DNA of 64,000 nt from Lenzites betulinus. Taxonomy: Eukaryota > Basidiomycota > Agaricomycetes > Polyporales > Polyporaceae. The notes beneath the pieces are model-generated. The model ran no database searches. It saw only the letters and a list, made by a program, of their open reading frames with translations, and was not told where the DNA came from. The DNA is taken from the NCBI GenBank assembly GCA_022264855.1, contig JABYQU010000042.1, positions 124,001 to 188,000 of the forward strand, written 5' to 3'. This document shows positions 1-64,000 of this stretch, one piece after another (positions within the stretch are counted from its first letter, which is position 1; each line of letters begins with the position of its first letter). The translations under genes and the position numbers were made by a program.

Positions 1-554
1 ACTATCCGAACGGGAGCTGGAACCCGACTCCCGTGAAGACGACGATCGAGCTCCGTGGACAGCAGGTGAGCCTTTTCCGATTCTCGTGGGCAAGCCCAGG
101 CTGGATCCCTCGGTATCTCACATGTCGCTTAGCAGAAACGTGAAAGGTCCCGAGTCTCAGGAAGAAGTTGGTTGACAAGTCTTTACAATCTTCGGTTGAC
201 CTCCCAGATATTACCGTTGAGGCATAAGGGTTACCGTTAAGTACTATGGCTATTTCCATGCCCACCAAGTCCAGTATATAGAAATATGAGCAATGCATTG
301 AATGATACTCATGGATCGGAGCCCTGTTTCCCTCCCATCGTTATATCACAATGGGTGGAATCGGGCTGGGCGTGCGAAGCATCGCCGTTCACCCTCAAGT
401 TCTCTTGGTGGCGCGCGGTGCAGCCTGCTGGTTCCCACGCACAAGCCTTGTACACCGAGTCGTATTGACTCGTACTTATACTCACTCTGGTCTGGTGCGC
501 TTGGACATCTACTATCACCATCTTCACCGCACTCAAGGTCCCACAGCGTGCAAT
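1..554. other. Window edge, no supported gene
   Basis: The first 65 bases are open in plus frame 3 and are followed by a GTGAGC donor-like site at 66, so they could be the tail of an exon of a gene lying to the left. Nothing in the fragment identifies it. The rest, up to the F-box start codon, reads as intergenic or promoter sequence. Confidence 0.3.
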
Positions 555-2478
555 ATGCTCTCAGACGAGGAATCATCTCTCACCGAGCTTTCTTCAAGTG
601 AGGACGAGTTTGAAGTCGTAGTGAAGACGAAGAGGAAAAGCGCAAACACGACGTTGACGACGTCGTCAAAGACCCTCCTGTCGCTGAATTATGATGTTCT
701 CCATCTCATCGTCGAGTTTGTCCGTACCCGTTATTTTCTTCGCCCATTTGCTTCAACGTGTCGTTCAATGCGCCACCTGTGTATGCCCGTTCTATTCGCG
801 CGGATTCTTCTCCGGTCAAGTGTCATCACACCAAGGGACTTCAATATACCCGAGAGTGTTATGTCACATGTGCGGTGCGTACACAACAACGACGCCTGCT
901 TCCATCCGCTCACCCCTACATAGATCTATGAGGTTCCTCTATGACTACGACTACGACTACGACCCTATTGTACGGAAAACATACAAAACTCCGCCCCGTC
1001 GCGCCTCTCACAAACACCCTCATCATAAATTCTTTCTGGATGCCTTGAGCAAAATGAAACGACTACGCAACGTCGTTGTAGACATTACTGTACACACCGG
1101 CTTGCCTTTCTGGGTCCTCGACGCTATTTTCTCTACGCCCCACATCTCTTCTGTCGAGTTCGGACCATCGTTATGCCTCCCGGCAGAATGCGATGGCAGT
1201 ATCCCCAAACATCTTCGACTCACAGGTCCTGTCGCCTCTCTTACATCCTTCCGCAGACCTGTCCGAACCGACACACAGTACTCTCAGACGCCGGAGGAGG
1301 CAAAACTACTCCTCTGCCTGTTCAAGCGAATCCACCATACCATCGAGGTCGTGGAGATGCCAATCGAAACCGCGCCATTTGGAGCGTTCCGGAGGAGGGA
1401 CTGGCCATGTCTCCGCGAGCTTGTCCTTCGCGGGGGACCGCGACGCTCCCTGCGTGCGTACCTGCTCGAGAACCTGACGCGGATGCCAAACCTGCGTGTC
1501 CTCAAGCTCGAGCTCGCACACTCTTCTGAATCAGGGCCGCAGCGCATATGTCCCCCTGGCTGGACGGGCGGATGTCCGTGGCCGAAGTTGGAGGTCCTGA
1601 CGGTCTCGAACCCTCACCCGGACGAGGAACTGTTCGCACACCTGCCGGACAGTCTTCAGGAGCTGACAATACGGTGTTTCCCTCGACGCTACGCTGTGGC
1701 GTATTCATGGGCGAGGGAGATCAAGATTATGCACGAATATGGCTGGGGTTTGACTCTGCCGACGTCCGACGAGCTGTTGCGTCTCCTGAGGCGATGTGGG
1801 ACGTCGCTTGTCTGCCTCCGACACCTTGACATCGAGTTCGCAGCGTCCTCGGAAGATATCGGGCTTATGCGGCACATCGCAACTGCGTTCCCGACGCTGG
1901 CGTTCCTCCAAATATTCCGTTATCGCACGGATGGTTGCACGCAGGATGTAGCTTTTTGGGTAAGTGCGTCCGCTTTCTGTGGTTGCATGTGCTAATAACG
2001 TACACAACAGGCCGCGCTCGGGGAAGCTCTCACCCCTCTGACCACGCTGCGTCTGCTTCGGGTGCACTTCGACTTGAGACGAACAGAAAACCTTGACGAG
2101 ACGGGAATCTACTATGAAGGACTCGAGGGCATTACCCCACAACATGAAGAGGCGGTTACCGCGCTTTCGTGCGCTCTCAGCCCGACCGTTCAATTCGTCT
2201 GTGTAATGGTGATCCGTGCGGTTTCCTTTGAGTGGATACCATATCGTATCGTTCGTGACCCCACAAGCCGCGAAGCATTTCGAATCGAATGTGCAGACAA
2301 GGAGTATGAGTGTATCGATGGGTACAGGTACGTCATCTGCCTGTTCTCACCATATGCTTAGTTTACGTGGCTCATAATTTGCAGTATGAAGGAAGCGTGG
2401 AGACATGTAAGGGCTAACCCCGGTCGACGCCGCAGACGAATAATAATAGGACACGGGGGATTTGAAGCTTCTGCTTAG
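555..2478 (+). CDS. F-box / leucine-rich protein, 4 exons
   Basis: Predicted 588-residue F-box protein, probably a substrate adaptor of an SCF ubiquitin ligase. Exons are 555-874, 924-1959, 2011-2327 and 2385-2478; introns are 49, 51 and 57 bp with GT-AG ends, the second carrying a GCTAATAAC-like branch site. After an acidic, Ser-rich start, residues about 38-80 form an F-box with the pattern LNYDVLHLIVEFV, then RPFASTCRSMRHL. The remainder has repeated Leu-rich segments such as LRELVLRGG, LRVLKLEL and LRHLDIEF, as in fungal F-box/LRR-like proteins. The ATG at 555 is chosen because it starts directly before the acidic leader and the frame then runs through all four exons. A short Asp-Tyr repeat follows the first intron. 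The substrate is unknown. Confidence 0.85.
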
Positions 2479-3019
2479 CACGGGCTAATTAGCATATGTA
2501 ATTTACGTCCGGTGAATTACACGTAATTCACATGGGCTCCAGAAATGGCTGGAATTTGGCTGTTAATCTCGGTTAATTAGGTAGGCAGAGGGAGACGGTG
2601 TGCATCGAAGAAATGCATTGGTCCTCACTGTTTAGTGAGGCCTAGATGATCTCGAAGTTGTTATCAAAACTCTCCGAGCTTTTTTTTCGTACTCCTCGGA
2701 TGCATACTTGGCAGGATGTGGGTGGCCTGTGTTAAGTACCGGCGGCGCCTATGAGCGCTCTTGCACTCTCAGTCAGGCTCCTCAAGCTTGCCTCAAGCAG
2801 AACTTGTCGTAGGTTTTATGACTGCTGGTTGGTTCGTTGTAGTAACGCCGGCGAACGTTTGCAGAAGCTGGCGGTACGCTGCTCATTTCTCAATTTTGTC
2901 GAGGAAATGCTGTACTAACGGTGTTGCAACCAGCCCCATCGTCCATTAACTAAAGGGAACTCCGGGCCACACAGCACAGCTCCGACCCTGGTGCAGCAGA
3001 CCCACAGTGCCGAGAGTCA
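2479..3019. other. Intergenic, possible F-box debris
   Basis: No intact gene is seen. A 62-codon plus ORF at 2761-2949 contains the segment NVCRSWRYAA, which resembles the second half of an F-box, so this may be a decayed F-box remnant. The segment 2480-2580 is rich in short ATTA/TAAT inverted motifs. Confidence 0.3.
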
Positions 3020-4444
3020 ATGACCTCCCGGTCTATCTCCAGGTCGGAGACCGAAGCAATCCAAAATGAGCGACGCCTCCTCCTCGCATTGTCTTCGATC
3101 ACGACTCTCCTCACACTGGTGCTAACGGTCACCGCCTCACAACTCCCACTATTTGATACATCCCCTCAGGTCCTTCTGCCTACCCCACCACATTTCTCTC
3201 TGCGGCATATCCTTGCATCCGCGGTCCTACGTTGGGACGCCTTCCACTTCGCACGAATCGCCAAGGATGGATACGTGTACGAGAACGAATGGGCGTTCCT
3301 ACCGGGAGTGGCCTGGGTAATGCGTGGCGTGGCGGGCCTTCCGCGCCTCGTAGGGCTGCTGCCAGCAGAAAACGCACTTGAGTGGGAAGACGTTCTGCTA
3401 GGAGGCCTGCTTGCTTCAGCTGTGTCTATCTGGTCTGTGCTTGCGATGTACGACTTGACCCTGCTTCACTTCCGGTCGCGGTCGATCGCGCTGCTTGCGT
3501 CTCTCTTGTCCTTGCTGCCCAGCAGCCCCGTGACGTTGCGCCTTGCAGGGTACACTGAGACCTTCTTCACATTCCTCTCGTACCACGGTGAATTGTTTCG
3601 TATGTGCAATATGTATAGTCTTACCACGCTGACCTGGATTGTGCTTTAGGCATGCTATACTGCGCGAGAAGACAGTGGCTGCGAGCTACGTGTTGTTTTG
3701 CACTCGCCTCTATCCTCCGGTCGAATGGCATATTGCTGTGCGGTTTTGTCGCATGGGGGCTCGTAATTGAGCCATTGTTTGAGCACAGATCGGTATGTTA
3801 TCTACCTGCTGAACGTACTCTGACTGACATTTCGATGCATGTTGCAGATTCACCCTAGCCGCGTACTCTACGCAGCCGTACTATGCACGGTTGCCATTTC
3901 GCCATTCATCTACTACCAATATCACGCATACACGCTATTCTGCTTAGGATCCGGCTCACCAGCGCTATGGTGCAACTCCGTCCCGCCGTCAATCTACACC
4001 TACGTCCAGGCCCGATACTGGAACGTCGGCTTCCTCCGGTATTGGACGCTCCAACAGCTCCCCAACTTCCTCCTTGGCGCGCCGCCGCTCGCCCTTCTTT
4101 TTGTGTTCACCTTGCACTACACCCGCAGTGCCCTCATCCCACACCTACTCACATTCGCCTTCCCGTCCTCCCCTTCCTCATCCCTCCGGCAAAAGCCTTC
4201 ACTATTCCTCCCGCAGTCAATCGCCCCGCACGCGATACACGCGCTGATCCTCTCCGCGTTGCTACTGTTTGCGTCGCACACGCAGATCGTGCTCCGTACC
4301 GCGGCGTCGATGCCTCTCACGTACTGGGCCGCCGCGTGGCTCCTGGTCGAGCACCCGCGTTTGGGACGGTGGTGGGTCGGCTGGAGCGTGGTGTGGGGCG
4401 CGGCCAGCTGTGTGTTGTGGGCAGTGTTCTTGCCGCCGGCGTGA
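3020..4444 (+). CDS. GPI18: GPI mannosyltransferase 2 (PIG-V/Gpi18), 3 exons
   Basis: Adds the second mannose to the GPI-anchor core in the ER membrane, using dolichol-phosphate-mannose. Exons 3020-3587, 3650-3792 and 3848-4444 (introns 62 and 55 bp) give 435 residues, the normal size for the family. Family hallmarks are visible: LRWDAFHFARIAKDGY followed by the EWAFLPG block near residue 75-100, YTETFFTFLSY near residue 180, and the C-terminal WNVGFLRYW motif followed by LPNFLLGAPPL. Many hydrophobic segments fit a polytopic ER enzyme. The first intron falls inside the TETFFTFLSY-HG-MLY block, and the family motif is restored only when it is removed, which supports the splice model. Confidence 0.93.
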
Positions 4445-4807
4445 GGCTAGATATAAAAGGTTGCAATAATAACGGAGATCCCAAAAGGGTTGGGTATGTT
4501 GTCATCATCAGACGGTGTCCATATGGGTGCAGGATGTTGAAACGCCATGTCATCGAGCGCTCATTCTCACTTAATTTCGAGTATACCGACTTGGCTCCTT
4601 GAGACAGGGTCACAAAAGTCATGCAACAGAGAACGGATTATTGAGGTATGTAGGATAGGGACATAAAGGTACGTGATCGGCTGGCGTAAAGAGTCGTGGA
4701 AAGGATTCAGGGCTCCGGGAACTGTAGCAGCGTTGCTCAGTGCTCATACTACAGCCCTGTAGAAATCCTCTCAGCGCAACCTTCATAGAGAGTGTAGAGC
4801 ACGGTAC
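4445..4807. other. Intergenic, nothing recognised
   Basis: Region 3' of GPI18 and 3' of the small minus-strand gene. No domain, RNA or repeat was recognised. Confidence 0.4.
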
Positions 4808-5025
4808 TCACGCGCAACATAGTCCGCAGGTCAAACATGCGATCACGGCGGCGACTGCTTCAAATATGGCTATGGCGGTTTGCTTTCAATACCTCGCAGG
4901 GCGGTGTTATGAGGCATACAGGACTCACAGACAAAGACGCATTCTAGACAGCCAACGACGAGGCCAACGACGGTCATGACTGCCTCCGCGATGCACGCGA
5001 AGACGCCTGCCAACCCGGTAAGCAT
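4808..5025 (-). CDS. Very small Cys-rich hydrophobic protein, 2 exons
   Basis: Exon 5025-4929, intron 4928-4858 (71 bp, GTGAGT...AAG) and exon 4857-4808 give about 48 residues: an Ala/Val/Ile-rich membrane-like stretch, then a C-terminal block ACLTCGLCC. Small proteins with a hydrophobic run ending in CLTCG-type cysteines are a recurrent unannotated type in basidiomycete genomes as I remember them; that recollection was not checked. The split codon and frame fit perfectly across the intron, which argues against chance. The true start may lie in a further upstream exon. Function is unknown; palmitoylation or metal binding by the cysteines is only a guess. Confidence 0.5.
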
Positions 5026-5724
5026 CCAGCCACCTCGCGCTTCGAGTGCCGAACCACCGTACCTACTATACAAGATATGATGATGCTGCGGAAGGTTTCG
5101 TCAATGTTGTTGAATTCATCGATGGCATGAAGAGGACGCACCCCATACTGTTACAGCGTGAATTGAGCCTAGGGGTGTGGGGGATAGGGTATTCTGTGTT
5201 TGCATTCCACCACGGTGGTCCCGCTGCTTTTATGTGGCGTGTAAACGCCGGGAGGTTAGAATGCCGTGCGGTGACGTCGTGGTACGCAGCAGCTCCTCGA
5301 GTCTCCTCAGCTGCTATATATACCTAGGCCTGGTACTATTTGCGGCGTTATGCGGCGCTGCGAGGCTGGAGCGTGTCCACAACTCCTCGACGCCGCGCCG
5401 ACCTGAGTAGCTCCACAAGTTAGTGGATTCCGGGCCACCACAGGCTACTAAGGGGTATGCCGGAAAGGTCGCAGTAGATTGCGCAGACAGTAAAGTGAAA
5501 GCGAATATTGAAGTTCATCAAATCGTGCATTGCGTGAAACCATGACTATGGATACAGGAGGCTCTAATCTAATAAAATGGAGCGCATTAATGCGATGCGG
5601 CGAGATTTCTTTCTACTCGTGTCAACAGTCAACATTATCTAGCCAAGAGAAAGCGAGTCCGCAAGAACCAAGGATATGTGCGAAAGCAAGATGTCACCGG
5701 GAAAACAAATAACCATCTAGCCCT
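5026..5724. other. Intergenic, nothing recognised
   Basis: No supported gene. It contains short TA runs near 5312-5320 and is bounded on the right by the antiporter stop codon at 5725. Confidence 0.4.
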
Positions 5725-7823
5725 CTAGACATTCAGATCCGCGCGGGAGTCGACTGGTTTCTCGTGCACCGCGGTATGCTCGAATGCAGGGTCGGAAACG
5801 ACCACGCTCGGCCTCCGCGAGTCGACCTCCTCGACGACCTGCTTCTCCCCGATCTTCATCTCCTCGTCGCTGTCGACCTTCGCCAGCACGTCGCCCTTGA
5901 TGCTCGCCGTGTCGTTCTCATCCTCAACGACTTCCTTGCCGCTGCGGTAGAACACGAGCAACGCGAGGAACTCGACGCCGACGACCCCGAGCAGGAACCA
6001 GTACGCCGCGGCGCGTCCGGCGTACGACTGCGGCCCACCGTGGGTGGCCTCGACGCTCGTCTCGATCGAGCCGACCGCGGAGATGCCGATGGCCGAGCCG
6101 AGCTGCAGTGCGCCGTTGAAGATCGCGCCGACGGTCCCGGCCATGGACGTGGGGCTAGTGCGGAAGATCGCGATGCTGCAGAGGAGAAAGCTGTAAGTGC
6201 GCTGTTTTTGGAATCGAGAAGCGTGGAAGACATACTTCGTGTGCGTGTAGGTGAGCATGGCACCGGCTGAGCCGAGGACAAACGCGGGGAAGATGAGCGG
6301 CCAGTAGCGCGAGGGGCCGTCGGCGAACGCGAGCAGGATGGTCGCGATGATGCACAGGCCCTCACCGGTCAGGATGAGCCACTTCGGGCTGATGACGCGC
6401 GAGAGCGAGCCGGTGAAGCTCATCGCGAACCCGAGGACGCCGATAGGGATCCTGCCGATGGTAGCGACGTGAGCATGCTGTCGGTGAATGGCTGACGGAG
6501 TGGGCTTACATGTGGATGGCGGTGGAGATGACGCTCCAGTGCCAGACGTCCTGCCAGAGCGTGGTGTAGAGCACGAAGACGGTCACCCACCAGAAGTACG
6601 GCAGAAGCGCGGCGCCGAACAGAACGGAGAAGTTCGGGAGGAACCACGTCTGCGGCGGGATGGCCGCCCTGTCGGCAGGGATCCTCGTCTCGTAGTAGAA
6701 GAACGCCACGACCATGATGATGGAGATGATGAGGGGTGCGAGTACAGTGGCCGATCCCCATCCCGATGTGCTCCCGGACGTTATTGAAAAGATGAACAGA
6801 ACAAGAGCAGCTACCCGACGATGTCAGAAAACTGGGTAGATCTCAGGGGAATGAGAGCTTACCGGTCAGGATGGATACGCCGCCGATGTCCAGACTCTTC
6901 CAGCGCGCGTCCTTCTGGCCGCTGATGTCCTGCGGCTCTTGCGCAGGGATAAGAACCACACAAACGGCGGCAATCGGTAGCGCCACAATCGCGACAAAGT
7001 AGAACACCCATGACCACGAGGCGAACTGCACAAAGATCGCGCCAATGATCAAACCAAGGACTGTGTGCATTTTAGCATACTGCGCCCTATGGTAATGCTA
7101 CAAAGAGATATGCTCACCATTACCGACGGCGCCGCAGCCAGCGAACACGCCAATGGCACGCGCTTGCTCGGCTGGTTCGGTGAAGACGTTCACGAGGAGT
7201 GTCAACGCGGACGGGATGGTCATCGAGGCGGCTGCGATCGTAATATTTATGTCAGCCGGGCCGCATCCCGCTTCGAGAACGCAGAAAAAAACGGCGTACC
7301 GATTCCGCTGAGCGCGCGAAGGACAATGAGCGGGATCTTACTCGTCACGAAACCGGCGCCAATAGAGAAGATGCCCAGGACAGCAACGCCGCCGATGAAG
7401 GCGAATTCTAATTGGGCGCGTTAGCGGTCGCGCGGGCGTCTCGGCTAAGGAGGTACGTACTAGGGTTGTACACGTCGCTTATCCGTCCGCTCTACGAACA
7501 CCGACAGGGTGTGAGCTGGAAATTTTTGGGAGACACGGGCTGGGACTTACGATAAGCAGGAAAGACGCGAAGGTGAGCTGGAACGCGCTGATTATCCACG
7601 TCGACTCCGACTCAGACATGTCGAGGGAGATGACGAGGGACGGGATGGCGGAGAAGAGCGCAGAGTTGTTGAACGCGTCTAGGAACTGCGCGAGGCAGAA
7701 GATGAGCAGGAGCACATACCGCCGCACGGGCGAGTACTTTTGCGGGATGTGGCCATCGACGAGAGTCTGTGCTGGGGATAGCACGGTCGAGCGGGCGGGC
7801 TTCGAAGTGGGTGGTGCGAGCAT
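5725..7823 (-). CDS. MFS drug:H+ antiporter (DHA2-like, 14 TM), 8 exons
   Basis: Plasma or vacuolar membrane efflux transporter of the major facilitator superfamily. Exons on the minus strand: 7823-7551, 7491-7461, 7407-7300, 7231-7118, 7060-6863, 6810-6510, 6451-6236 and 6175-5725. Total 563 residues, the usual length for the 14-helix DHA2 group. Visible features: a first helix after a polar leader, a SGRISDVYNPK loop between helices 2 and 3 (the usual G-R-L-S-D/R-x-G-R position), an FLRALSGIG-like motif, VFAGCGAVGNG, and an acidic cytosolic tail of about 70 residues ending RADLNV. The second exon is only 31 nt. All seven introns are 50-65 bp and all phases close. Substrate cannot be deduced. 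A TATA box lies about 210 bp upstream. Confidence 0.92.
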
Positions 7824-8503
7824 TTCGTCTAAGTCGCAAGCGTTCTACAAGGGGGTTGTTGGGATGAGACACGGAACTCAGACAGCCTCGGAGCAGGGGA
7901 GGGAGAGCGGAAGTGGCTCAAGCTCAGGCAGCAGGGAGGTGTCGAGGTTTTATGTTCTCGCGAGGCGAGAGGAGTCGTGAGCAAAACGTATACCGGGGCG
8001 CGCTGAGTGATTGAGAAACCATGATGGAACCGCCCTTTATAGCGGTCAGGGCCGTGCGTGTTGGAGGGAAGAAGGTTGCACTGTTGCTCAGTCATCTTCG
8101 AGCGCGGAATGGCTGACTTATCGGGGCGGGCATTTTTTGCCTCGCTTCAAGTCCAAACACAGATGTGGTCCGGGTCCGGAATGAACGGCCGCCAGCCAAT
8201 CGTTGCCTGTTCCTTGAGTGAAACTGTGAAGCTTATGTCGGTTATTAAATCGAAAGTTATATGGGCCTTTCCAAGCTGATCTGTTACATACGAGTCGTGG
8301 TTTGGGTGGCGACGCGTAACACACAGTTAGGTTCGGATGTCTCTGCGCTCCCACCGCCCGACACTGGCCACACACTCAAGCTACCATCCTCCAAAGTCTG
8401 GCTTTGAAGGATATATGGGTTTCCTGTGGGATGATGTCCGTGTTGAAAAGGAGTGCTCGCGTACACGGGAAGGGCGAATTTGCCTTTTACGTATTTGTAG
8501 ATC
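7824..8503. other. Promoter region of the MFS gene
   Basis: Upstream sequence of the MFS gene and 3' side of the next minus-strand gene. Apart from the TATA box listed separately, no operator-like repeat was recognised. Confidence 0.4.
8034..8041 (-). promoter_or_regulatory. TATA box of the MFS transporter gene
   Basis: On the minus strand this reads TATAAAGG, about 210 bp before the ATG at 7823. It is a good match to a TATA element; spacing implies a 5' leader of roughly 180 nt. Confidence 0.5.
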
Positions 8504-8972
8504 TCAGATACCTCCTGCTATCGCCGCGGACGATCGTCGGCGTAATGTATCCTTCCTGAATCCTCTCCTCCTCCTCCTGAGTCTTGTTTGCTTTGGCTCG
8601 GCGTTCGCAGAACTAGCTTGCGACCTACCATACTTGTTGCACGGACGGCACTTGCTCCGGATGAAGTCTTCGTATGCTTCATCAAACCTCGCAAAGCAGT
8701 CCGTCGGGTCGCCGATAACGCGAATGTCGAGTTTGATACGTAAGAACGGGGGTCTCTCATCTTCCCGGATGAAATGCATAATACCGAATGGGCCGGAAAC
8801 ATTCCACGTCCTTCCTGCGTTAGGCCGCCTTGAGCATATGATGGCAGTGGTCAAACTGTGCAGGGCCGGTCGCCGCAATGACTGCATGACGACCTCGACT
8901 ATCCTCAACTACTTACCCTCTCATCACCAAGGTTGCCTCGGCGTTCTCCTCTATAGCCCCGCGGCCGGCCAT
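8504..8972 (-). CDS. Hypothetical small protein, at least 2 exons
   Basis: Exon 8972-8917 (MAGRGAIEEN start, upstream in-frame stop) joins through a 61-bp intron to exon 8855-8504, giving a protein with the segments TWNVSGPFGIMHF, LRIKLDIRVIGDPTD, FDEAYEDFIRSKCRPC and a basic tail. The 3' end is uncertain: a GTAGGT...CTCAG intron could move the tail into another frame that stops near 8518. No family recognised; a C-x2-C pair is the only motif. The splice phase and sensible amino-acid composition are the evidence that it is real. Confidence 0.45.
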
Positions 8973-10070
8973 ACCGTCCTGGCATGTGGTCCTGTGTTAC
9001 TGCGATCCTACGCAAACCTGCGAGTTCAGGCCCAGCGAACCATCACGGTAACCTAGAGCACCGTGCGACCTCTGACAAAGCCTCGGCGTTTCTCAGCAGA
9101 CTCTGAATCTTGGTCACCGCTCGTGCAGCACATGGATAGACTCATCTCGACCATGGATTGCCTGCACATGGCCTCATGATCGTCCAGCAGCGAGGATGTA
9201 TCGAGCGTCGTTTTAGAGGTTCGTCCTTCCCCCTCAAAAAGATCACCTTCGTCTGCCTAGGGGAGACTACTATATGCATATAGGCGTTATTGTATCCATC
9301 ACGACGCGCAATTGGCCAAGGTTCTGCTTCAAAACAGGGTACTAAGGAACAGATCCAGAACTGGTTTCCTGGTTCCGGGCCAGAGACAGGCTTGGATCGT
9401 TGCTTGGGGTTTCGACAACAAAGGGCAAAGAGCCACCGTGGGCCACTTTGTTATCCAATCAATAGTCTTCTAACTGGACTGCTAAACATGAATCGGGTTC
9501 GGAACTAGGCTGTCCACAGGAGTCCAGTTTCAGCGCTGTTCCAAGCCTGTCCTGGGGGGGAACCGCAGGCAAATGTGCGCCGTGGATCTCCCACTCATTG
9601 ATCTCCTATTCTTGTTGCAATACGTATATCCCTTCCTTTGGCTCGCTTCCTTGAGGCTTTGAACGAGAGCGGCACCACCTTCGCAGCGCGACTGGCGCTC
9701 TGAAGAGCCGCAGCAAGCACTTCTTTCCCCTTAACAGGTATGTCGCTTGCTTATATCTGCATCCCGCGCGAGAAGGGAGCGGTTTCGGCGTGCTCGCGGT
9801 GGCAACATGCTTTAATGATTTCCTCGTCGCGCCTACATGCTCATGTACGCACTTTTGACAGATAGACATCGATCGCCGAAGAGCAAGAGAAGTTCGGCAG
9901 GTTCGTTGCAAGTCGTTATGGTCCCTCCAAAGACCCGGTAGCTACCTACATGCGGAGTGCAGGACATAAAAAGACGTAAATATGATACAGTATGCTCACC
10001 CGAGACCCAGGCCTGCTCACAGCGCCCGCCACGCCCCTCCAACCAACACCAGATCCCCCACCTCCAGCCG
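8973..10070. other. Intergenic, nothing recognised
   Basis: About 1.1 kb with only short unsupported ORFs in several frames. No RNA gene or repeat was recognised. Confidence 0.4.
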
Positions 10071-11479
10071 CTATACGGGCGACGACGACGACAATGACGT
10101 CTTCTCCTTCTGCGACTGCGTCTGTGCGCGCACCTGGTCTGCCACCCCGCCCGAGGCGTTCCCCATGATCTCCTCGAACCGCCTGCGATAGCGCTCGATG
10201 CGCTGGTCGTACTCCGAACCAGTCAAGTACCCCTTATCGAGCATGAACGCCTTGCAGTCGCGAATGAAGCTCTCGAGCTCGCGGCACTTGATCGTGGACA
10301 ACTCTGGCTCGCCCGAACCGCGCGCTTTTGCGAGGTAGGACGCGGCAAGCGTGGACATGCCTCCTAACACGGATGTTGCGATCGACGTCTGCAGCATGGG
10401 TGAGTCTTCCTCGTGTATGCGCGCCTTGTGCACCGAGGACACTCACCTGGCGGCCGGTAGTCGCTGCAGCTACCCCTGTCGTCAGTGCACCCAACACGAC
10501 TTGTGCACCAATGGCGCAATTTAGCGCCCATGAATGTGCTTTGGCTGCGTGTTCATCTGGTTAGTACAAAACCACGCATGTGTTCGAACTGTGAAGACGA
10601 GTGCTTACCCTTGAGTGCAGCGCGATCCCTCTCCATCTCAGCCGAGAGTAGTGTCGGCTCCAGCCTCTGCTGCACGGTCTTCTCCCCACTGGTACTGATT
10701 GTGCCATTCAGTGTACCTGCGGACAAGGCCATGCTCGTGCGTCGCCTATGTCCGTTCCCAGGCGGAGGTGTCGGCGCCGCCCCTGCGGATACGAGGGGCA
10801 CCGCGTGGTCTATTATCGAATGGCGCGAGATGTGCGCGGAGGGGCTGAGGTCCTGGGTGAGTCCGTTCCCGTTTGCAGGATCCACGAGCACCACAGACCG
10901 TCGGTCGGCGGGACGCCCATTGCTGCCCGCGCGCGTAGGCCGCCGGATGCTCGTGCTGGGGGTGGGCATAGCCATATTTGCGGTTTCCCCATCACCGACG
11001 TACCCTTGCGTGGTGGTGGAGAAACGGCGGATGGTGGGATCGTCGCTGCCGGGAGTGTTGAAGGGGTGGCCCTCGTCGGAGGAACCGTGCTGCGACGCGC
11101 GCTGCTTCCCCTTCTCTGCGCTTGATGGTCCTGCGAAGGCGTGGCTATTTGTGGGCTCCTGCGTGGACGCGGGATACTGTGGCGAAGGCATCTTCAGGAT
11201 AGACGGGGTCGATACGGGGGACTGCTGAAACACCTGGAAGCCGCCAATGTGGGCTGGCGGAGGCAGCACGATCTCTGCAGGGAGAGGGACCGCCTTCCTG
11301 AAGGCTGTGGCTTGGCCCGCAGGCTGCATGGGTGCCGGTGCCGGTGCCGGAGGAGGTGCTGGTGCTGGCGCGGCACCCTCGTGGCTCTGGTGTGGTTCGC
11401 TCGAGGACGCGGGCGAGGGCGGCAGCGGGGGCAGCGGGGGTGTGGTGGTGTCGCGCCGTCCGCTGTGCTGGGGGTCCAT
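10071..11479 (-). CDS. Fungal SLATT-domain protein, 3 exons
   Basis: Exons 11479-10609, 10544-10447 and 10388-10071 (introns 64 and 58 bp) give 428 residues. Residues 1-280 are disordered and rich in Pro, Ser and Ala, with several PAP/APAP runs. The C-terminal third is the fungal form of the SLATT domain (SMODS and SLOG-associating 2TM effector): a WALNCAIGAQVVLGALTTG helix, a second helix TSIATSVLGGMSTLAASYLA, then the conserved ARGSGEPELS and an amphipathic region ending with a Ser-rich tail. Bacterial SLATT proteins are predicted membrane effectors of nucleotide-signalled immunity; the role of fungal versions is not established. Both TM helices are split by the second intron, and joining them restores the family order. 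Confidence 0.85.
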
Positions 11480-12120
11480 CGCGGGCAGATGTGGTTCGCA
11501 ATTGTGCAGGCGATGGAAGAAGCGAATGTCATGAGTGCGCGCATCTGGTCTTATACAGCAGTCGGTCGACGCGGCCAAAGCGAGCGCCCGCTTCGCGAAC
11601 GCGGGTACAAAGGGAATCATGCCTTTCCGGGCACCTTCCCTTCACCGCGTCCGCCATCTCAGATACCGATCCGCAGCCCCTGGGACGGCAATCTCTCCAG
11701 CAAAAGCGCTGCAGACGCGGGGCAGCGAAGGAGGCCGCTCGCTTTGTTCGGCTCCCGCCGCGGCCACGTTTCTGACGCGGCGATGGACCTACAACCTCCC
11801 CTGGGCGGCGCGCACTGCGTCGAACAGTCCGAGCGTTCGAGGCGGGCGGTCACGCGGCTTCGCGCACTAGCGAGGCCCATGTGATGGGCGCGTTATGGCC
11901 GGCGCAGCTCGAAGACGAGAAGAGCAGCCGAGCACAATCTCATTGAGGAGGCCTGCCGTATCAGGCCTTCGATCGCCCACCCGCGCAACGGCCGTGACCT
12001 GATGTCCGGGACGGAGACGCGACAAAAGGCGGACGCTTCCCCGCGTCCCGGCACACATGGCCTGCGACGTGGTGGCTCCCGCTCCAGCCCCGCGAGTGGC
12101 TTCTCGACGCGAGATGCGCC
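11480..12120. other. Promoter region of the SLATT gene
   Basis: GC-rich sequence with several overlapping open frames on both strands, none with a recognisable motif. I treat it as 5' region of the minus-strand SLATT gene. Confidence 0.35.
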
Positions 12121-12416
12121 ATGTTCCGCACGTCCCCGTCTCTCCCACCATTTTGCGCCTGTCATATGTCGCGATGTCCGCGGCAGATGGGTGGAGCATC
12201 CTCCGACTGGCACAATGCTGGAACTCGGTACTTCGATTTCCGCGGTGAGTTCTTTAGACATTCAGGAGCATTTTTACAGATGCCGAGTCGAGCTCGGTCT
12301 GGATGGAGACCGACCCCGGTGCGACAGAACTCTACGCCGCTGGCCCGCCCTATCAAGCCGTAGTGGAGGATCCCCCTACGATATTGACTTGTGAGCTACC
12401 ATCGGGACGAGAATAG
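12121..12416 (+). CDS. Possible small gene, 2 exons, weak
   Basis: Exon 12121-12244 joined to 12280-12416 gives about 86 residues: a C-rich start, then DWHNAGTRYFDFR joined to DAESSSVWMETDPG and a 40-residue soluble tail ending in a stop. The reading is coherent across the junction, but the putative intron is only 35 bp, shorter than any other in the window. No family recognised. Confidence 0.22.
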
Positions 12417-14216
12417 AGACGTTCGCCTCGGCCCGGTGGCGGTCTGCCACAGGTGAGAGAACATGTCAGGTTCAGGAACGACATGTCAATGATATATTTC
12501 TACACGACATGCGATGTGATCCTAGTGGCAGAGTCGCAATGTCGCTCGTGCGGAGTCCCGTCAATGCGGTGTCATCCTAGAACATGAGTGGTGCGTGCTA
12601 CCGCGAGGGATCGGATGTGCGGGTCACCACCGAACCTTGAGGCTACGGGACGTCCTGATGGTTATTGATGAACGTCTGGACCCGGGACGCCGTCGTGGCG
12701 AAGCACCGTACGGGGTCCTTCCCAGAGGCGAAGAAGCAAAATATCTTGCGAGGATCCGGAGGTGCGTAGTTCGCCGTCTGCCCTTGAAGCCTACGAGAGC
12801 CCGCGGCGGGAGAGATGTGGCTGCTTATATATATACGTCATTATACATGACGCCATCCCTGCTGCTGCCATCGTGGAGGTCGGAGCCGCGTATGCAGACG
12901 TGACTGCGCGCGAGCTGTGGCGCAGACGAATGGACGACGGAGAAGGCATCCGAAGACGCCGCGCTGTGTCCACGGAGGTAAGCTTTTGCCCGAGACCGTG
13001 CCAGCTCGCTTCCGCGTACGGTACTCCCTGCGTCGCGCAGCTTCTGGTGACGGCATCGCCGGACATCGATCATGTTTGGAGGATGCTTGACGTACTGCTA
13101 CGCCGCGTTAAATCCGGTATGATGATGACGCCGACGAGCTTGCGTTGGATGCAGGCTCGCTTCAAACGTCCACCACAACACCTGCCTCAACAGTTTCAAC
13201 CGGTTGCACACCGTCAGTGGCGTCCGTACGACGGGATTGCCGAAAATTCCGTACCTCATTCTGCCGCAGTGCAGTGCGGAGGGAGAACGTTGTCTTTTCT
13301 GCCGCACAAAGACACAACATCGCTGCTCACATCTGTGATAAAGCGAATGGGATCCGGCCTCATCAAGAGGTAATAAAGCAAACTATCATCCACTGCAAGG
13401 GTTCACGGCGCCGATTGGTGAGTCTTCATTCCTGGTCCTCATTTACCTATGGTCAATTGTGACTGCTTCCGAGGGGCTGCCTGGTGGCGGTTTGCCCAAA
13501 TATTCGTTATGACTCAAACCGGGACATAGTGTGTGGGCTTCTACAGCTGTGGACACTTGCGTTCTTGAAGCTTGAATAATTATATAGCCGGGATCATGTT
13601 AGTGTGATCGTCCTCCCCCCCTCGAAAAGTCGACCACTCAGCCACTTGTAGCATGCATCGATATCTTGTCCTTTGACTACCATCATCTGCCTGCGACTAC
13701 AAACTTACTGTATGTAGCACAGGGATCGTCGCACTTAGCCTCCTACAGGCAGACGAAGGTGAGGAAGTACTGCCAGTTCACGCAAACTCTAAAGTCATAT
13801 GTCGTTGCGTTACTAATTTTGGTTTTGATTTTGATTTTGATTACTCTTTTGCCCTCCACCGTGTTCCCCTTCCGGAATCCGAGCCATGCCTCCCACCGAG
13901 AAGAAACGCAAGCTGTCTGCGTTTTCTGATACCGAGTGCACTCGACTTCTCGCCTCTTTGGATTAATTTTCAAGCAAAGTCTCCTGATGTGTTAATCGAA
14001 GGCGACGAGGAGATCGTCCACCTCGTCGACAAACTAAGAGACGTGGCATTGTCGCAGGTCAAGGTACTAGTCCATTCGTCAACCACACATGTGCAACTTC
14101 ATAGTAACGCAGAACTGGCCCGCATATTTGATATCGTACATCTGCAATCCAAACCCAACACCAAATCAACGGCTATCACTATCGTACAACATCACACCGA
14201 ATCGGTCAACATTCGC
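12417..14216. other. Intergenic with unsupported ORFs
   Basis: The longest ORF, 12762-13373 plus (203 codons), has no recognisable motif and is probably fortuitous. At 13886-13966 a 26-codon ORF begins MPPTEKKRKLSAFSD with a nuclear-localisation-like KKRK; it may be the orphan first exon of a decayed gene. A TTTTGA-type simple run sits at about 13817-13843. Confidence 0.35.
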
Positions 14217-16002
14217 CTAGTAGTTGAAGCCCGCACGGTCCCACTGGCCCTCAGGCTCCGCCTGTCCTTCCTTCATCCACCCCACCCTATCAGCCGTCAA
14301 TCCCGCGGCGCGGATGAAGAGCGTCGAATCAAGGATCTCTGCGCCCTCCAGCCCCGTGTTCGCGAAGAACCCAGCCTCGCGCGTCCCGTACGCCGTCGCG
14401 TTGTGCGCGAGGGCGCGCTGGAGCTTGCAGACGTGCTCGCCCGGGTGAGCGATGGTCGTCTGTATGATCGGGAGCCACGGGTTCGGTGCGACGACCTCGG
14501 GAGTCAGTGTCCCTTTCGCCGGGGCCACCCCTGCGGCGGCGGCGGCGGCGGCGGGCGGGGTGGGCATGTCGGTCGTCTTCGCGTAGAACTCGCGGATGGG
14601 GAGCGCACAGCGGCCCAGAGTCACGAACCAGGTGATGCTAATCGCAAAGTAGCCGCGCAAGAGCACCACGGAAGAGCGCGGGGACAGGTACGCGACGTAC
14701 GAGGACAGGAAGAGCGAGGACGTGACCAGGTGCATGCTGAACAAGCTTCATTAGCATGCGATTCAACGATGGATGTCGAGAGACCTACTAGAAGAAGTCG
14801 GCGTTGAAGGTCTTGCTGGGCGACCTGTCCCGCCCGGCCCATCCTCCGACGCCGTACAACAGCGCATTCACCCAAGCCAGCTCCTCGATCTTCTTCGCAA
14901 AGGCCTCAGGGGTCGCGCCTTCTCCCTCGAGCTCTGCAGCCCACTCCGCGGCAAAGTCAGCAATTGTGCTGCCAAATTTGGTGGTCACGCTCTGGAAGTT
15001 CGAGGCCGTATTGGGCGACAATCCGAGGCTGGCTGCCGAGTACTTGTCGTCGGCCAGGATGCGCGCGAGGATGGTGAACGCATGCACGCCAGCCTTCCCC
15101 TCCGCGGCGCGCCCGTGGGCCGAGTCCTTTCGCAGAGAGAGCGAGGGCAGCAGTGCGGTGAGCCGTGCGACCGCCGCGTCCTTGGGCTGCTGCTCGAACA
15201 GAGTATCGGGGTACAGGCCATCTCCCTGAGGGGTGTGAACAGCTGCCTGAGCCAGGCCTATCAAACGATATTCAAAGGCATTCAGTCAGCTGCGATACTG
15301 TTTGTAACGATTTTACTGACCTTCCGCAACGAGCCCCAGGAACCCAAACTCCAAACCACATCCCATGTGGATCATGGGGTGGATCAAGGCTGCAAAGAAG
15401 CGCGAAAGCATGCGCGGCGTGCCCTCTCCGATGTTGGCTCTGGCCGAGAAGATGTATTCCTCGACGACCTCGGTGACGTCCTTCTCGCGCAGCTGCGCCC
15501 TGAAATACTCCAGGTAGGCGGAGTAGAAGCTGGACCGTCAATCAGCAATAGCTCCCAAACACCGTCAACTGTTGGAGGTACGTACTTCTCCTTCCCGAGG
15601 TGAGTCCACACGCTCTTCTCGTCGAGGGACTCCGGGGACTCGACGGCAGGTCGCATGTACGCGACGTGCGTCTGGTACGCCGCCTCGATCAGCGGGCCGC
15701 TCGCCCCAAGCCCGTAGATCGCCACAAGATGGTGGGAAGCATGGCTAGGATCGCCGTGTCAGTGGCGCTGCACACTCCGCGTTCCGTACACACGCTCGGA
15801 CTCACTTGTGGAAGCCGCGCTCGTTGAAGAACGCGTGCCACTTGACGTGGTTGTCCTTGAGGGTCTTCACCAGCGCAGCGCCGGACGCGGGGGTGACCCC
15901 AGGGACGCGCGCCGGGAAGGGGGGCGAGTGCACGGCGGATGGCAGAGGGAAGAACGCGTCGAGGTCGGCGACAACTGGGGTGGTGTTGGTGTTGGGAGCC
16001 AT
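14217..16002 (-). CDS. Questin-oxidase-like protein (DUF4243), paralog A, 5 exons
   Basis: Member of the questin oxidase / AflY-like family (Baeyer-Villiger-type ring-cleaving oxidases of fungal polyketide routes; many members have no known substrate). Exons 16002-15806, 15744-15586, 15529-15321, 15257-14789 and 14736-14217 give 517 residues; intron phases are 2, 2, 1, 2. Family features: VKWHAFFNERGFHNHASHHL near residue 55-75, with the His-rich FHNHxxHHL element, EEYIFSARANI, then LIHPMIHMGCGLEFG near residue 175, which supplies more conserved His residues, and a C-terminal HLVTSSLF block. An Ala-run follows a PTPP segment in the last exon. No polyketide synthase is present nearby, so a cluster role is not supported. 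Confidence 0.87.
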
Positions 16003-16716
16003 CGTGTACCGCAGACGTCGCACACAGAAAATCTGCAGAAACGCCCTCCCGTCGCGCGCGGCATTTGTACGGCCCCTGTCAGTGCATCCGCAGAAGACCG
16101 CCCGACGCAGCATGGGAGCGCTCCAATTGCATATCACGCCTATGCACTGCGCCTTATGCAGTCCCGCTGTCCGCGTGAGACGGTTTCACTAGCTCAGCGA
16201 GCGGAGAGTGGCAGCGGACCTGGGGCCGCGTGGCCCGAGCTCCGGGATTTGAGTCAGCGTTCTCACTAGGAAGCGCGGCGTGAGCTGTTCTAGGCAGGTT
16301 GGACTTCGCATATAGCACGCACGAAATATGAAAGTGGTGCTCGGCCCTGCGGGGCGTACGTGGTCTGGCGGCAGGCCAACAGGGTCTGACTGAGCTGGCT
16401 TCTGTGCTCAGGCCTCAGGGGGAGTCACATCCGCCTGTCTCATGACGCTGCCAAGCATAGCGCCTGTGCGTCCGGGGCTACCACCGGAAGTGTCGCAAGA
16501 AGCCTTGTCTCCGTCCTGTAGCGCTAGCGCTAGGCAAACACAAGGGTTGAGTATGATGATATCATATACACGATTCGAAAGACTCCAATACAGGTCGCGC
16601 CGATACACATTTTGACTCCTGAAAGAGCAACTCTTCTAAAACCAATTCCGGCCCGTCTAAAAACGTAGATATAACATAACACATAACAGCGCATCGTAAC
16701 ACCTCCCAGTCGTAAA
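16003..16716. other. Intergenic between paralog A and NCS1 permease
   Basis: 5' region of paralog A and 3' region of the permease. No TATA box, RNA or repeat was recognised. Confidence 0.4.
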
Positions 16717-18723
16717 TCAAACCGCCATCTCGCGGACGCTCGCACCCTTCATGCTCTCCGTGTCCACGTCGCTCCCGCTCATGCCTGGGGACGCCTGCCG
16801 GCCGGCGCCCTCCGTGAACGTGCCGAACACGTCCGTTTCGTCGACCTCGCCCAAGCCGACGGGTGGGAACGCCGTGCTGAGCGCGACGTGGATGGACGCG
16901 CTCAGCACGAAGCCCAGCGGCCACGCGAGGTCGTACAGATGCGTCCAGCCCTCCCCCACGCCAATCGGGCTCGGCGAGACCGCGTTGATGAAGCCGGCTG
17001 CAGGTCACACACGCCCACGTCAGTGAATGCGCCACGTCGAGGGTAGGGATGAGGCTTACGCATGAGCGGCCAGACGCCGAACACCCAGGAGATGACGGCG
17101 CGGAAGTTGATGCCGTATGTGAAGTAGTAGATCGAGCTCTTGTTGGGCATGTAGAGGTGCGACAACCGGAGCTTGCTACGGCGAACGACGAGGTAGTCCG
17201 AGACCATGACACCCTGAGCGCAAAAGGTCAATTCGACGGATTGACAGAAATAATGGGAAATACACGTACGGTGAGAGGGCCGAGGAACACGGCGAACGAG
17301 CTGAGCACGGTGAGGAAGACGCTCGCGCCCGTGAGGAGCTTCCAGGGGCAGATGACAATGCCGAGCGCCGCGGTGACGAATGCACCCCTGCGATTCTATC
17401 AGCACCGGCATGAAGATCCTTCAGGATACTGCGGGCTTACCTCCGGATGTTGAGGTACTTGGGGAACAAGCCAGACATGTCGATACCACCGGAGATGGCG
17501 TTTCCGGGGACGTTGATACCGAGCTGCGAGAGCACAAACGCGCTGCCGGCGAAGAAGCAGGCCGCCCGCGCACCGGGACCTCCGTGGAGCTGGATGCTCT
17601 CCAGCAGGTCATACGGTGCCCAAAGAAGACCGTCCTCGGGGTAGAATCCGGCCGCGCAGCTCGTGACGACGACACCAATAGTTGCGATGAAAATGGAGCT
17701 GACGGGGACGATCACGAGCTGACTGAAAATCTGCGCGCGCGGGTACGAAGCAAAGCGGGTGTAGTCGCTCTGGTTGAGGATACCAGCACAGATACCGCCG
17801 ATGGTGGAGCTGATACCGTACGCCATAGCCCACCCGAGCTTGGCCCCGCTGCCGAGCGGCTCGACGCCGCTGAGTTGACTGGGCTGGCTGAGAAGAGGGC
17901 CGCCGCCACCTTCCTTGGCGAGCGCCCACACGAACATGGAGAACGTGGTGATCGTGATGATGACGCTGCCGACGAGGAAGGGCTTCCTGTAGAACTCTGG
18001 GGGAACGAGGAGCAACGGCAGCGAGATCGCCGCGAAGATGAGAGTGCCGATGAGGTCGTTCAGCCTGCACCATAATTAGCGGGAGTATCACCGTGAAGAT
18101 AGCAGACAGTCACGTACTCGATACCAGCGCCCTCAGGGAGAGTGTTGTGGAGGTTGTAGAAGCTAGGCCAGATCGCGCCAATGACAACTTTGACCTGATA
18201 TAAAGAATCAATATATTTCGACTTTCAAGATGCTAGACCAAACGCACACTCCTGCCACCGCTATATAACGCAGAGTCAGTACTGTCCAAAACCGAGGAGA
18301 GCGACAAATTACTCACAAGACCAGTTGTACGCCGTACCACACGATCGAAAGCAGGATGCGCATTAACAGCGGGTAGAAGCTGCCGAAGACGCCCCACACG
18401 AAACGGTTGTACACGGGGAACCCGACGTGCCATTCGGCTCCGACGTAGCCGTTGGCGACCACCGCGATTGCGACGATGAGGTTGCCAATGATGACGGAGA
18501 CCAACGCCTGCCAGACGTTGAGGCCGATCCCGAGCAGACTGGACGCGGTCGTCCAGCCACTGATGTTGAAGCCGGTGAGCATCCAGTAGCCGACGAAGGA
18601 CCATGAGCCCCATGTCCTACGCGACGGCGGCAGCGGAATGATGTCACGGTTGATCCATGCCGTGGCTTTGCCTTCCTGGGGGTGCTCGCTCTTGACCTCG
18701 AGGCGCTGCAGAAAAGTAGACAT
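16717..18723 (-). CDS. NCS1-family nucleobase/allantoin-type permease, 7 exons
   Basis: Plasma-membrane proton symporter of the nucleobase-cation-symport-1 family (uracil, uridine, allantoin, thiamine and relatives). Exons 18723-18317, 18260-18248, 18194-18118, 18064-17441, 17387-17270, 17213-17060 and 16997-16717 give 557 residues, typical for the family. The start has the family pattern NRDIIPLPPSRRTWGSWSF (family: N-x-D-x-x-P-x-x-x-x-x-R-T-W); later blocks are GWTTASSLLGIGL, LNQSDYTRFASYPR, LGINVPGNAISGGIDM, FPKYLNIRRGAF and CPWKL. Exon 2 is a 13-nt microexon needed to keep frame. Substrate cannot be assigned. It sits between two questin-oxidase-like paralogs transcribed the same way. Confidence 0.93.
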
Positions 18724-19549
18724 CTTGGTGTGGCGTGCAGCAAGGATACGGCGCGGGCAAAGAAGATGCTCGTTAAGCGACCGTGAAGGTGCGGGGGAGA
18801 GCTGCCTCGTGAACAAGGAGGATGCGACCGTGAAGCCCGGGGAGGATGGAATGCAACATACTGCTTATATGGTTCTGTGGAGATAAGCATGGGGAGAAGC
18901 CGAGAACCTGATAACGATACCAGAGCCGCCGCAGAGAGGATGATTTACCCGGCGGACCGATGAGCGACTCCCGCAACGATAGCGCTGAGTCGCCCCGCTC
19001 GATCCTGAAGGTGCCTAGAATTTAATGTGGTGTTGTAGGGCAATTGTGCGGTCCAGAGCCTGTGCAGCTCCGCCACCTGTGTTTTACATGACGAGCTAAC
19101 TGTGCATGTTGTTCGCGAACATGGTTAGGATCTTTCTGTTGCTTTATCCCCTACGTTGCACCCTCGCCACGGGCACAGTTGAGTGAAGTGAACAAGATAG
19201 CGGCGCCCCACACCAGCACGAGAGGGGCACCGAGGCCCGTGGGGGCCGTCGGGCAGGGCACCTGAGTCACCGGGCGAGAAAAGTCGGGTCAGAGTCTGTA
19301 GAACGATCTGCCGACGGTAGAGAGCGCTGCACTGCCACCGTGCAAGCTCGATCCAGGAACCGTTCTATCCCGCTCTGGCCGAAAATTGCAGTTTGCTTGG
19401 CTCAGGCTGGCCGCCGTCCCTTAAGTCCTACTACGATTGTGGCCTCCGGCAGGACATCGTTTGCGTGCAGTTAGTGTCCGGCGCGGACGCCATCCCGCGC
19501 CTGAAGGCTTCAGCATATCTGGCCTCCAACACTAAGACGCAGCGTAGGA
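18724..19549. other. Promoter region of the NCS1 permease
   Basis: A minus-strand ATATAAG element near 18864-18872, about 145 bp before the permease ATG, is a plausible TATA box. Farther left nothing is recognised. Confidence 0.35.
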
Positions 19550-20049
19550 CAATTGAGGACCCCGGCAAACCCACCAAGAGCCCATATCCCAAAATCCCCG
19601 AAAATGGGCCCGAAGGGCCCGGAACTTACATGAAATTGAGGTCGATTTCCCCGAAAATGGGGCCTCCAGCCGCCGAGGTTAAGTCCCGGCCACCCCCGAA
19701 TACAAGCCCTCCCGGAATGGTTATATGACTTAACTCCGAAAGTAAGGCCTGCTGGGCCGTCCAAGCGGCCCAACCTCCGGCTCGGGCTGTCTGGGGACGA
19801 AATCCACCTGAAAAATATAGAAATTGACCCGCCCGTCTCCGAGCCCGGTCGGGCCGGGGATCCCGCCGGGCGCTATTTGGGCGCTAACAGCCATGTTACG
19901 TGCGTCCTACCCCCCGAATCCGGCGTAGCCGGCCGCATCTTATGTGAAAATCCCTGAAAACTGCCCGATTTTCGACCCCCGAAAAGGACCCAAAACGGCC
20001 TCCAAACGGATATGAGCTCTTGGTGAGTTTGCCGGGGTCCTGACAATTG
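19550..20049. repeat. Inverted-repeat-flanked element of about 500 bp (MITE-like)
   Basis: Arms of about 40 bp at 19550-19589 and 20008-20049 are reverse complements with few mismatches, both beginning or ending with CAATTG and including CCCCGGCAAAC. The interior is non-coding and repeats a CCCCGAAAATGGGG-type palindrome. No clear target duplication is visible. It resembles a non-autonomous DNA transposon. Confidence 0.5.
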
Positions 20050-20630
20050 CGAGAACTGCCGAATGTGGCGCAACTATCGACGACACATGCTCCACCACCA
20101 GGAATGGAGCAATTAGCAGACGGGGAACTCCTCAAGTGACATTCTGTGGTGAGCTGTGGGATGATATACTGCGGAGGCGGAGGCCACGGAGTGGCGGCTG
20201 CAGTTCGACAGAGATTGTTGACTCCGCAGGCCACAAGTTGTAAGCGACCGCCGTACCCTCATCCCCGAATGGCAGGAATGCACATAGAATGATACGAACC
20301 GCCGGTCTATCTGTTCTAGATTGCACTGTGGCCGGTGGTGTCTTGACTCCGGAGTCCTGCCGTCGGGCCTAACGGTTAAGCAAATCAAACGCAAGTAGCA
20401 GATCCTGTACGGTGCGATATGTTCAAGAGTATAGCAAGCCAAGAAGCGAGCATGACTGGAGCGAGGGAGCTGGTAGGAGACTCTGAAGTAATCACGCTCA
20501 TGAGATGGAAGTTGAGAGCAGCTTCAAGTCGCGATCGGAATCAAACAGCAGCGGCGAGGCTCCGATGAACTCGGAGAGGCGAGGGCTGTTCAAGTCACCA
20601 TATGTAGCACCATATGGCTCCCCCTTACAA
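20050..20630. other. Intergenic between the IR element and tRNA-Glu
   Basis: No gene is supported. A short CCATATG-containing inverted motif lies at about 20598-20615, just upstream of the tRNA gene. Confidence 0.35.
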
Positions 20631-20701
20631 TCCGATATGGTGTAGTGGCTAACATTATCGCCTCTCACGCGATAGCCCGGGGTTCGATTCCCCGTGTCGG
20701 A
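20631..20701 (+). tRNA. tRNA-Glu (anticodon CTC)
   Basis: 71 nt without intron. Acceptor TCCGATA pairs with TGTCGGA (one G-T), anticodon loop CTCTCAC gives anticodon CTC, T-arm is CGGGG-TTCGATT-CCCCG. A run of five T at 20705-20709 is a Pol III terminator. Confidence 0.93.
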
Positions 20702-20879
20702 ATGACTTTTTGTAATCGTTCCATCTGAACTTAAGTGGACCCGCCGCCCGTGTCCGCGTCAGGAACTAGTAGTTATCTTAGCGAGGTAAACATATATATA
20801 GCCATATGCATATATACACTAGTACAGAGTGTGTAATCATACAGGCCCTACATCCGTCAGATATACCGTTCAGGATCAC

Positions 20880-22716
20880 CTACTGCTCATGAAAGAACCC
20901 CTCGAAGTCCCAGTCCTCCCTCGCCTCGCCCTCCCTCATCCACCCCAGTCTTTCCATCGCCAGACCCGACACGCGCACGAACAACGACCCGTCGAGGCGC
21001 TCCACCCCGTCCAGCTCGACCCCAAGCTTCTTCAGGTGCCCAGCGGGCGTCGCGCCATACAGCTCGTCAAAGTGCGCGAGCGACCGCTGCAGCTTGCAGA
21101 GGTGGTCGTCCGGGTGCTCGAGCGTGCTCTGCGCGACGGCGAGCCACGCGCTCGGCGTGCGGTTCTCCGCGGTGAGCGTCCCGTCTGCCGGCGTGTTCTG
21201 CGGGAGTGAGGCGGCGGGGGGCGCGGGCGCGGGGGAGACGCTGTCGAAGAAGTCGGCGACGGGCAGGGCGGGGCGGCCGCGCGCGACGTAGAGCGCGAGG
21301 GTGTTGAGGAGGTAGGTGCGCAGGAGGATCGCGGTGGAGGTGGGCGAGAGGTATGCGACGATCGAGGGCAGGAGGAGGCTGGACGTGACGAGGTGCACGC
21401 TGTGGGACGCGCGCCGTCGTTAGTAACTGTCGCGGTGAACACCAGGACATAGTGCACTCACAAGAAGAAATCGGCGTTGAACTTTCCGGTCTTCGATTTG
21501 GCACGGGCGCCCCACCCGGCGATCCCAAACAACACGACGTTCGTCCAGAACAGCTCCTCGATCTTGCTCGCGACCTCCGCGGCGTTCGTGCCGTCCACCG
21601 TCCACTCCTGAGCGATCTCAGCGAGCTCCGCGCCACGGAGATGCAGCACGCGTTCGAGCGACGTGTCCTCCTCGCTTTCCTCGGGGGGCGGAAGTGCGAT
21701 CGTCTTGTACGAGAAATGGTCGTCATGCATCAGGCGCGAGATCAAGGTCAGCGCGTGGACCGTCTTTTGTGGGGCCTGCGGTTCAGCGGGGGGCGCAGCG
21801 CGGCCTAGTCCAAATGACGGGAAGAGTGACGTCAGGCGGGATACTGTCGCGTTGGCTGCGTCGTTCGTGGCGGCACCTATGTACTGCATCAATGTCGGCG
21901 GGGTAAGGGACGGCGCGAGTGGACTATGCACAGCCGTCTCCGCAAGTCCTATAAGGCATGTCAGTTCACAGCAGCGCCACGGGGGAGAACATAATGACTG
22001 ACCTTCTGCCAGCTGTCCGAGAATCCCAAACTCGCACCCATAGCCAGTGTGGATCAGCGGGTGCAAGAGGCCGGCTAGGAAACGATTTGCCATCTGCATC
22101 GGCTCCTTGCCGGACTTAGGAGGCTCGATGTTCGCCCTTGGCGAGAATATGAATTCCTCGATCACCGCCGCGGGGCCCTTGTCGAGGAGTTCGTCGCTGA
22201 AGAACTTGAGGTAGGCATTGTAGTAACTGCAGCATTGCACGTTAGTTCATCGAGCATACGCAATGGACAGCGACCAGTAGCAGTGGCAAAGGAACGCACT
22301 CTTCGTCAGCCAGGTGCTCGTGGAAGTTGTCGCGAGAGATGGCGCCCGGGGACTCGTATGCTTTGCGTTGGTATGACGTATGAGTCGCGTAGGCAGCTTT
22401 GATAGTCTCGCTGTTTGCGCCGAGGTGGTACAGGGCGAGCAGATGATGACTTGTATGACTACCGTATGTCCAAGTCAGCGGCGGTGTCAGTGATGGGAGA
22501 TAGGACGCATACGGCGTACTTATGGAAATGTTTTTCGTTGAAGAATATGTGCCACTTCACATGGTTATCCTTCAAAGTGTCGAGCAGCGTCGCCGTGGAC
22601 TCGGGTGTAACGCCAGGGAACCGCCGAGGCGCTTGCGCCACAGGAGCGTGCGACGGAATCGGGTAGAGCTTGTCCAGCTTCGCCTGGTCGAAGCTCGGCG
22701 CACGGTGTTCGGTCAT
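20880..22716 (-). CDS. Questin-oxidase-like protein (DUF4243), paralog B, 5 exons
   Basis: Second copy of the questin-oxidase-like family. Exons 22716-22520, 22458-22300, 22226-22003, 21948-21462 and 21399-20880 give 528 residues. Exons 1, 2 and 5 have exactly the same lengths as in paralog A (197, 159, 520 nt) and all four intron phases are identical, so both derive from one spliced ancestor. Motifs match paralog A: VKWHIFFNEKHFHNHTSHHL, EEFIFSPRANI, LLHPLIHTGYGCEFG and HLVTSSLLLPS. The proteins are clearly diverged, so the duplication is not recent. A TATA box lies about 90 bp upstream. Confidence 0.88.
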
Positions 22717-23460
22717 GACGATTCCTCGACGGGGTAGCTGTGCTGGTAGTAGTCGTTTTGGAAGAGCGTGTTTGCCGCCTAGGAGGCGGGGCATGGCGGG
22801 AACGCTTATATATACGGCCTGCGCGTGAGCTCAGCTCTGTCGCGGATGACGTCAATACGGCAGGTGAGCGGCCACCTGAGAGGATATTTCAGTGAAGAGA
22901 TTCCACGCTGTACTTGAGGAATCGAAGGATACATACAGTGTGTCTTGACAGAGCCCGGTCTAGACGGTCGGTGGGCGAGTCGAAGGCACAGCTGCATTCT
23001 TCCGTATACATTCAAGTTGGTACCAGTGCGCCACAGACGAGGGGCTCGACGTGCGTGGAGCACATTGCGTATTAGATTTGTGCTGACGCCGACGCGCTGA
23101 CGGATCCTGGTACTGTCACGGTGGGCGAGATGTTCGGGACTCTGTGGCCATTGAGGTATTCCGAGAGTCCTAAGCCGTCATAACTTTAAGGTTATAGCCT
23201 CAGCAATGCAAGTAGTAACAGCACGTCTCCGATTCGCTGACGCCGTATATGTACTACCGGCGCCAGTTCATGTGCAAGTTACGGTCCGGGTGTGCGCACT
23301 ACGTGCTATACATATTGAAGAAGCCTGAGGATCGAGACAGCCTGACACTGACTCTGGGGAGAAAACCAAGGACGCGAGATGTGCGCGAATGTGCTATGAC
23401 GGTGCAAACACAGAGCGCAGACGGGAGAGCAGCGCGAGTCTAGTACTTAGCGAGCCGCAA
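22717..23460. other. Intergenic between paralog B and the P450 fragment
   Basis: Carries the TATA element of paralog B at its left end; the rest shows no recognisable feature. Confidence 0.4.
22805..22812 (-). promoter_or_regulatory. TATA box of paralog B
   Basis: Minus-strand TATATAAG about 90 bp before the ATG at 22716, within a longer TATATATAAG run. Confidence 0.55.
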
Positions 23461-24060
23461 TCATTTCTGCTCGACCATCGCGTCCAAGAGCGCCTTGGCC
23501 TTCGCCGACCGGGGCATGATGTCGCATTTATACGGGGGCGGGTGGATGATCGAGCCCGACACATATTCGGCGGAGGGCTCGATAGGCGTGCCGTTCGCGT
23601 CCACAGGCTTCGCGATCTTAAACAGGGCGAGGGCCGTCGCGATCGTCAGCCACACCGACGCGTCTGCGAGGTGGAGCCCGGGGCAGATACTATAGAGAGT
23701 GAGGAAAAGGAGCGTGTCGGGCCTGGTCAGCCTGGTGCGCGGAGCACGAAACACGAGAGGGGAGGGGGGACGCACCGACGACCGAAGCCGAAGGTCACGC
23801 TGCGCGGGTCGGTCTGCGGCGCCTTCCCGGGCGCGGTCATGAATCGTTCGGGGTTGAAGGCCATCGGGTCGGGGTAGGTCTGCGCGTCGTAGAGCATATA
23901 CCTGTGAGGAAGCGCTTAGGAGTTGGTGCCAGCCCGGGACTTGAATGGGGAAGGAACACGAACACGTACCACAGGTTTGCGATGATGTAGCTGCCCTTCG
24001 GGATGAAGTAGCCCTCGTGGACGTCATCCTCGGTGGAGCGATTTCCATCACGGTGAGATC
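23461..24060 (-). pseudogene. Cytochrome P450, C-terminal remnant only
   Basis: Exons ending 23970, 23901-23776 and 23689-23461 encode the last roughly 140 residues of a P450: STEDDVHEGYFIPKGS, LYDAQTYPDPMAFNPERF and the heme-thiolate loop FGFGRRICPGLHLAD with its cysteine ligand, then the terminal strand region. Two correct introns (66 and 86 bp) are kept. Upstream of about 24060 neither the ExxR helix, the oxygen-binding helix nor a membrane anchor can be found before 24300, so more than two thirds of the gene is missing. I read this as a 5'-truncated copy, not an active enzyme. Confidence 0.75.
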
Positions 24061-24766
24061 TATCCACACCGCCAGCTGCTGAATATTCCGAAAGATACGG
24101 GGGCGGACGGCAGTGCAGCAGGTCGTCCCACCCTTCACGCCCATTCCGAGTCGATGGGCGGGTGCTCGGGCGGTCTTGCGGATCTTGATACCTAGCCAAC
24201 ACCGAGGGGCATGCACAAATGACAGAGGTGGACGTGCATGCCGTACTATGCATTTGTCTTCCGAATATCATCTGCAATATAAATAAGTATATTCGCTTCA
24301 ATTGCATGCTGGTTCATAAGCATACCGGTGAGCGTTCATGAACATTGCGCGTTCAGTATGAGCTGCCAGTGGCCCAGTGCATCAACGTCGATGCGGAGTC
24401 AGCCTTATTATAAAATCGAGCGGGTATGTCGGAAGTAGATGCATGATGTTATTCGAGAAGTGACACAAGTCCACGTTATGTCGCAGGTACTAGCAAGTTA
24501 CTGGTATGTGTGATAGTGAGCCGTGCGCAGTACTGCGTTGGTGCAAGAGCGCTTTTCGAGGGCATACGGATGTTTTCTGGTCGCTAGTAGCGCACAGAGT
24601 CGCCGAGTCAGAGTATTAGGCTCAGATATGAATCGAGGGGAATGTATCGGCAGGAGGTGTACGTAGTACATGCATGATGTATACGAGACTAGTCCGAGTC
24701 GCAAACGCTCGTGCGCTCAGAAAAAGGCGCTAAGATTATATTGACGCCACTCCGCGACGCAGACAT
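24061..24766. other. Intergenic, nothing recognised
   Basis: Region where the missing 5' part of the P450 would be expected. No P450 motif or other feature was found. Confidence 0.4.
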
Positions 24767-24870
24767 GCTTGGATGGCTCAGTTGGTTAGAGCGCAGGTCT
24801 CATATTTCGCATATGACCGCCCTTGTGGTGGGTAATCCTGAGGTCATGAGTTCGATCCTCATTCCGAGCA
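24767..24870 (+). tRNA. tRNA-Met (elongator, CAT) with 30-nt intron
   Basis: Mature length 74 nt plus a 30-nt intron after position 37. Acceptor GCTTGGA pairs with TCCGAGC, D-arm GCTC/GAGC, anticodon loop CTCATAA, T-arm ATGAG-TTCGATC-CTCAT, discriminator A. The T-T mismatch at the base of the anticodon stem also occurs in yeast elongator tRNA-Met. A T5 terminator follows at 24871. Confidence 0.92.
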
Positions 24871-25025
24871 TTTTTAGCTCTCGCTGTGGATCTTCTTGAG
24901 TCAGTGTTTGGCTTGTTCTACGCGCACTTACTTGGCGTAAAAAGGCGCCCGGAGGAAGACAAGGGGCCAGGAACATACTAAGCTACCTATTGACACCGGT
25001 AAGCTTCTTGTCTATCTAGTCAAAA

Positions 25026-25113
25026 CGCTCGGAATGAGGGTTGAACTCATGACCTCAGGTCTCTATCCACGTAAGATTAGAACCTGTGCTCTAACCAGCT
25101 GAGCCATCCGAAC
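25026..25113 (-). tRNA. tRNA-like gene, diverged inverted copy of tRNA-Met (probable pseudo-tRNA)
   Basis: Acceptor GTTCGGA/TCCGAGC, D-arm GCTC/GAGC and T-arm ATGAG/CTCAT match the neighbouring tRNA-Met, in opposite orientation 156 bp away. The anticodon region has a perfect CAGGT/ACCTG stem around a 21-nt loop; counting as in the Met gene puts C at position 33 and TAA at 34-36, which is not a normal tRNA. The discriminator is G, not A. Likely a decayed duplicate; a functional tRNA with an unusual intron cannot be excluded. Confidence 0.6.
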
Positions 25114-25666
25114 TAGGGGCTTTCGGCGTTCGCAACTTGTCCATGAAATTGGGGCATATCTTGAGATAACGCAGCCGAGTTACGGGGGTATGGTAGGGTA
25201 TGGTCCAGCGACCTGATACAGCTAATCAGACTGCTACACAGTCTGATTTTTCATGCACAGCTCATGGAACGAAGTACTTTAGAACTTCAATATAAATTCA
25301 ATCGCGAGGGACGCGCGCTTCCCATAAGTATCCTCGATGATGTCACGCGGCATGGGCGTCTGCAGCCTCGCTGGGGACGCGCGTGGACGCTTAATGGGAT
25401 TGCTCCTCTCCCGGTGCCCTCCCCTCATCCTCATCCAGACTCATAACCTACGCACATCCCGACATTTCCGCTTTGTTGCGGGGATATACCTGCACACTGT
25501 TGCAGCTGCCGTCTTCCACGTGAATTTCCTCTCGGGATTCAGACGCCCGCTTCCTCAGCCACCCCAGAGTCCCAACTGCTCGCGTTCTCTCAAGCTCCTT
25601 ATACCTGCTTTTTTCAGTTTTCCATAACTTAGTTGCATCGCATTTGTCCTGCGCACACGATCCACT
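25114..25666. other. Promoter region of the Rab18 gene
   Basis: No separate gene seen. The last 60 bases before the ATG are pyrimidine-rich with a TTTTTTCAGTTTTCC stretch. Confidence 0.4.
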
Positions 25667-26498
25667 ATGTCGCAAACGCAAGACAAACCCAACGCGCCCA
25701 TTAACGTCAAGCTCCTGCTTATCGGCAACTCCTCCGTCGGGAAAAGCAGCCTCCTCCTCCGCTTCTCCGACGAGCAGTGGCTCCCAGAGGACGAGTCGAA
25801 CGCCACCATCGGCGTCGACTTCCGGGTCCACAAGATGGAAGTCAAGGGCAAACGGGTCAAACTGAGTATATGGGTGCGTGCACTGCTTCTACGCACGCAT
25901 ACAGACCCTTACTCTGCGCCTTTGCTGCCCTGACAGGACACCGCGGGGCAGGAGCGCTTCCGCACGATCACGTCCTCGTACTACCGCGGCGCGCAAGGCA
26001 TCATCCTCGTGTACGACGTCGCCAACCGCGAGTCGTTCGAGGCGCTCCCGAAGTGGTTCTCCGAGCTCGAGACGTACGTCTCCAGCGCGGTCGTGAAGAT
26101 CATCGTCGGGAACAAGGTCGACAAGGTGCGCCACTCGTTTCCCGCCTGCGTTGTGCCCGTCGTATCGCTGACCACCGAGTGCATTTGCTGCGTGCTGCGC
26201 GCAGGAGTTCTCACGACAGGTGCCCACGACGGAAGGCGAGGCGTTTGCGAAGCGCATGGGCGCGCTATTCGTCGAGGCGTCCGCAAAGACCGCCGTTGGC
26301 GTGGAAGACGCGTTCCGGGACGTCGTCGCACGCATCATCGACACGCCCGAGCTCTGGCAGGCGGGCGGGCGCCCCGGCACCGGAGCAGGGCGTGCGGGCG
26401 GTCCGCGGCGGCGCGACTCGGGCAACGATGACATGCCGGGGAGCATCGACCTGCATCAGGAGCAGGACGAGGCGGAGAGCGGGGGGTGTTCGTGTTGA
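25667..26498 (+). CDS. RAB18: Rab18-type small GTPase, 3 exons
   Basis: Ras-superfamily GTPase of the Rab18 type, in animals linked to ER and lipid-droplet membranes. Exons 25667-25873, 25937-26125 and 26205-26498 (introns 63 and 79 bp) give 229 residues. G-boxes are complete: GNSSVGKSS (P-loop), ATIGVDF (switch I with Thr), [11 protein letters not shown] (switch II), GNKVDK and EASAKT. Rab18-like signatures are [21 protein letters not shown] and the late TPELW motif. The C-terminus ends GGCSC, a double-cysteine geranylgeranylation site. Both introns lie between codons, the first exactly before DTAG. The hypervariable tail carries a Gly/Arg-rich insert. Confidence 0.95.
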
Positions 26499-27329
26499 GT
26501 CGCTGGTTGGGCGCGGGATTTCTCTTGGACACGACTTGCTGTTACGACGATTTCACGACTTTCATAGGACCTCTAGTGCGACTGCATCGTTCGACGCTGC
26601 TCAGTATCCCGTGCGTACTGCATCTGGGGAGCACATGCGCAAGCGCAGGGCAGATCGCTGTATATTTAGACAGTGGCATAATTTGCACCAGTTACTCACA
26701 TCCGCTTACCGGACGTAAGCGCGAGATCTACCCAAACGGCGATCCCGGGGAGACTTAGCGTCAGTGCCGATGGTCTGGTGAGTGTTCACTGCTGTCGTTG
26801 AGCGGTCCTCAGGGTTGACTGAACGGCGTTTAGATGGCAGCGGTCGTTAGTCTTGATGTTCACCCCTGACGCTAGCCCCGGCTCGCGTTGGAGGGCGATC
26901 CACTCTCACAGATACCGGTATGAACACCTTCGAGGAAGATGCACCAGTGCATACCATATACCCGCTACCCGCTGTCTGTACACGGCGGGCATTAAACCAT
27001 TGCGTATAGGTTAAATGGGTCCAAAAGTCGAGTCAAGAGGTGAACTTTTGACCGACTTATCGGGTCTTGAGTGAGTTGCAAACGACTTTTGTCCAGGACT
27101 CACTTCTAGGTTTTGCTCGGTCGGCAACGGGCCACTGCCTGCCGTGGTATGTTATTCAAGTTACCCAAGCGTACTTCACAGAACCTGATGAGCTGCTATC
27201 ACTCAGCACTACTCATCGTGCACAGGCACCAGCGAGCCGCAGTTGAGCGGTGTAACGCATCGATAATCCCCTAGCCGATCGGGGACACAGGGGCTACGCG
27301 CTAGGAATGCTTGACGCTCCTCCTCAATG
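26499..27329. other. Intergenic, nothing recognised
   Basis: No gene, RNA or repeat recognised between Rab18 and the duplicated block. Confidence 0.4.
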
Positions 27330-27912
27330 CTCATCATGCCGCCGACGCCCATCGCACACGACCTGGAGGCACCCCGCGGGCGAAGCGCGCATAAACACAT
27401 TGTGAGTCTGTGGCGCTTGCTTTAGTCTGATCGCCGAAAGTCAAGCTTTCGAGCTCGAGTCGACTTTCGGGACCATCGTATTCTCATAGTACGCCACGAA
27501 GCGCCGAGCAACACGCAGAGCCTCGGTTGCGAAAGCTCCACCGTAAAGGAATATTGACCTGTTAGGCCGACTGGAGCCGACTACCCGCAAGGTGCGCGCA
27601 TGCCAACATACGCAGTGCTCGCTCACATACCTCCGATATAATAGGACCAGTGCGCGATGATCTATCATCGCCGGGCGCGCGATCTGTGTCCCTTGCTTTT
27701 CATTTATGACCGACTTCCTCGGAGCGTGGCTCGACAAACGGGCATCGACCCGGGTCGGCGCGCGCCGATGAACACGCCAGATCACCGTGTGGAGATCTGC
27801 AATGCATATAGAAGGACTTCAAGGGGGGTATGTCGCTTCTTGGGGCCCCTCACTGTTGACATTCTTTCTTTTCCCTCGCCCCGCGTGCTGTTACGACCCT
27901 TCGCCGCCCACC

Positions 27913-30246
27913 ATGGACCCATCTGCTGCCGCTTTGAGTACAACTGCTGCCGCTGCTCTGCCGCCCGCGGTCGATAATACACTCGGGGCGCTGCTTCTCG
28001 GGACATGCTTCGGGTTTATGTGCGCCTCCTACTCTTTTTATCGAATTGAGATCTGACTAGAGACTTCCTACAGGTTGTATGGTGTGATGCTTTACCAGGC
28101 GTACAGATATTATCAGCTGTACCCTAAAGATCGTTTTATGCTCAAACTACTGGTGAGGGACAAGATCCTCCTTTCACTCGGGCTGGCTCACTTACAGTTA
28201 TTATGGCGATCTAGGTGACGGTGATTGTGTATGCTGTCTGGGGTATATGTTCGATTGGGGATGCTCCGTTTACATGTTATATAGGATCACGGAATCCCTT
28301 CACATGTCAATATGGGCGATAGGCTGGTAAGCTGCACACCGAACATCGTTTGCGAGTCACATGCTCACAGTACTGCGTGCCAGCTACGAATATCTCGTCG
28401 CCAACTACTTTAATCCGGCATATGCCGCCGAAACGCACTGGTCAGTAGCTCCCACTGGTCGCATGTTGATTCACGACATTCCACGGGGCGTTTTGTCTGA
28501 TATTCTGATACCTCTTCAACTCTCAGGTTCATGCAAGTACGTTCAACGTCCTCCGTTATGAAATGGATCTCATTGCTGATACGTCTCTACAAAGACCTTA
28601 GTAGTATTCACGGTAAGCACTACACTTTGCGGTATATCGCGACCTACTCACGTTTCGATTCCACGACTAGGACGCTTCCGTATTGGTCTGCCAACTGTGA
28701 GCGTCGTCCTCATTCACTCTACAATGACAAGTTGCTTACGGTCTGTAGTTTTTACACAGCACGTATATATTATTGTACGTCCATCGCTCGTGGGGCGTGT
28801 TCTGCTGACTGAACATATCTCTCCTGTGCCAGTCGGGCCAGAGTGGCGATGCAGGATTCCCGCTTTCGTTGCTGTAAGTTTTATCGTTGTAGCACACTCG
28901 CAACCCTCGCTCACATCTCCCGTCATCTTAGCTTATCATCCAGTTGTCGTTCGTGGGTCAGTGTGTCCGACGCTGTGTACCTATAATGTGTAGGCTAACT
29001 CCCCCGCCGCGTGCATATAGGATGGACGTTTGGTGCGCACCGCTCGCTATTGCCTATCATACGCTCACATAGCTGATCACCGTCTGCGCTCTAGCCGCTG
29101 TCGCCAAAGTGTCCGTGACATGCTCTCCTGTGACGGAGGCAGCACCGCTAATGCTAATTCCCATCCGATAGCTACCAAGCAAAGTCGGCGGAGGAGTTCT
29201 CCCACTCGACTGTGAGTCCCTCCATCTTTCGCGTGGCACCCCAGAGACCATCGACTGAGGTTTCCCCTTCCCCTGTACGCAGTGGTATGTCTCAGTCTGT
29301 TTCGGCCACGCCGTGGTGTGCGACGTCGTTCTCGCTGGCGCCCTCGTCTACATCCTGCATAACAACCGCACGGGGATGAAGAAGTACGTCGTGGTGCTGC
29401 CCTGGGGTGAAGTAAGGAAGAGCAGCGTGCTGACGCGTATGTGCCGTTCCGCAGCACTGACAACATCTTGGACAAATTAATTGTCTACGCGATCAACACG
29501 GGTGCGTCGTTGCCCCATTCTTTGCCGAAACACACAACGCTAACCATGCAGCTTTTTGTCGCTCCCCTTTGTGTAGGAGTGCTGACGACGTGAGTGCATT
29601 AGATCAGACGTTCGCGCTGCAGGATACTGAGATATCTGCTAGCATCTTTGGTCTACTCGTCTTCGTCTTCGTGAGTGCTTGATGCATCATCTGGTTGCGC
29701 GCCTACTGACGATTCTTGGATGCGCTAGAGTGTTGTATACCCCACGAATTTCATCTACGCGGGAATCAGTGTCGCAGGCGTGAAGCGTGCGTCCCCATCC
29801 GCCTTTCTGTCGCGCTTCCTCGTCCGCTCTGCATGCTGATTCCCTTCGGGCAGTGTACTCAAATTCCGTGCTAGCAATGTACGCCCCTTTTGTCCCCCTT
29901 GTCTTCCGCTCACACAAGGTCGTTGACCACCCCCCTCCACAGGCTGAACTCGCGCAAATCTCTCTCCGACAAGATGATCAACAATGTTCCCGCAGGAGAC
30001 TCGATCTCCCTCACCTCCTACCGCCCCTCCGCCGCCACGTCCCTCCCGCGCCCCAGCGGTATCACCGTGAGCCGCACACAGACCGTCACAGTCGGCGTCA
30101 ACGCGTGGCCCGGCAAGATCAGTCACCACGCTGAGAGCAACTTGGACGTGGAGAAGGGCGCGGGCATCCCGTTTGACAACAGGCACTCGAAGCGTGGCGC
30201 GGAGAAGTACGACGGCGTGGAGGATGAGCTTGGGTTCACACGCTGA
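27913..30246 (+). CDS. DUF6534 seven-helix membrane protein, copy 1, 21 exons
   Basis: A 362-residue protein split into 21 exons, several of them microexons (10, 12, 13, 14, 16 and 18 nt). Exon ends: 27913-28019, 28074-28152, 28215-28228, 28285-28326, 28384-28440, 28527-28536, 28595-28612, 28671-28696, 28749-28774, 28833-28873, 28932-28956, 29021-29032, 29095-29110, 29172-29211, 29283-29383, 29455-29501, 29577-29589, 29643-29670, 29729-29786, 29854-29878, 29943-30246; the sum is exactly 363 codons. Helices begin with GALLLGTCFGFMLYG; the DUF6534 core includes LDKLIVYAINTGVLTTIFG and LYSNSVLAMLNSRKSL. Long cytosolic Ser/Thr-rich tail. The family is abundant in mushrooms, function unknown. Exon 5 must use a CAG acceptor 13 nt later than the first candidate to keep frame. 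Confidence 0.8.
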
Positions 30247-31448
30247 GTGTTCCAGCTCTGCGATGGTGGCCTCTTTGGAGGGATCCAAGTGAAGGTCTGT
30301 CACGATGTACGATTCCTGCTTTCTCGACGTCCTGCTGGCTAGGGGCCAATCCTCTGATTCTTGGCATAGTATGTTTTGTGTATCATTGGCCTCTATCATT
30401 ATTACATTTTCTACCAGCCTGGTTCTCAATATTCGGGGCCTCAATCTGAACACTGATCGTTGCACACAACTTATATCCTATACAATTCCGAGAGATCGAG
30501 GTTTCTAACTGCCTAACCCCAATTTGAACCAGGCCTCGCGAACCCGCGACTGTCAGTGTCAGCGTCCGGTATGTTTTCAAGTTATCGAGGGGCGAGCCTC
30601 GAGGCGTTCTCTGTAGAGCCTGACGACCTATCATCAGCTGATTCAATCTCGACTCACAACACCACTGGGGACTGGACCGCACAGTGCACAGGTACAGGCG
30701 AGTTATGCGTCGGAAGGCGTGCCGGCATTGTCATGAGCCACCGTCGGATGTGAGACTTTATGATCATCGCCGAGTCGGGGACCGGGGTCAGGGCCAAGCG
30801 TTATGAGAACTTCACCTGCCTCCTCCTCATCACGTCGGGCGCTCATATTCGCAATGTGCCTACTCCTCACACATGCCGCCGGCGCCCATCGCAAACGTGG
30901 CGATATCCTGGATACACCCCACGGGCGGAGCGGACAAGACCCAATTGTAAGTATATGCTGGCGATCTATTTTGGGTGCCCTCGGACGGTGGAGGTTTCAA
31001 GCCCGAGTCGAGTTTCGACTGAGGACTGAATCTACTGAGGACAATCGAATTCGGTACGCCATGCATAGCTTCGGTTTCACAAGAGCTCCAGTGATTGACC
31101 CGCTGAACTGACCTCCCGCAATCGCGCGCGCGAACGCCAACATCCGCTATAGTATTCCTCCGACTTTGAAGGGCCAGCGCGCAATGATCTATCATACAAC
31201 CGACGGGCGCGGTGATCTTCCTTTCTCTCCCTTCTATTAACAATGTCTCTGGAGCGTAGCCGTCGCTCATCAAGTTAGCATCCATCCAGTTCTGCGCGCG
31301 AGCGGATGAACGGCAACCGCGTCCATTTCCGCATCGCATAAAGTACAGCAAGGTGAGCGGGCACGCCGCCCCTGAGCGCCCTCGTTGTTGACAGTGAATC
31401 TGCCCTCGCTCCGCGTGCTGCTTCGACCCTTCTCCGCCCACTGTGACC

Positions 31449-33784
31449 ATGGACCCGTCTGCCGCAGCACTGGACCCGAGCGCCGCCACGGACCCAGGTG
31501 TCGGAGCGAGCAGTGCAGCGCTGCCCTCGGCGGACAGTACGCTCGGGGCGCTGCTTCTCGGGACTTGCTTTGGGTTCATGTGAGCCTCCTGCCCCTGTCC
31601 CGGGCCTTCGGACAACAGTCTGACCGGAAACTGGTTACAGGCTGTATGGCTTGATGCTTCACCAGGCGTTCCGATACTATCACCTATATCCTACGGATCG
31701 TTTTCACCTCAAATGGCTGGTGAGTGACTCGATGTTGTCGGTATTCTGACGAGCTCTGACACATTTCGTGTGCCCATCTAGGTGACGATTATCGTGTGAG
31801 TAGCCAGGTATCTATGTTTCATCGCGGACGCTACATTTACGTCTTTCGTAGGATAATGGAATCTTTCCACATGTCATTGTGGGCGATAGCATCGTAAGCT
31901 GGACACTGGAATTCACTTACGAGTTACATGCTCACAGGGTGCCGTGTTTCATCAGCTACGAATATCTCGTCGCCAACTACCTAGATCCGGTGTATCCTGC
32001 CCTAACACACTGGTAAGTAGCTGCCAGCATTTGTCGTATGTTGGATATAAATCAATCTCCAACTCTTAGGTTCGTCCAAGTACGTACAACATGCTCCATC
32101 CTGGAATGGATCCAATATTTACTTCTTTTCCACCAAGACCACAGTACCATTCACGGTAACAATCACACTATCTATTGCGCCCTGCTCACTTTCTGATTCT
32201 ACGACCAGGGCAGCGCCATCTTGGTCTGCCAAATGTAGGCGTTACCCCATGGTCCCACACGATATCAAATTGCTCACAGCAGCTTTCTAGCTTTTACGCA
32301 GCCCGTGTATATTATTGTGAGTTCCTAGTCCATTGCCAGTGGCATGTACCGCCGACTGATCAAGGAGTCTCCAATGTTAGTTGGACCTAAATGGCAATAC
32401 AGAGCCACCGTTTACGTTGTTGTAAGATCTTTCGCTGCAGCATACTCGCAATCCATACTCACATCCTCGGTCATCCTAGATCGTCCTTATGTTGTCGTTC
32501 GTGGGTCAGTTTACTCGATGTTGTACATGTACTGGTCACCCGTCGACTCACTCGCCCGCCCCACCCCAATAGGATGGACAGCAGGTATGCATCACACGTC
32601 ATAGCGTACCACACACTTGAGTTAAAGACCGCCGTCTACGCTTTAGTTGCTGCCGTAAAATCGTTCGTAACATGCTGCTTTACAAATGAGATGACACAAC
32701 TAATCTCAATCAACGCTTGCACAGCTACCAAGCGACAACCTCGGCTGAATTCGCTCACTCAACTGTGAGTAGTTCCCTCAGTATTGAACCAGAGAGTCAT
32801 AGACTGAGATGATCTCCTTCCTTACACACAGTGGCTCATCTCAGTTGGCTATGGCCATGCCGTAGTGTCTGATATTATTCTCGCGGGTGCCCTTATCTAC
32901 ATCCTGCACCAGAACCGCACGGGGATCAAGAAGTACGTCACTGTGCTGTCCCTCCAATGAAGTAATGCTAACGCTCATGTGTCGGCTCGTAGGACTGATA
33001 CTGTTTTGGATACGTTAATCGTTTACACGATTAACACGGGTACGTAGCTGCCCGATGAGTTGCTATCTTCACACAACACTAATCACCCATGTCGCTCCTC
33101 TTCGCGTAGGACTGCTGACGACGTAAGGACACTCAAGGAGGCCTTTGGGCTGCAGGACGCTGACCTCCTATCTTCATAGCATATTCGGTATCCTCGTGTT
33201 CGTCTTCGTGAGTGCTAGATGCATGATCTGACTGCGCATGAGCAACCCTGACGATACCCGAAACCGCCAGGGTCTTACGAACCCCGACAACCTCGTCTAT
33301 GCGGGGCTCAGTATTCCAAGCGTGAAGCGTGCGTCCTCACCCCCTTCTCCATCGCGCTTCCTCGTTCGCTCTGAATGCTGATCCCCTTGGGTTAGTATAC
33401 TCGAATTCCGTACTAGCGATGTACGTCCCTTTCGCCTCCTTGTCCTCTGCTTACACACGGTCACCAACTAACCCCCTCCACAGGCTGAACTCCCGTCGAT
33501 CTCTGTCCGCGAAAATGATGGGTGGCGGTTTCGATCCTGGCTCGATCTCCCTCGGTAACTACCGCCCCTCCGCAGCGGCGTCCCACTCTCGCACCGGCGG
33601 TATCACTACGGTGACCCGCACGCAGACGGTTACGGTCGACGTCAACGGGTGGCCCGGCAAGATCAGCAGCCACGTCGGGAGCGACGTGGACGAGGAAAAA
33701 GGCACGCACACCGCGTTCGACAGCAGGAACCTGAAGCGTAGCACGGAGGGGTACGACGAGGACGAGCTTGGGTTCGCCCGCTGA
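31449..33784 (+). CDS. DUF6534 seven-helix membrane protein, copy 2, about 21 exons
   Basis: Tandem paralog of the gene at 27913 with the same exon order. Exon 1 starts at 31449 with an Ala-rich leader slightly longer than in copy 1; later exons encode LYGLMLHQAFRYYHLYP, MESFHMSLWAIA, the IFYAARVYY helix, SVGYGHAVVSDIILAGALIY, LDTLIVYTINTGLLTT and LYSNSVLAMLNSRRSL, ending with a tail that stops at 33782-33784. I checked the key junctions (exons 1-6, 9-14 and 16-21) and found donor, acceptor and phase agreement with copy 1, so it looks intact. Function unknown. Exon ends here are less fully worked out than in copy 1. Confidence 0.78.
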
Positions 33785-34197
33785 ATGCTGAGGTTCAGGG
33801 CAGATGCATCCGTTCGAGGAGCTCGAATAGAGGCACACCGTGATGTGCGATCCGTACCTCTTGGACGCTGCTGATTGTACTATAGCATTTGGGCCGAGTT
33901 GTCCTTGCCTTGCGCTGCTTTCTAGGCTGACCGTGTAATGTTCATTAATGTACGTTACAGTGTGTGCGTATGTATCATCCACCTATTATTGTTACCTTTG
34001 CCACTGGCGTGGTTCACTGGCTTATAGCATGGGGTTGTCAATGTTTAGGATCACTCCTATACAAAGGCCACCTGGGCTGTAGCAGCTCACGGTCTCCGCT
34101 GCCGATTCCCAGCTGATACCTCAACTCTTCGAAATGATTCTCTGTTAGTGTCCAACACTAATAGTACAACACGCACGCTTGCATACAAACGTCCTTC
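33785..34197. other. Intergenic, nothing recognised
   Basis: 3' regions of two converging genes; no feature recognised. Confidence 0.4.
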
Positions 34198-35013
34198 CTA
34201 CCCACGTCGTCGCACCGACGTGGTCAATTCCACCGCCTCCAACCGCATCGGCGGCGCAGACACGGCCCCCATTCCCATTTTCGTGCCCAAGCTCCGTGCA
34301 CCCGGTACAGACTTTCGAGATGGTCTCCTCTCCACCACGTCGCTGTCGTTGTCGCCCTCTTCATCATCCTTGTCCCTGAGCTCCCGATGACGCACGAGCG
34401 GCAGGACAACACCCTCAAAGCGGAGATCCGGATGCAGCAGCGGTATGGGCGCCAGCGACGGCTCGCTGACCTCCTGCTCGAGCTGGTACAGCACCGCGTA
34501 GCTCGGCGGGGGGATCCGCCCTTTCCTCTTCTTCGTCGCTGTCCTCTCCTCGGCATCCTCTTCCTCCCCCTCGTTAACGCCACGCTTCTTCTTCCTGTGC
34601 GCCGAGACAGACGAGCCCGACGCCGAGCTGGTGCTTGGGGGGACGCGCGCGCGCCGAGTGCTCGGGCCCGCGCGCGAGGTGATCTCCACAACGGGGTACA
34701 CGTCCACGTCCATGTGCATGTTCAGCGACATCGCGCTCACAGGCGGCCCCGCGTACTCAAGCTCCGGGCTCGCCCTGCGCTCCGCGCGCTCTTGCAGCCC
34801 CTGCAGCACCGACTCCACTGCACAACACCGCGAATCAATATGTCATGGTGTCAATATGTAGGGAAATAACTCACAGCCATCGCGCTCGACGGAGTTCAGG
34901 AGTTCCTCCAGTTTCCTACGATGTGGGCGCCCGACGTACCGCTCGAGCCCGAGGTCTTGCACTACCGTGCGGAGAGTCTTCGTGTTCAAGACGACCCATG
35001 GAAAGTGCCCCAT
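34198..35013 (-). CDS. Hypothetical nuclear-type protein, 2 exons
   Basis: Exons 35013-34875 and 34817-34198 (57-bp intron, phase 1) give 252 residues. The first 46 residues form a compact basic helical region (LRTVVQDLGLERYVGRPHRR, then KLEELLNSVER) that recalls a SAP-like helix-extension-helix, which I cannot confirm. The rest is disordered with a bipartite basic cluster HRKKKRG and TKKRKGR around an acidic stretch, typical of nuclear proteins, and an acidic Asp/Glu run before the C-terminus. No enzyme motif. Stop at 34198-34200. Confidence 0.65.
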
Positions 35014-35450
35014 TATGATAGTGCGTTAGTCCTGTCTCCTGGGCCTTGGAATGGGGGCACGCTCGGTGGTGGGGAGAACGAAGTCGGGAGAGTTCAAAAT
35101 TAGGCGTCTTTCCGACGTAATCGGGATGCGCTATGCGAGGTTAGGCGCTCGCCCGCCAGTACTAGTACCAAACTCGGGTCGGTGTACGAACAGCTCAAGA
35201 GATATACAAGTAGAGAATAAGTATGATTCGAATGCTACGATACATTGGAGAGATGCTTGTGATGCGTAAATGTAAGCCGATCTATAGTACTAAAGTCCAG
35301 GTGTGCGGGTAAGTATGTACAAGGGAACATGAGCAGCTACAAGTAAATGGAAGCACAGGGAGCAGCATTAACACTGACGCACGACGACGGGTGCGGAAGT
35401 ATCAGAGTACCCAACACCGAGCAAACTAGCATAGCCTCAAGGTGAAGAAC
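35014..35450. other. Intergenic, nothing recognised
   Basis: Promoter region of the gene at 34198-35013 and 3' end of the exchanger gene. No feature recognised. Confidence 0.4.
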
Positions 35451-37755
35451 TCAGAGCGCGCGCGCGATGAGGTCCGCAGCGCTCTGAATAACCGCGTCGA
35501 TATGGTCCTCGCTGCCACGCGCGATGGCTTCCGCGACGGTGCCCTCGCAGTTGAGCATGAACGCGACCTCGGGCTGGCCGGGGTAGAACCACGTCACGAG
35601 GGCCTGTCGCATACCACAAGCGTCAGTTGCGGGTGCAGCGGAAAGGGGATATGGGACGCACGATCATAAAGTAGAAGACAATCATGATGAGGCCCTAAGC
35701 GCGAAGTCGTGTCAGCCACTCCACAAGATACATTTATCATGTACAAGGAAGCGTTGCTCACCTCTACCCAGTTCGTCTTCGCGTCCGCAGTGACATAGTT
35801 CACCAAGAAGCACGAGCCGAGCAGCAGCGCGACCTCCAAATAATCTGCACCAAGGGCACCTATCAGCACTCAGTCTATTCTTCTCCTACGCTACCCCGCG
35901 CTCACCAAAAAGCAAGTGCATCGGTTTGCTCGCCGCCCACCCGACGAGCACGAGCACGGGCATCCACCACAGCGTGAACTGGATGCTTAGATCAATCGCG
36001 CGCCCGCGGGCGAGCATCGCGGGGACGAGGATTTCGCGGTGCGTGAGGTGGTCGTAGATCGACTGGAAGAAGAAGAGAATCGCGACCATGCCGTCTGCAG
36101 AGAAGGACACGATCGGGAGCAGGATCAGCCCGAACCACCTAGCGCGAGCGGGGGAACGTCAGTGCACGCCCTTTTACCGAAAGAATGCATAAATGCCTAC
36201 TCGGTCTGGATCCCGCTCTGCTCGCGCACTTCGTCGATACTGTCAACGAGCTATTGCGCAGGCATTCAGTCGGCATTCGCAACTAGAACGTGCGTGAAAG
36301 GAGGCACTCACAAACTCTGCGGTGGGCGCCATGAGCCCCACCGTGATCAGCAGCAGCAGCATGCACGCCCAGGGGTTGACCAATGGCTCCTCCCTGAGCA
36401 GGTGCTCCTCTGCGTGGTGGATCTCCACAGGAGCATCGTGCGGGATTGTCAACGCGTTGTTCTCCCCCGGGGGTTGTGTAGGTATACGCGTGACGCGACG
36501 TATCTTTGCGCCGGGTTAGACAGAGGTAGGAATCAAACCGGGACGGCTTACACTACGATGAGCATGATGGCTATCCCGCGACTCATCTGCAAGATCTGGC
36601 CACGGGACGCGTCGCTCACTAGCCCGGAGGCGATAGAATCCCCGGCAGCTCCGACGCCACGATCTAGCGCGGCGAAGAACGCGGTTGGGAGCATGGTGGC
36701 AAGAACCCTGTATAAGCTCGGTTAAAGCACTCCTATACGAGTGAAAGCCTCCTCGAGAAAGATATCACATAGTACGCACCCAATCATCAGCAGTGAATGA
36801 TTTAGATCTGTGTGGTGTGGATGCAAGGTCTGGTGGCGGATGTTGTGCCCTCCGACCAAGAAGGCAGTACCAGGGATTAGCAGAAGATGAAGAATCACGA
36901 CACCTGAGGGTACACCTGGCTTAGAACATACACTTATAGTAGGACGGCCAGACTACTCACCGACAATTGTAGATTGTAATAGACGCAGTCTACGCGACAA
37001 GATACGTCAATATAATCGTTTAAACCGGTTGGAAGTATTGTGGTGGTACGTACTCACATCTGACCAGCAGCGTGATTGCAAGGCTGGCTTCCACCGAGCT
37101 GAAAGGTGGTTAACTTCGCGCCTTACATAGGTATTGACCTCACTGACTTGTTGAGTGTGACGATCAAGAGATCTCCGAGCTCCTTCCCCAGGTATAGAGC
37201 CATCTGCTCACCTGCCCAGTCGAACATGCATTCGAGGGGAATGATGGCAAGGAAACATACTTTCTGTAGGTCAGCCTGCAGCCTCACAAGCGAACTTGAT
37301 TTAGAGAGCAACTTACGCGCAAAGGTTGTATTATGGCCCCACTCTACCATCTCCCAATGCGACACCCATGCGAGTGGGATGAAGATCACGAACAAGTTCA
37401 TGACTGTCGTCGTGCATAAACACCAGCCGCACCGCGCACGTTATACCGGTCACTCACAAGAAGAAAGCACGATATTCCGACCACTCTCCCTCCACCCGAC
37501 CTTCCTGCGACCCTTCCCGCGTAGTCGGTCCCAGAACACGTGCGCCCGATCTGCGGCATACTCGTACGCCTTGCTGTGTCCAGAATGCGCCTGTGGAAGG
37601 CCGTCGGTCGCTCTCACGGTCGAGCCGTGGCTGCTCTCGGGGTATAAGCGATCCTTCTCCATCTCGTCGGGCAGTTGCAGTGCATACCCGCGTTCCTCGT
37701 CAACCATGACTCTGCTCGTGTTCGCTCTATCAGCTTTCTCGCTCGGATCGGACAT
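35451..37755 (-). CDS. Vacuolar-type Ca2+/H+ exchanger (CAX family), 13 exons, apparent 1-nt frameshift
   Basis: Cation/proton antiporter of the CaCA superfamily that loads Ca2+ into vacuoles. Exons: 37755-37458, 37403-37317, 37259-37148, 37098-37054, 36989-36961, 36903-36780, 36707-36552, 36503-36312, 36250-36201, 36138-35906, 35844-35762, 35694-35662, 35603-35451. Diagnostic blocks are FALCFLAIIPLE, LGDLLIVTLNNSVEA (first alpha-repeat position), LVRCELRLLQSTIVG, SADGMVAILFF, ARAIDLSIQFTLWWMP-like, and EVALLLGSCFLVNYVTADAK. All phases close except in exon 8: between RVYLHNP and PGENNALTIPHD the frame is off by one base, at the run of five C and five G at 36464-36473. With one extra base the whole is 531 residues. 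Either a recent inactivating deletion or a homopolymer sequencing error. Confidence 0.85.
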
Positions 37756-38630
37756 CGACCACAGGAAGGGGGAGGGGGAGGAGGAGAAGGGGGAAAGAGG
37801 AAGAGGAAGAGAAACTTACCAGACGCGTGGGGTACGGCAGGCCTGTCCTGGAGCTCTCCGCACGACAGTGATGTGACGGCGCAAATGTGAGAGATGCCAA
37901 GAGAGGCCAAGCGTCAGCAATGCGGGGAAGTTACTTGGACGTGGAGATGAACGTCCGACGTCGCAACCACTGCGGGGTCCGTCTGCGGACTACATAAGTT
38001 AAAGTATGTCTGTCCACCGAGGCGCTGCAGCCCCAGGCCGCTCGTGAAATTGTGTCTTTGATCGCGTTTCGGGAGGCGTGGCGAGCAGCGCATAGTAGGT
38101 CTGGTTTGGAAGCAGGCTTCTGGACGGGTGCGATACCATACTGACCAACCAGAACGAGCTGGGCCGGAGAGAACACGGGCAGGCGCTGTCCGTCCGTGCG
38201 CACGCGGAGTGTTCGAAGTGACAAGAAGCGACGGATATGACCCAAGAATGACCGGCGTGACCCCGCATATCACCCAACTGCAGAGGCCCGGACTTACCGT
38301 CTGCGAGCGTCGTCCAAGCGAAGACATAGCACATCTAGGGCAACGACGGCCTCACAAGTTCAAAACTGCTTTTTACAGCACTCTCGTCGGTGATCCGAAT
38401 TTGCCTGCATTGCTTCAACGTTTATTGAGCTCGGCGAGTGCCAATGGACGTGTAGTCAAGGCATGGTACACAGCAAACACACCAAGCTTAGGCCCGAAAT
38501 TTGGAGAGATTCCAGTGGGGTGGTAGAACACAAGTAAGTGAGAGGAGGGACGATCATTCTGACGTCGATTGTCTAGGGCATTACTGTAATTTCTTTAATT
38601 TAACTACTTATACTTACAACCCAAGGCCAG
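37756..38630. other. Promoter region of the exchanger and unassigned sequence
   Basis: A minus-strand donor-like GTAAGTTTC at about 37809-37817, followed by a pyrimidine run, suggests a 5'-UTR or extra exon of the exchanger gene. A short plus exon ending at 38533 may belong to the next gene. Confidence 0.35.
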
Positions 38631-39166
38631 AAGTTCAGGAAGTACTGCACCCACAGGAACCACCACGACTCCTCGGCGAACCATTGTACGTTCAAGTTCC
38701 ACGGTGAATGTGGGCAACACGCAGGCAGGGCGGGCAGCCTCGGAACCCGCCCCGGACCGAAGTCTCCACTGGTAACTCGTGCTCCCGCTGCGCAACCCAG
38801 AGCATTCTCGCCACCTAACTTATCGCCCGTCTCCGTGGCGAACAAGAATGACGATGAGACGGACTCTAGCGACGTCTCAGGTTAGTCATAATTCACTTAT
38901 TGCCAAGTTTCCTCCTTGTGAACTCATCGTATACTCCAGTTCAAATCGGAGACCTGCTGGCCGTGCCCGGGGTAAAAGAGCCTGATGCGCCCCCTACGAT
39001 CGACAAAGCACAGTTGACCAAGTACTGCGGCCGCTTCAACAGCACCCTCTGCGCTGTCGCGTGGATCGACGCGCTCTTAGTTGAGCGAAGGCGCGAGAGC
39101 TCGGACCTGGCTCGCTGTGGACTCTGCTCCGCACGCGTCCACCAGCGAGTCGATATCGACGGCTAA
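38631..39166 (+). CDS. Cys/His-rich hypothetical protein, partial, at least 2 exons
   Basis: Exon 38631-38880 and exon 38940-39166 (59-bp intron, phase 1) read as one open protein: a Cys/His-rich start (KYCTHRNHHD, then CTFKFHGECGQH), a Ser/Pro-rich linker, the acidic NDDETDSSDVS, then IGDLLAVPGVKEPD, YCGRFNSTLC and a CGLC pair, stop at 39166. The amount of ordered Cys and His suggests metal binding. The start is missing: an acceptor CCAG precedes 38631, and the best upstream exon ends at 38533 with a GTAAGT donor. No family recognised. A competing minus ORF overlaps 39077-39523. Confidence 0.42.
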
Positions 39167-39546
39167 ACCCCGAGCACGCGCCGACTCTGCTGCAAGCGTC
39201 GCCAGTCGCGCCAGCAAAGCCTCCGTGTGGTCCGCCATAGGAGAACTTCTACCTCTCCCGTTCGTGCGCAAACCCAGCGGGTCTCGGGATCCACCGTCTC
39301 GCGCTCCTCGAGGACGCCGAGCCCAGAACTCCACGACATCGACGACGGGCCCCGTCACGCCTATACCTGCGTACAAGATGAAGGGCGAGGAGTGCGCTGC
39401 AGGTGTGTCTGCACGCGGCGTGCTTGGGCTTGGCACAGGCCCGGAGGTGGACGAGTGGGTCAGGGCGATATGATCGAAGAGTCTGCATTCAGTTGTCAGT
39501 GGAGTGGCACACATGATGTTCAAAGCGAATTCTCAGTCTGATACTG
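39167..39546. other. Unassigned; competing minus ORF
   Basis: The minus ORF 39077-39523 includes a helical stretch beginning MADHTEALLARLATLAAES. It has no recognisable family and overlaps the end of the plus-strand gene, so it is not called. Confidence 0.3.
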
Positions 39547-40060
39547 GTTGGATGGTGTAGTGGTAACACCTTCTAGTGTATATGGGATGACCTGGGTTCA
39601 ATCTGTGGTGTACATGTGACCAGTGATTAACACATAGCTGAGATGTGTTCTTCAATGCTTCATGGGACCGGTACCTAAGGCCATAAGGTCCCCCAAATCC
39701 AGACTTGGGTCCAGGCTTTCTTCTCCCAGGCACACATAGTCTGTGTGCTAGTGAGGCAAAAGCCTGGCACTGGGTCTGGTGAGGACCCCCCATCATACTT
39801 TTGTCTCAGAGTCACTGGCACCCATAGTATAGTCTGTGTGCTAGTGTGGCAAGACCCTACCGTTAGGACATGTCCTTGGGTTCAGTTTTTGCTCCACTTT
39901 GCCATACTCTTGTGGGGGGTACAAGCCTGAGGAAGGAAGTGAAGCAACGTCGATGCCTACTTTCCATCAACATATCAGGAAATGCTGGCGTGTTCCACAA
40001 GAAGCTCAGGCTTGCTCATGTCATAGGGTACAGTGAGCGCTGCCCACGGTGCTTCTAGAC
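39547..40060 (+). mobile_element. tRNA-headed SINE-like element
   Basis: The head at 39547-39620 resembles a degraded tRNA: Pol III A-box TGGTGTAGTGG at 39553-39563 and B-box-like GGTTCAATC at 39595-39603, with a D-arm-like GGTGTAGTGGTAACACC. It does not fold as a full tRNA. Behind it is a non-coding body with two imperfect copies, about 92 bp apart, of TAGTCTGTGTGCTAGTG (starting near 39738 and 39830). The 3' end is not defined. Confidence 0.45.
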
Positions 40061-40399
40061 TATCATTACCGTCCCGTGTCCCTGTAGCCCATATATACAA
40101 GGAAGGTGGGGGTTTTCATGTCGTACCAGCTGTGCAAAGCCAGCTACCCTCGCAGAGGATGGGTACTGGACCTTTGATATCACCGCACTACTATTACTTC
40201 TTGCATTTGCGACTTGAGTGAGTAGATGCTATAATCATTTTGCATTTCATCAGACCTGACCAACGTGTGCATACCGAGTGATAGCGAGCATGATGTAGAC
40301 GTAAAAATGGGTGGAACACATGGGGATAGACAATGAAACTACAAGGCAAACAAACAAAGCAGAAAAACACGGCTGTATGCTGTGAATCACCGCATGACA
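40061..40399. other. Intergenic, nothing recognised
   Basis: Body or flank of the SINE-like repeat and 3' flank of the next minus-strand gene. Confidence 0.35.
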
Positions 40400-41821
40400 T
40401 CAGGGCCAGAACGGAAGGCAAGGAGGCCGCGCCGCCCACGGGATGCACGCGAGAATACCTGCTGGCTTGAATTTTGCATACACACGCTGATGCAACAGAA
40501 TCCGACGTGTTACCGTCGCTGATGCTATGTGTAAACATGTTGAAGTGATACTAAACAATGCTGGGGGCTTACAAGATGCCTGCGAAACCACCACGGTGTT
40601 GCGAGCAGGAGAAGGTGCGCTTGAGGGGGTGAGGTCTTGCGATGCCGCAGAGTTGTGGGACTCTGCTTCCGCCTCCGGTTGGATGGGAAAAGGCCCATCC
40701 AATCGGGCGCTGTACTCACTGACCTTGTCTTCGAGTATACCAAGGCCGTCGTCGTCGAGGTCGTCGCGACGGGGTGTGGGAGTGAGAGGAGAACGCGAGC
40801 GTGCATCGCGTATAATCCTGATACGAAGCGGGACACATTAGATTGAGACATAACGACTCATACCGCGATGGATGCCTCACGTACCGCACGATGGCATCCT
40901 GCTCCTCATCCCAGTCGAGAGGGTTCGGGATCGTGTCTGCTGTGAGGTGGTCCGCCAGCTCGAACCATACGTCGACTAAAGGCAGTATCTCATGGCCGGG
41001 TTTGTGGCCCAAGCCGAAGACGTCCATGCTCAGCAAGTTTTCGAGTGATTGTGCGCTGTTGTGCGCAGATTCGCAGGGCTGTAGCGATCCATCACATTCT
41101 TGACCAACGTCACCTAGCGGCGGTTGTACACCGTCAGATGACTGGTGACGGCTCGAATGACTCGCGGAGTCAGCTTTGGTCGAGCTGAGGTGCGCCGCGC
41201 AGTCGTTGGAAGATGCAGCAATATCGTTGGTGCTTGCGTCCAATTGAGTAGACCCCGCGTCACTGCTCCCATCAGCCCCAACGAAGTCCCGAATACGCTT
41301 AAAGTCTGGCGAGAAAGCTTTTAATAGGTCGAGATGTTGTTCTGGTGTGATCCGGACCGCGTTACAGTCATCATAGTCGCCCGCCTTACGACGAATCCGC
41401 ACGTCGGTCTCGCTGTCTAACCAGTGAAAGCAATTGTGGAAGGGAAAAGGAGGGTTGGGTTCAACGGGCTCGCGGTCGGCTGGTCCTTGGGTGTTCGGGT
41501 AGATTGGGACCACCATGTCTGGGGTGATTCCCCAGTCGGGAACAACGGCACGTAGGGTATTGCTGATAAGGCTCACATGATATGCGTGCCATGCATATGT
41601 AGGGAAAGGAAGGTCTGGGCACTGCAGTGGCGAGTTAAGGCTGCAAGATGTTCAGCGGAGGATGGATACAATCGTACTGTGTCGAGATAGACCAGATACT
41701 TCTTTGTTTCGAGTGCCCTTGCTTGCTCGGTTGCGATGGGATCATTGAAGTGTTCTACCATTGACACTGGGTCCATTCGCATGACCGCGTATTGGTAGGG
41801 CAAGGGGCAGTAGTACTTCAT
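40400..41821 (-). CDS. Hypothetical protein, unresolved frame change
   Basis: The minus-strand ORF starting at 41821 (MKYYCPLPYQYAVMRMDP) encodes an ordered region with KYLVYLDTVRLYPSS and HLAALTRHC. It stops at 41573, exactly where a second frame opens and continues with VVPDWGITPDMVVPIYPNT, NCFHWLDSETDVRIRRK and a Ser/Asp-rich part. A clear intron (40884-40818) then joins VRYV-type sequence to IIRDARSRSPLTP. The second half is disordered, ending at or after a donor at 40572. The change of frame near 41575 could be an intron I cannot place or a 1-nt frameshift. No known domain. Confidence 0.5.
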
Positions 41822-42212
41822 TGAGTGAGACTGTAGTGAACTGCTCTGCTGGGACGCTCTGTTGAATCGCAACGAGCTGAAGTTAGCGCACTGATGCACT
41901 GACTGGTAGATGAAGACGGGCTGCGCAGGTGCAGAGGACGCAGGTGTAGACGAGACAGATCTATAGTCACTTGTTTTGTAATGGCGATAGCGATGGAGGG
42001 AGGAGTACGATCGCGACGCGTCGACGCGTGCGAGACGCTCCCGTGGGCGCGTGTTGGCCAAGCGCGCGCACCTCATCCTCATAGGTTTTCGCAATTCAGA
42101 TACATTTACTCCGACGAGTTTGTTCAAGGTGTGGTCGCTGATGTACTTACCCGTGCCCGTTGCCCTACGTAGAATGTTCAGCGATTATTATATTATGTAT
42201 CATAGCACGCCA

Positions 42213-43538
42213 CTATGGTTTGGTCAGACCCAACACTCGCCGCCCCAACGCCTCCACCTCGCGCTGAACGACGGCGGTGACCGCACTCCTCACCCTTGCG
42301 ATCTCGTCCGCCAGTACCGGATCACCGATACTCCGGTGTTCGCCAACGTCGTCCATCGCATGCGCGACTGGCCTGCCCAACCATCCCTGTTGTGCGACCG
42401 CACCGCTGAGCCCCTCCTCTTCGGGCCTGGAGGGATCCGCAAGACCCCCCTGGGTGCCGTGGGGGGACTCCGGTAATCGTCGCTCAAGTACAAGGGTATC
42501 CAAGGCATCTTGAATATCTTGAGTGGCAACGGGTTCACCGAAGGTGACGCTCAGTGCTGCGCCACGTTCTGGGAGGAACTTCCATGGGAAGGGGCGTCCT
42601 TCAGGCATGAGCTTGTCGAAGCCTGTCATACAAGACAATCACGACGTGCATCAGGCCATTGCCTTCGGTAGGACAGACGAGCTAACGTACCAGTTAGCCA
42701 CATTGGAATAATTATAGGCGGGTTCTGCGCTTCCATGATTATCCGACCGCTAAGTAGCACAGAGTGGATTAGTTATATGTCGCAAGAATGACTGGTGCGA
42801 TGGTGCCTACATGCCCCACTTGAATCTCAATAAACGAGCAGCGCTTGGACTCTCAGGATCGCAGGACGCCGGGTTCACCCTACCCTCAGAGAAAAGATGT
42901 ATCTAGGTGATACATCGGGCGTTCAGTAAACCGACAGACTTCGCGTTGGGTTTGTGGGTACACACCCAGTCTCCCCGGTTAAGCTTCTTGACCGCGGTGT
43001 CAATAGCAGGCTGGAATATTCCCTTGCCGCGAAACGTCTCGATCACCTGGCCGTGGCGGAAGAACGTGGAAAAGACACTATCTGGCAAAGTGAGACGGAG
43101 AACGCTGCATGTTGAGCATTCCGGCACCGGTGACGCGTTCCGAGACTTACGGATTCGTGAACATGATGTCCGACGCCCCAAGCGTCCATCGCGTTAATCG
43201 CGAATTGCGGTAGTAACTTGCAGGAAGTACACCCCAGGCCACCGGGTCGTCTAATCTATTCGCCAGTTCATAAACGCATCTAGTCCGTGTACAGAGTGTA
43301 CTCACGTGGATACATGATTTGACACTGCAAAACGAAGTGGGTCAAATGCGAATAGCACAGCACGCGGCCGATACGCACAGGTGACAATCCCCCGTCCGTT
43401 ATTGCGCTCAACGCTCTCCAAAACCTTTACGAGGTTCTCCATCCCGCGCACGGTCACCGAAGAGCAAAACCCGCCGTACATGAGCGCTTTGCTGCCAAGC
43501 CCGACGATGCTCACGGTGAGCTTCGAGAGCAGCCCCAT
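42213..43538 (-). CDS. TAZ1: Tafazzin, cardiolipin transacylase, 7 exons
   Basis: Mitochondrial phospholipid-lysophospholipid transacylase that remodels cardiolipin. Exons 43538-43379, 43324-43306, 43255-43151, 43077-42966, 42902-42811, 42749-42691 and 42622-42213 give 318 residues. The acyltransferase HX4D motif is SNHVSTLDDP near residue 57; further family blocks are WTLGASDIMFTNPVFSTFFR, QVIETFRGKGIFQPA, the IHLFSEGRVN motif (FPEG position), PPIIIPMWLTGFDKLMPEG and GAALSVTFGEPV. Exon 2 is only 19 nt. The C-terminal extension of about 80 residues is less conserved and includes a Glu/Pro-rich linker. Confidence 0.93.
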
Positions 43539-45257
43539 CGTGCCCTATGACGGAGTTCGGGCAATATACAGAGACACCCAAAAGGGAGAAAGCGCAGCAG
43601 ACGCAGCAACAACCCAAAGTGATCCTGAAACCTGAGCAGCAAGATGGACGTCGAGACGAAGGTGCGGAAGGCGCAGCGTTAGACAGCGTCCGCGGGAGGA
43701 GATATAAAGTTACTTCAAGCGCTCACTTGAGTTTGCTTTCCTAGCTTGTAACCGCCTCGTCTAAGGCGCCTCACTTGACGACTCACTTGAGTTCGCTCAT
43801 TCATCCTCCTTACCACCCGCCTCGCACGCTCTTATGCTTCGGCTTCGTTGGTCCTCTCCGAAGCTACCTCGGGCTCGCCGCTCCTATCAGCACGCCCAAC
43901 GCCCAGCCCCCGCCTAGCGCTCAGCGCTGCAGCAGCGCGACCCCGTTTTGCAACGCAACTAGCTGGCCGCTCTCTCTCTTCTGCACCCCGCCCCTTCGGG
44001 TGCCACACACTACCATAATATCCCAACCGCTGAAGGAGTGCTTTACGAACGGCACCTCCGCCGCCTCCCGTGCATACAGGGAACACATTGAAGATGGGTA
44101 TGAAGTACGGCCGTCCGTCATATCATAACGACTCAAGTATTCACTGCTTCAGCGCGATGTACGCGGCAGCCCGATTGGCATACAACACCGCGTTCGCATC
44201 GTCGAGCTTGATAGCCCCCGTATACTTAGATCGCGCTGCGGCGTGGTCGCCCTTACGCTGCTTTAGCCTTTGCGCTTATATGAAAGCTCTGTATGTTGAC
44301 ATCTTGACGATATTGACAAATATTTTAGCTCTATACATTGCCACGGCTTGGCTGCTACTCTCAGCGAGAGGCTCCCACCGTACGACGTACACAACCAGTC
44401 CGGGGAAGCTCGCATCAGGCCTTGACCGCTGTGGTGGCTCGATGCCTTGCCCCCAATTCTCTTCAGTAGTGTACGAACGAAAATATATATTCCTTTTCAT
44501 GAACATTTGTGTCATTACCCGTGCAATGCATATATCCCGTGCTCTGTATAGTATAACGAGACTTGTAATCGAGCCCGGCAGGAGTCACACAAGCGCGTCT
44601 ACAGTAAGTAAAGCATTAGTTAGAGCAACGGCTTAATCGCGGCCACAAACGATCAGTAGCAGCCAAAGCCTATTTATGTGGGATGTGACATGCATCAGGA
44701 GCTAACCTAAGTAGTTTACAATGCGTGGAAAGGGCCATGCCGCGCCCGATAATTCAGCGTGACATTGTTGACTACAGCCAGGTCAGTGACAACGTTGGTT
44801 ATCGAATAAGCGCTGTGTCACTTGTCTTTGCGTCGCTTCACTTCGATTCACTTCGACTTGCTTTAACTCGCTTTGCCTTGCTTCATCTCACTTGGACTTG
44901 CTTCGTCTCACTTTGACTTGCTTGGCCTCACTTCTGTTAACTTGGCTGCACTTGAAGTAGCTTGCCTCACTTAGATTAGGTTAAGCTATCTTGAGCTTTC
45001 CAAGTGTCGCCTGAATCATGTATCACGCTCGTCGGTCGCTTCATGATACTCGTGTGGGCATGCAGTTCGATTATAAGGGTCTGGTACATTGATAATAAAG
45101 TTAAGTCTTTTGTCGAGCATGGCTACGAGACATTTCGTCTTCGTCATCTCCTCCGCCTTCCGGTCTCTTTCGTTTGCTTCGGCGTAACTGCTGCACGGGT
45201 TCTGCTAGCACTGGGTGCCTTAATGGCTCTCTGACTCCCTCGTTGTCAAGCTGTGAA
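43539..45257. other. Intergenic 1.7 kb with low-complexity DNA
   Basis: Several unsupported ORFs: plus 43775-44128, plus 44070-44636 and minus 44276-44515; none has a recognisable motif. Holds the degenerate repeat listed next. TCACTTGA-type words also recur at 43720-43800. Confidence 0.35.
44820..44985. repeat. Degenerate 21-bp tandem repeat
   Basis: A CACTT..GACTTGCTT unit recurs about every 21 bp (with half-units) from about 44820 to 44985; the cleanest copies are at 44889-44932. Confidence 0.6.
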
Positions 45258-48200
45258 TTATTTATCAGTTATTACAAGGTTATATTTCTGCCGGAGAGTA
45301 CGTACGGTCGCAGCTGCTCTCTTTTTCGGTCTGGGCTTTGGGCGTGGCTTCGTGGATGGTGTGGGCGCTGCCTGAAGACCGGGGAGCTCCTCATCATCGA
45401 CCAGACCATCATCTTGGGACTGCGGCCAGAGGTAGGGAGCTGAACCATTCGTACTCTCTATCACGGTAACTTGACCATCGAATATCGGTGGCGTTGATGT
45501 AGGATGTAGAATGTCAAGGTGTAGCACCGCTGATGCTGTATGTTGCGGATCGCTGGTATCTTGGGCCCCTTCGCATGCAGCCAGAGCTTGTTCCGAGTGA
45601 CTGAGCTGTCGTACGAGACGGTAAGGCGACTGAGATGTGCTTGAGCTTCTGAGGAGGTTGTATAGTGCGAGGTCGTCGGAAGGCGGTCGTTCGAGGTAGG
45701 TTCGCACAATTACAAGGTTGAACAAAACAACGCCAATCCCGAAGACTAGAGCGTCCTGGGGGATCTCCAGCGACGAGGGATTCGCGGCGAGGACAATCTG
45801 AAGTTGTGTGAGCGACTGGAGTATAAGTGAACTGTCGCCTGGGAGTATATCCAGCTTGTATGCCGTTGCAAATCTTGTGGCGTTCTCTGGAGTGTGGCCA
45901 CTCTTAGTTGTGTGTATCACAAACTCATCGAAAGCTTCGAGGATGGGATGGGGGCGCTGTCCGGACACTATGGCCTTGATTGAGCTGAAAGCTCTCTTAA
46001 GGGCTTGCGATATTTCTGGGACGTCAAACTCCTCGTTGTCTGCAGCATCTTCTAATAGTCGTTCGGGCCACATGATGGCTCCTATCTGTCAGTAATATAT
46101 CAGTATCATAGCATCGGCAAATCAGCAAAGGAAATGTACAGGCAATGTGTCGGAATGTTCTCGCTGTCTGTAAACCGCTTCGGCGCATTGACGAAGGGTT
46201 TGTTTGAATTTTGGACGTGGGCACTTCGTCCTGCCAGAGTATATATTGCCCTTGTGCCATTCCAATTGAACGCTCTGACTCCTGGGCGGCACGGAGGTCA
46301 TACGGGCAGGGTAATATAGCATTCCTGCGCTATCAGCCACTCCGAAGAGCGCATATTGACCTTGTCTGCAGCAGTTTAGTAGGTAACTATCTATTCGTCG
46401 TAACAGTTATACAATAGACCCACAAGAGTTTGCGTTGATTCACCCTGTCCCTGAGTATGTCTGAAGAGAGGCTGTCGCCCCGGCAGCTTGGGCAAAGCCA
46501 TGCGTGGAGAGGTTGGTCGTAATCCTCCGGGAGCCCATATTTGGCAGATAGAAGAACCTGAATGCAAGGGACGTGCGACCAGCATTGGCACACATCACAA
46601 CTGACCATGTCCCCTTCATCTTCAACATCACCGCAACTCCCTGCGCAGTCTACTGTCTCGGGTAGTAGGGAGGCCGGTGTTGAGGTGTTGGGCTTGCCTG
46701 ACTTGGAGTGTGGCACCGGTGATGCAGTCATCGGAGTACTAGCCACTGGTGTAGTCTGATTATGAGGTGGAGTAGCGGGAGTAGCGATGAGTTGCTGATG
46801 CGAAGGAGAACTTGGCTCAGGTATACTTGCATCCGGTGGATTTATAAATGGTGGTCTGCATCCCGGAGCCAGTGTAAGATAGTGGCGTTGAAACGCAATT
46901 TAGTTTGTATACATACGGCGTGAATCGTAATATTTCCGAGCATACTTCATCAATGCTAGAACTGCTGACCGATAGTGCTCGTTGTATCGTGCCTTGAGTG
47001 TACATTTGCACCCAGTTGAAGCTCTCTGTGAGCAGATTGATTGAGTGGTTGGTTATCTGTTTGCCGTGAATTTATATAAGTTATACGACTGCACTGGTAG
47101 AAGATTAAACGATCATTGCTCACCCGACATGCCTCTGATATCCGTGTGTAGATGTACATCACTACATCGTGTCGGGGAGCGAGGGCTACGTGCCAATCAC
47201 CTATGTTGACGAGACGGCCCTGATTTGCAGCGCAATCGTATGAAAAGGTGCGCTCCCCCAGGATGTATTGAGCCGTGAAATGGCCGGGCTGAAAGAGGAC
47301 ACGTCCGACAAGGCAGTACTCGACGTACTTTCCGCCAAGGGGAGGTTGTGATGTGGATGAGGGAATGCAGAAAGATCGCTCAAAGACAACTGGTGCTTGT
47401 AGCCGAGTAAGGTATGCTGAAGGCGTGTCGGCAAGTGTCTCTGGGATGATATGAAGTAGACGCGGCCAAGTGGTTTGGCACGATGTCACTGCTGAGGTGT
47501 ATAAACAGTTGCGGGATGGGCAGGGAATGTTCGGCAAGAGGTGAAGAGGCTCGCTTCCATGGTATGTGTTTCCTATTGGCCGGCACGGAATAAACCATCT
47601 GAAGTAGTCGCTGATGGTGATGGCAGATCCGGCGTGATCTGCGACTTGGAGTAGTAGAGTGAAATCAGTATACTTTCTCATACAGTATACTGATTTACAA
47701 GTACTTACCATGCGAGCGAGCAATGAGTATGTCCTTGCCACGGAGAGTGTACACGGCAGGCAATGGTATAACCTCCGTAGTGATATGGGAATTGGGACAG
47801 CTTCGCGAGATGAGGTGGTGTAGCGCAAACAGTTTTCTAGTCTCATCGCTGGATGTTGCCTGTAATGATATGTGAGCACAACCGTGAATACTATCCTGAA
47901 CTGAGAAGGATGTGTGGCGGGCGCCCGGCGTACCTCGATGGCCTTCTGAATCCAGGTGTATGCACAGCCAAATGCGTTCTCGTGCTCTATCAGGCCCCAG
48001 GTATTGAATACGGCATGCTTGATGATACGTTGACATAGAGCACGAGAACGCTCCCCTTCGGTTGGGTCGGTGCTGCTCAGGGTCCATTTCAAACGTGCTT
48101 GGAAGTGGAAGAACAGCGAAGACAGGACGGTCTCGATTGGGATGATTGCATGTAGGACGTCCTTGCGAACCTCTGGGGGCCATAGGACGAAAGCCCGATA

Positions 48201-48740
48201 CCAGCCCTCGAGTGGATGGTCGGTATAGCAAGAGTTCTGAGCTAGAGTGTATGACTGAATCTGGAATTCCGGTTGCGGAAGACCATGAGGAAACGATCCG
48301 TCCACAGTCAAGAAGTTGCTGACTGTTAACATGATCGTTGGGGCTATCGTCGTGTCAGGATGCGTAGAGGCTGCCGGCAGCACCAGTGGTTGAGGCTCTG
48401 CGCCATCAGGCTGAGATAGGTCCATCGTACGGCTTGCAGTGGCATTGCTGCTCGGAGATTTGGAGTGACCAAGGGCCTCCAAGGTGTCTGGTGCACGACC
48501 ATCATTGGGATGATAAGTCATACGCTGGCGTCGAGGGGGACGATCACCGGGTCCAGAGGGCCATAGCACATGACCATCTACAGCACAAATCAGTCCAAAT
48601 CCAATAGAATTTGAGTCGGCATAGGACATGCTTACCACGGATGGCCTGAACGTGACGTTCCATCTCCTGCACATGAAGGAAAAGTGCACGCACTCCTGGA
48701 ATAAGATCGTGGCCCTTTCCTGAGGCGTGGTGAAGCAGGG
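45258..48740 (-). CDS. PHD-finger protein, 5'-truncated by a retrotransposon
   Basis: Multi-exon gene reading from 48740 down to the stop at 45258. Resolved exons: 48740-48636, 48577-47934, then exons carrying ATSSDETRKLFALHHL and DHAGSAITISDYFRWFIP, ITNHSINLLTESFNWVQ, and a Pro/Thr/Ser linker. Next comes a zinc finger with CSGD-type spacing (CAGSCGDVEDEGDMVSCDVC, then CWSHVPC and WLCPSC), a PHD-like treble clef. C-terminal exons carry ADSAGMLYYPARM and a long helical region beginning MWPERLLEDAADNEEFDV, ending in a Lys/Arg-rich tail. I do not recognise the overall family; a chromatin-related role is only inferred from the finger. The coding frame is open right up to 48740, where the LTR begins, so the N-terminus is lost or lies beyond the element. 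Confidence 0.6.
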
Positions 48741-49062
48741 TGTAAGGAGCGCGTATCCTGCGCTCCTACAGGATCCTTTAGTTGTGCGAAACGCACAACT
48801 AAAATATACGGAATCGGACCATACGTACACGCGCGCATATTAGCGCGCGGATAGCCGCATGTATGTAATGCCACCGCGTACGGTGTCCCGAGTATTCGGA
48901 ACTCGGGCGCCTGGTGGAGGGTAAGTCCTTACTACCCTCCACCATCCCTACGAGTACGCCGAGCCCAAATACGAGCCCGGACCAGAGTACCCAAGGGATA
49001 GGAGCCCAGTAAGGCACCTACCCCGTCATTCTTACACTTTTTTACTCTCCGTGATACTTACA
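48741..49062 (+). repeat. Candidate 5' LTR
   Basis: Begins TGTAAGG and ends CTTACA (an alternative end is 49036), giving 6-bp inverted TGTAAG/CTTACA termini. It contains strong hairpins: a 12-bp stem at 48777-48788/48792-48803 and an 11-bp stem at 48913-48923/48933-48943. The partner LTR is outside the window, so the call rests on the termini and position. No convincing primer-binding site was found after it. Confidence 0.5.
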
Positions 49063-49141
49063 CGCCCATATTTGGGGCTCGACGTTACCACGTCATCAAT
49101 CATCAACAACATCTGCCATAAACAACTCGAAATCCTTCCAA

Positions 49142-52100
49142 ATGGAAGAATCCGCGCCACTTGTGGTTGCCACCATAATAATATAATCCCCCACCAGACT
49201 GGTGCACACCTCGTGTATTTTGTGATCACCACTTGTAATTGTTTAACGCTACCCCAGCCATTGTATTATAAGTGTCAAGTATTATATTATAAGGACCACC
49301 TATTGTACAATCCCTGGGCAGTTTGTTTTTGATACTGTGGGCGCGTATTTGGGATTGTACAATCCCTGGGCAGTTTGTTTTATATTCTGGCAGCTGTGCC
49401 TGGTTTGTGTTCATCCATTATACAATCAGTGCCTGCTTGTAGGTCCCTGTTTACCGCTTAATGGGCGCTTTTTTGGCTTCCTAATAGGGTAGGCATACCA
49501 AATGACCGCATTTGGGCGCTTTTTTGGCTTCCAAATGGGGCAGGGGCCTACCACCACCCCCTGGGGGCTCCCTTTTGGCCCCCCTGGGCGCATTATTGCC
49601 CTACTTTGTGCCCTATGTATATATGGTGATCATGATACATATTATGGTGTTCTGTGGGGGCTAAAAACCGACCAAAAGCAGTCAAAAATGCGAACCCAGG
49701 GCAGGGGTCAGCAGGTCCTGGTAGGTGCATGCAGCATATAAATGGTTCCTCTGGGCCCATTATGTTGATCAATATATCATTTGAAAGCTATAGCACAGGG
49801 CTTTCTGGGACAGCTATTTGCATAGCCCCCGACGCTGTACTGATGAAGATATGGCCTTTCGCATTTTCGCAAAAAGCAGCCGTTTTGTTTGCTCAATAGC
49901 TCCTGATCCAGGGCACATATAAATCCACCCTATACACCGTTAGATTTGTATTTAGCAGACCTTTAGAACAGGCCTACTCTCAGGATATTCCATCCACATG
50001 TATTCTGTCCCTCCTCCTGCCTCCCTGCCAATAGATCGCCCTCCAGGGCCCTCAGTTCCTAATGGATTCCCTTGAAAGCCTTTGTAGTGTGTACTGGCAA
50101 TATATCCATACATATTTCCAGCTTGGCATGATTTAGAATGGCCTACCCCTTCCGTGCCCTCTTGCTGTACATTTGGTGCACTTCCAGCTTGTTTGCTCCA
50201 TAATATTATATCCTGTACAGATATGGCCCTGCTCTCTTTTGCATGTTGTCTGTGTATACTATAGCTACCAATAAATGTGCTCAAAAGTGTTATCCGACAT
50301 CCGGATCTCTTATAGGCTCCTTATCAGTAGCCCACAGTGTAGCCCAATCTATCGCGTTTTGGGGGCATATTATTTAGATCAGACTGCACATCTGTACTGG
50401 CATAGTGTTCAGGATTACATTGCACCAAACATCATGAGATTCTCCACCAAAATCTCATGATGTTTGGTGCAATGTAATCCTGAACACTATGCCAGTACAG
50501 ATGTGCAGTCTGATCTAAATAATATGCCCCCAAAACGCGATAGATTGGGCTACACTGTGGGCTACTGATAAGGAGCCTATAAGAGATCCGGATGTCGGAT
50601 AACACTTTTGAGCACATTTATTGGTAGCTATAGTATACACAGACAACATGCAAAAGAGAGCAGGGCCATATCTGTACAGGATATAATATTATGGAGCAAA
50701 CAAGCTGGAAGTGCACCAAATGTACAGCAAGAGGGCACGGAAGGGGTAGGCCATTCTAAATCATGCCAAGCTGGAAATATGTATGGATATATTGCCAGTA
50801 CACACTACAAAGGCTTTCAAGGGAATCCATTAGGAACTGAGGGCCCTGGAGGGCGATCTATTGGCAGGGAGGCAGGAGGAGGGACAGAATACATGTGGAT
50901 GGAATATCCTGAGAGTAGGCCTGTTCTAAAGGTCTGCTAAATACAAATCTAACGGTGTATAGGGTGGATTTATATGTGCCCTGGATCAGGAGCTATTGAG
51001 CAAACAAAACGGCTGCTTTTTGCGAAAATGCGAAAGGCCATATCTTCATCAGTACAGCGTCGGGGGCTATGCAAATAGCTGTCCCAGAAAGCCCTGTGCT
51101 ATAGCTTTCAAATGATATATTGATCAACATAATGGGCCCAGAGGAACCATTTATATGCTGCATGCACCTACCAGGACCTGCTGACCCCTGCCCTGGGTTC
51201 GCATTTTTGACTGCTTTTGGTCGGTTTTTAGCCCCCACAGAACACCATAATATGTATCATGATCACCATATATACATAGGGCACAAAGTAGGGCAATAAT
51301 GCGCCCAGGGGGGCCAAAAGGGAGCCCCCAGGGGGTGGTGGTAGGCCCCTGCCCCATTTGGAAGCCAAAAAAGCGCCCAAATGCGGTCATTTGGTATGCC
51401 TACCCTATTAGGAAGCCAAAAAAGCGCCCATTAAGCGGTAAACAGGGACCTACAAGCAGGCACTGATTGTATAATGGATGAACACAAACCAGGCACAGCT
51501 GCCAGAATATAAAACAAACTGCCCAGGGATTGTACAATCCCAAATACGCGCCCACAGTATCAAAAACAAACTGCCCAGGGATTGTACAATAGGTGGTCCT
51601 TATAATATAATACTTGACACTTATAATACAATGGCTGGGGTAGCGTTAAACAATTACAAGTGGTGATCACAAAATACACGAGGTGTGCACCAGTCTGGTG
51701 GGGGATTATATTATTATGGTGGCAACCACAAGTGTCCGCGCCAGGTTCCGGAAGCAAGCGGCCGAGTAGGCCTAATTCCCCCCCGCGAGCTTCTTCCCTC
51801 CCGCCACGCACTGATATCGGTGCTGGCGTGCCACGTCGCAACACCCCCCCCGTGCCAGTGTACTCACACCCGCATGCGGGCGCGCGACGGACTCGGAACG
51901 TAACTTCGCGTTCCGAGAATGTAAACGTGCCGGTCGAGACGACCGTACGCCCCGCAGCGAACGTTTCTCGTGCGCCGTCAAGAGCTCACTCGCATACGAG
52001 TGTTATGCCCCCTCCAGCGACTCGGACAGGCCCGCCGTCTATGCGCGCGGATTCCCCGTCGTTGGAATACGTCAGCCAACCACGTAGTATCGTGGTTGGC

Positions 52101-54761
52101 TCAGTACGAGGCCCGGAATCGCCGCGGCCAGCGGCGAGTCAATTGCCGAGGTCAGCAAGTAGGAGTTCCCAGCTGTCGCTAGACTCGAAAGGTCTAGCGA
52201 AGGTCAGCAAACGGTGGCAAGGCGTTCGCGACCGACATCGTCGCGACTCCCTTGCCCCATCAACCTCGCTCGAGCTGCTCAGCGCACTGCAGCGGTCTGC
52301 AACCCGGTTCCGCGAATTACGGAACCAGATATTGGACGCAGAAGACGAGCTGGCTGGCCACATTACAGGCCTGACCATATTACATGGATCCGACGGGCAT
52401 GGACCGAATAGGTCCGAAATGGACAGCGATGTCGAGCTGCCAGCAGGCGAAGCTGCTGGCGACGAACACGAGGTCGAAGACGAGCTACTCGGATACGAGT
52501 CAGCCCCAGATCTCGAGGCGGAAATGGACGAACAGCGTCGCTGGGAAGCCAGCCGGCGCGAACGACTGAAGAAGGCTGGACTCAGTGAATCCGACATAGA
52601 ACGTAGACGTTCGCAGCCGGCGTTTGAGTCGACACCGAGACCTATCGGTCAAGGCGGAGCATCGAATGCGATGCCTCGCAGGAACGTAGTGTTCGACCCG
52701 GAGGAACCGCGTTACGGTTCCATATCCAGGACGAACGCCTGGCCCGACGCGGCCGCGCCTCTTACCAGAGGCCTGAATGCCGCGGGAGTTACGGGCCCTA
52801 CGCTTCCTCCTGCAATGCCAGGACTACGACCTCGTCGGTCGATGGCCCCTTCAGCCATGGGCGGGATGCACTACGCCCGCCCCGATAATGAGCGCGATGC
52901 CAACACGGCACATGATGTACCCGAGTTGGTGTATACGGGTCCCAGTCCTATCGCGCGAGATAGTTTTGGCGTCCAGCGATTGCTGGACATGATTGAGGAG
53001 ATGGTAAGCGAGGAGGCTACCTCTCCTCCCCCAGCCTATCTCAAGATGTCCAAGTTGCCGCCGCCGAAATCGTACGACGGCAAAGACAATCTGGACGAGT
53101 TCGAGCTGTGGCTCCGCGGGCTACTGGAGTATTTCCATACTCTCCGCATCACCGGAGACAGCATGGATGCAGACAGGTTACGTCTGCTCAGCTCGAGTCT
53201 CACGGACGAGGCGGCGCTGTGGTTTTACAACACGGTGCAGTCCACTTCTCGCGAGAAGAGAAACTGGCTCTTCTCCGAGGCCGTAATCGGGCTGTTCCGC
53301 CGGTTTATCCATCGGGATAATTACCTCTACGCGGCCCAGCAATTTGAACGTCTGAAATACGACGCTAGCAAGGGAGGAGTAGCCGCTCTGTATGAACGGC
53401 TACTATACATATCCGACAGGATGTGGGAGCGCCCTTCACGATACCAGATGAGGACCAAGTTCCTTGACGCATTGCCCGAGAGTTTCGAGCATGTGATAGC
53501 GGTAGTTAACGGTTTATCCGTTAAATACAATACCTTGACCGACCTGTACCATGCTGCTCTGGATATCGAGCAGAATACGCGCGCTATGCAGATGCGCAGG
53601 CGTGCCCGTGAAGGCCATAATACGGTCGCTTCAACTACGGTGACGTGCCCTACGAAGGACCTCTCCACTCGGAGGAAGCAAACTGCTCCTCCGAGTAAAC
53701 CGACGCAACCTACGTCGGTCTCACGGCCTGCGCACTACGCGGCTAAGCCTGCCGAACAAGGACGGCCTCGCACCGGAGGTCCGTCTGGGGACAAGACACG
53801 TAACGTGCCTCACCCGAACAATCGTCCCAACGGAAAGCAGGCCACCACCAAAGCAGCGCAGACTTGCTATTCGTGTGGACAGATCGGACATTTCGCGTCC
53901 GATCCAGTCTGTCCGAATGCGGGCAAATGCGACCACTCCGGTCCTCGCATGTTTGCTCAACGAGTATTGGACGATACGTCCGACCATGAACAGGCCGCGC
54001 ACGACGAGCAAGTCGGCGTGGCTGATGACCATGTACCCGAACCAGAGGAGGATGAAGCTCTGGTAGAGGACGAAACCGACCTGCAAGTCGTAGGGGATTA
54101 CCCTCAGTCAGAATATGGCTGGGGAGGATCTCAGTATGAATCAGAGCACGAAGAAGTGTTCGACACCAATGATCACTACGATCAATTGGAGTTCGCAGGA
54201 ATGCGCATAGAACCTTTGGCCGATGAAGTATCGGATACGATACACATCCACAGCATGGCAGTAGGGCAAGACCGTGCTGCGAGACATGCGTGGATGTATG
54301 ACGCCAAAGTACGGCGCATCGAGGATCCGCAGGCACAACCAGCACGTACGCTGGATACGCAACGCACGTTATGTGCCGAGCTCCCGATCAACGGAGTCAA
54401 GGGCTTAGTGCTCTTTGACTCCGGATGCACCACGGACTCTATCACTCCGGAGTTTGCATATTTGTGCAAGGCAAGTCGTATCGACTTGAAGGAGCCAATG
54501 GGCCTACAGTTGGGCACCAAAGGCAGCCGCACGAAGATAAACTTCGGGGCTCAAGCGTCAATTGCGCTCGGAAATATATGTGAAACGCATTATTTCGACG
54601 TCGTGGATATTGACAAATACGATGCCATATTAGGCACCGTATTCTGTCGTCAATATGGCGTTGTTCTCGACTTCGCGAAGAACCGAGTAGTGATGAATGG
54701 GAAGGAGATCCCGTTATTCATTGAAGGAGGCAAATACGCCAGCCAGCGTGCGGCGTATTAG
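49142..54761 (+). CDS. Gag-protease ORF, split by palindromic element 1
   Basis: The start is ATGGAAGAA at 49142; codon 6 is interrupted at 49157 and coding resumes at 51742, giving about 1010 residues. Domains: a disordered Pro/Ser/Arg-rich N-terminus; a retrotransposon gag core at about residues 460-615 (FELWLRGLLEYFHTLRITG, then WFYNTVQS and LFRRFIHRDNYLYAAQQF); a zinc knuckle CYSCGQIGHFASDPVC near 714 (C-x2-C-x4-H-x5-C, one longer than canonical); and an aspartic protease near 895 with LVLFDSGCTTDSIT. It ends at TAG 54759-54761, in the same frame as pol. With the insert in place the natural start codon is cut off from the rest. Confidence 0.88.
49158..51734. mobile_element. Palindromic foldback element 1 (2577 bp)
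   Basis: Two arms of about 1284 bp that appear almost identical in reverse complement, around a 9-nt centre at 50442-50450. Ends are CACTTGTGG and CCACAAGTG. Flanked by a 7-bp duplication TCCGCGC (49151-49157 and 51735-51741). Short mirrored ORFs exist but no transposase motif. A motif of about 25 bp beginning TGTACAATCCCTGGGC occurs twice in the outer part of each arm. Inserted into gag codon 6. Confidence 0.85.
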
Positions 54762-57700
54762 CACAGCGTAGTGGAATCCACCAAGGTGGAGCCTCCCCAA
54801 ACCCGCTACGCGATGACTAGTATGTCACCGGAAGGGGGAGGGAACGACGGCGAAACCGTCGTAACTCCGGTACGACATCAAGGTCGGGCAGCGAATGCCG
54901 CTGTTCCCGACATACGAGAACGTAGTGTACCTACCGTACATTCACAATCGAGACCGAAATTGGTCAACAACTATGGCAAAGACCCATTCGGCATCCACGA
55001 GATGCTCGACCAGATAGCGAAAGAGCAGCTGGAGGATGAAATAATCCGACGGACACACGTCGGATTTGTCATAGATGAATCTGAAGAGGAGCTGAATAGG
55101 CTCCGAGAACGGTGGTATAAGGAGACGGAGGACATAATGCGTCCTGCGCCTGAGACTCTACCACCGTATAGGGAGATCAATCATCGTATTCCGCTGATTG
55201 ATGAGAAAAAACTATACAAGTATCACCTACCGCGATGCGCGGAGGCGATCAAGGATGAGCTTCTTACGAAGATCAACCGGTATGTAAAGGCCGGCTGGTG
55301 GAGACCTGCTACGGTCACACAAGCAGCTCCGCTACTATGCGTAGCGAAGAAAAATGGCAAACTTCGAACTGTCATTGACGCAAGACAGCGCAATGACAAT
55401 ACTGTACATGATCTTACGCCATTTCCGGATCAAGATCAGATCCGGATGGATGTGGCACGAGCGAAGTACCGCTCGAAGATCGACTTATCCGACGCGTACG
55501 AGCAAATACGCATCGTAGCGGAGGATATCTGGAAAACCGCATTTTCCACTCCTTTCGGAACCTTCGTGAGCGAAGTAATGCAGCAGGGCGACACAAATGC
55601 ACCCTCTACATTCCAAAGGCTAATGACCACGATATTTCGTGAATTCATAGGCCGATTCGTTCACGTATACCTCGATGACATATTCGTCTTCTCGGATACT
55701 ATCGAAGACCACGAGAAACACCTGAAATTGGTGTTTAACGAGCTTCGAAAGGCACAACTATTCCTTAGCAAGTCGAAATGCGACTTGTATTCTAAGGATC
55801 TGGATTGTTTAGGTCATCGCATAGATGACCGCGGCTTGCACGCCGATACAGACAAGATGAGCCGTATCCGTAACTGGAGAACCCCGCAGTCTTACAATGA
55901 AGTCCAGCGGTTTCTGGGACTAGTGAATTACCTAGCCCATTTCATGCCAGATATATCGGCATACACATCTCCGCTTTCGGAGATGGTACACAACGATAGA
56001 CCTTTCGTATGGCGAGCCTTGCACGAGAAATGCTTCGAGTCCATTAAGACTCTAGCGTGCAAGGTCCCCACACTGAGACCAATAGACCCGCGCCGCAGTG
56101 AGCCGATATGGCTCATATGCGACGCCTCACTGTTTGGAATCGGGGCCTTATACGGCCAAGGCGAGGACTGGCAAACTTGCCGTCCCGCTGGGTTTCTATC
56201 GAAGAAGTTCACCAGTGCTCAGCGTGCATATCACACGTACGAGCAAGAGACCCTTGCAATAATGGAAGGACTCCTGAAATGGGAGGATAAACTTCTCGGC
56301 CGCAAGTTACGTATCGTAACTGACCATAAGGCCCTAGAATTTATGAAAGGAGTCAAGAATCCGAATCGTCGCCAGATTCGTTGGTACGAATACCTAGCCA
56401 GATTTGACTACGATATTACCTACGTACCTGGGCGACTCAACAAAGTCGCGGACTGTCTATCTCGATACTACGAGATGGACTCCTTGCATGACACGACGCC
56501 GGAATACGACGTCGTGAACGCTGACGCGCGATTAGATCCTGAGGGAGACGATCTACCTCAGAGTCGTCTGCTCGAGATACGAGCTGGACGAGTCATTCGG
56601 AAACCTGCTCGTTATCGTGACTCCGATGACGAGGCGCCAGTAGCACGCCCGAAGAACAAAGTCGTTCTCCCGGCAAAAGCGAAGCCGACAGCTACCACAC
56701 TGCCGGAGCCAGTGGAGGAGCGAGTCATAGAGAGCGCACGGTATGCCACACACGCTCCAGCGGCTGAGGTTACATCTGAACCAACGTCGCCTGACGACCC
56801 TACGCTAGCGATGTCGCTAGCGTCCGGCCCCTCACTGCGCACCCACTTCGAAAACGAAGATGGGTTCATGAAAGCCGTCCGTAACGGATACGTTACGGAC
56901 AAGACGTTTGGCAAAATTATGGCTAAACCATCTCAGTTTAGCGCATTCGCCACTCGCGATGGGTTGATTTTCTCCAAGAACCGCGAGGGCGAGGCTGTGT
57001 TATGCCTACCCCGGGTTCTATTGAACAAACGATCACTACACGAGATCGTGATTGATCGCGCGCACAGTACGTTGGGACATCTCGGTCCGCAACGCACATC
57101 TGAGTATCTCAGACGTTGGTTTTGGTGGCCGACTCTACGCAAAGACGTAGATAAATTTTGTATAACTTGCGGTACATGTCATACCGCAAAGTCGTCCACT
57201 CAACTACCTATGGGGCTACTACATAGCTTACCCCTGGCCCTGGCCCCATGGGCCTCGATCTCCATGGACTTTGTCGGTCCATTTCCATTGTCACACGGCT
57301 ACGACTACGTATGGGTAGTCGTATGCCGCATGACGTCTATGGTACACTTAATACCTGTACGAACGACCGACACGGCCGCGGAACTATCTCTCGTATATCT
57401 GCGAGAGGTAGTACGACTCCACGGGTTGCCTGAATCTATCGTATCTGATAGAGACAGCAAGTTCACGTCGAAGTTCTGGCGTGAGCTTCATAGACTCATG
57501 GGCGCGAAGCTGCTCATGTCCACTTCTTTCCACCCGCAAACGGATGGACTGAGTGAGCGAACTATTCGTTCAATTACTCAGATTCTCCGTGCTATAGTAT
57601 CGCCCAATCAACTCGATTGGTACGAGAAACTACCCTTGGCAGAATTCACATTGAATTCTGCCGCCAGCTCTACTACTGGGTTTGCCCCGTTCGAATTGAA

Positions 57701-60700
57701 CTATGGGTATTTACCTCGGTCGATGAGTGGAATCAGAACGGAAACTCCGTTCGCGGGAGTACGCGAGTTCGCACAGCGAGCTCGTGCTAATCTTGAGATA
57801 GCGCACGATGCCATAATCGACGCTCGCGTGTCTCAAACCTACCATGCGAATAAGCATAGGCAGGAGGAACCTGAGTTCCAGATTGGAGACTTAGTCTATC
57901 TCTCGACTAAGAACCTAACCGTGCCCAAAGGTCGAGCACGCAAGCTCGTGCCTAAGTACATCGGGCCATACAAGATTTTGGAGTGCATACCTCGCACTTC
58001 CAACTATGTATTGGACCTACCCTCGGAATTACGAGAGCGGCGAATACATCCCAAATTCCATGTCTCCCTACTTAGGAGACATGAAGCCAACGACGATGCG
58101 GTATTCCCGCATCGCGATGCCCAAGCCTTCTACGACTTCGGGCTCAGCGACGACGCTGAATGGTTGGTCGACGAGATAGTCGGCCATGAGTGGCAAGGCG
58201 CCAAATGTCGGTTTCACGTACGGTGGACCCACACCTGTGGCTTCCACTGTTGTATTACAATAGCCCACCAAGGTGGTACCAGCAGTGTGTATTCTGTGGC
58301 CACCATAGTTTATTGTTAATCTGGCCCCCAGGTGTTGTACAAACCCATTAATGGTTGTTAATCTGTACAGTGTTGTTATTGATTGTAAAATAGAGCGCAT
58401 TTATACAATGGACCCTAGCATTGTCAAATGATGTTAATCATTGTTAAAAGCTGCTTTAGATGTTGTTAATGGTTGTAAAATAAGCCCTGAGGTTGTTTAA
58501 CATTGTTAAAAGCTGCTTGGGATGTTGTTAATGATTGTAAAATCAGTGCCTGCTTGTAGGTCCCTGTTTACCGCTTAATGGGCGCTTTTTTGGCTTCCTA
58601 ATAGGGTAGGTATACCAAATGACCGCATTTGGGCGCTTTTCTGGCTTCCAAATGGGGCAGTGGCCTACCACCACCCCCTGGGGGCTCCCTTTTGGCCCCC
58701 CTGGGCGCATTATTGCCCTATTTTGTGCCCTATGTATATGTGGTGATCATGATACATATCAGGGTATTCTGTGGGGGCCAAAAACCGACCAAAAGCAGTC
58801 AAAAAAGCGAACCCAGGGCAGGGGTCAGCAGGTCCTGGTAGGTGCATGCAGCATATAATTGGTTCCTCTGGGCCCATTACATTGATCAATATATCGTTTG
58901 AAAGCTATAGCTCAGGGCTTTCTGGGACAGCTATTTGCATAGCCCACGGTGCTGTATTGATGAAGATATGGCCTTTCGCATTTTCGCAAAAAGCAGCTGT
59001 TTTGTTTCCCCAATATCTCCTGATCCAGGGCACATATAAACTCACCCTATACATCGTTAGATTTGTATTTAGCAGACCTTTAAAACGGGCCTACTCGCAG
59101 GATATTCCATCCACATGTATTCTGCCCCTCCTCCTGCCTCCCTGCCAGTAGATCGCCCTCCAGGGCCCTCGGTCCCTCATATATTCCCTTGAAAACTTGT
59201 GCAGTGTGTACTGGCAATATATCCATACATATTTCCAGCTTTGCATGATTTAAAATGGCCTACCCCTTCCGTGCCCCCTTGCTGTACATTTGGTGCACTT
59301 CCAGCTTGTTTGCTCCATAATATGATATCCTGTACAGATATGGCCCTGCTCTCTTTTGCATGCTGTTTGTATATGCTATAGCTACCCATTAATGCACTAA
59401 AAAGTGTTATCGGACATCTGGATCTCTTATAGGCTTCTTATCAGTAGCCCACAGAGTAGCCCAATCTGTCATGTTTTGGGGGCATATTATATAGATCAGA
59501 CAGCACAGCTGTACTGGCATAGTGTTCAGGATTGCATTGCACTAAACATCATAAGATTTGGTGGAGAAGTGACGGAGGTATGGAGGGAACACCTCAAAAC
59601 AGCCCTCTGATGCAGTTGGTGAAGAATACATGAATGCACTGCTGTAAGCTGTGCTTGAGCATGTAGACCACCATTTGGGATATTCCGCCCATACCTCCGT
59701 CACTTCTCCACCAAATCTTATGATGTTTAGTGCAATGCAATCCTGAACACTATGCCAGTACAGCTGTGCTGTCTGATCTATATAATATGCCCCCAAAACA
59801 TGACAGATTGGGCTACTCTGTGGGCTACTGATAAGAAGCCTATAAGAGATCCAGATGTCTGATAACACTTTTTAGTGCATTAATGGGTAGCTATAGCATA
59901 TACAAACAGCATGCAAAAGAGAGCAGGGCCATATCTGTACAGGATATCATATTATGGAGCAAACAAGCTGGAAGTGCACCAAATGTACAGCAAGGGGGCA
60001 CGGAAGGGGTAGGCCATTTTAAATCATGCAAAGCTGGAAATATGTATGGATATATTGCCAGTACACACTGCACAAGTTTTCAAGGGAATATATGAGGGAC
60101 CGAGGGCCCTGGAGGGCGATCTACTGGCAGGGAGGCAGGAGGAGGGGCAGAATACATGTGGATGGAATATCCTGCGAGTAGGCCCGTTTTAAAGGTCTGC
60201 TAAATACAAATCTAACGATGTATAGGGTGAGTTTATATGTGCCCTGGATCAGGAGATATTGGGGAAACAAAACAGCTGCTTTTTGCGAAAATGCGAAAGG
60301 CCATATCTTCATCAATACAGCACCGTGGGCTATGCAAATAGCTGTCCCAGAAAGCCCTGAGCTATAGCTTTCAAACGATATATTGATCAATGTAATGGGC
60401 CCAGAGGAACCAATTATATGCTGCATGCACCTACCAGGACCTGCTGACCCCTGCCCTGGGTTCGCTTTTTTGACTGCTTTTGGTCGGTTTTTGGCCCCCA
60501 CAGAACACCCTAGTATGTATCATGATCACCACATATACATAAGGCACAAAGTAGGGCAATAATGCGCCCAGGGGGGCCAAAAGGGAGCCCCCAGGGGGTG
60601 GTGGTAGGCCACTGCCCCATTTGGAAGCCAGAAAAGCGCCCAAATGCGGTCATTTGGTATACCTACCCTATTAGGAAGCCAAAAAAGCGCCCATTAAGCG

Positions 60701-61168
60701 GTAAACAGGGACCTACAAGCAGGCACTGATTTTACAATCATTAACAACATCCCAAGCAGCTTTTAACAATGTTAAACAACCTCAGAGCTCATTTTACAAC
60801 CATTAACAACATCTAAAGCAGCTTTTAACAATGATTAACATCATTTGACAATGCTAGGGTCCATTGTATAAATGTGCTCTATTTTACAATCAATAACAAC
60901 ACTGTACAGATTAACAACCATTAATGGGTTTGTACAACACCTGGGGGCCAGATTAACAATAAACTATGGTGGCCACAGAATACACACTGCTGGTACCACC
61001 TTGGTGGGCTATTGTAATACAACAGTGGAAGCCACAGGTGGGACCCAGGGCGACCATACTTGGGAGCCGTATGAGAGCTGTAAGGATCTCGCAGCGTTGG
61101 ACGAGTATTGCACGCTCATGGGAGTCAGCTCATGGCGAGCCTTACCCCGGAAACCAGCCGCACACTAA
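54762..61168 (+). CDS. Pol ORF (RT, RNase H, integrase, chromodomain), split by palindromic element 2
   Basis: Coding runs 54762-58231 and resumes at 61048, stop at 61166-61168. Reverse transcriptase: VIDARQRND, QGDTNAPSTFQRLM and the catalytic YLDDIFVFSD near residue 300. RNase H begins ICDASLFGIGALYG near 445. Integrase has the HHCC zinc region (HSTLGHLG ... CITCGTCH) and a DDE core with SMDFVGPFP, SDRDSKFTSKFW and FHPQTDGLSERTIR. The C-terminus is a chromodomain: CRFHVRWTQGDHTWEPYESC when the insert is ignored. The frame closes exactly across the excised insert. No ATG is placed at the start; the frame is continuous with gag through one TAG. Confidence 0.92.
58232..61040. mobile_element. 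Palindromic foldback element 2 (2809 bp)
   Basis: Arms 58232-59583 and 59689-61040 (1352 bp each) mirror each other around a 105-bp centre; coordinates are exactly symmetric. Ends CACCTGTGG and CCACAGGTG; 7-bp duplication GGACCCA at 58225-58231 and 61041-61047. The inner kilobase is very similar to element 1 but the outer 250-330 bp differ and carry repeated TTGTTAATG.TTGTAAAA words. Inserted inside the chromodomain of pol. Confidence 0.85.
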
Positions 61169-61483
61169 TACGTGTGCGGTGGGGAGTAGCTACGCCGATA
61201 CGGCGAGTGTAGCCAGTGCGGCGTCAAAGGAGAAAAGGACTTGTGCGTCCGGCGTTGAAGGCGCGAGCACAGCCACATGCTAGCAAGCGCTCGCACGCGG
61301 TCACATGTGCTACGCGCGACGCGTCGCGTAATTACAGCTCAGATTCGAGCTCAGCCAGCGCTTAGCGTGGCTCCGCGACCCTGCGACTGGCGAATTGCCA
61401 GCTCGCGCTCGCCTAACTTCACACTCGTCTCTCTTGCTTTCACTACGACTCTCTCACTCGCCCTCAACACTCGCACCACCGCC
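61169..61483 (+). promoter_or_regulatory. Spacer between pol and ORF3
   Basis: Non-coding as read, with short hairpins just after the pol stop. The last 60 bases before ORF3 are strongly pyrimidine-rich (CTCTCTTGCTTTCAC-type), like a fungal 5' leader, so ORF3 may have its own promoter. Confidence 0.4.
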
Positions 61484-63850
61484 ATGAACCCCGACCAATC
61501 CCAGCCGCCTCACGCGCCCCTCAACGCACCCCCGAGCGCCACTACCGAAATGGTAGTGGATCGCCCAGCACCCCCCTCTACCGCCATGCCACCAAACGTG
61601 GCCTTCCCGGATCCTGCCGCCCCAGCCGTGCATCAGCAAGTAGCTGGGTATCCTGCGCCGTATCCGGCCCAGTACCAGTACGGCGGTGCCCCAACGCAGA
61701 CACCGCCTACGAATCAATATCCGCAGCCGGGATACGGCTACGCGTACCCGCCCGCGTACCCTCAAGCACATGGGGCGTCGGTCTCAGCGTTTGCTCCGCC
61801 CCAAAATCAGGTCGCTCCCATGGGCGTAATGCCAGGGATGCCGCCCATCATGCCACTGAGCATGAACCTGGCCTGGGGACCGGTAGCAGAGCATCCGCTC
61901 CTCGTCGCGCATACGACGGGCTGCGTGATCTGCGCCGAGTTCATCCGCCATCTTCGGGGCGCGCAGTCGGAGCCATCGCTGCGCGAAGCTCAAATGAGCG
62001 TGCAAGCTCAGCTTCAAGCCCGGTTCTGGCAGTACTTCGAGGAGCATAGTCGCTCCAAGGAGGGAGGGGACGCCGCGGAGAACGAGCGGCGTATAGCCGA
62101 ACTGCAAGAGCAGTTGAAGGAGGCACGGCAGCTCGCAGATGAGCGTCGTGAGACGATGGAGCGGTACCGTCGCGAGCGCAACGACGAGCGCGAGCGGTAC
62201 GATCTGCAAGACGAGAAGGATCGACTCCAGCAGCAGCTGGAGGATATGAAGAAACAACAGGAGTCTCGAGCAGAAACTGCTCGTTACCAACCTTACAGCC
62301 GTCCCAACGAGGACAGGACGGTGCGGCGCGGGGATAGGCGCGAGGACATGTCGTCCCGCTTTCCCCCGCCAATATCAGCAGGGGACGTTCGTGGATTTGA
62401 CATGTTCCGACAAGGATCGTCTACCACGACTCGGCCGACGCAGACGTCGCCCGAGACCCAAAGAATCGAGCCGCCGCGGGAAGAGCCGGCCCCGCACCCC
62501 ATGGTCGACTACGACTTCTCGTCGGAAGACGAGGCTACGTTCGACGCCAAACGGGCGCGGCGTATTTCGAGTCGGCAAGTGATGCGGAACGCGCGTCGAG
62601 GAGTACCAGCTCCTCCACGCCCGGGCACGATGACGTGGACAGGCACGACTGCCGCCTCTCATCAGTCGCTCATCCCCAACTGGCCCCACGACGAGTTAGC
62701 CGCACCGGCGAACTCGGACCCCAAGCTCACCAACCATTGGTACGACTTCGTGCCAATGACTCAAGAGGAGGCCCGGCAAATCTTGGATGCCTCGCACACT
62801 GACATGGGTCAGGCGCGGCATCGCATACAACATCTGCTGGCGCAGGTCAACGCCAACCCCGCACTGACCAGCGTGCGGGGATTACAAGTCTTGGTGAGCA
62901 GCTGGCGGAACCCCGACCGAGCTGGTCCCTCGGGTGGCCCATCCAGTCGGACAGGTCCCACCGTAGACCAGCCCCACCCGGCTGCATATACGCCGCCGGG
63001 GTTAATCCCTACAAGCACGGCGCATCTGCCGATGCCCACCACCCGCAACGACCGCCCGATTGCAGGACGGCCGTATCGCTCCAAGCAGCAGCCGCACGTG
63101 AAGCTCGCGCAGCCACGGCTGGACTCCACCGCGAAGGAGCTTCGCGAGTGGATGAAGAACTACCCGTCGTCTCGTCCGTCGTGGATGACGGTCGCCCCCG
63201 ACGGTCGGCCGCAACTGGTCCACGTCGAGTTCCACCAGATGGGTCGCCGCGCTTTGACGCGCCGTGTAACCCCGTCTGAACGCGGACGGTGGCTCTCGCT
63301 GACGAACGTATTGTTCTCAGTGCCGGGCCTGTACCGTCACATCATTCTGACGGGACAGTACCCTGTCAGCCCCGAGAGCACCACGCAGGCATATCCCGGC
63401 AGCTTCGCAGAGGACGCGCTGTCCCTGTTTCACGTCGCACTCTGGTACGCCCGACTAGGCGTCACCATCGAGTGGGCAGACGAGCACCGCGACGCGGCCG
63501 CACGATCCCGCGCCTCTCGCGAAGGAATCACTCCCGGGGAACCTATCACGGCTCTCCCCGGCATACACTCTGTATCGGAGGTGGTCAATGTACCCCCTCC
63601 CCAATCCCTAAACATAGCGGCGACACCCACGTCGACCGCTACCAACGAGGCTCCGGCCGCTAACCCCGCTCCTCCCCCTCCAGCTCACGCGTCGAACGAC
63701 AACATGGAGGTCGAGGAGGGCGAGGCTGCGCCCACCACCACGGCCCCGGTCACCGAAATGGGTGACGCAGGGGCTCGTCAAGAGACTCAAGGAGAGCCGG
63801 GAGGCGATGCTCCCCCTCCTTACGACGATGCTACGTCCATGGCGTCGTGA
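61484..63850 (+). CDS. ORF3 of the retrotransposon, unknown 788-residue protein
   Basis: Starts MNPDQSQPPHAP at 61484, chosen because of the pyrimidine-rich leader just before; the frame is open upstream to 61277. Layout: residues 1-130 are low complexity, rich in Pro, Gln and Tyr (QYQYGGAP, PGYGYAYPPAYPQ); CVICAEFIRHL near 145; a long charged coiled coil at about 195-265 (AELQEQLKEARQLADE...); a Pro/Arg linker; a compact region at about 405-690 (NHWYDFVPMTQEEARQIL, GLQVLVSSWRN, VEFHQMGRRALTRRV, LFHVALWYARLGVTIEW); and an acidic tail ending PPPYDDATSMAS. No signal peptide or membrane helix, so not an envelope. No family recognised. It carries the same short hairpins as gag and pol, which ties it to the element. 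Confidence 0.75.
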   Translation: MNPDQSQPPHAPLNAPPSATTEMVVDRPAPPSTAMPPNVAFPDPAAPAVHQQVAGYPAPYPAQYQYGGAPTQTPPTNQYPQPGYGYAYPPAYPQAHGASVSAFAPPQNQVAPMGVMPGMPPIMPLSMNLAWGPVAEHPLLVAHTTGCVICAEFIRHLRGAQSEPSLREAQMSVQAQLQARFWQYFEEHSRSKEGGDAAENERRIAELQEQLKEARQLADERRETMERYRRERNDERERYDLQDEKDRLQQQLEDMKKQQESRAETARYQPYSRPNEDRTVRRGDRREDMSSRFPPPISAGDVRGFDMFRQGSSTTTRPTQTSPETQRIEPPREEPAPHPMVDYDFSSEDEATFDAKRARRISSRQVMRNARRGVPAPPRPGTMTWTGTTAASHQSLIPNWPHDELAAPANSDPKLTNHWYDFVPMTQEEARQILDASHTDMGQARHRIQHLLAQVNANPALTSVRGLQVLVSSWRNPDRAGPSGGPSSRTGPTVDQPHPAAYTPPGLIPTSTAHLPMPTTRNDRPIAGRPYRSKQQPHVKLAQPRLDSTAKELREWMKNYPSSRPSWMTVAPDGRPQLVHVEFHQMGRRALTRRVTPSERGRWLSLTNVLFSVPGLYRHIILTGQYPVSPESTTQAYPGSFAEDALSLFHVALWYARLGVTIEWADEHRDAAARSRASREGITPGEPITALPGIHSVSEVVNVPPPQSLNIAATPTSTATNEAPAANPAPPPPAHASNDNMEVEEGEAAPTTTAPVTEMGDAGARQETQGEPGGDAPPPYDDATSMAS

Positions 63851-64000
63851 ACCTATGTGGTTCACCGCCCATGATACTATCACCGCGCAGGTGCCTGCCC
63901 CACCTGCGTCGACTACTATTGGCTAATCAACAATCATAACCCCACCGAAATTGGTGGACGAGTATATTATCGGGCATGCCGCCTCTTACCGTCAGCCTCG
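63851..64000 (+). other. Non-coding tail of the element in view
   Basis: Contains hairpins CGCAGGTG/CACCTGCG (63886-63893 with 63901-63908) and CCACC/GGTGG near 63941-63956. The 3' LTR should lie beyond the window. Confidence 0.4.

Follow-up and report, generated by a model that had tools for sequence, protein, structure and literature searches.

From position 48741 onwards, the window (the whole 64,000-nt stretch of Lenzites betulinus DNA analysed here) is occupied by a young Ty3/gypsy LTR retrotransposon of what we call family A. The 5′ LTR (48741..49036, on the plus strand, as are all genes described below) is 296 bp long with TG...CA ends, a 3′ LTR of identical sequence lies just past the end of the window, and the 5-bp target duplication CAGGG is present on both sides of the element; we call it young with these identical LTRs and this duplication in mind. 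Paired LTRs with such ends and a short duplication are as expected of Ty3/gypsy, as are the zinc knuckle and aspartyl protease of gag upstream of pol. The probable start of gag, with a presumptive ATG, is at 49142..49157 (sequence read directly); the gene is broken by a giant palindrome after five codons and one base and resumes at 51738..54761, ending in a TAG stop. In the same frame, pol (54771..58231) encodes reverse transcriptase (RVT_1, residues 192-351), RNase H (443-545) and integrase (H2C2, 754-808; rve, 829-922, at 31.2 bits narrowly missing the cut-off of 32.6) in the Ty3/gypsy order, as well as a Tf2-1-like SH3 domain. A third open reading frame, ORF3 (61277..63850, 857 aa), has no match in Pfam and evolves fast, a homologue being 40% identical and apparently located on C100, a contig bearing a copy of sister family B. 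A search of 48700-64000 against Rfam gave no match, and a scan of viral contigs confirmed no relatives of the element.

Two giant palindromes interrupt this copy. The first (49158..51734) has arms of 1284 nt that are 100% complementary, a 9-nt spacer and a 7-bp target duplication, TCCGCGC. The second (58232..61040) has arms of 1367 nt that are 99% complementary, a 75-nt spacer and the 7-bp duplication GGACCCA, and it replaces the C-terminal end of pol, leaving an open frame of 1185 aa, where the copy at C64, which has no such interruption, has 1196 aa. Both have the long terminal inverted repeats, target duplications and multiple copies of foldback DNA transposons; they are later insertions in the window copy and lie outside the pattern of short hairpins considered here. 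A preliminary description of this DNA had placed hairpins throughout 48741..64000, which is true of the LTR, gag and pol but not of the 5.4 kb made up by these palindromes, which it had overlooked and which contain just four short hairpins of the family-A kind.

The 14 arm pairs listed in that description are all exact reverse complements, and two are longer than given (48912-48944, 12 bp; 55424-55446, 8 bp). Counting perfect stems of at least 7 bp with loops of 3-10 nt (the definition used below unless another cut-off is named), we found 17 hairpins in gag, where 1000 codon-preserving shuffles average 1.64, and 19 in pol, where as many shuffles average 1.77; no shuffle of either gene matched the real count (highest 8 and 9, respectively). 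Examples with 11-bp stems lie at 52074..52101 in gag and, with a 3-nt loop, at 57638..57662 in pol. The LTR and leader (48741-49150) contain five hairpins against 0.16 in 200 Markov shuffles. Enrichment had also been expected in ORF3, where it proved weak (6 against 1.95, matched by 9 of 1000 codon-preserving shuffles), whereas the excess in gag and pol is about tenfold and stands against both controls that the preliminary description had proposed, codon-preserving shuffles and host genes. The pattern is absent from the window's host DNA, as claimed: eight long host ORFs, picked mechanically, are at shuffle level (loops of 3-8 nt; 1 stem of 7 bp or more against 2.6, and 47 of 5 bp or more against 45.9), and host DNA from 1 to 46900 has 31 hairpins against about 20 in three Markov shuffles. 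The pattern does begin at the LTR edge, with the first hairpin 4 bases into the LTR. Its reported spacing of 30-60 bases is right for stems of 5 bp or more (one per 52 nt in gag and pol) but not for perfect stems of 7 bp or more, of which there is one per 180 nt.

Copies and related families, a comparison suggested at the outset, were examined within this one genome, and hairpin richness is a trait of family A, common to its copies and weak in sister families. Hairpins were found at 14 of 14 family-A pol loci sampled, spread over several contigs; sister families with 72-75% protein identity have only about a twofold excess of stems of 5 bp or more and lack long ones. Shuffle means from the full survey are approximate for minus-strand loci (hairpin counts are unaffected), and the comparison was repeated for a subset of loci on whichever open frame was longest, taking both strands into account. 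Aligned pieces under 200 nt were left out, as were blocks shorter than 50-60 nt when copies were compared, and pol relatives at 38-47% identity or without a locus were outside the analysis. Two family-B copies keep 60 and 72 of 152 family-A stem pairs, which we estimate to be roughly the level given by base identity alone, and arm-by-arm identity to family B shows no consistent difference. Stem codons are as identical to the nearest relative as other codons (0.812 versus 0.814); against family B their identity is a little lower (B1, 0.648 versus 0.734; B2, 0.688 versus 0.730), as it is against three of the six database relatives, where no difference is significant. The hairpins affect the protein little.

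The stems have a characteristic form. Those of 7 bp or more in gag and pol number 35 against 3.9 expected for loops of 3-10 nt, with a weaker excess for loops of 11-30 nt (18 against 5.5), no clear excess for 0-2 nt (2 against 1.25) and none for 31-60 nt (10 against 9.6). Loops are A/T-rich, and the closing pair is G-C in 34 of 41 stems from the LTR, gag and pol, compared with a fraction of 0.57 in chance hairpins, other positions being close to background. The stems are strand-symmetric. Those in gag and pol with one or two G.U pairs (13 against 3.4 expected) and with one or two A.C pairs (18 against 5.8) are enriched to much the same degree, neither mismatch is consistently preferred in families A, B and C, and single mismatches common to the copies read comprise six of each. 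Plus-strand folding energy is far below that of codon shuffles (z of -17 for gag and -21 for pol, 12 shuffles each), with a similar gain on the minus strand (-12 and -13). Single mismatches that lie inside long stems in most or all copies have no synonymous repair in 17 of 22 cases, and among 36 perfect stems there are 15 that a synonymous change would lengthen but that have stayed as they are. A outnumbers T on the left arm of 25 coding stems and is outnumbered on that of 8 (p 0.001). This asymmetry reaches significance at only some of the several cut-offs tested, being weaker at others (p 0.065 at 6 bp or more; 0.055 at 8 bp or more), and is absent from LTR stems.

Five hairpins lie in the LTR: hairpin 1 (48745..48767; 8-bp stem, 7-nt loop), hairpin 2 (48777..48803; 12 bp, 3 nt), hairpin 3 (48830..48849; 7 bp of alternating CG, decayed in old LTRs), hairpin 4 (48887..48907; 7 bp, with a shorter homologous hairpin in the family-B LTR) and hairpin 5 (48912..48944; 12 bp, with an imperfect homologous stem in family B and one pair mismatched in most older LTRs). 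All eight older LTRs fetched still carry hairpin 2, its stem 10-13 bp long and with two pairs changed on both sides; for one of these pairs an A.C intermediate was observed. Across the LTR, 3 of 46 pairs are changed on both sides, a number matched by 175 of 500 shuffles, and the covariation score is matched by 6 of 500. Broken pairs fall into 18 A.C and 14 G.U cells, and variability within stems (24 of 92 columns) is not clearly below that elsewhere in the LTR (47 of 167).

The fate of stems among copies depends on the kind of mutation. Derived changes outside CpG destroyed 1 hairpin where 8.6 losses were expected, and CpG changes destroyed 9 where 10.7 were expected, giving 10 against 19.2 for all 252 changes (P 0.011); losses were 9 against 15.1 for singletons (P 0.049) and 1 against 3.8 for shared changes (P 0.11). 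The 122 changes polarised by the outlier copy L041 show no depletion (7 losses against 8.75), whereas the 69 non-CpG changes so polarised caused none where 4.35 were expected (P 0.0075). Gains are not in excess among polarised changes (1 against 2.75), and third codon positions hold 27 of 62 derived changes in stems, no higher a share than outside them (322 of 622). The ratio of variable non-CpG sites in stems to those outside is 0.31 (p 0.0003) for stems defined by the window copy, 0.76 (p 0.29) for stems in any copy and 0.60 (p 0.30) for stems defined by L041. An earlier estimate from random placement of copy differences (12 lost against about 39, summed over 11 copies) was judged too strong, being inflated because stems had been defined by the window copy or the majority and the outlier L041 had been included without known polarity. 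That non-CpG changes so rarely break stems suggests that the stems were retained during active replication of the element.

Hairpin-templated copying during reverse transcription (intrastrand template switching) fits best, and we favour it tentatively, with rather less than even confidence, as the cause. A nascent single strand would pair with itself at a short seed, closed by a G-C pair around a loop of 3 nt or more, and would read a few bases off the opposite arm before going back to the original template. Chance seeds would thereby be lengthened to perfect stems and newly mutated stems re-perfected; purifying selection on Gag and Pol would purge protein-changing versions, so that mismatches would last mainly where the code bars repair. 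More speculative is the broader picture of a retroelement lineage that is continuously rewriting its own genome into perfect hairpins by such snap-back copying, a mutational drive that would use up synonymous freedom and spare only protein-forbidden sites. Template switching can create and maintain perfect hairpins (PMC8794818) and is active in coding DNA (PMC8604942). The strand symmetry, loop sizes, G-C closing pairs, maintenance data, double-sided changes in LTR hairpin 2 and unrepairable mismatches point this way, and left arms with more A than T are as expected of directional copying. Template switching had been one of two readings offered in the preliminary description, and symmetry, loop sizes and maintenance fit it. 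It has left no direct footprint: inverted copying (8 nt or more from within 60 nt) explains none of 68 recent change clusters, and change in one arm only relative to family B is not significant (p 0.12 for stems of 7 bp or more, 0.33 for 6 bp or more; 18 of 19 stems and 35 of 36 covered). Also against copying, ORF3 has fewer hairpins than gag and pol despite being copied by the same enzyme, and sister families have a similar reverse transcriptase yet no long stems. The lack of excess gains, the double-sided LTR pairs matched by shuffles, the cut-off dependence of the arm asymmetry and the unextended stems count against it as well.

Because copying has left no direct footprint, selection on foldback DNA is also a candidate, and one we consider a real though lesser possibility. 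Here mutation would be ordinary, and perfect short foldbacks would be kept, either as DNA or at a single-stranded stage (cDNA, or both strands), since stem-breaking variants would replicate worse. Near-zero stem-breaking change outside CpG alongside unhindered CpG decay, gains at chance level, the missing template-switch footprints and the unchanged protein in stem codons are all consistent with this, and stems that stop short of a synonymous extension look as if they were good enough. On the other hand, stem positions are not common to family B, stem changes lack third-position enrichment and the arm asymmetry is left without explanation. No role is known to us that would call for dozens of DNA hairpins throughout coding sequence.

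The other reading offered at the outset, virus-like selection for pervasive structure in the plus-strand genomic RNA, to aid packaging or to evade RNA silencing, now seems unlikely. The low plus-strand folding energy and the A/T-rich loops with G-C closing pairs would suit it, and the genome-scale ordered RNA structure (GORS) of RNA viruses is likewise pervasive structure beyond codon shuffles at positions that are not conserved. Unlike GORS, however, family-A stems are perfect Watson-Crick helices of 7-12 bp and are strand-symmetric, with an energy gain alike on the minus strand and with G.U tolerated no better than A.C, both in coding stems and among broken LTR pairs. That composition, codon usage or assembly produced the pattern as a side effect is very improbable: family-A coding sequence is slightly rich in CpG and A, but the codon shuffles, the occurrence at all sampled pol loci and the weakness of the pattern in sister families of like GC rule this out. 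Insertion of mobile hairpins, such as the double-hairpin elements of organelles, would give perfect stems with small loops but is scarcely credible, since the listed stem sequences are, with few exceptions, all different, and it is refuted by the alignments of the 19 pol hairpins to two family-B copies, none of which required a gap.

Related systems share parts of this pattern. A Polyporales Ty3/gypsy (Metaviridae) protein of Trametes pubescens, 'Transposon Ty3-I Gag-Pol polyprotein' (P0005), has a like domain order and a Pol that aligns with 96% of the query at 81% identity; this likeness is at the protein level, and relatives within the L. betulinus genome lack long stems. Template-switch hairpins resemble those of family A in their perfect stems, short loops and, arguably, double-sided pair changes, but the cases described there concern RNA genes and DNA replication rather than retroelement coding sequence, where we found no multi-base footprint (Monttinen and Loytynoja, 2022; PMC8794818). 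The Conserved Hairpin Site of GalEa Copia elements also adjoins a fungal LTR, but is described, in the accessible part of that report, as one site per element (PMC5445492) compared with dozens in the family-A coding region. Retroelement hairpins for priming or R-region function similarly lie in or by the LTR and, as far as that source describes them, are limited to LTR ends (PMC3601003), whereas those of family A run through coding regions. Our literature search, with limited reach into subscription papers, found no earlier report of coding-wide retroelement hairpins.

How perfect hairpins arise and are kept is debated in sequence evolution, the choice being between compensatory changes under selection and copying of the other arm. 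With some 50 natural hairpins in a sequence that is multi-copy and mostly coding, family A lends itself to this question, and it brings its own controls: sister families without long stems and, as a built-in contrast, CpG decay. If selection is responsible, coding retroelements can carry a strand-symmetric constraint on DNA foldbacks, of which our literature search found no description. If copying is responsible, codon choice across a whole genome can be skewed by a reverse transcriptase without selection.

The short hairpins in gag, pol and the LTR of the element are real. All 14 arm pairs listed in the preliminary description proved exact, and its claim of a pattern beyond both codon-preserving shuffles and host genes held: gag has 17 perfect stems (7 bp or more with a loop of 3-10 nt) against a shuffle mean of 1.64 and pol 19 against 1.77, counts reached in none of 1000 codon-preserving shuffles in either case, whereas eight long host ORFs, pooled, showed no stem excess. 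The LTR and leader carry 5 stems where 0.16 are expected, ORF3 has 6 against 1.95 (matched by 9 of 1000 shuffles), and 46.9 kb of host DNA has 31 against about 20. In gag and pol together, stems of 7 bp or more number 35 against 3.9 expected at loops of 3-10 nt; the excess is weaker at 11-30 nt (18 against 5.5), vanishes at 31-60 nt (10 against 9.6) and is not clear at 0-2 nt (2 against 1.25). The closing pair is G-C in 34 of 41 stems (chance 0.57); this and the loop sizes suggest genuine folding of single strands. Outside the element, at 47662-47696 and thus about 1 kb upstream, lies another perfect hairpin of 13 bp with a 9-nt loop.

The element runs from 48741 to a 3′ LTR at C46:188194-188490, slightly past the end of the window (G000:C46:124001-188000, in a genome of 37.4 Mb and 108 contigs). 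Its insertion is judged to be young because the two 296-bp LTRs do not differ and CAGGG flanks both. On its Pfam domains (zinc knuckle and protease in gag; RT, RNase H, integrase and a Tf2-1-like SH3 domain in pol) it is classed as Ty3/gypsy. Gag and pol share a frame and are separated by a TAG at 54759-54761 in all eight copies read there, the window's included, and stop-codon read-through giving Gag-Pol is therefore possible. ORF3 (61277-63850; 857 aa) lacks a Pfam match and seems to evolve faster than pol. Four homologues turned up, two of which belong to Lenzites betulinus; ORF3 is 99% identical across 78% to a protein of this polypore, which is therefore the probable host.

Two giant palindromes, at 49158-51734 (2577 bp, perfect 1284-nt arms) and 58232-61040 (1367-nt arms, 99%), are separate foldback transposons. 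Each is surrounded by its own 7-bp target duplication, and judging by coordinates the first site is intact in ten other loci and the second in nine. In the window copy the first cuts gag shortly past its probable start and the second takes the place of the end of pol. They do not cause the short hairpins, since palindrome-free copies carry the same ones. The first arm has matches on 18 further contigs. Arms are 99-100% complementary inside each copy and the two copies only about 93% alike, suggesting homogenisation within a copy. Another pair of these palindromes (15380-18102 and 25391-28113) sits between two family-A LTR matches, at G000:C83:14653-30472; the foldbacks may thus have a preference for family A, the lineage of the window element, or for its chromatin.

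Hairpin richness is a trait of this one family. Loci were given for 30 of the 59 pol matches in the genome. The 14 family-A loci among them (pol DNA 95.5-100% alike) have 6-19 hairpins of this kind each, with 18 in 2874 nt of the outlier L041, while nine loci of sister family B (72-75% protein identity) have 0-4 and seven of family C (57-63%) 0-3. Shuffle means for B and C were 0.35-1.65, values that are approximate where a locus lies on the minus strand. A further comparison took the longest open frames and counted stems of 5 bp or more with loops of 3-8 nt. It gave a 2.8-fold excess for family A (represented by gag and pol of the window and one additional pol), 2.0-2.2-fold for B, 1.6-fold for C, 1.2-fold across five gypsy loci outside these families and 1.0 for host ORFs; at 7 bp or more family A reached 11.9-fold. 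A locus of another gypsy family (G000:C18:25539-29021; 7 perfect hairpins against 1.4 expected) is a possible second, weaker case. Two family-C copies, L063 on contig C55 and L066, have 17 and 11 stems of 6 bp or more (4.7 and 4.4 expected), the remaining C copies being closer to chance. The family-B LTR has homologous, less perfect counterparts of two family-A LTR hairpins.

Stems also appear to be maintained. The comparison used 252 changes that L041 does not share and whose direction was set by the majority of copies: the 146 outside CpG broke one hairpin against 8.6 expected (P 0.0015, simulation), whereas the 106 at CpG broke nine against 10.7. The single non-CpG break (48922) is hardly a loss, because it restores the base of most old LTRs. 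Inserted silent copies usually undergo CpG decay, and from this contrast we infer that maintenance acts in the replicating phase. Simpler site counts give a weaker signal that varies with stem definition. The LTR hairpin at 48777-48803 keeps a 10-13-bp stem in eight older LTRs, at identities as low as 87%, with two pairs altered on both sides. Many stems have roughly the degree of perfection that the genetic code allows, since 17 of 22 mismatches within long stems lack a synonymous repair (random chance of one, 0.39), and the protein cost is small: identity to the nearest relative, from Trametes pubescens, is 0.812 for stem codons against 0.814 for the rest, and at columns conserved in at least 80% of 120 relatives family A deviates at 2 of 41 stem and 16 of 404 other positions. 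Stem identity is somewhat lower in three of five further relatives, significantly in none, and is 0.648 against 0.734 and 0.688 against 0.730 in comparisons with family B.

Selection for RNA structure on the plus strand should accept G.U like Watson-Crick pairs. In gag and pol, stems of 8 or more pairs with one or two G.U number 13 (3.4 expected) and those with one or two A.C 18 (5.8 expected); no consistent G.U preference was found in families A, B and C or other gypsy sets. Mean folding energy gains over codon shuffles are similar on the two strands: per 120 nt, gag gains 8.3 and 7.2 kcal/mol and pol 9.2 and 10.1, and families B and C gain 2.1-3.8, likewise on both strands. The trait therefore belongs to the DNA sequence or is shared by both strands.

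It is plausible, though we hold it tentatively, that the cause is copying in reverse transcription, during which a hairpin would serve as the template; this would explain the strand symmetry, the perfection, the seed-like closing pair and an asymmetry between arms (25 stems one way and 8 the other, p 0.001), which is less marked at other cut-offs. Selection for foldback DNA is a lesser possibility, and would account for the finding that none of 68 clusters bore a template-switch footprint, for hairpin gains without excess and perhaps for the lower hairpin density of ORF3. Selection at the RNA level is unlikely, given the pairing and strand results. Two readings of the family-A hairpins survive: hairpin-templated copying and selection for foldback DNA.
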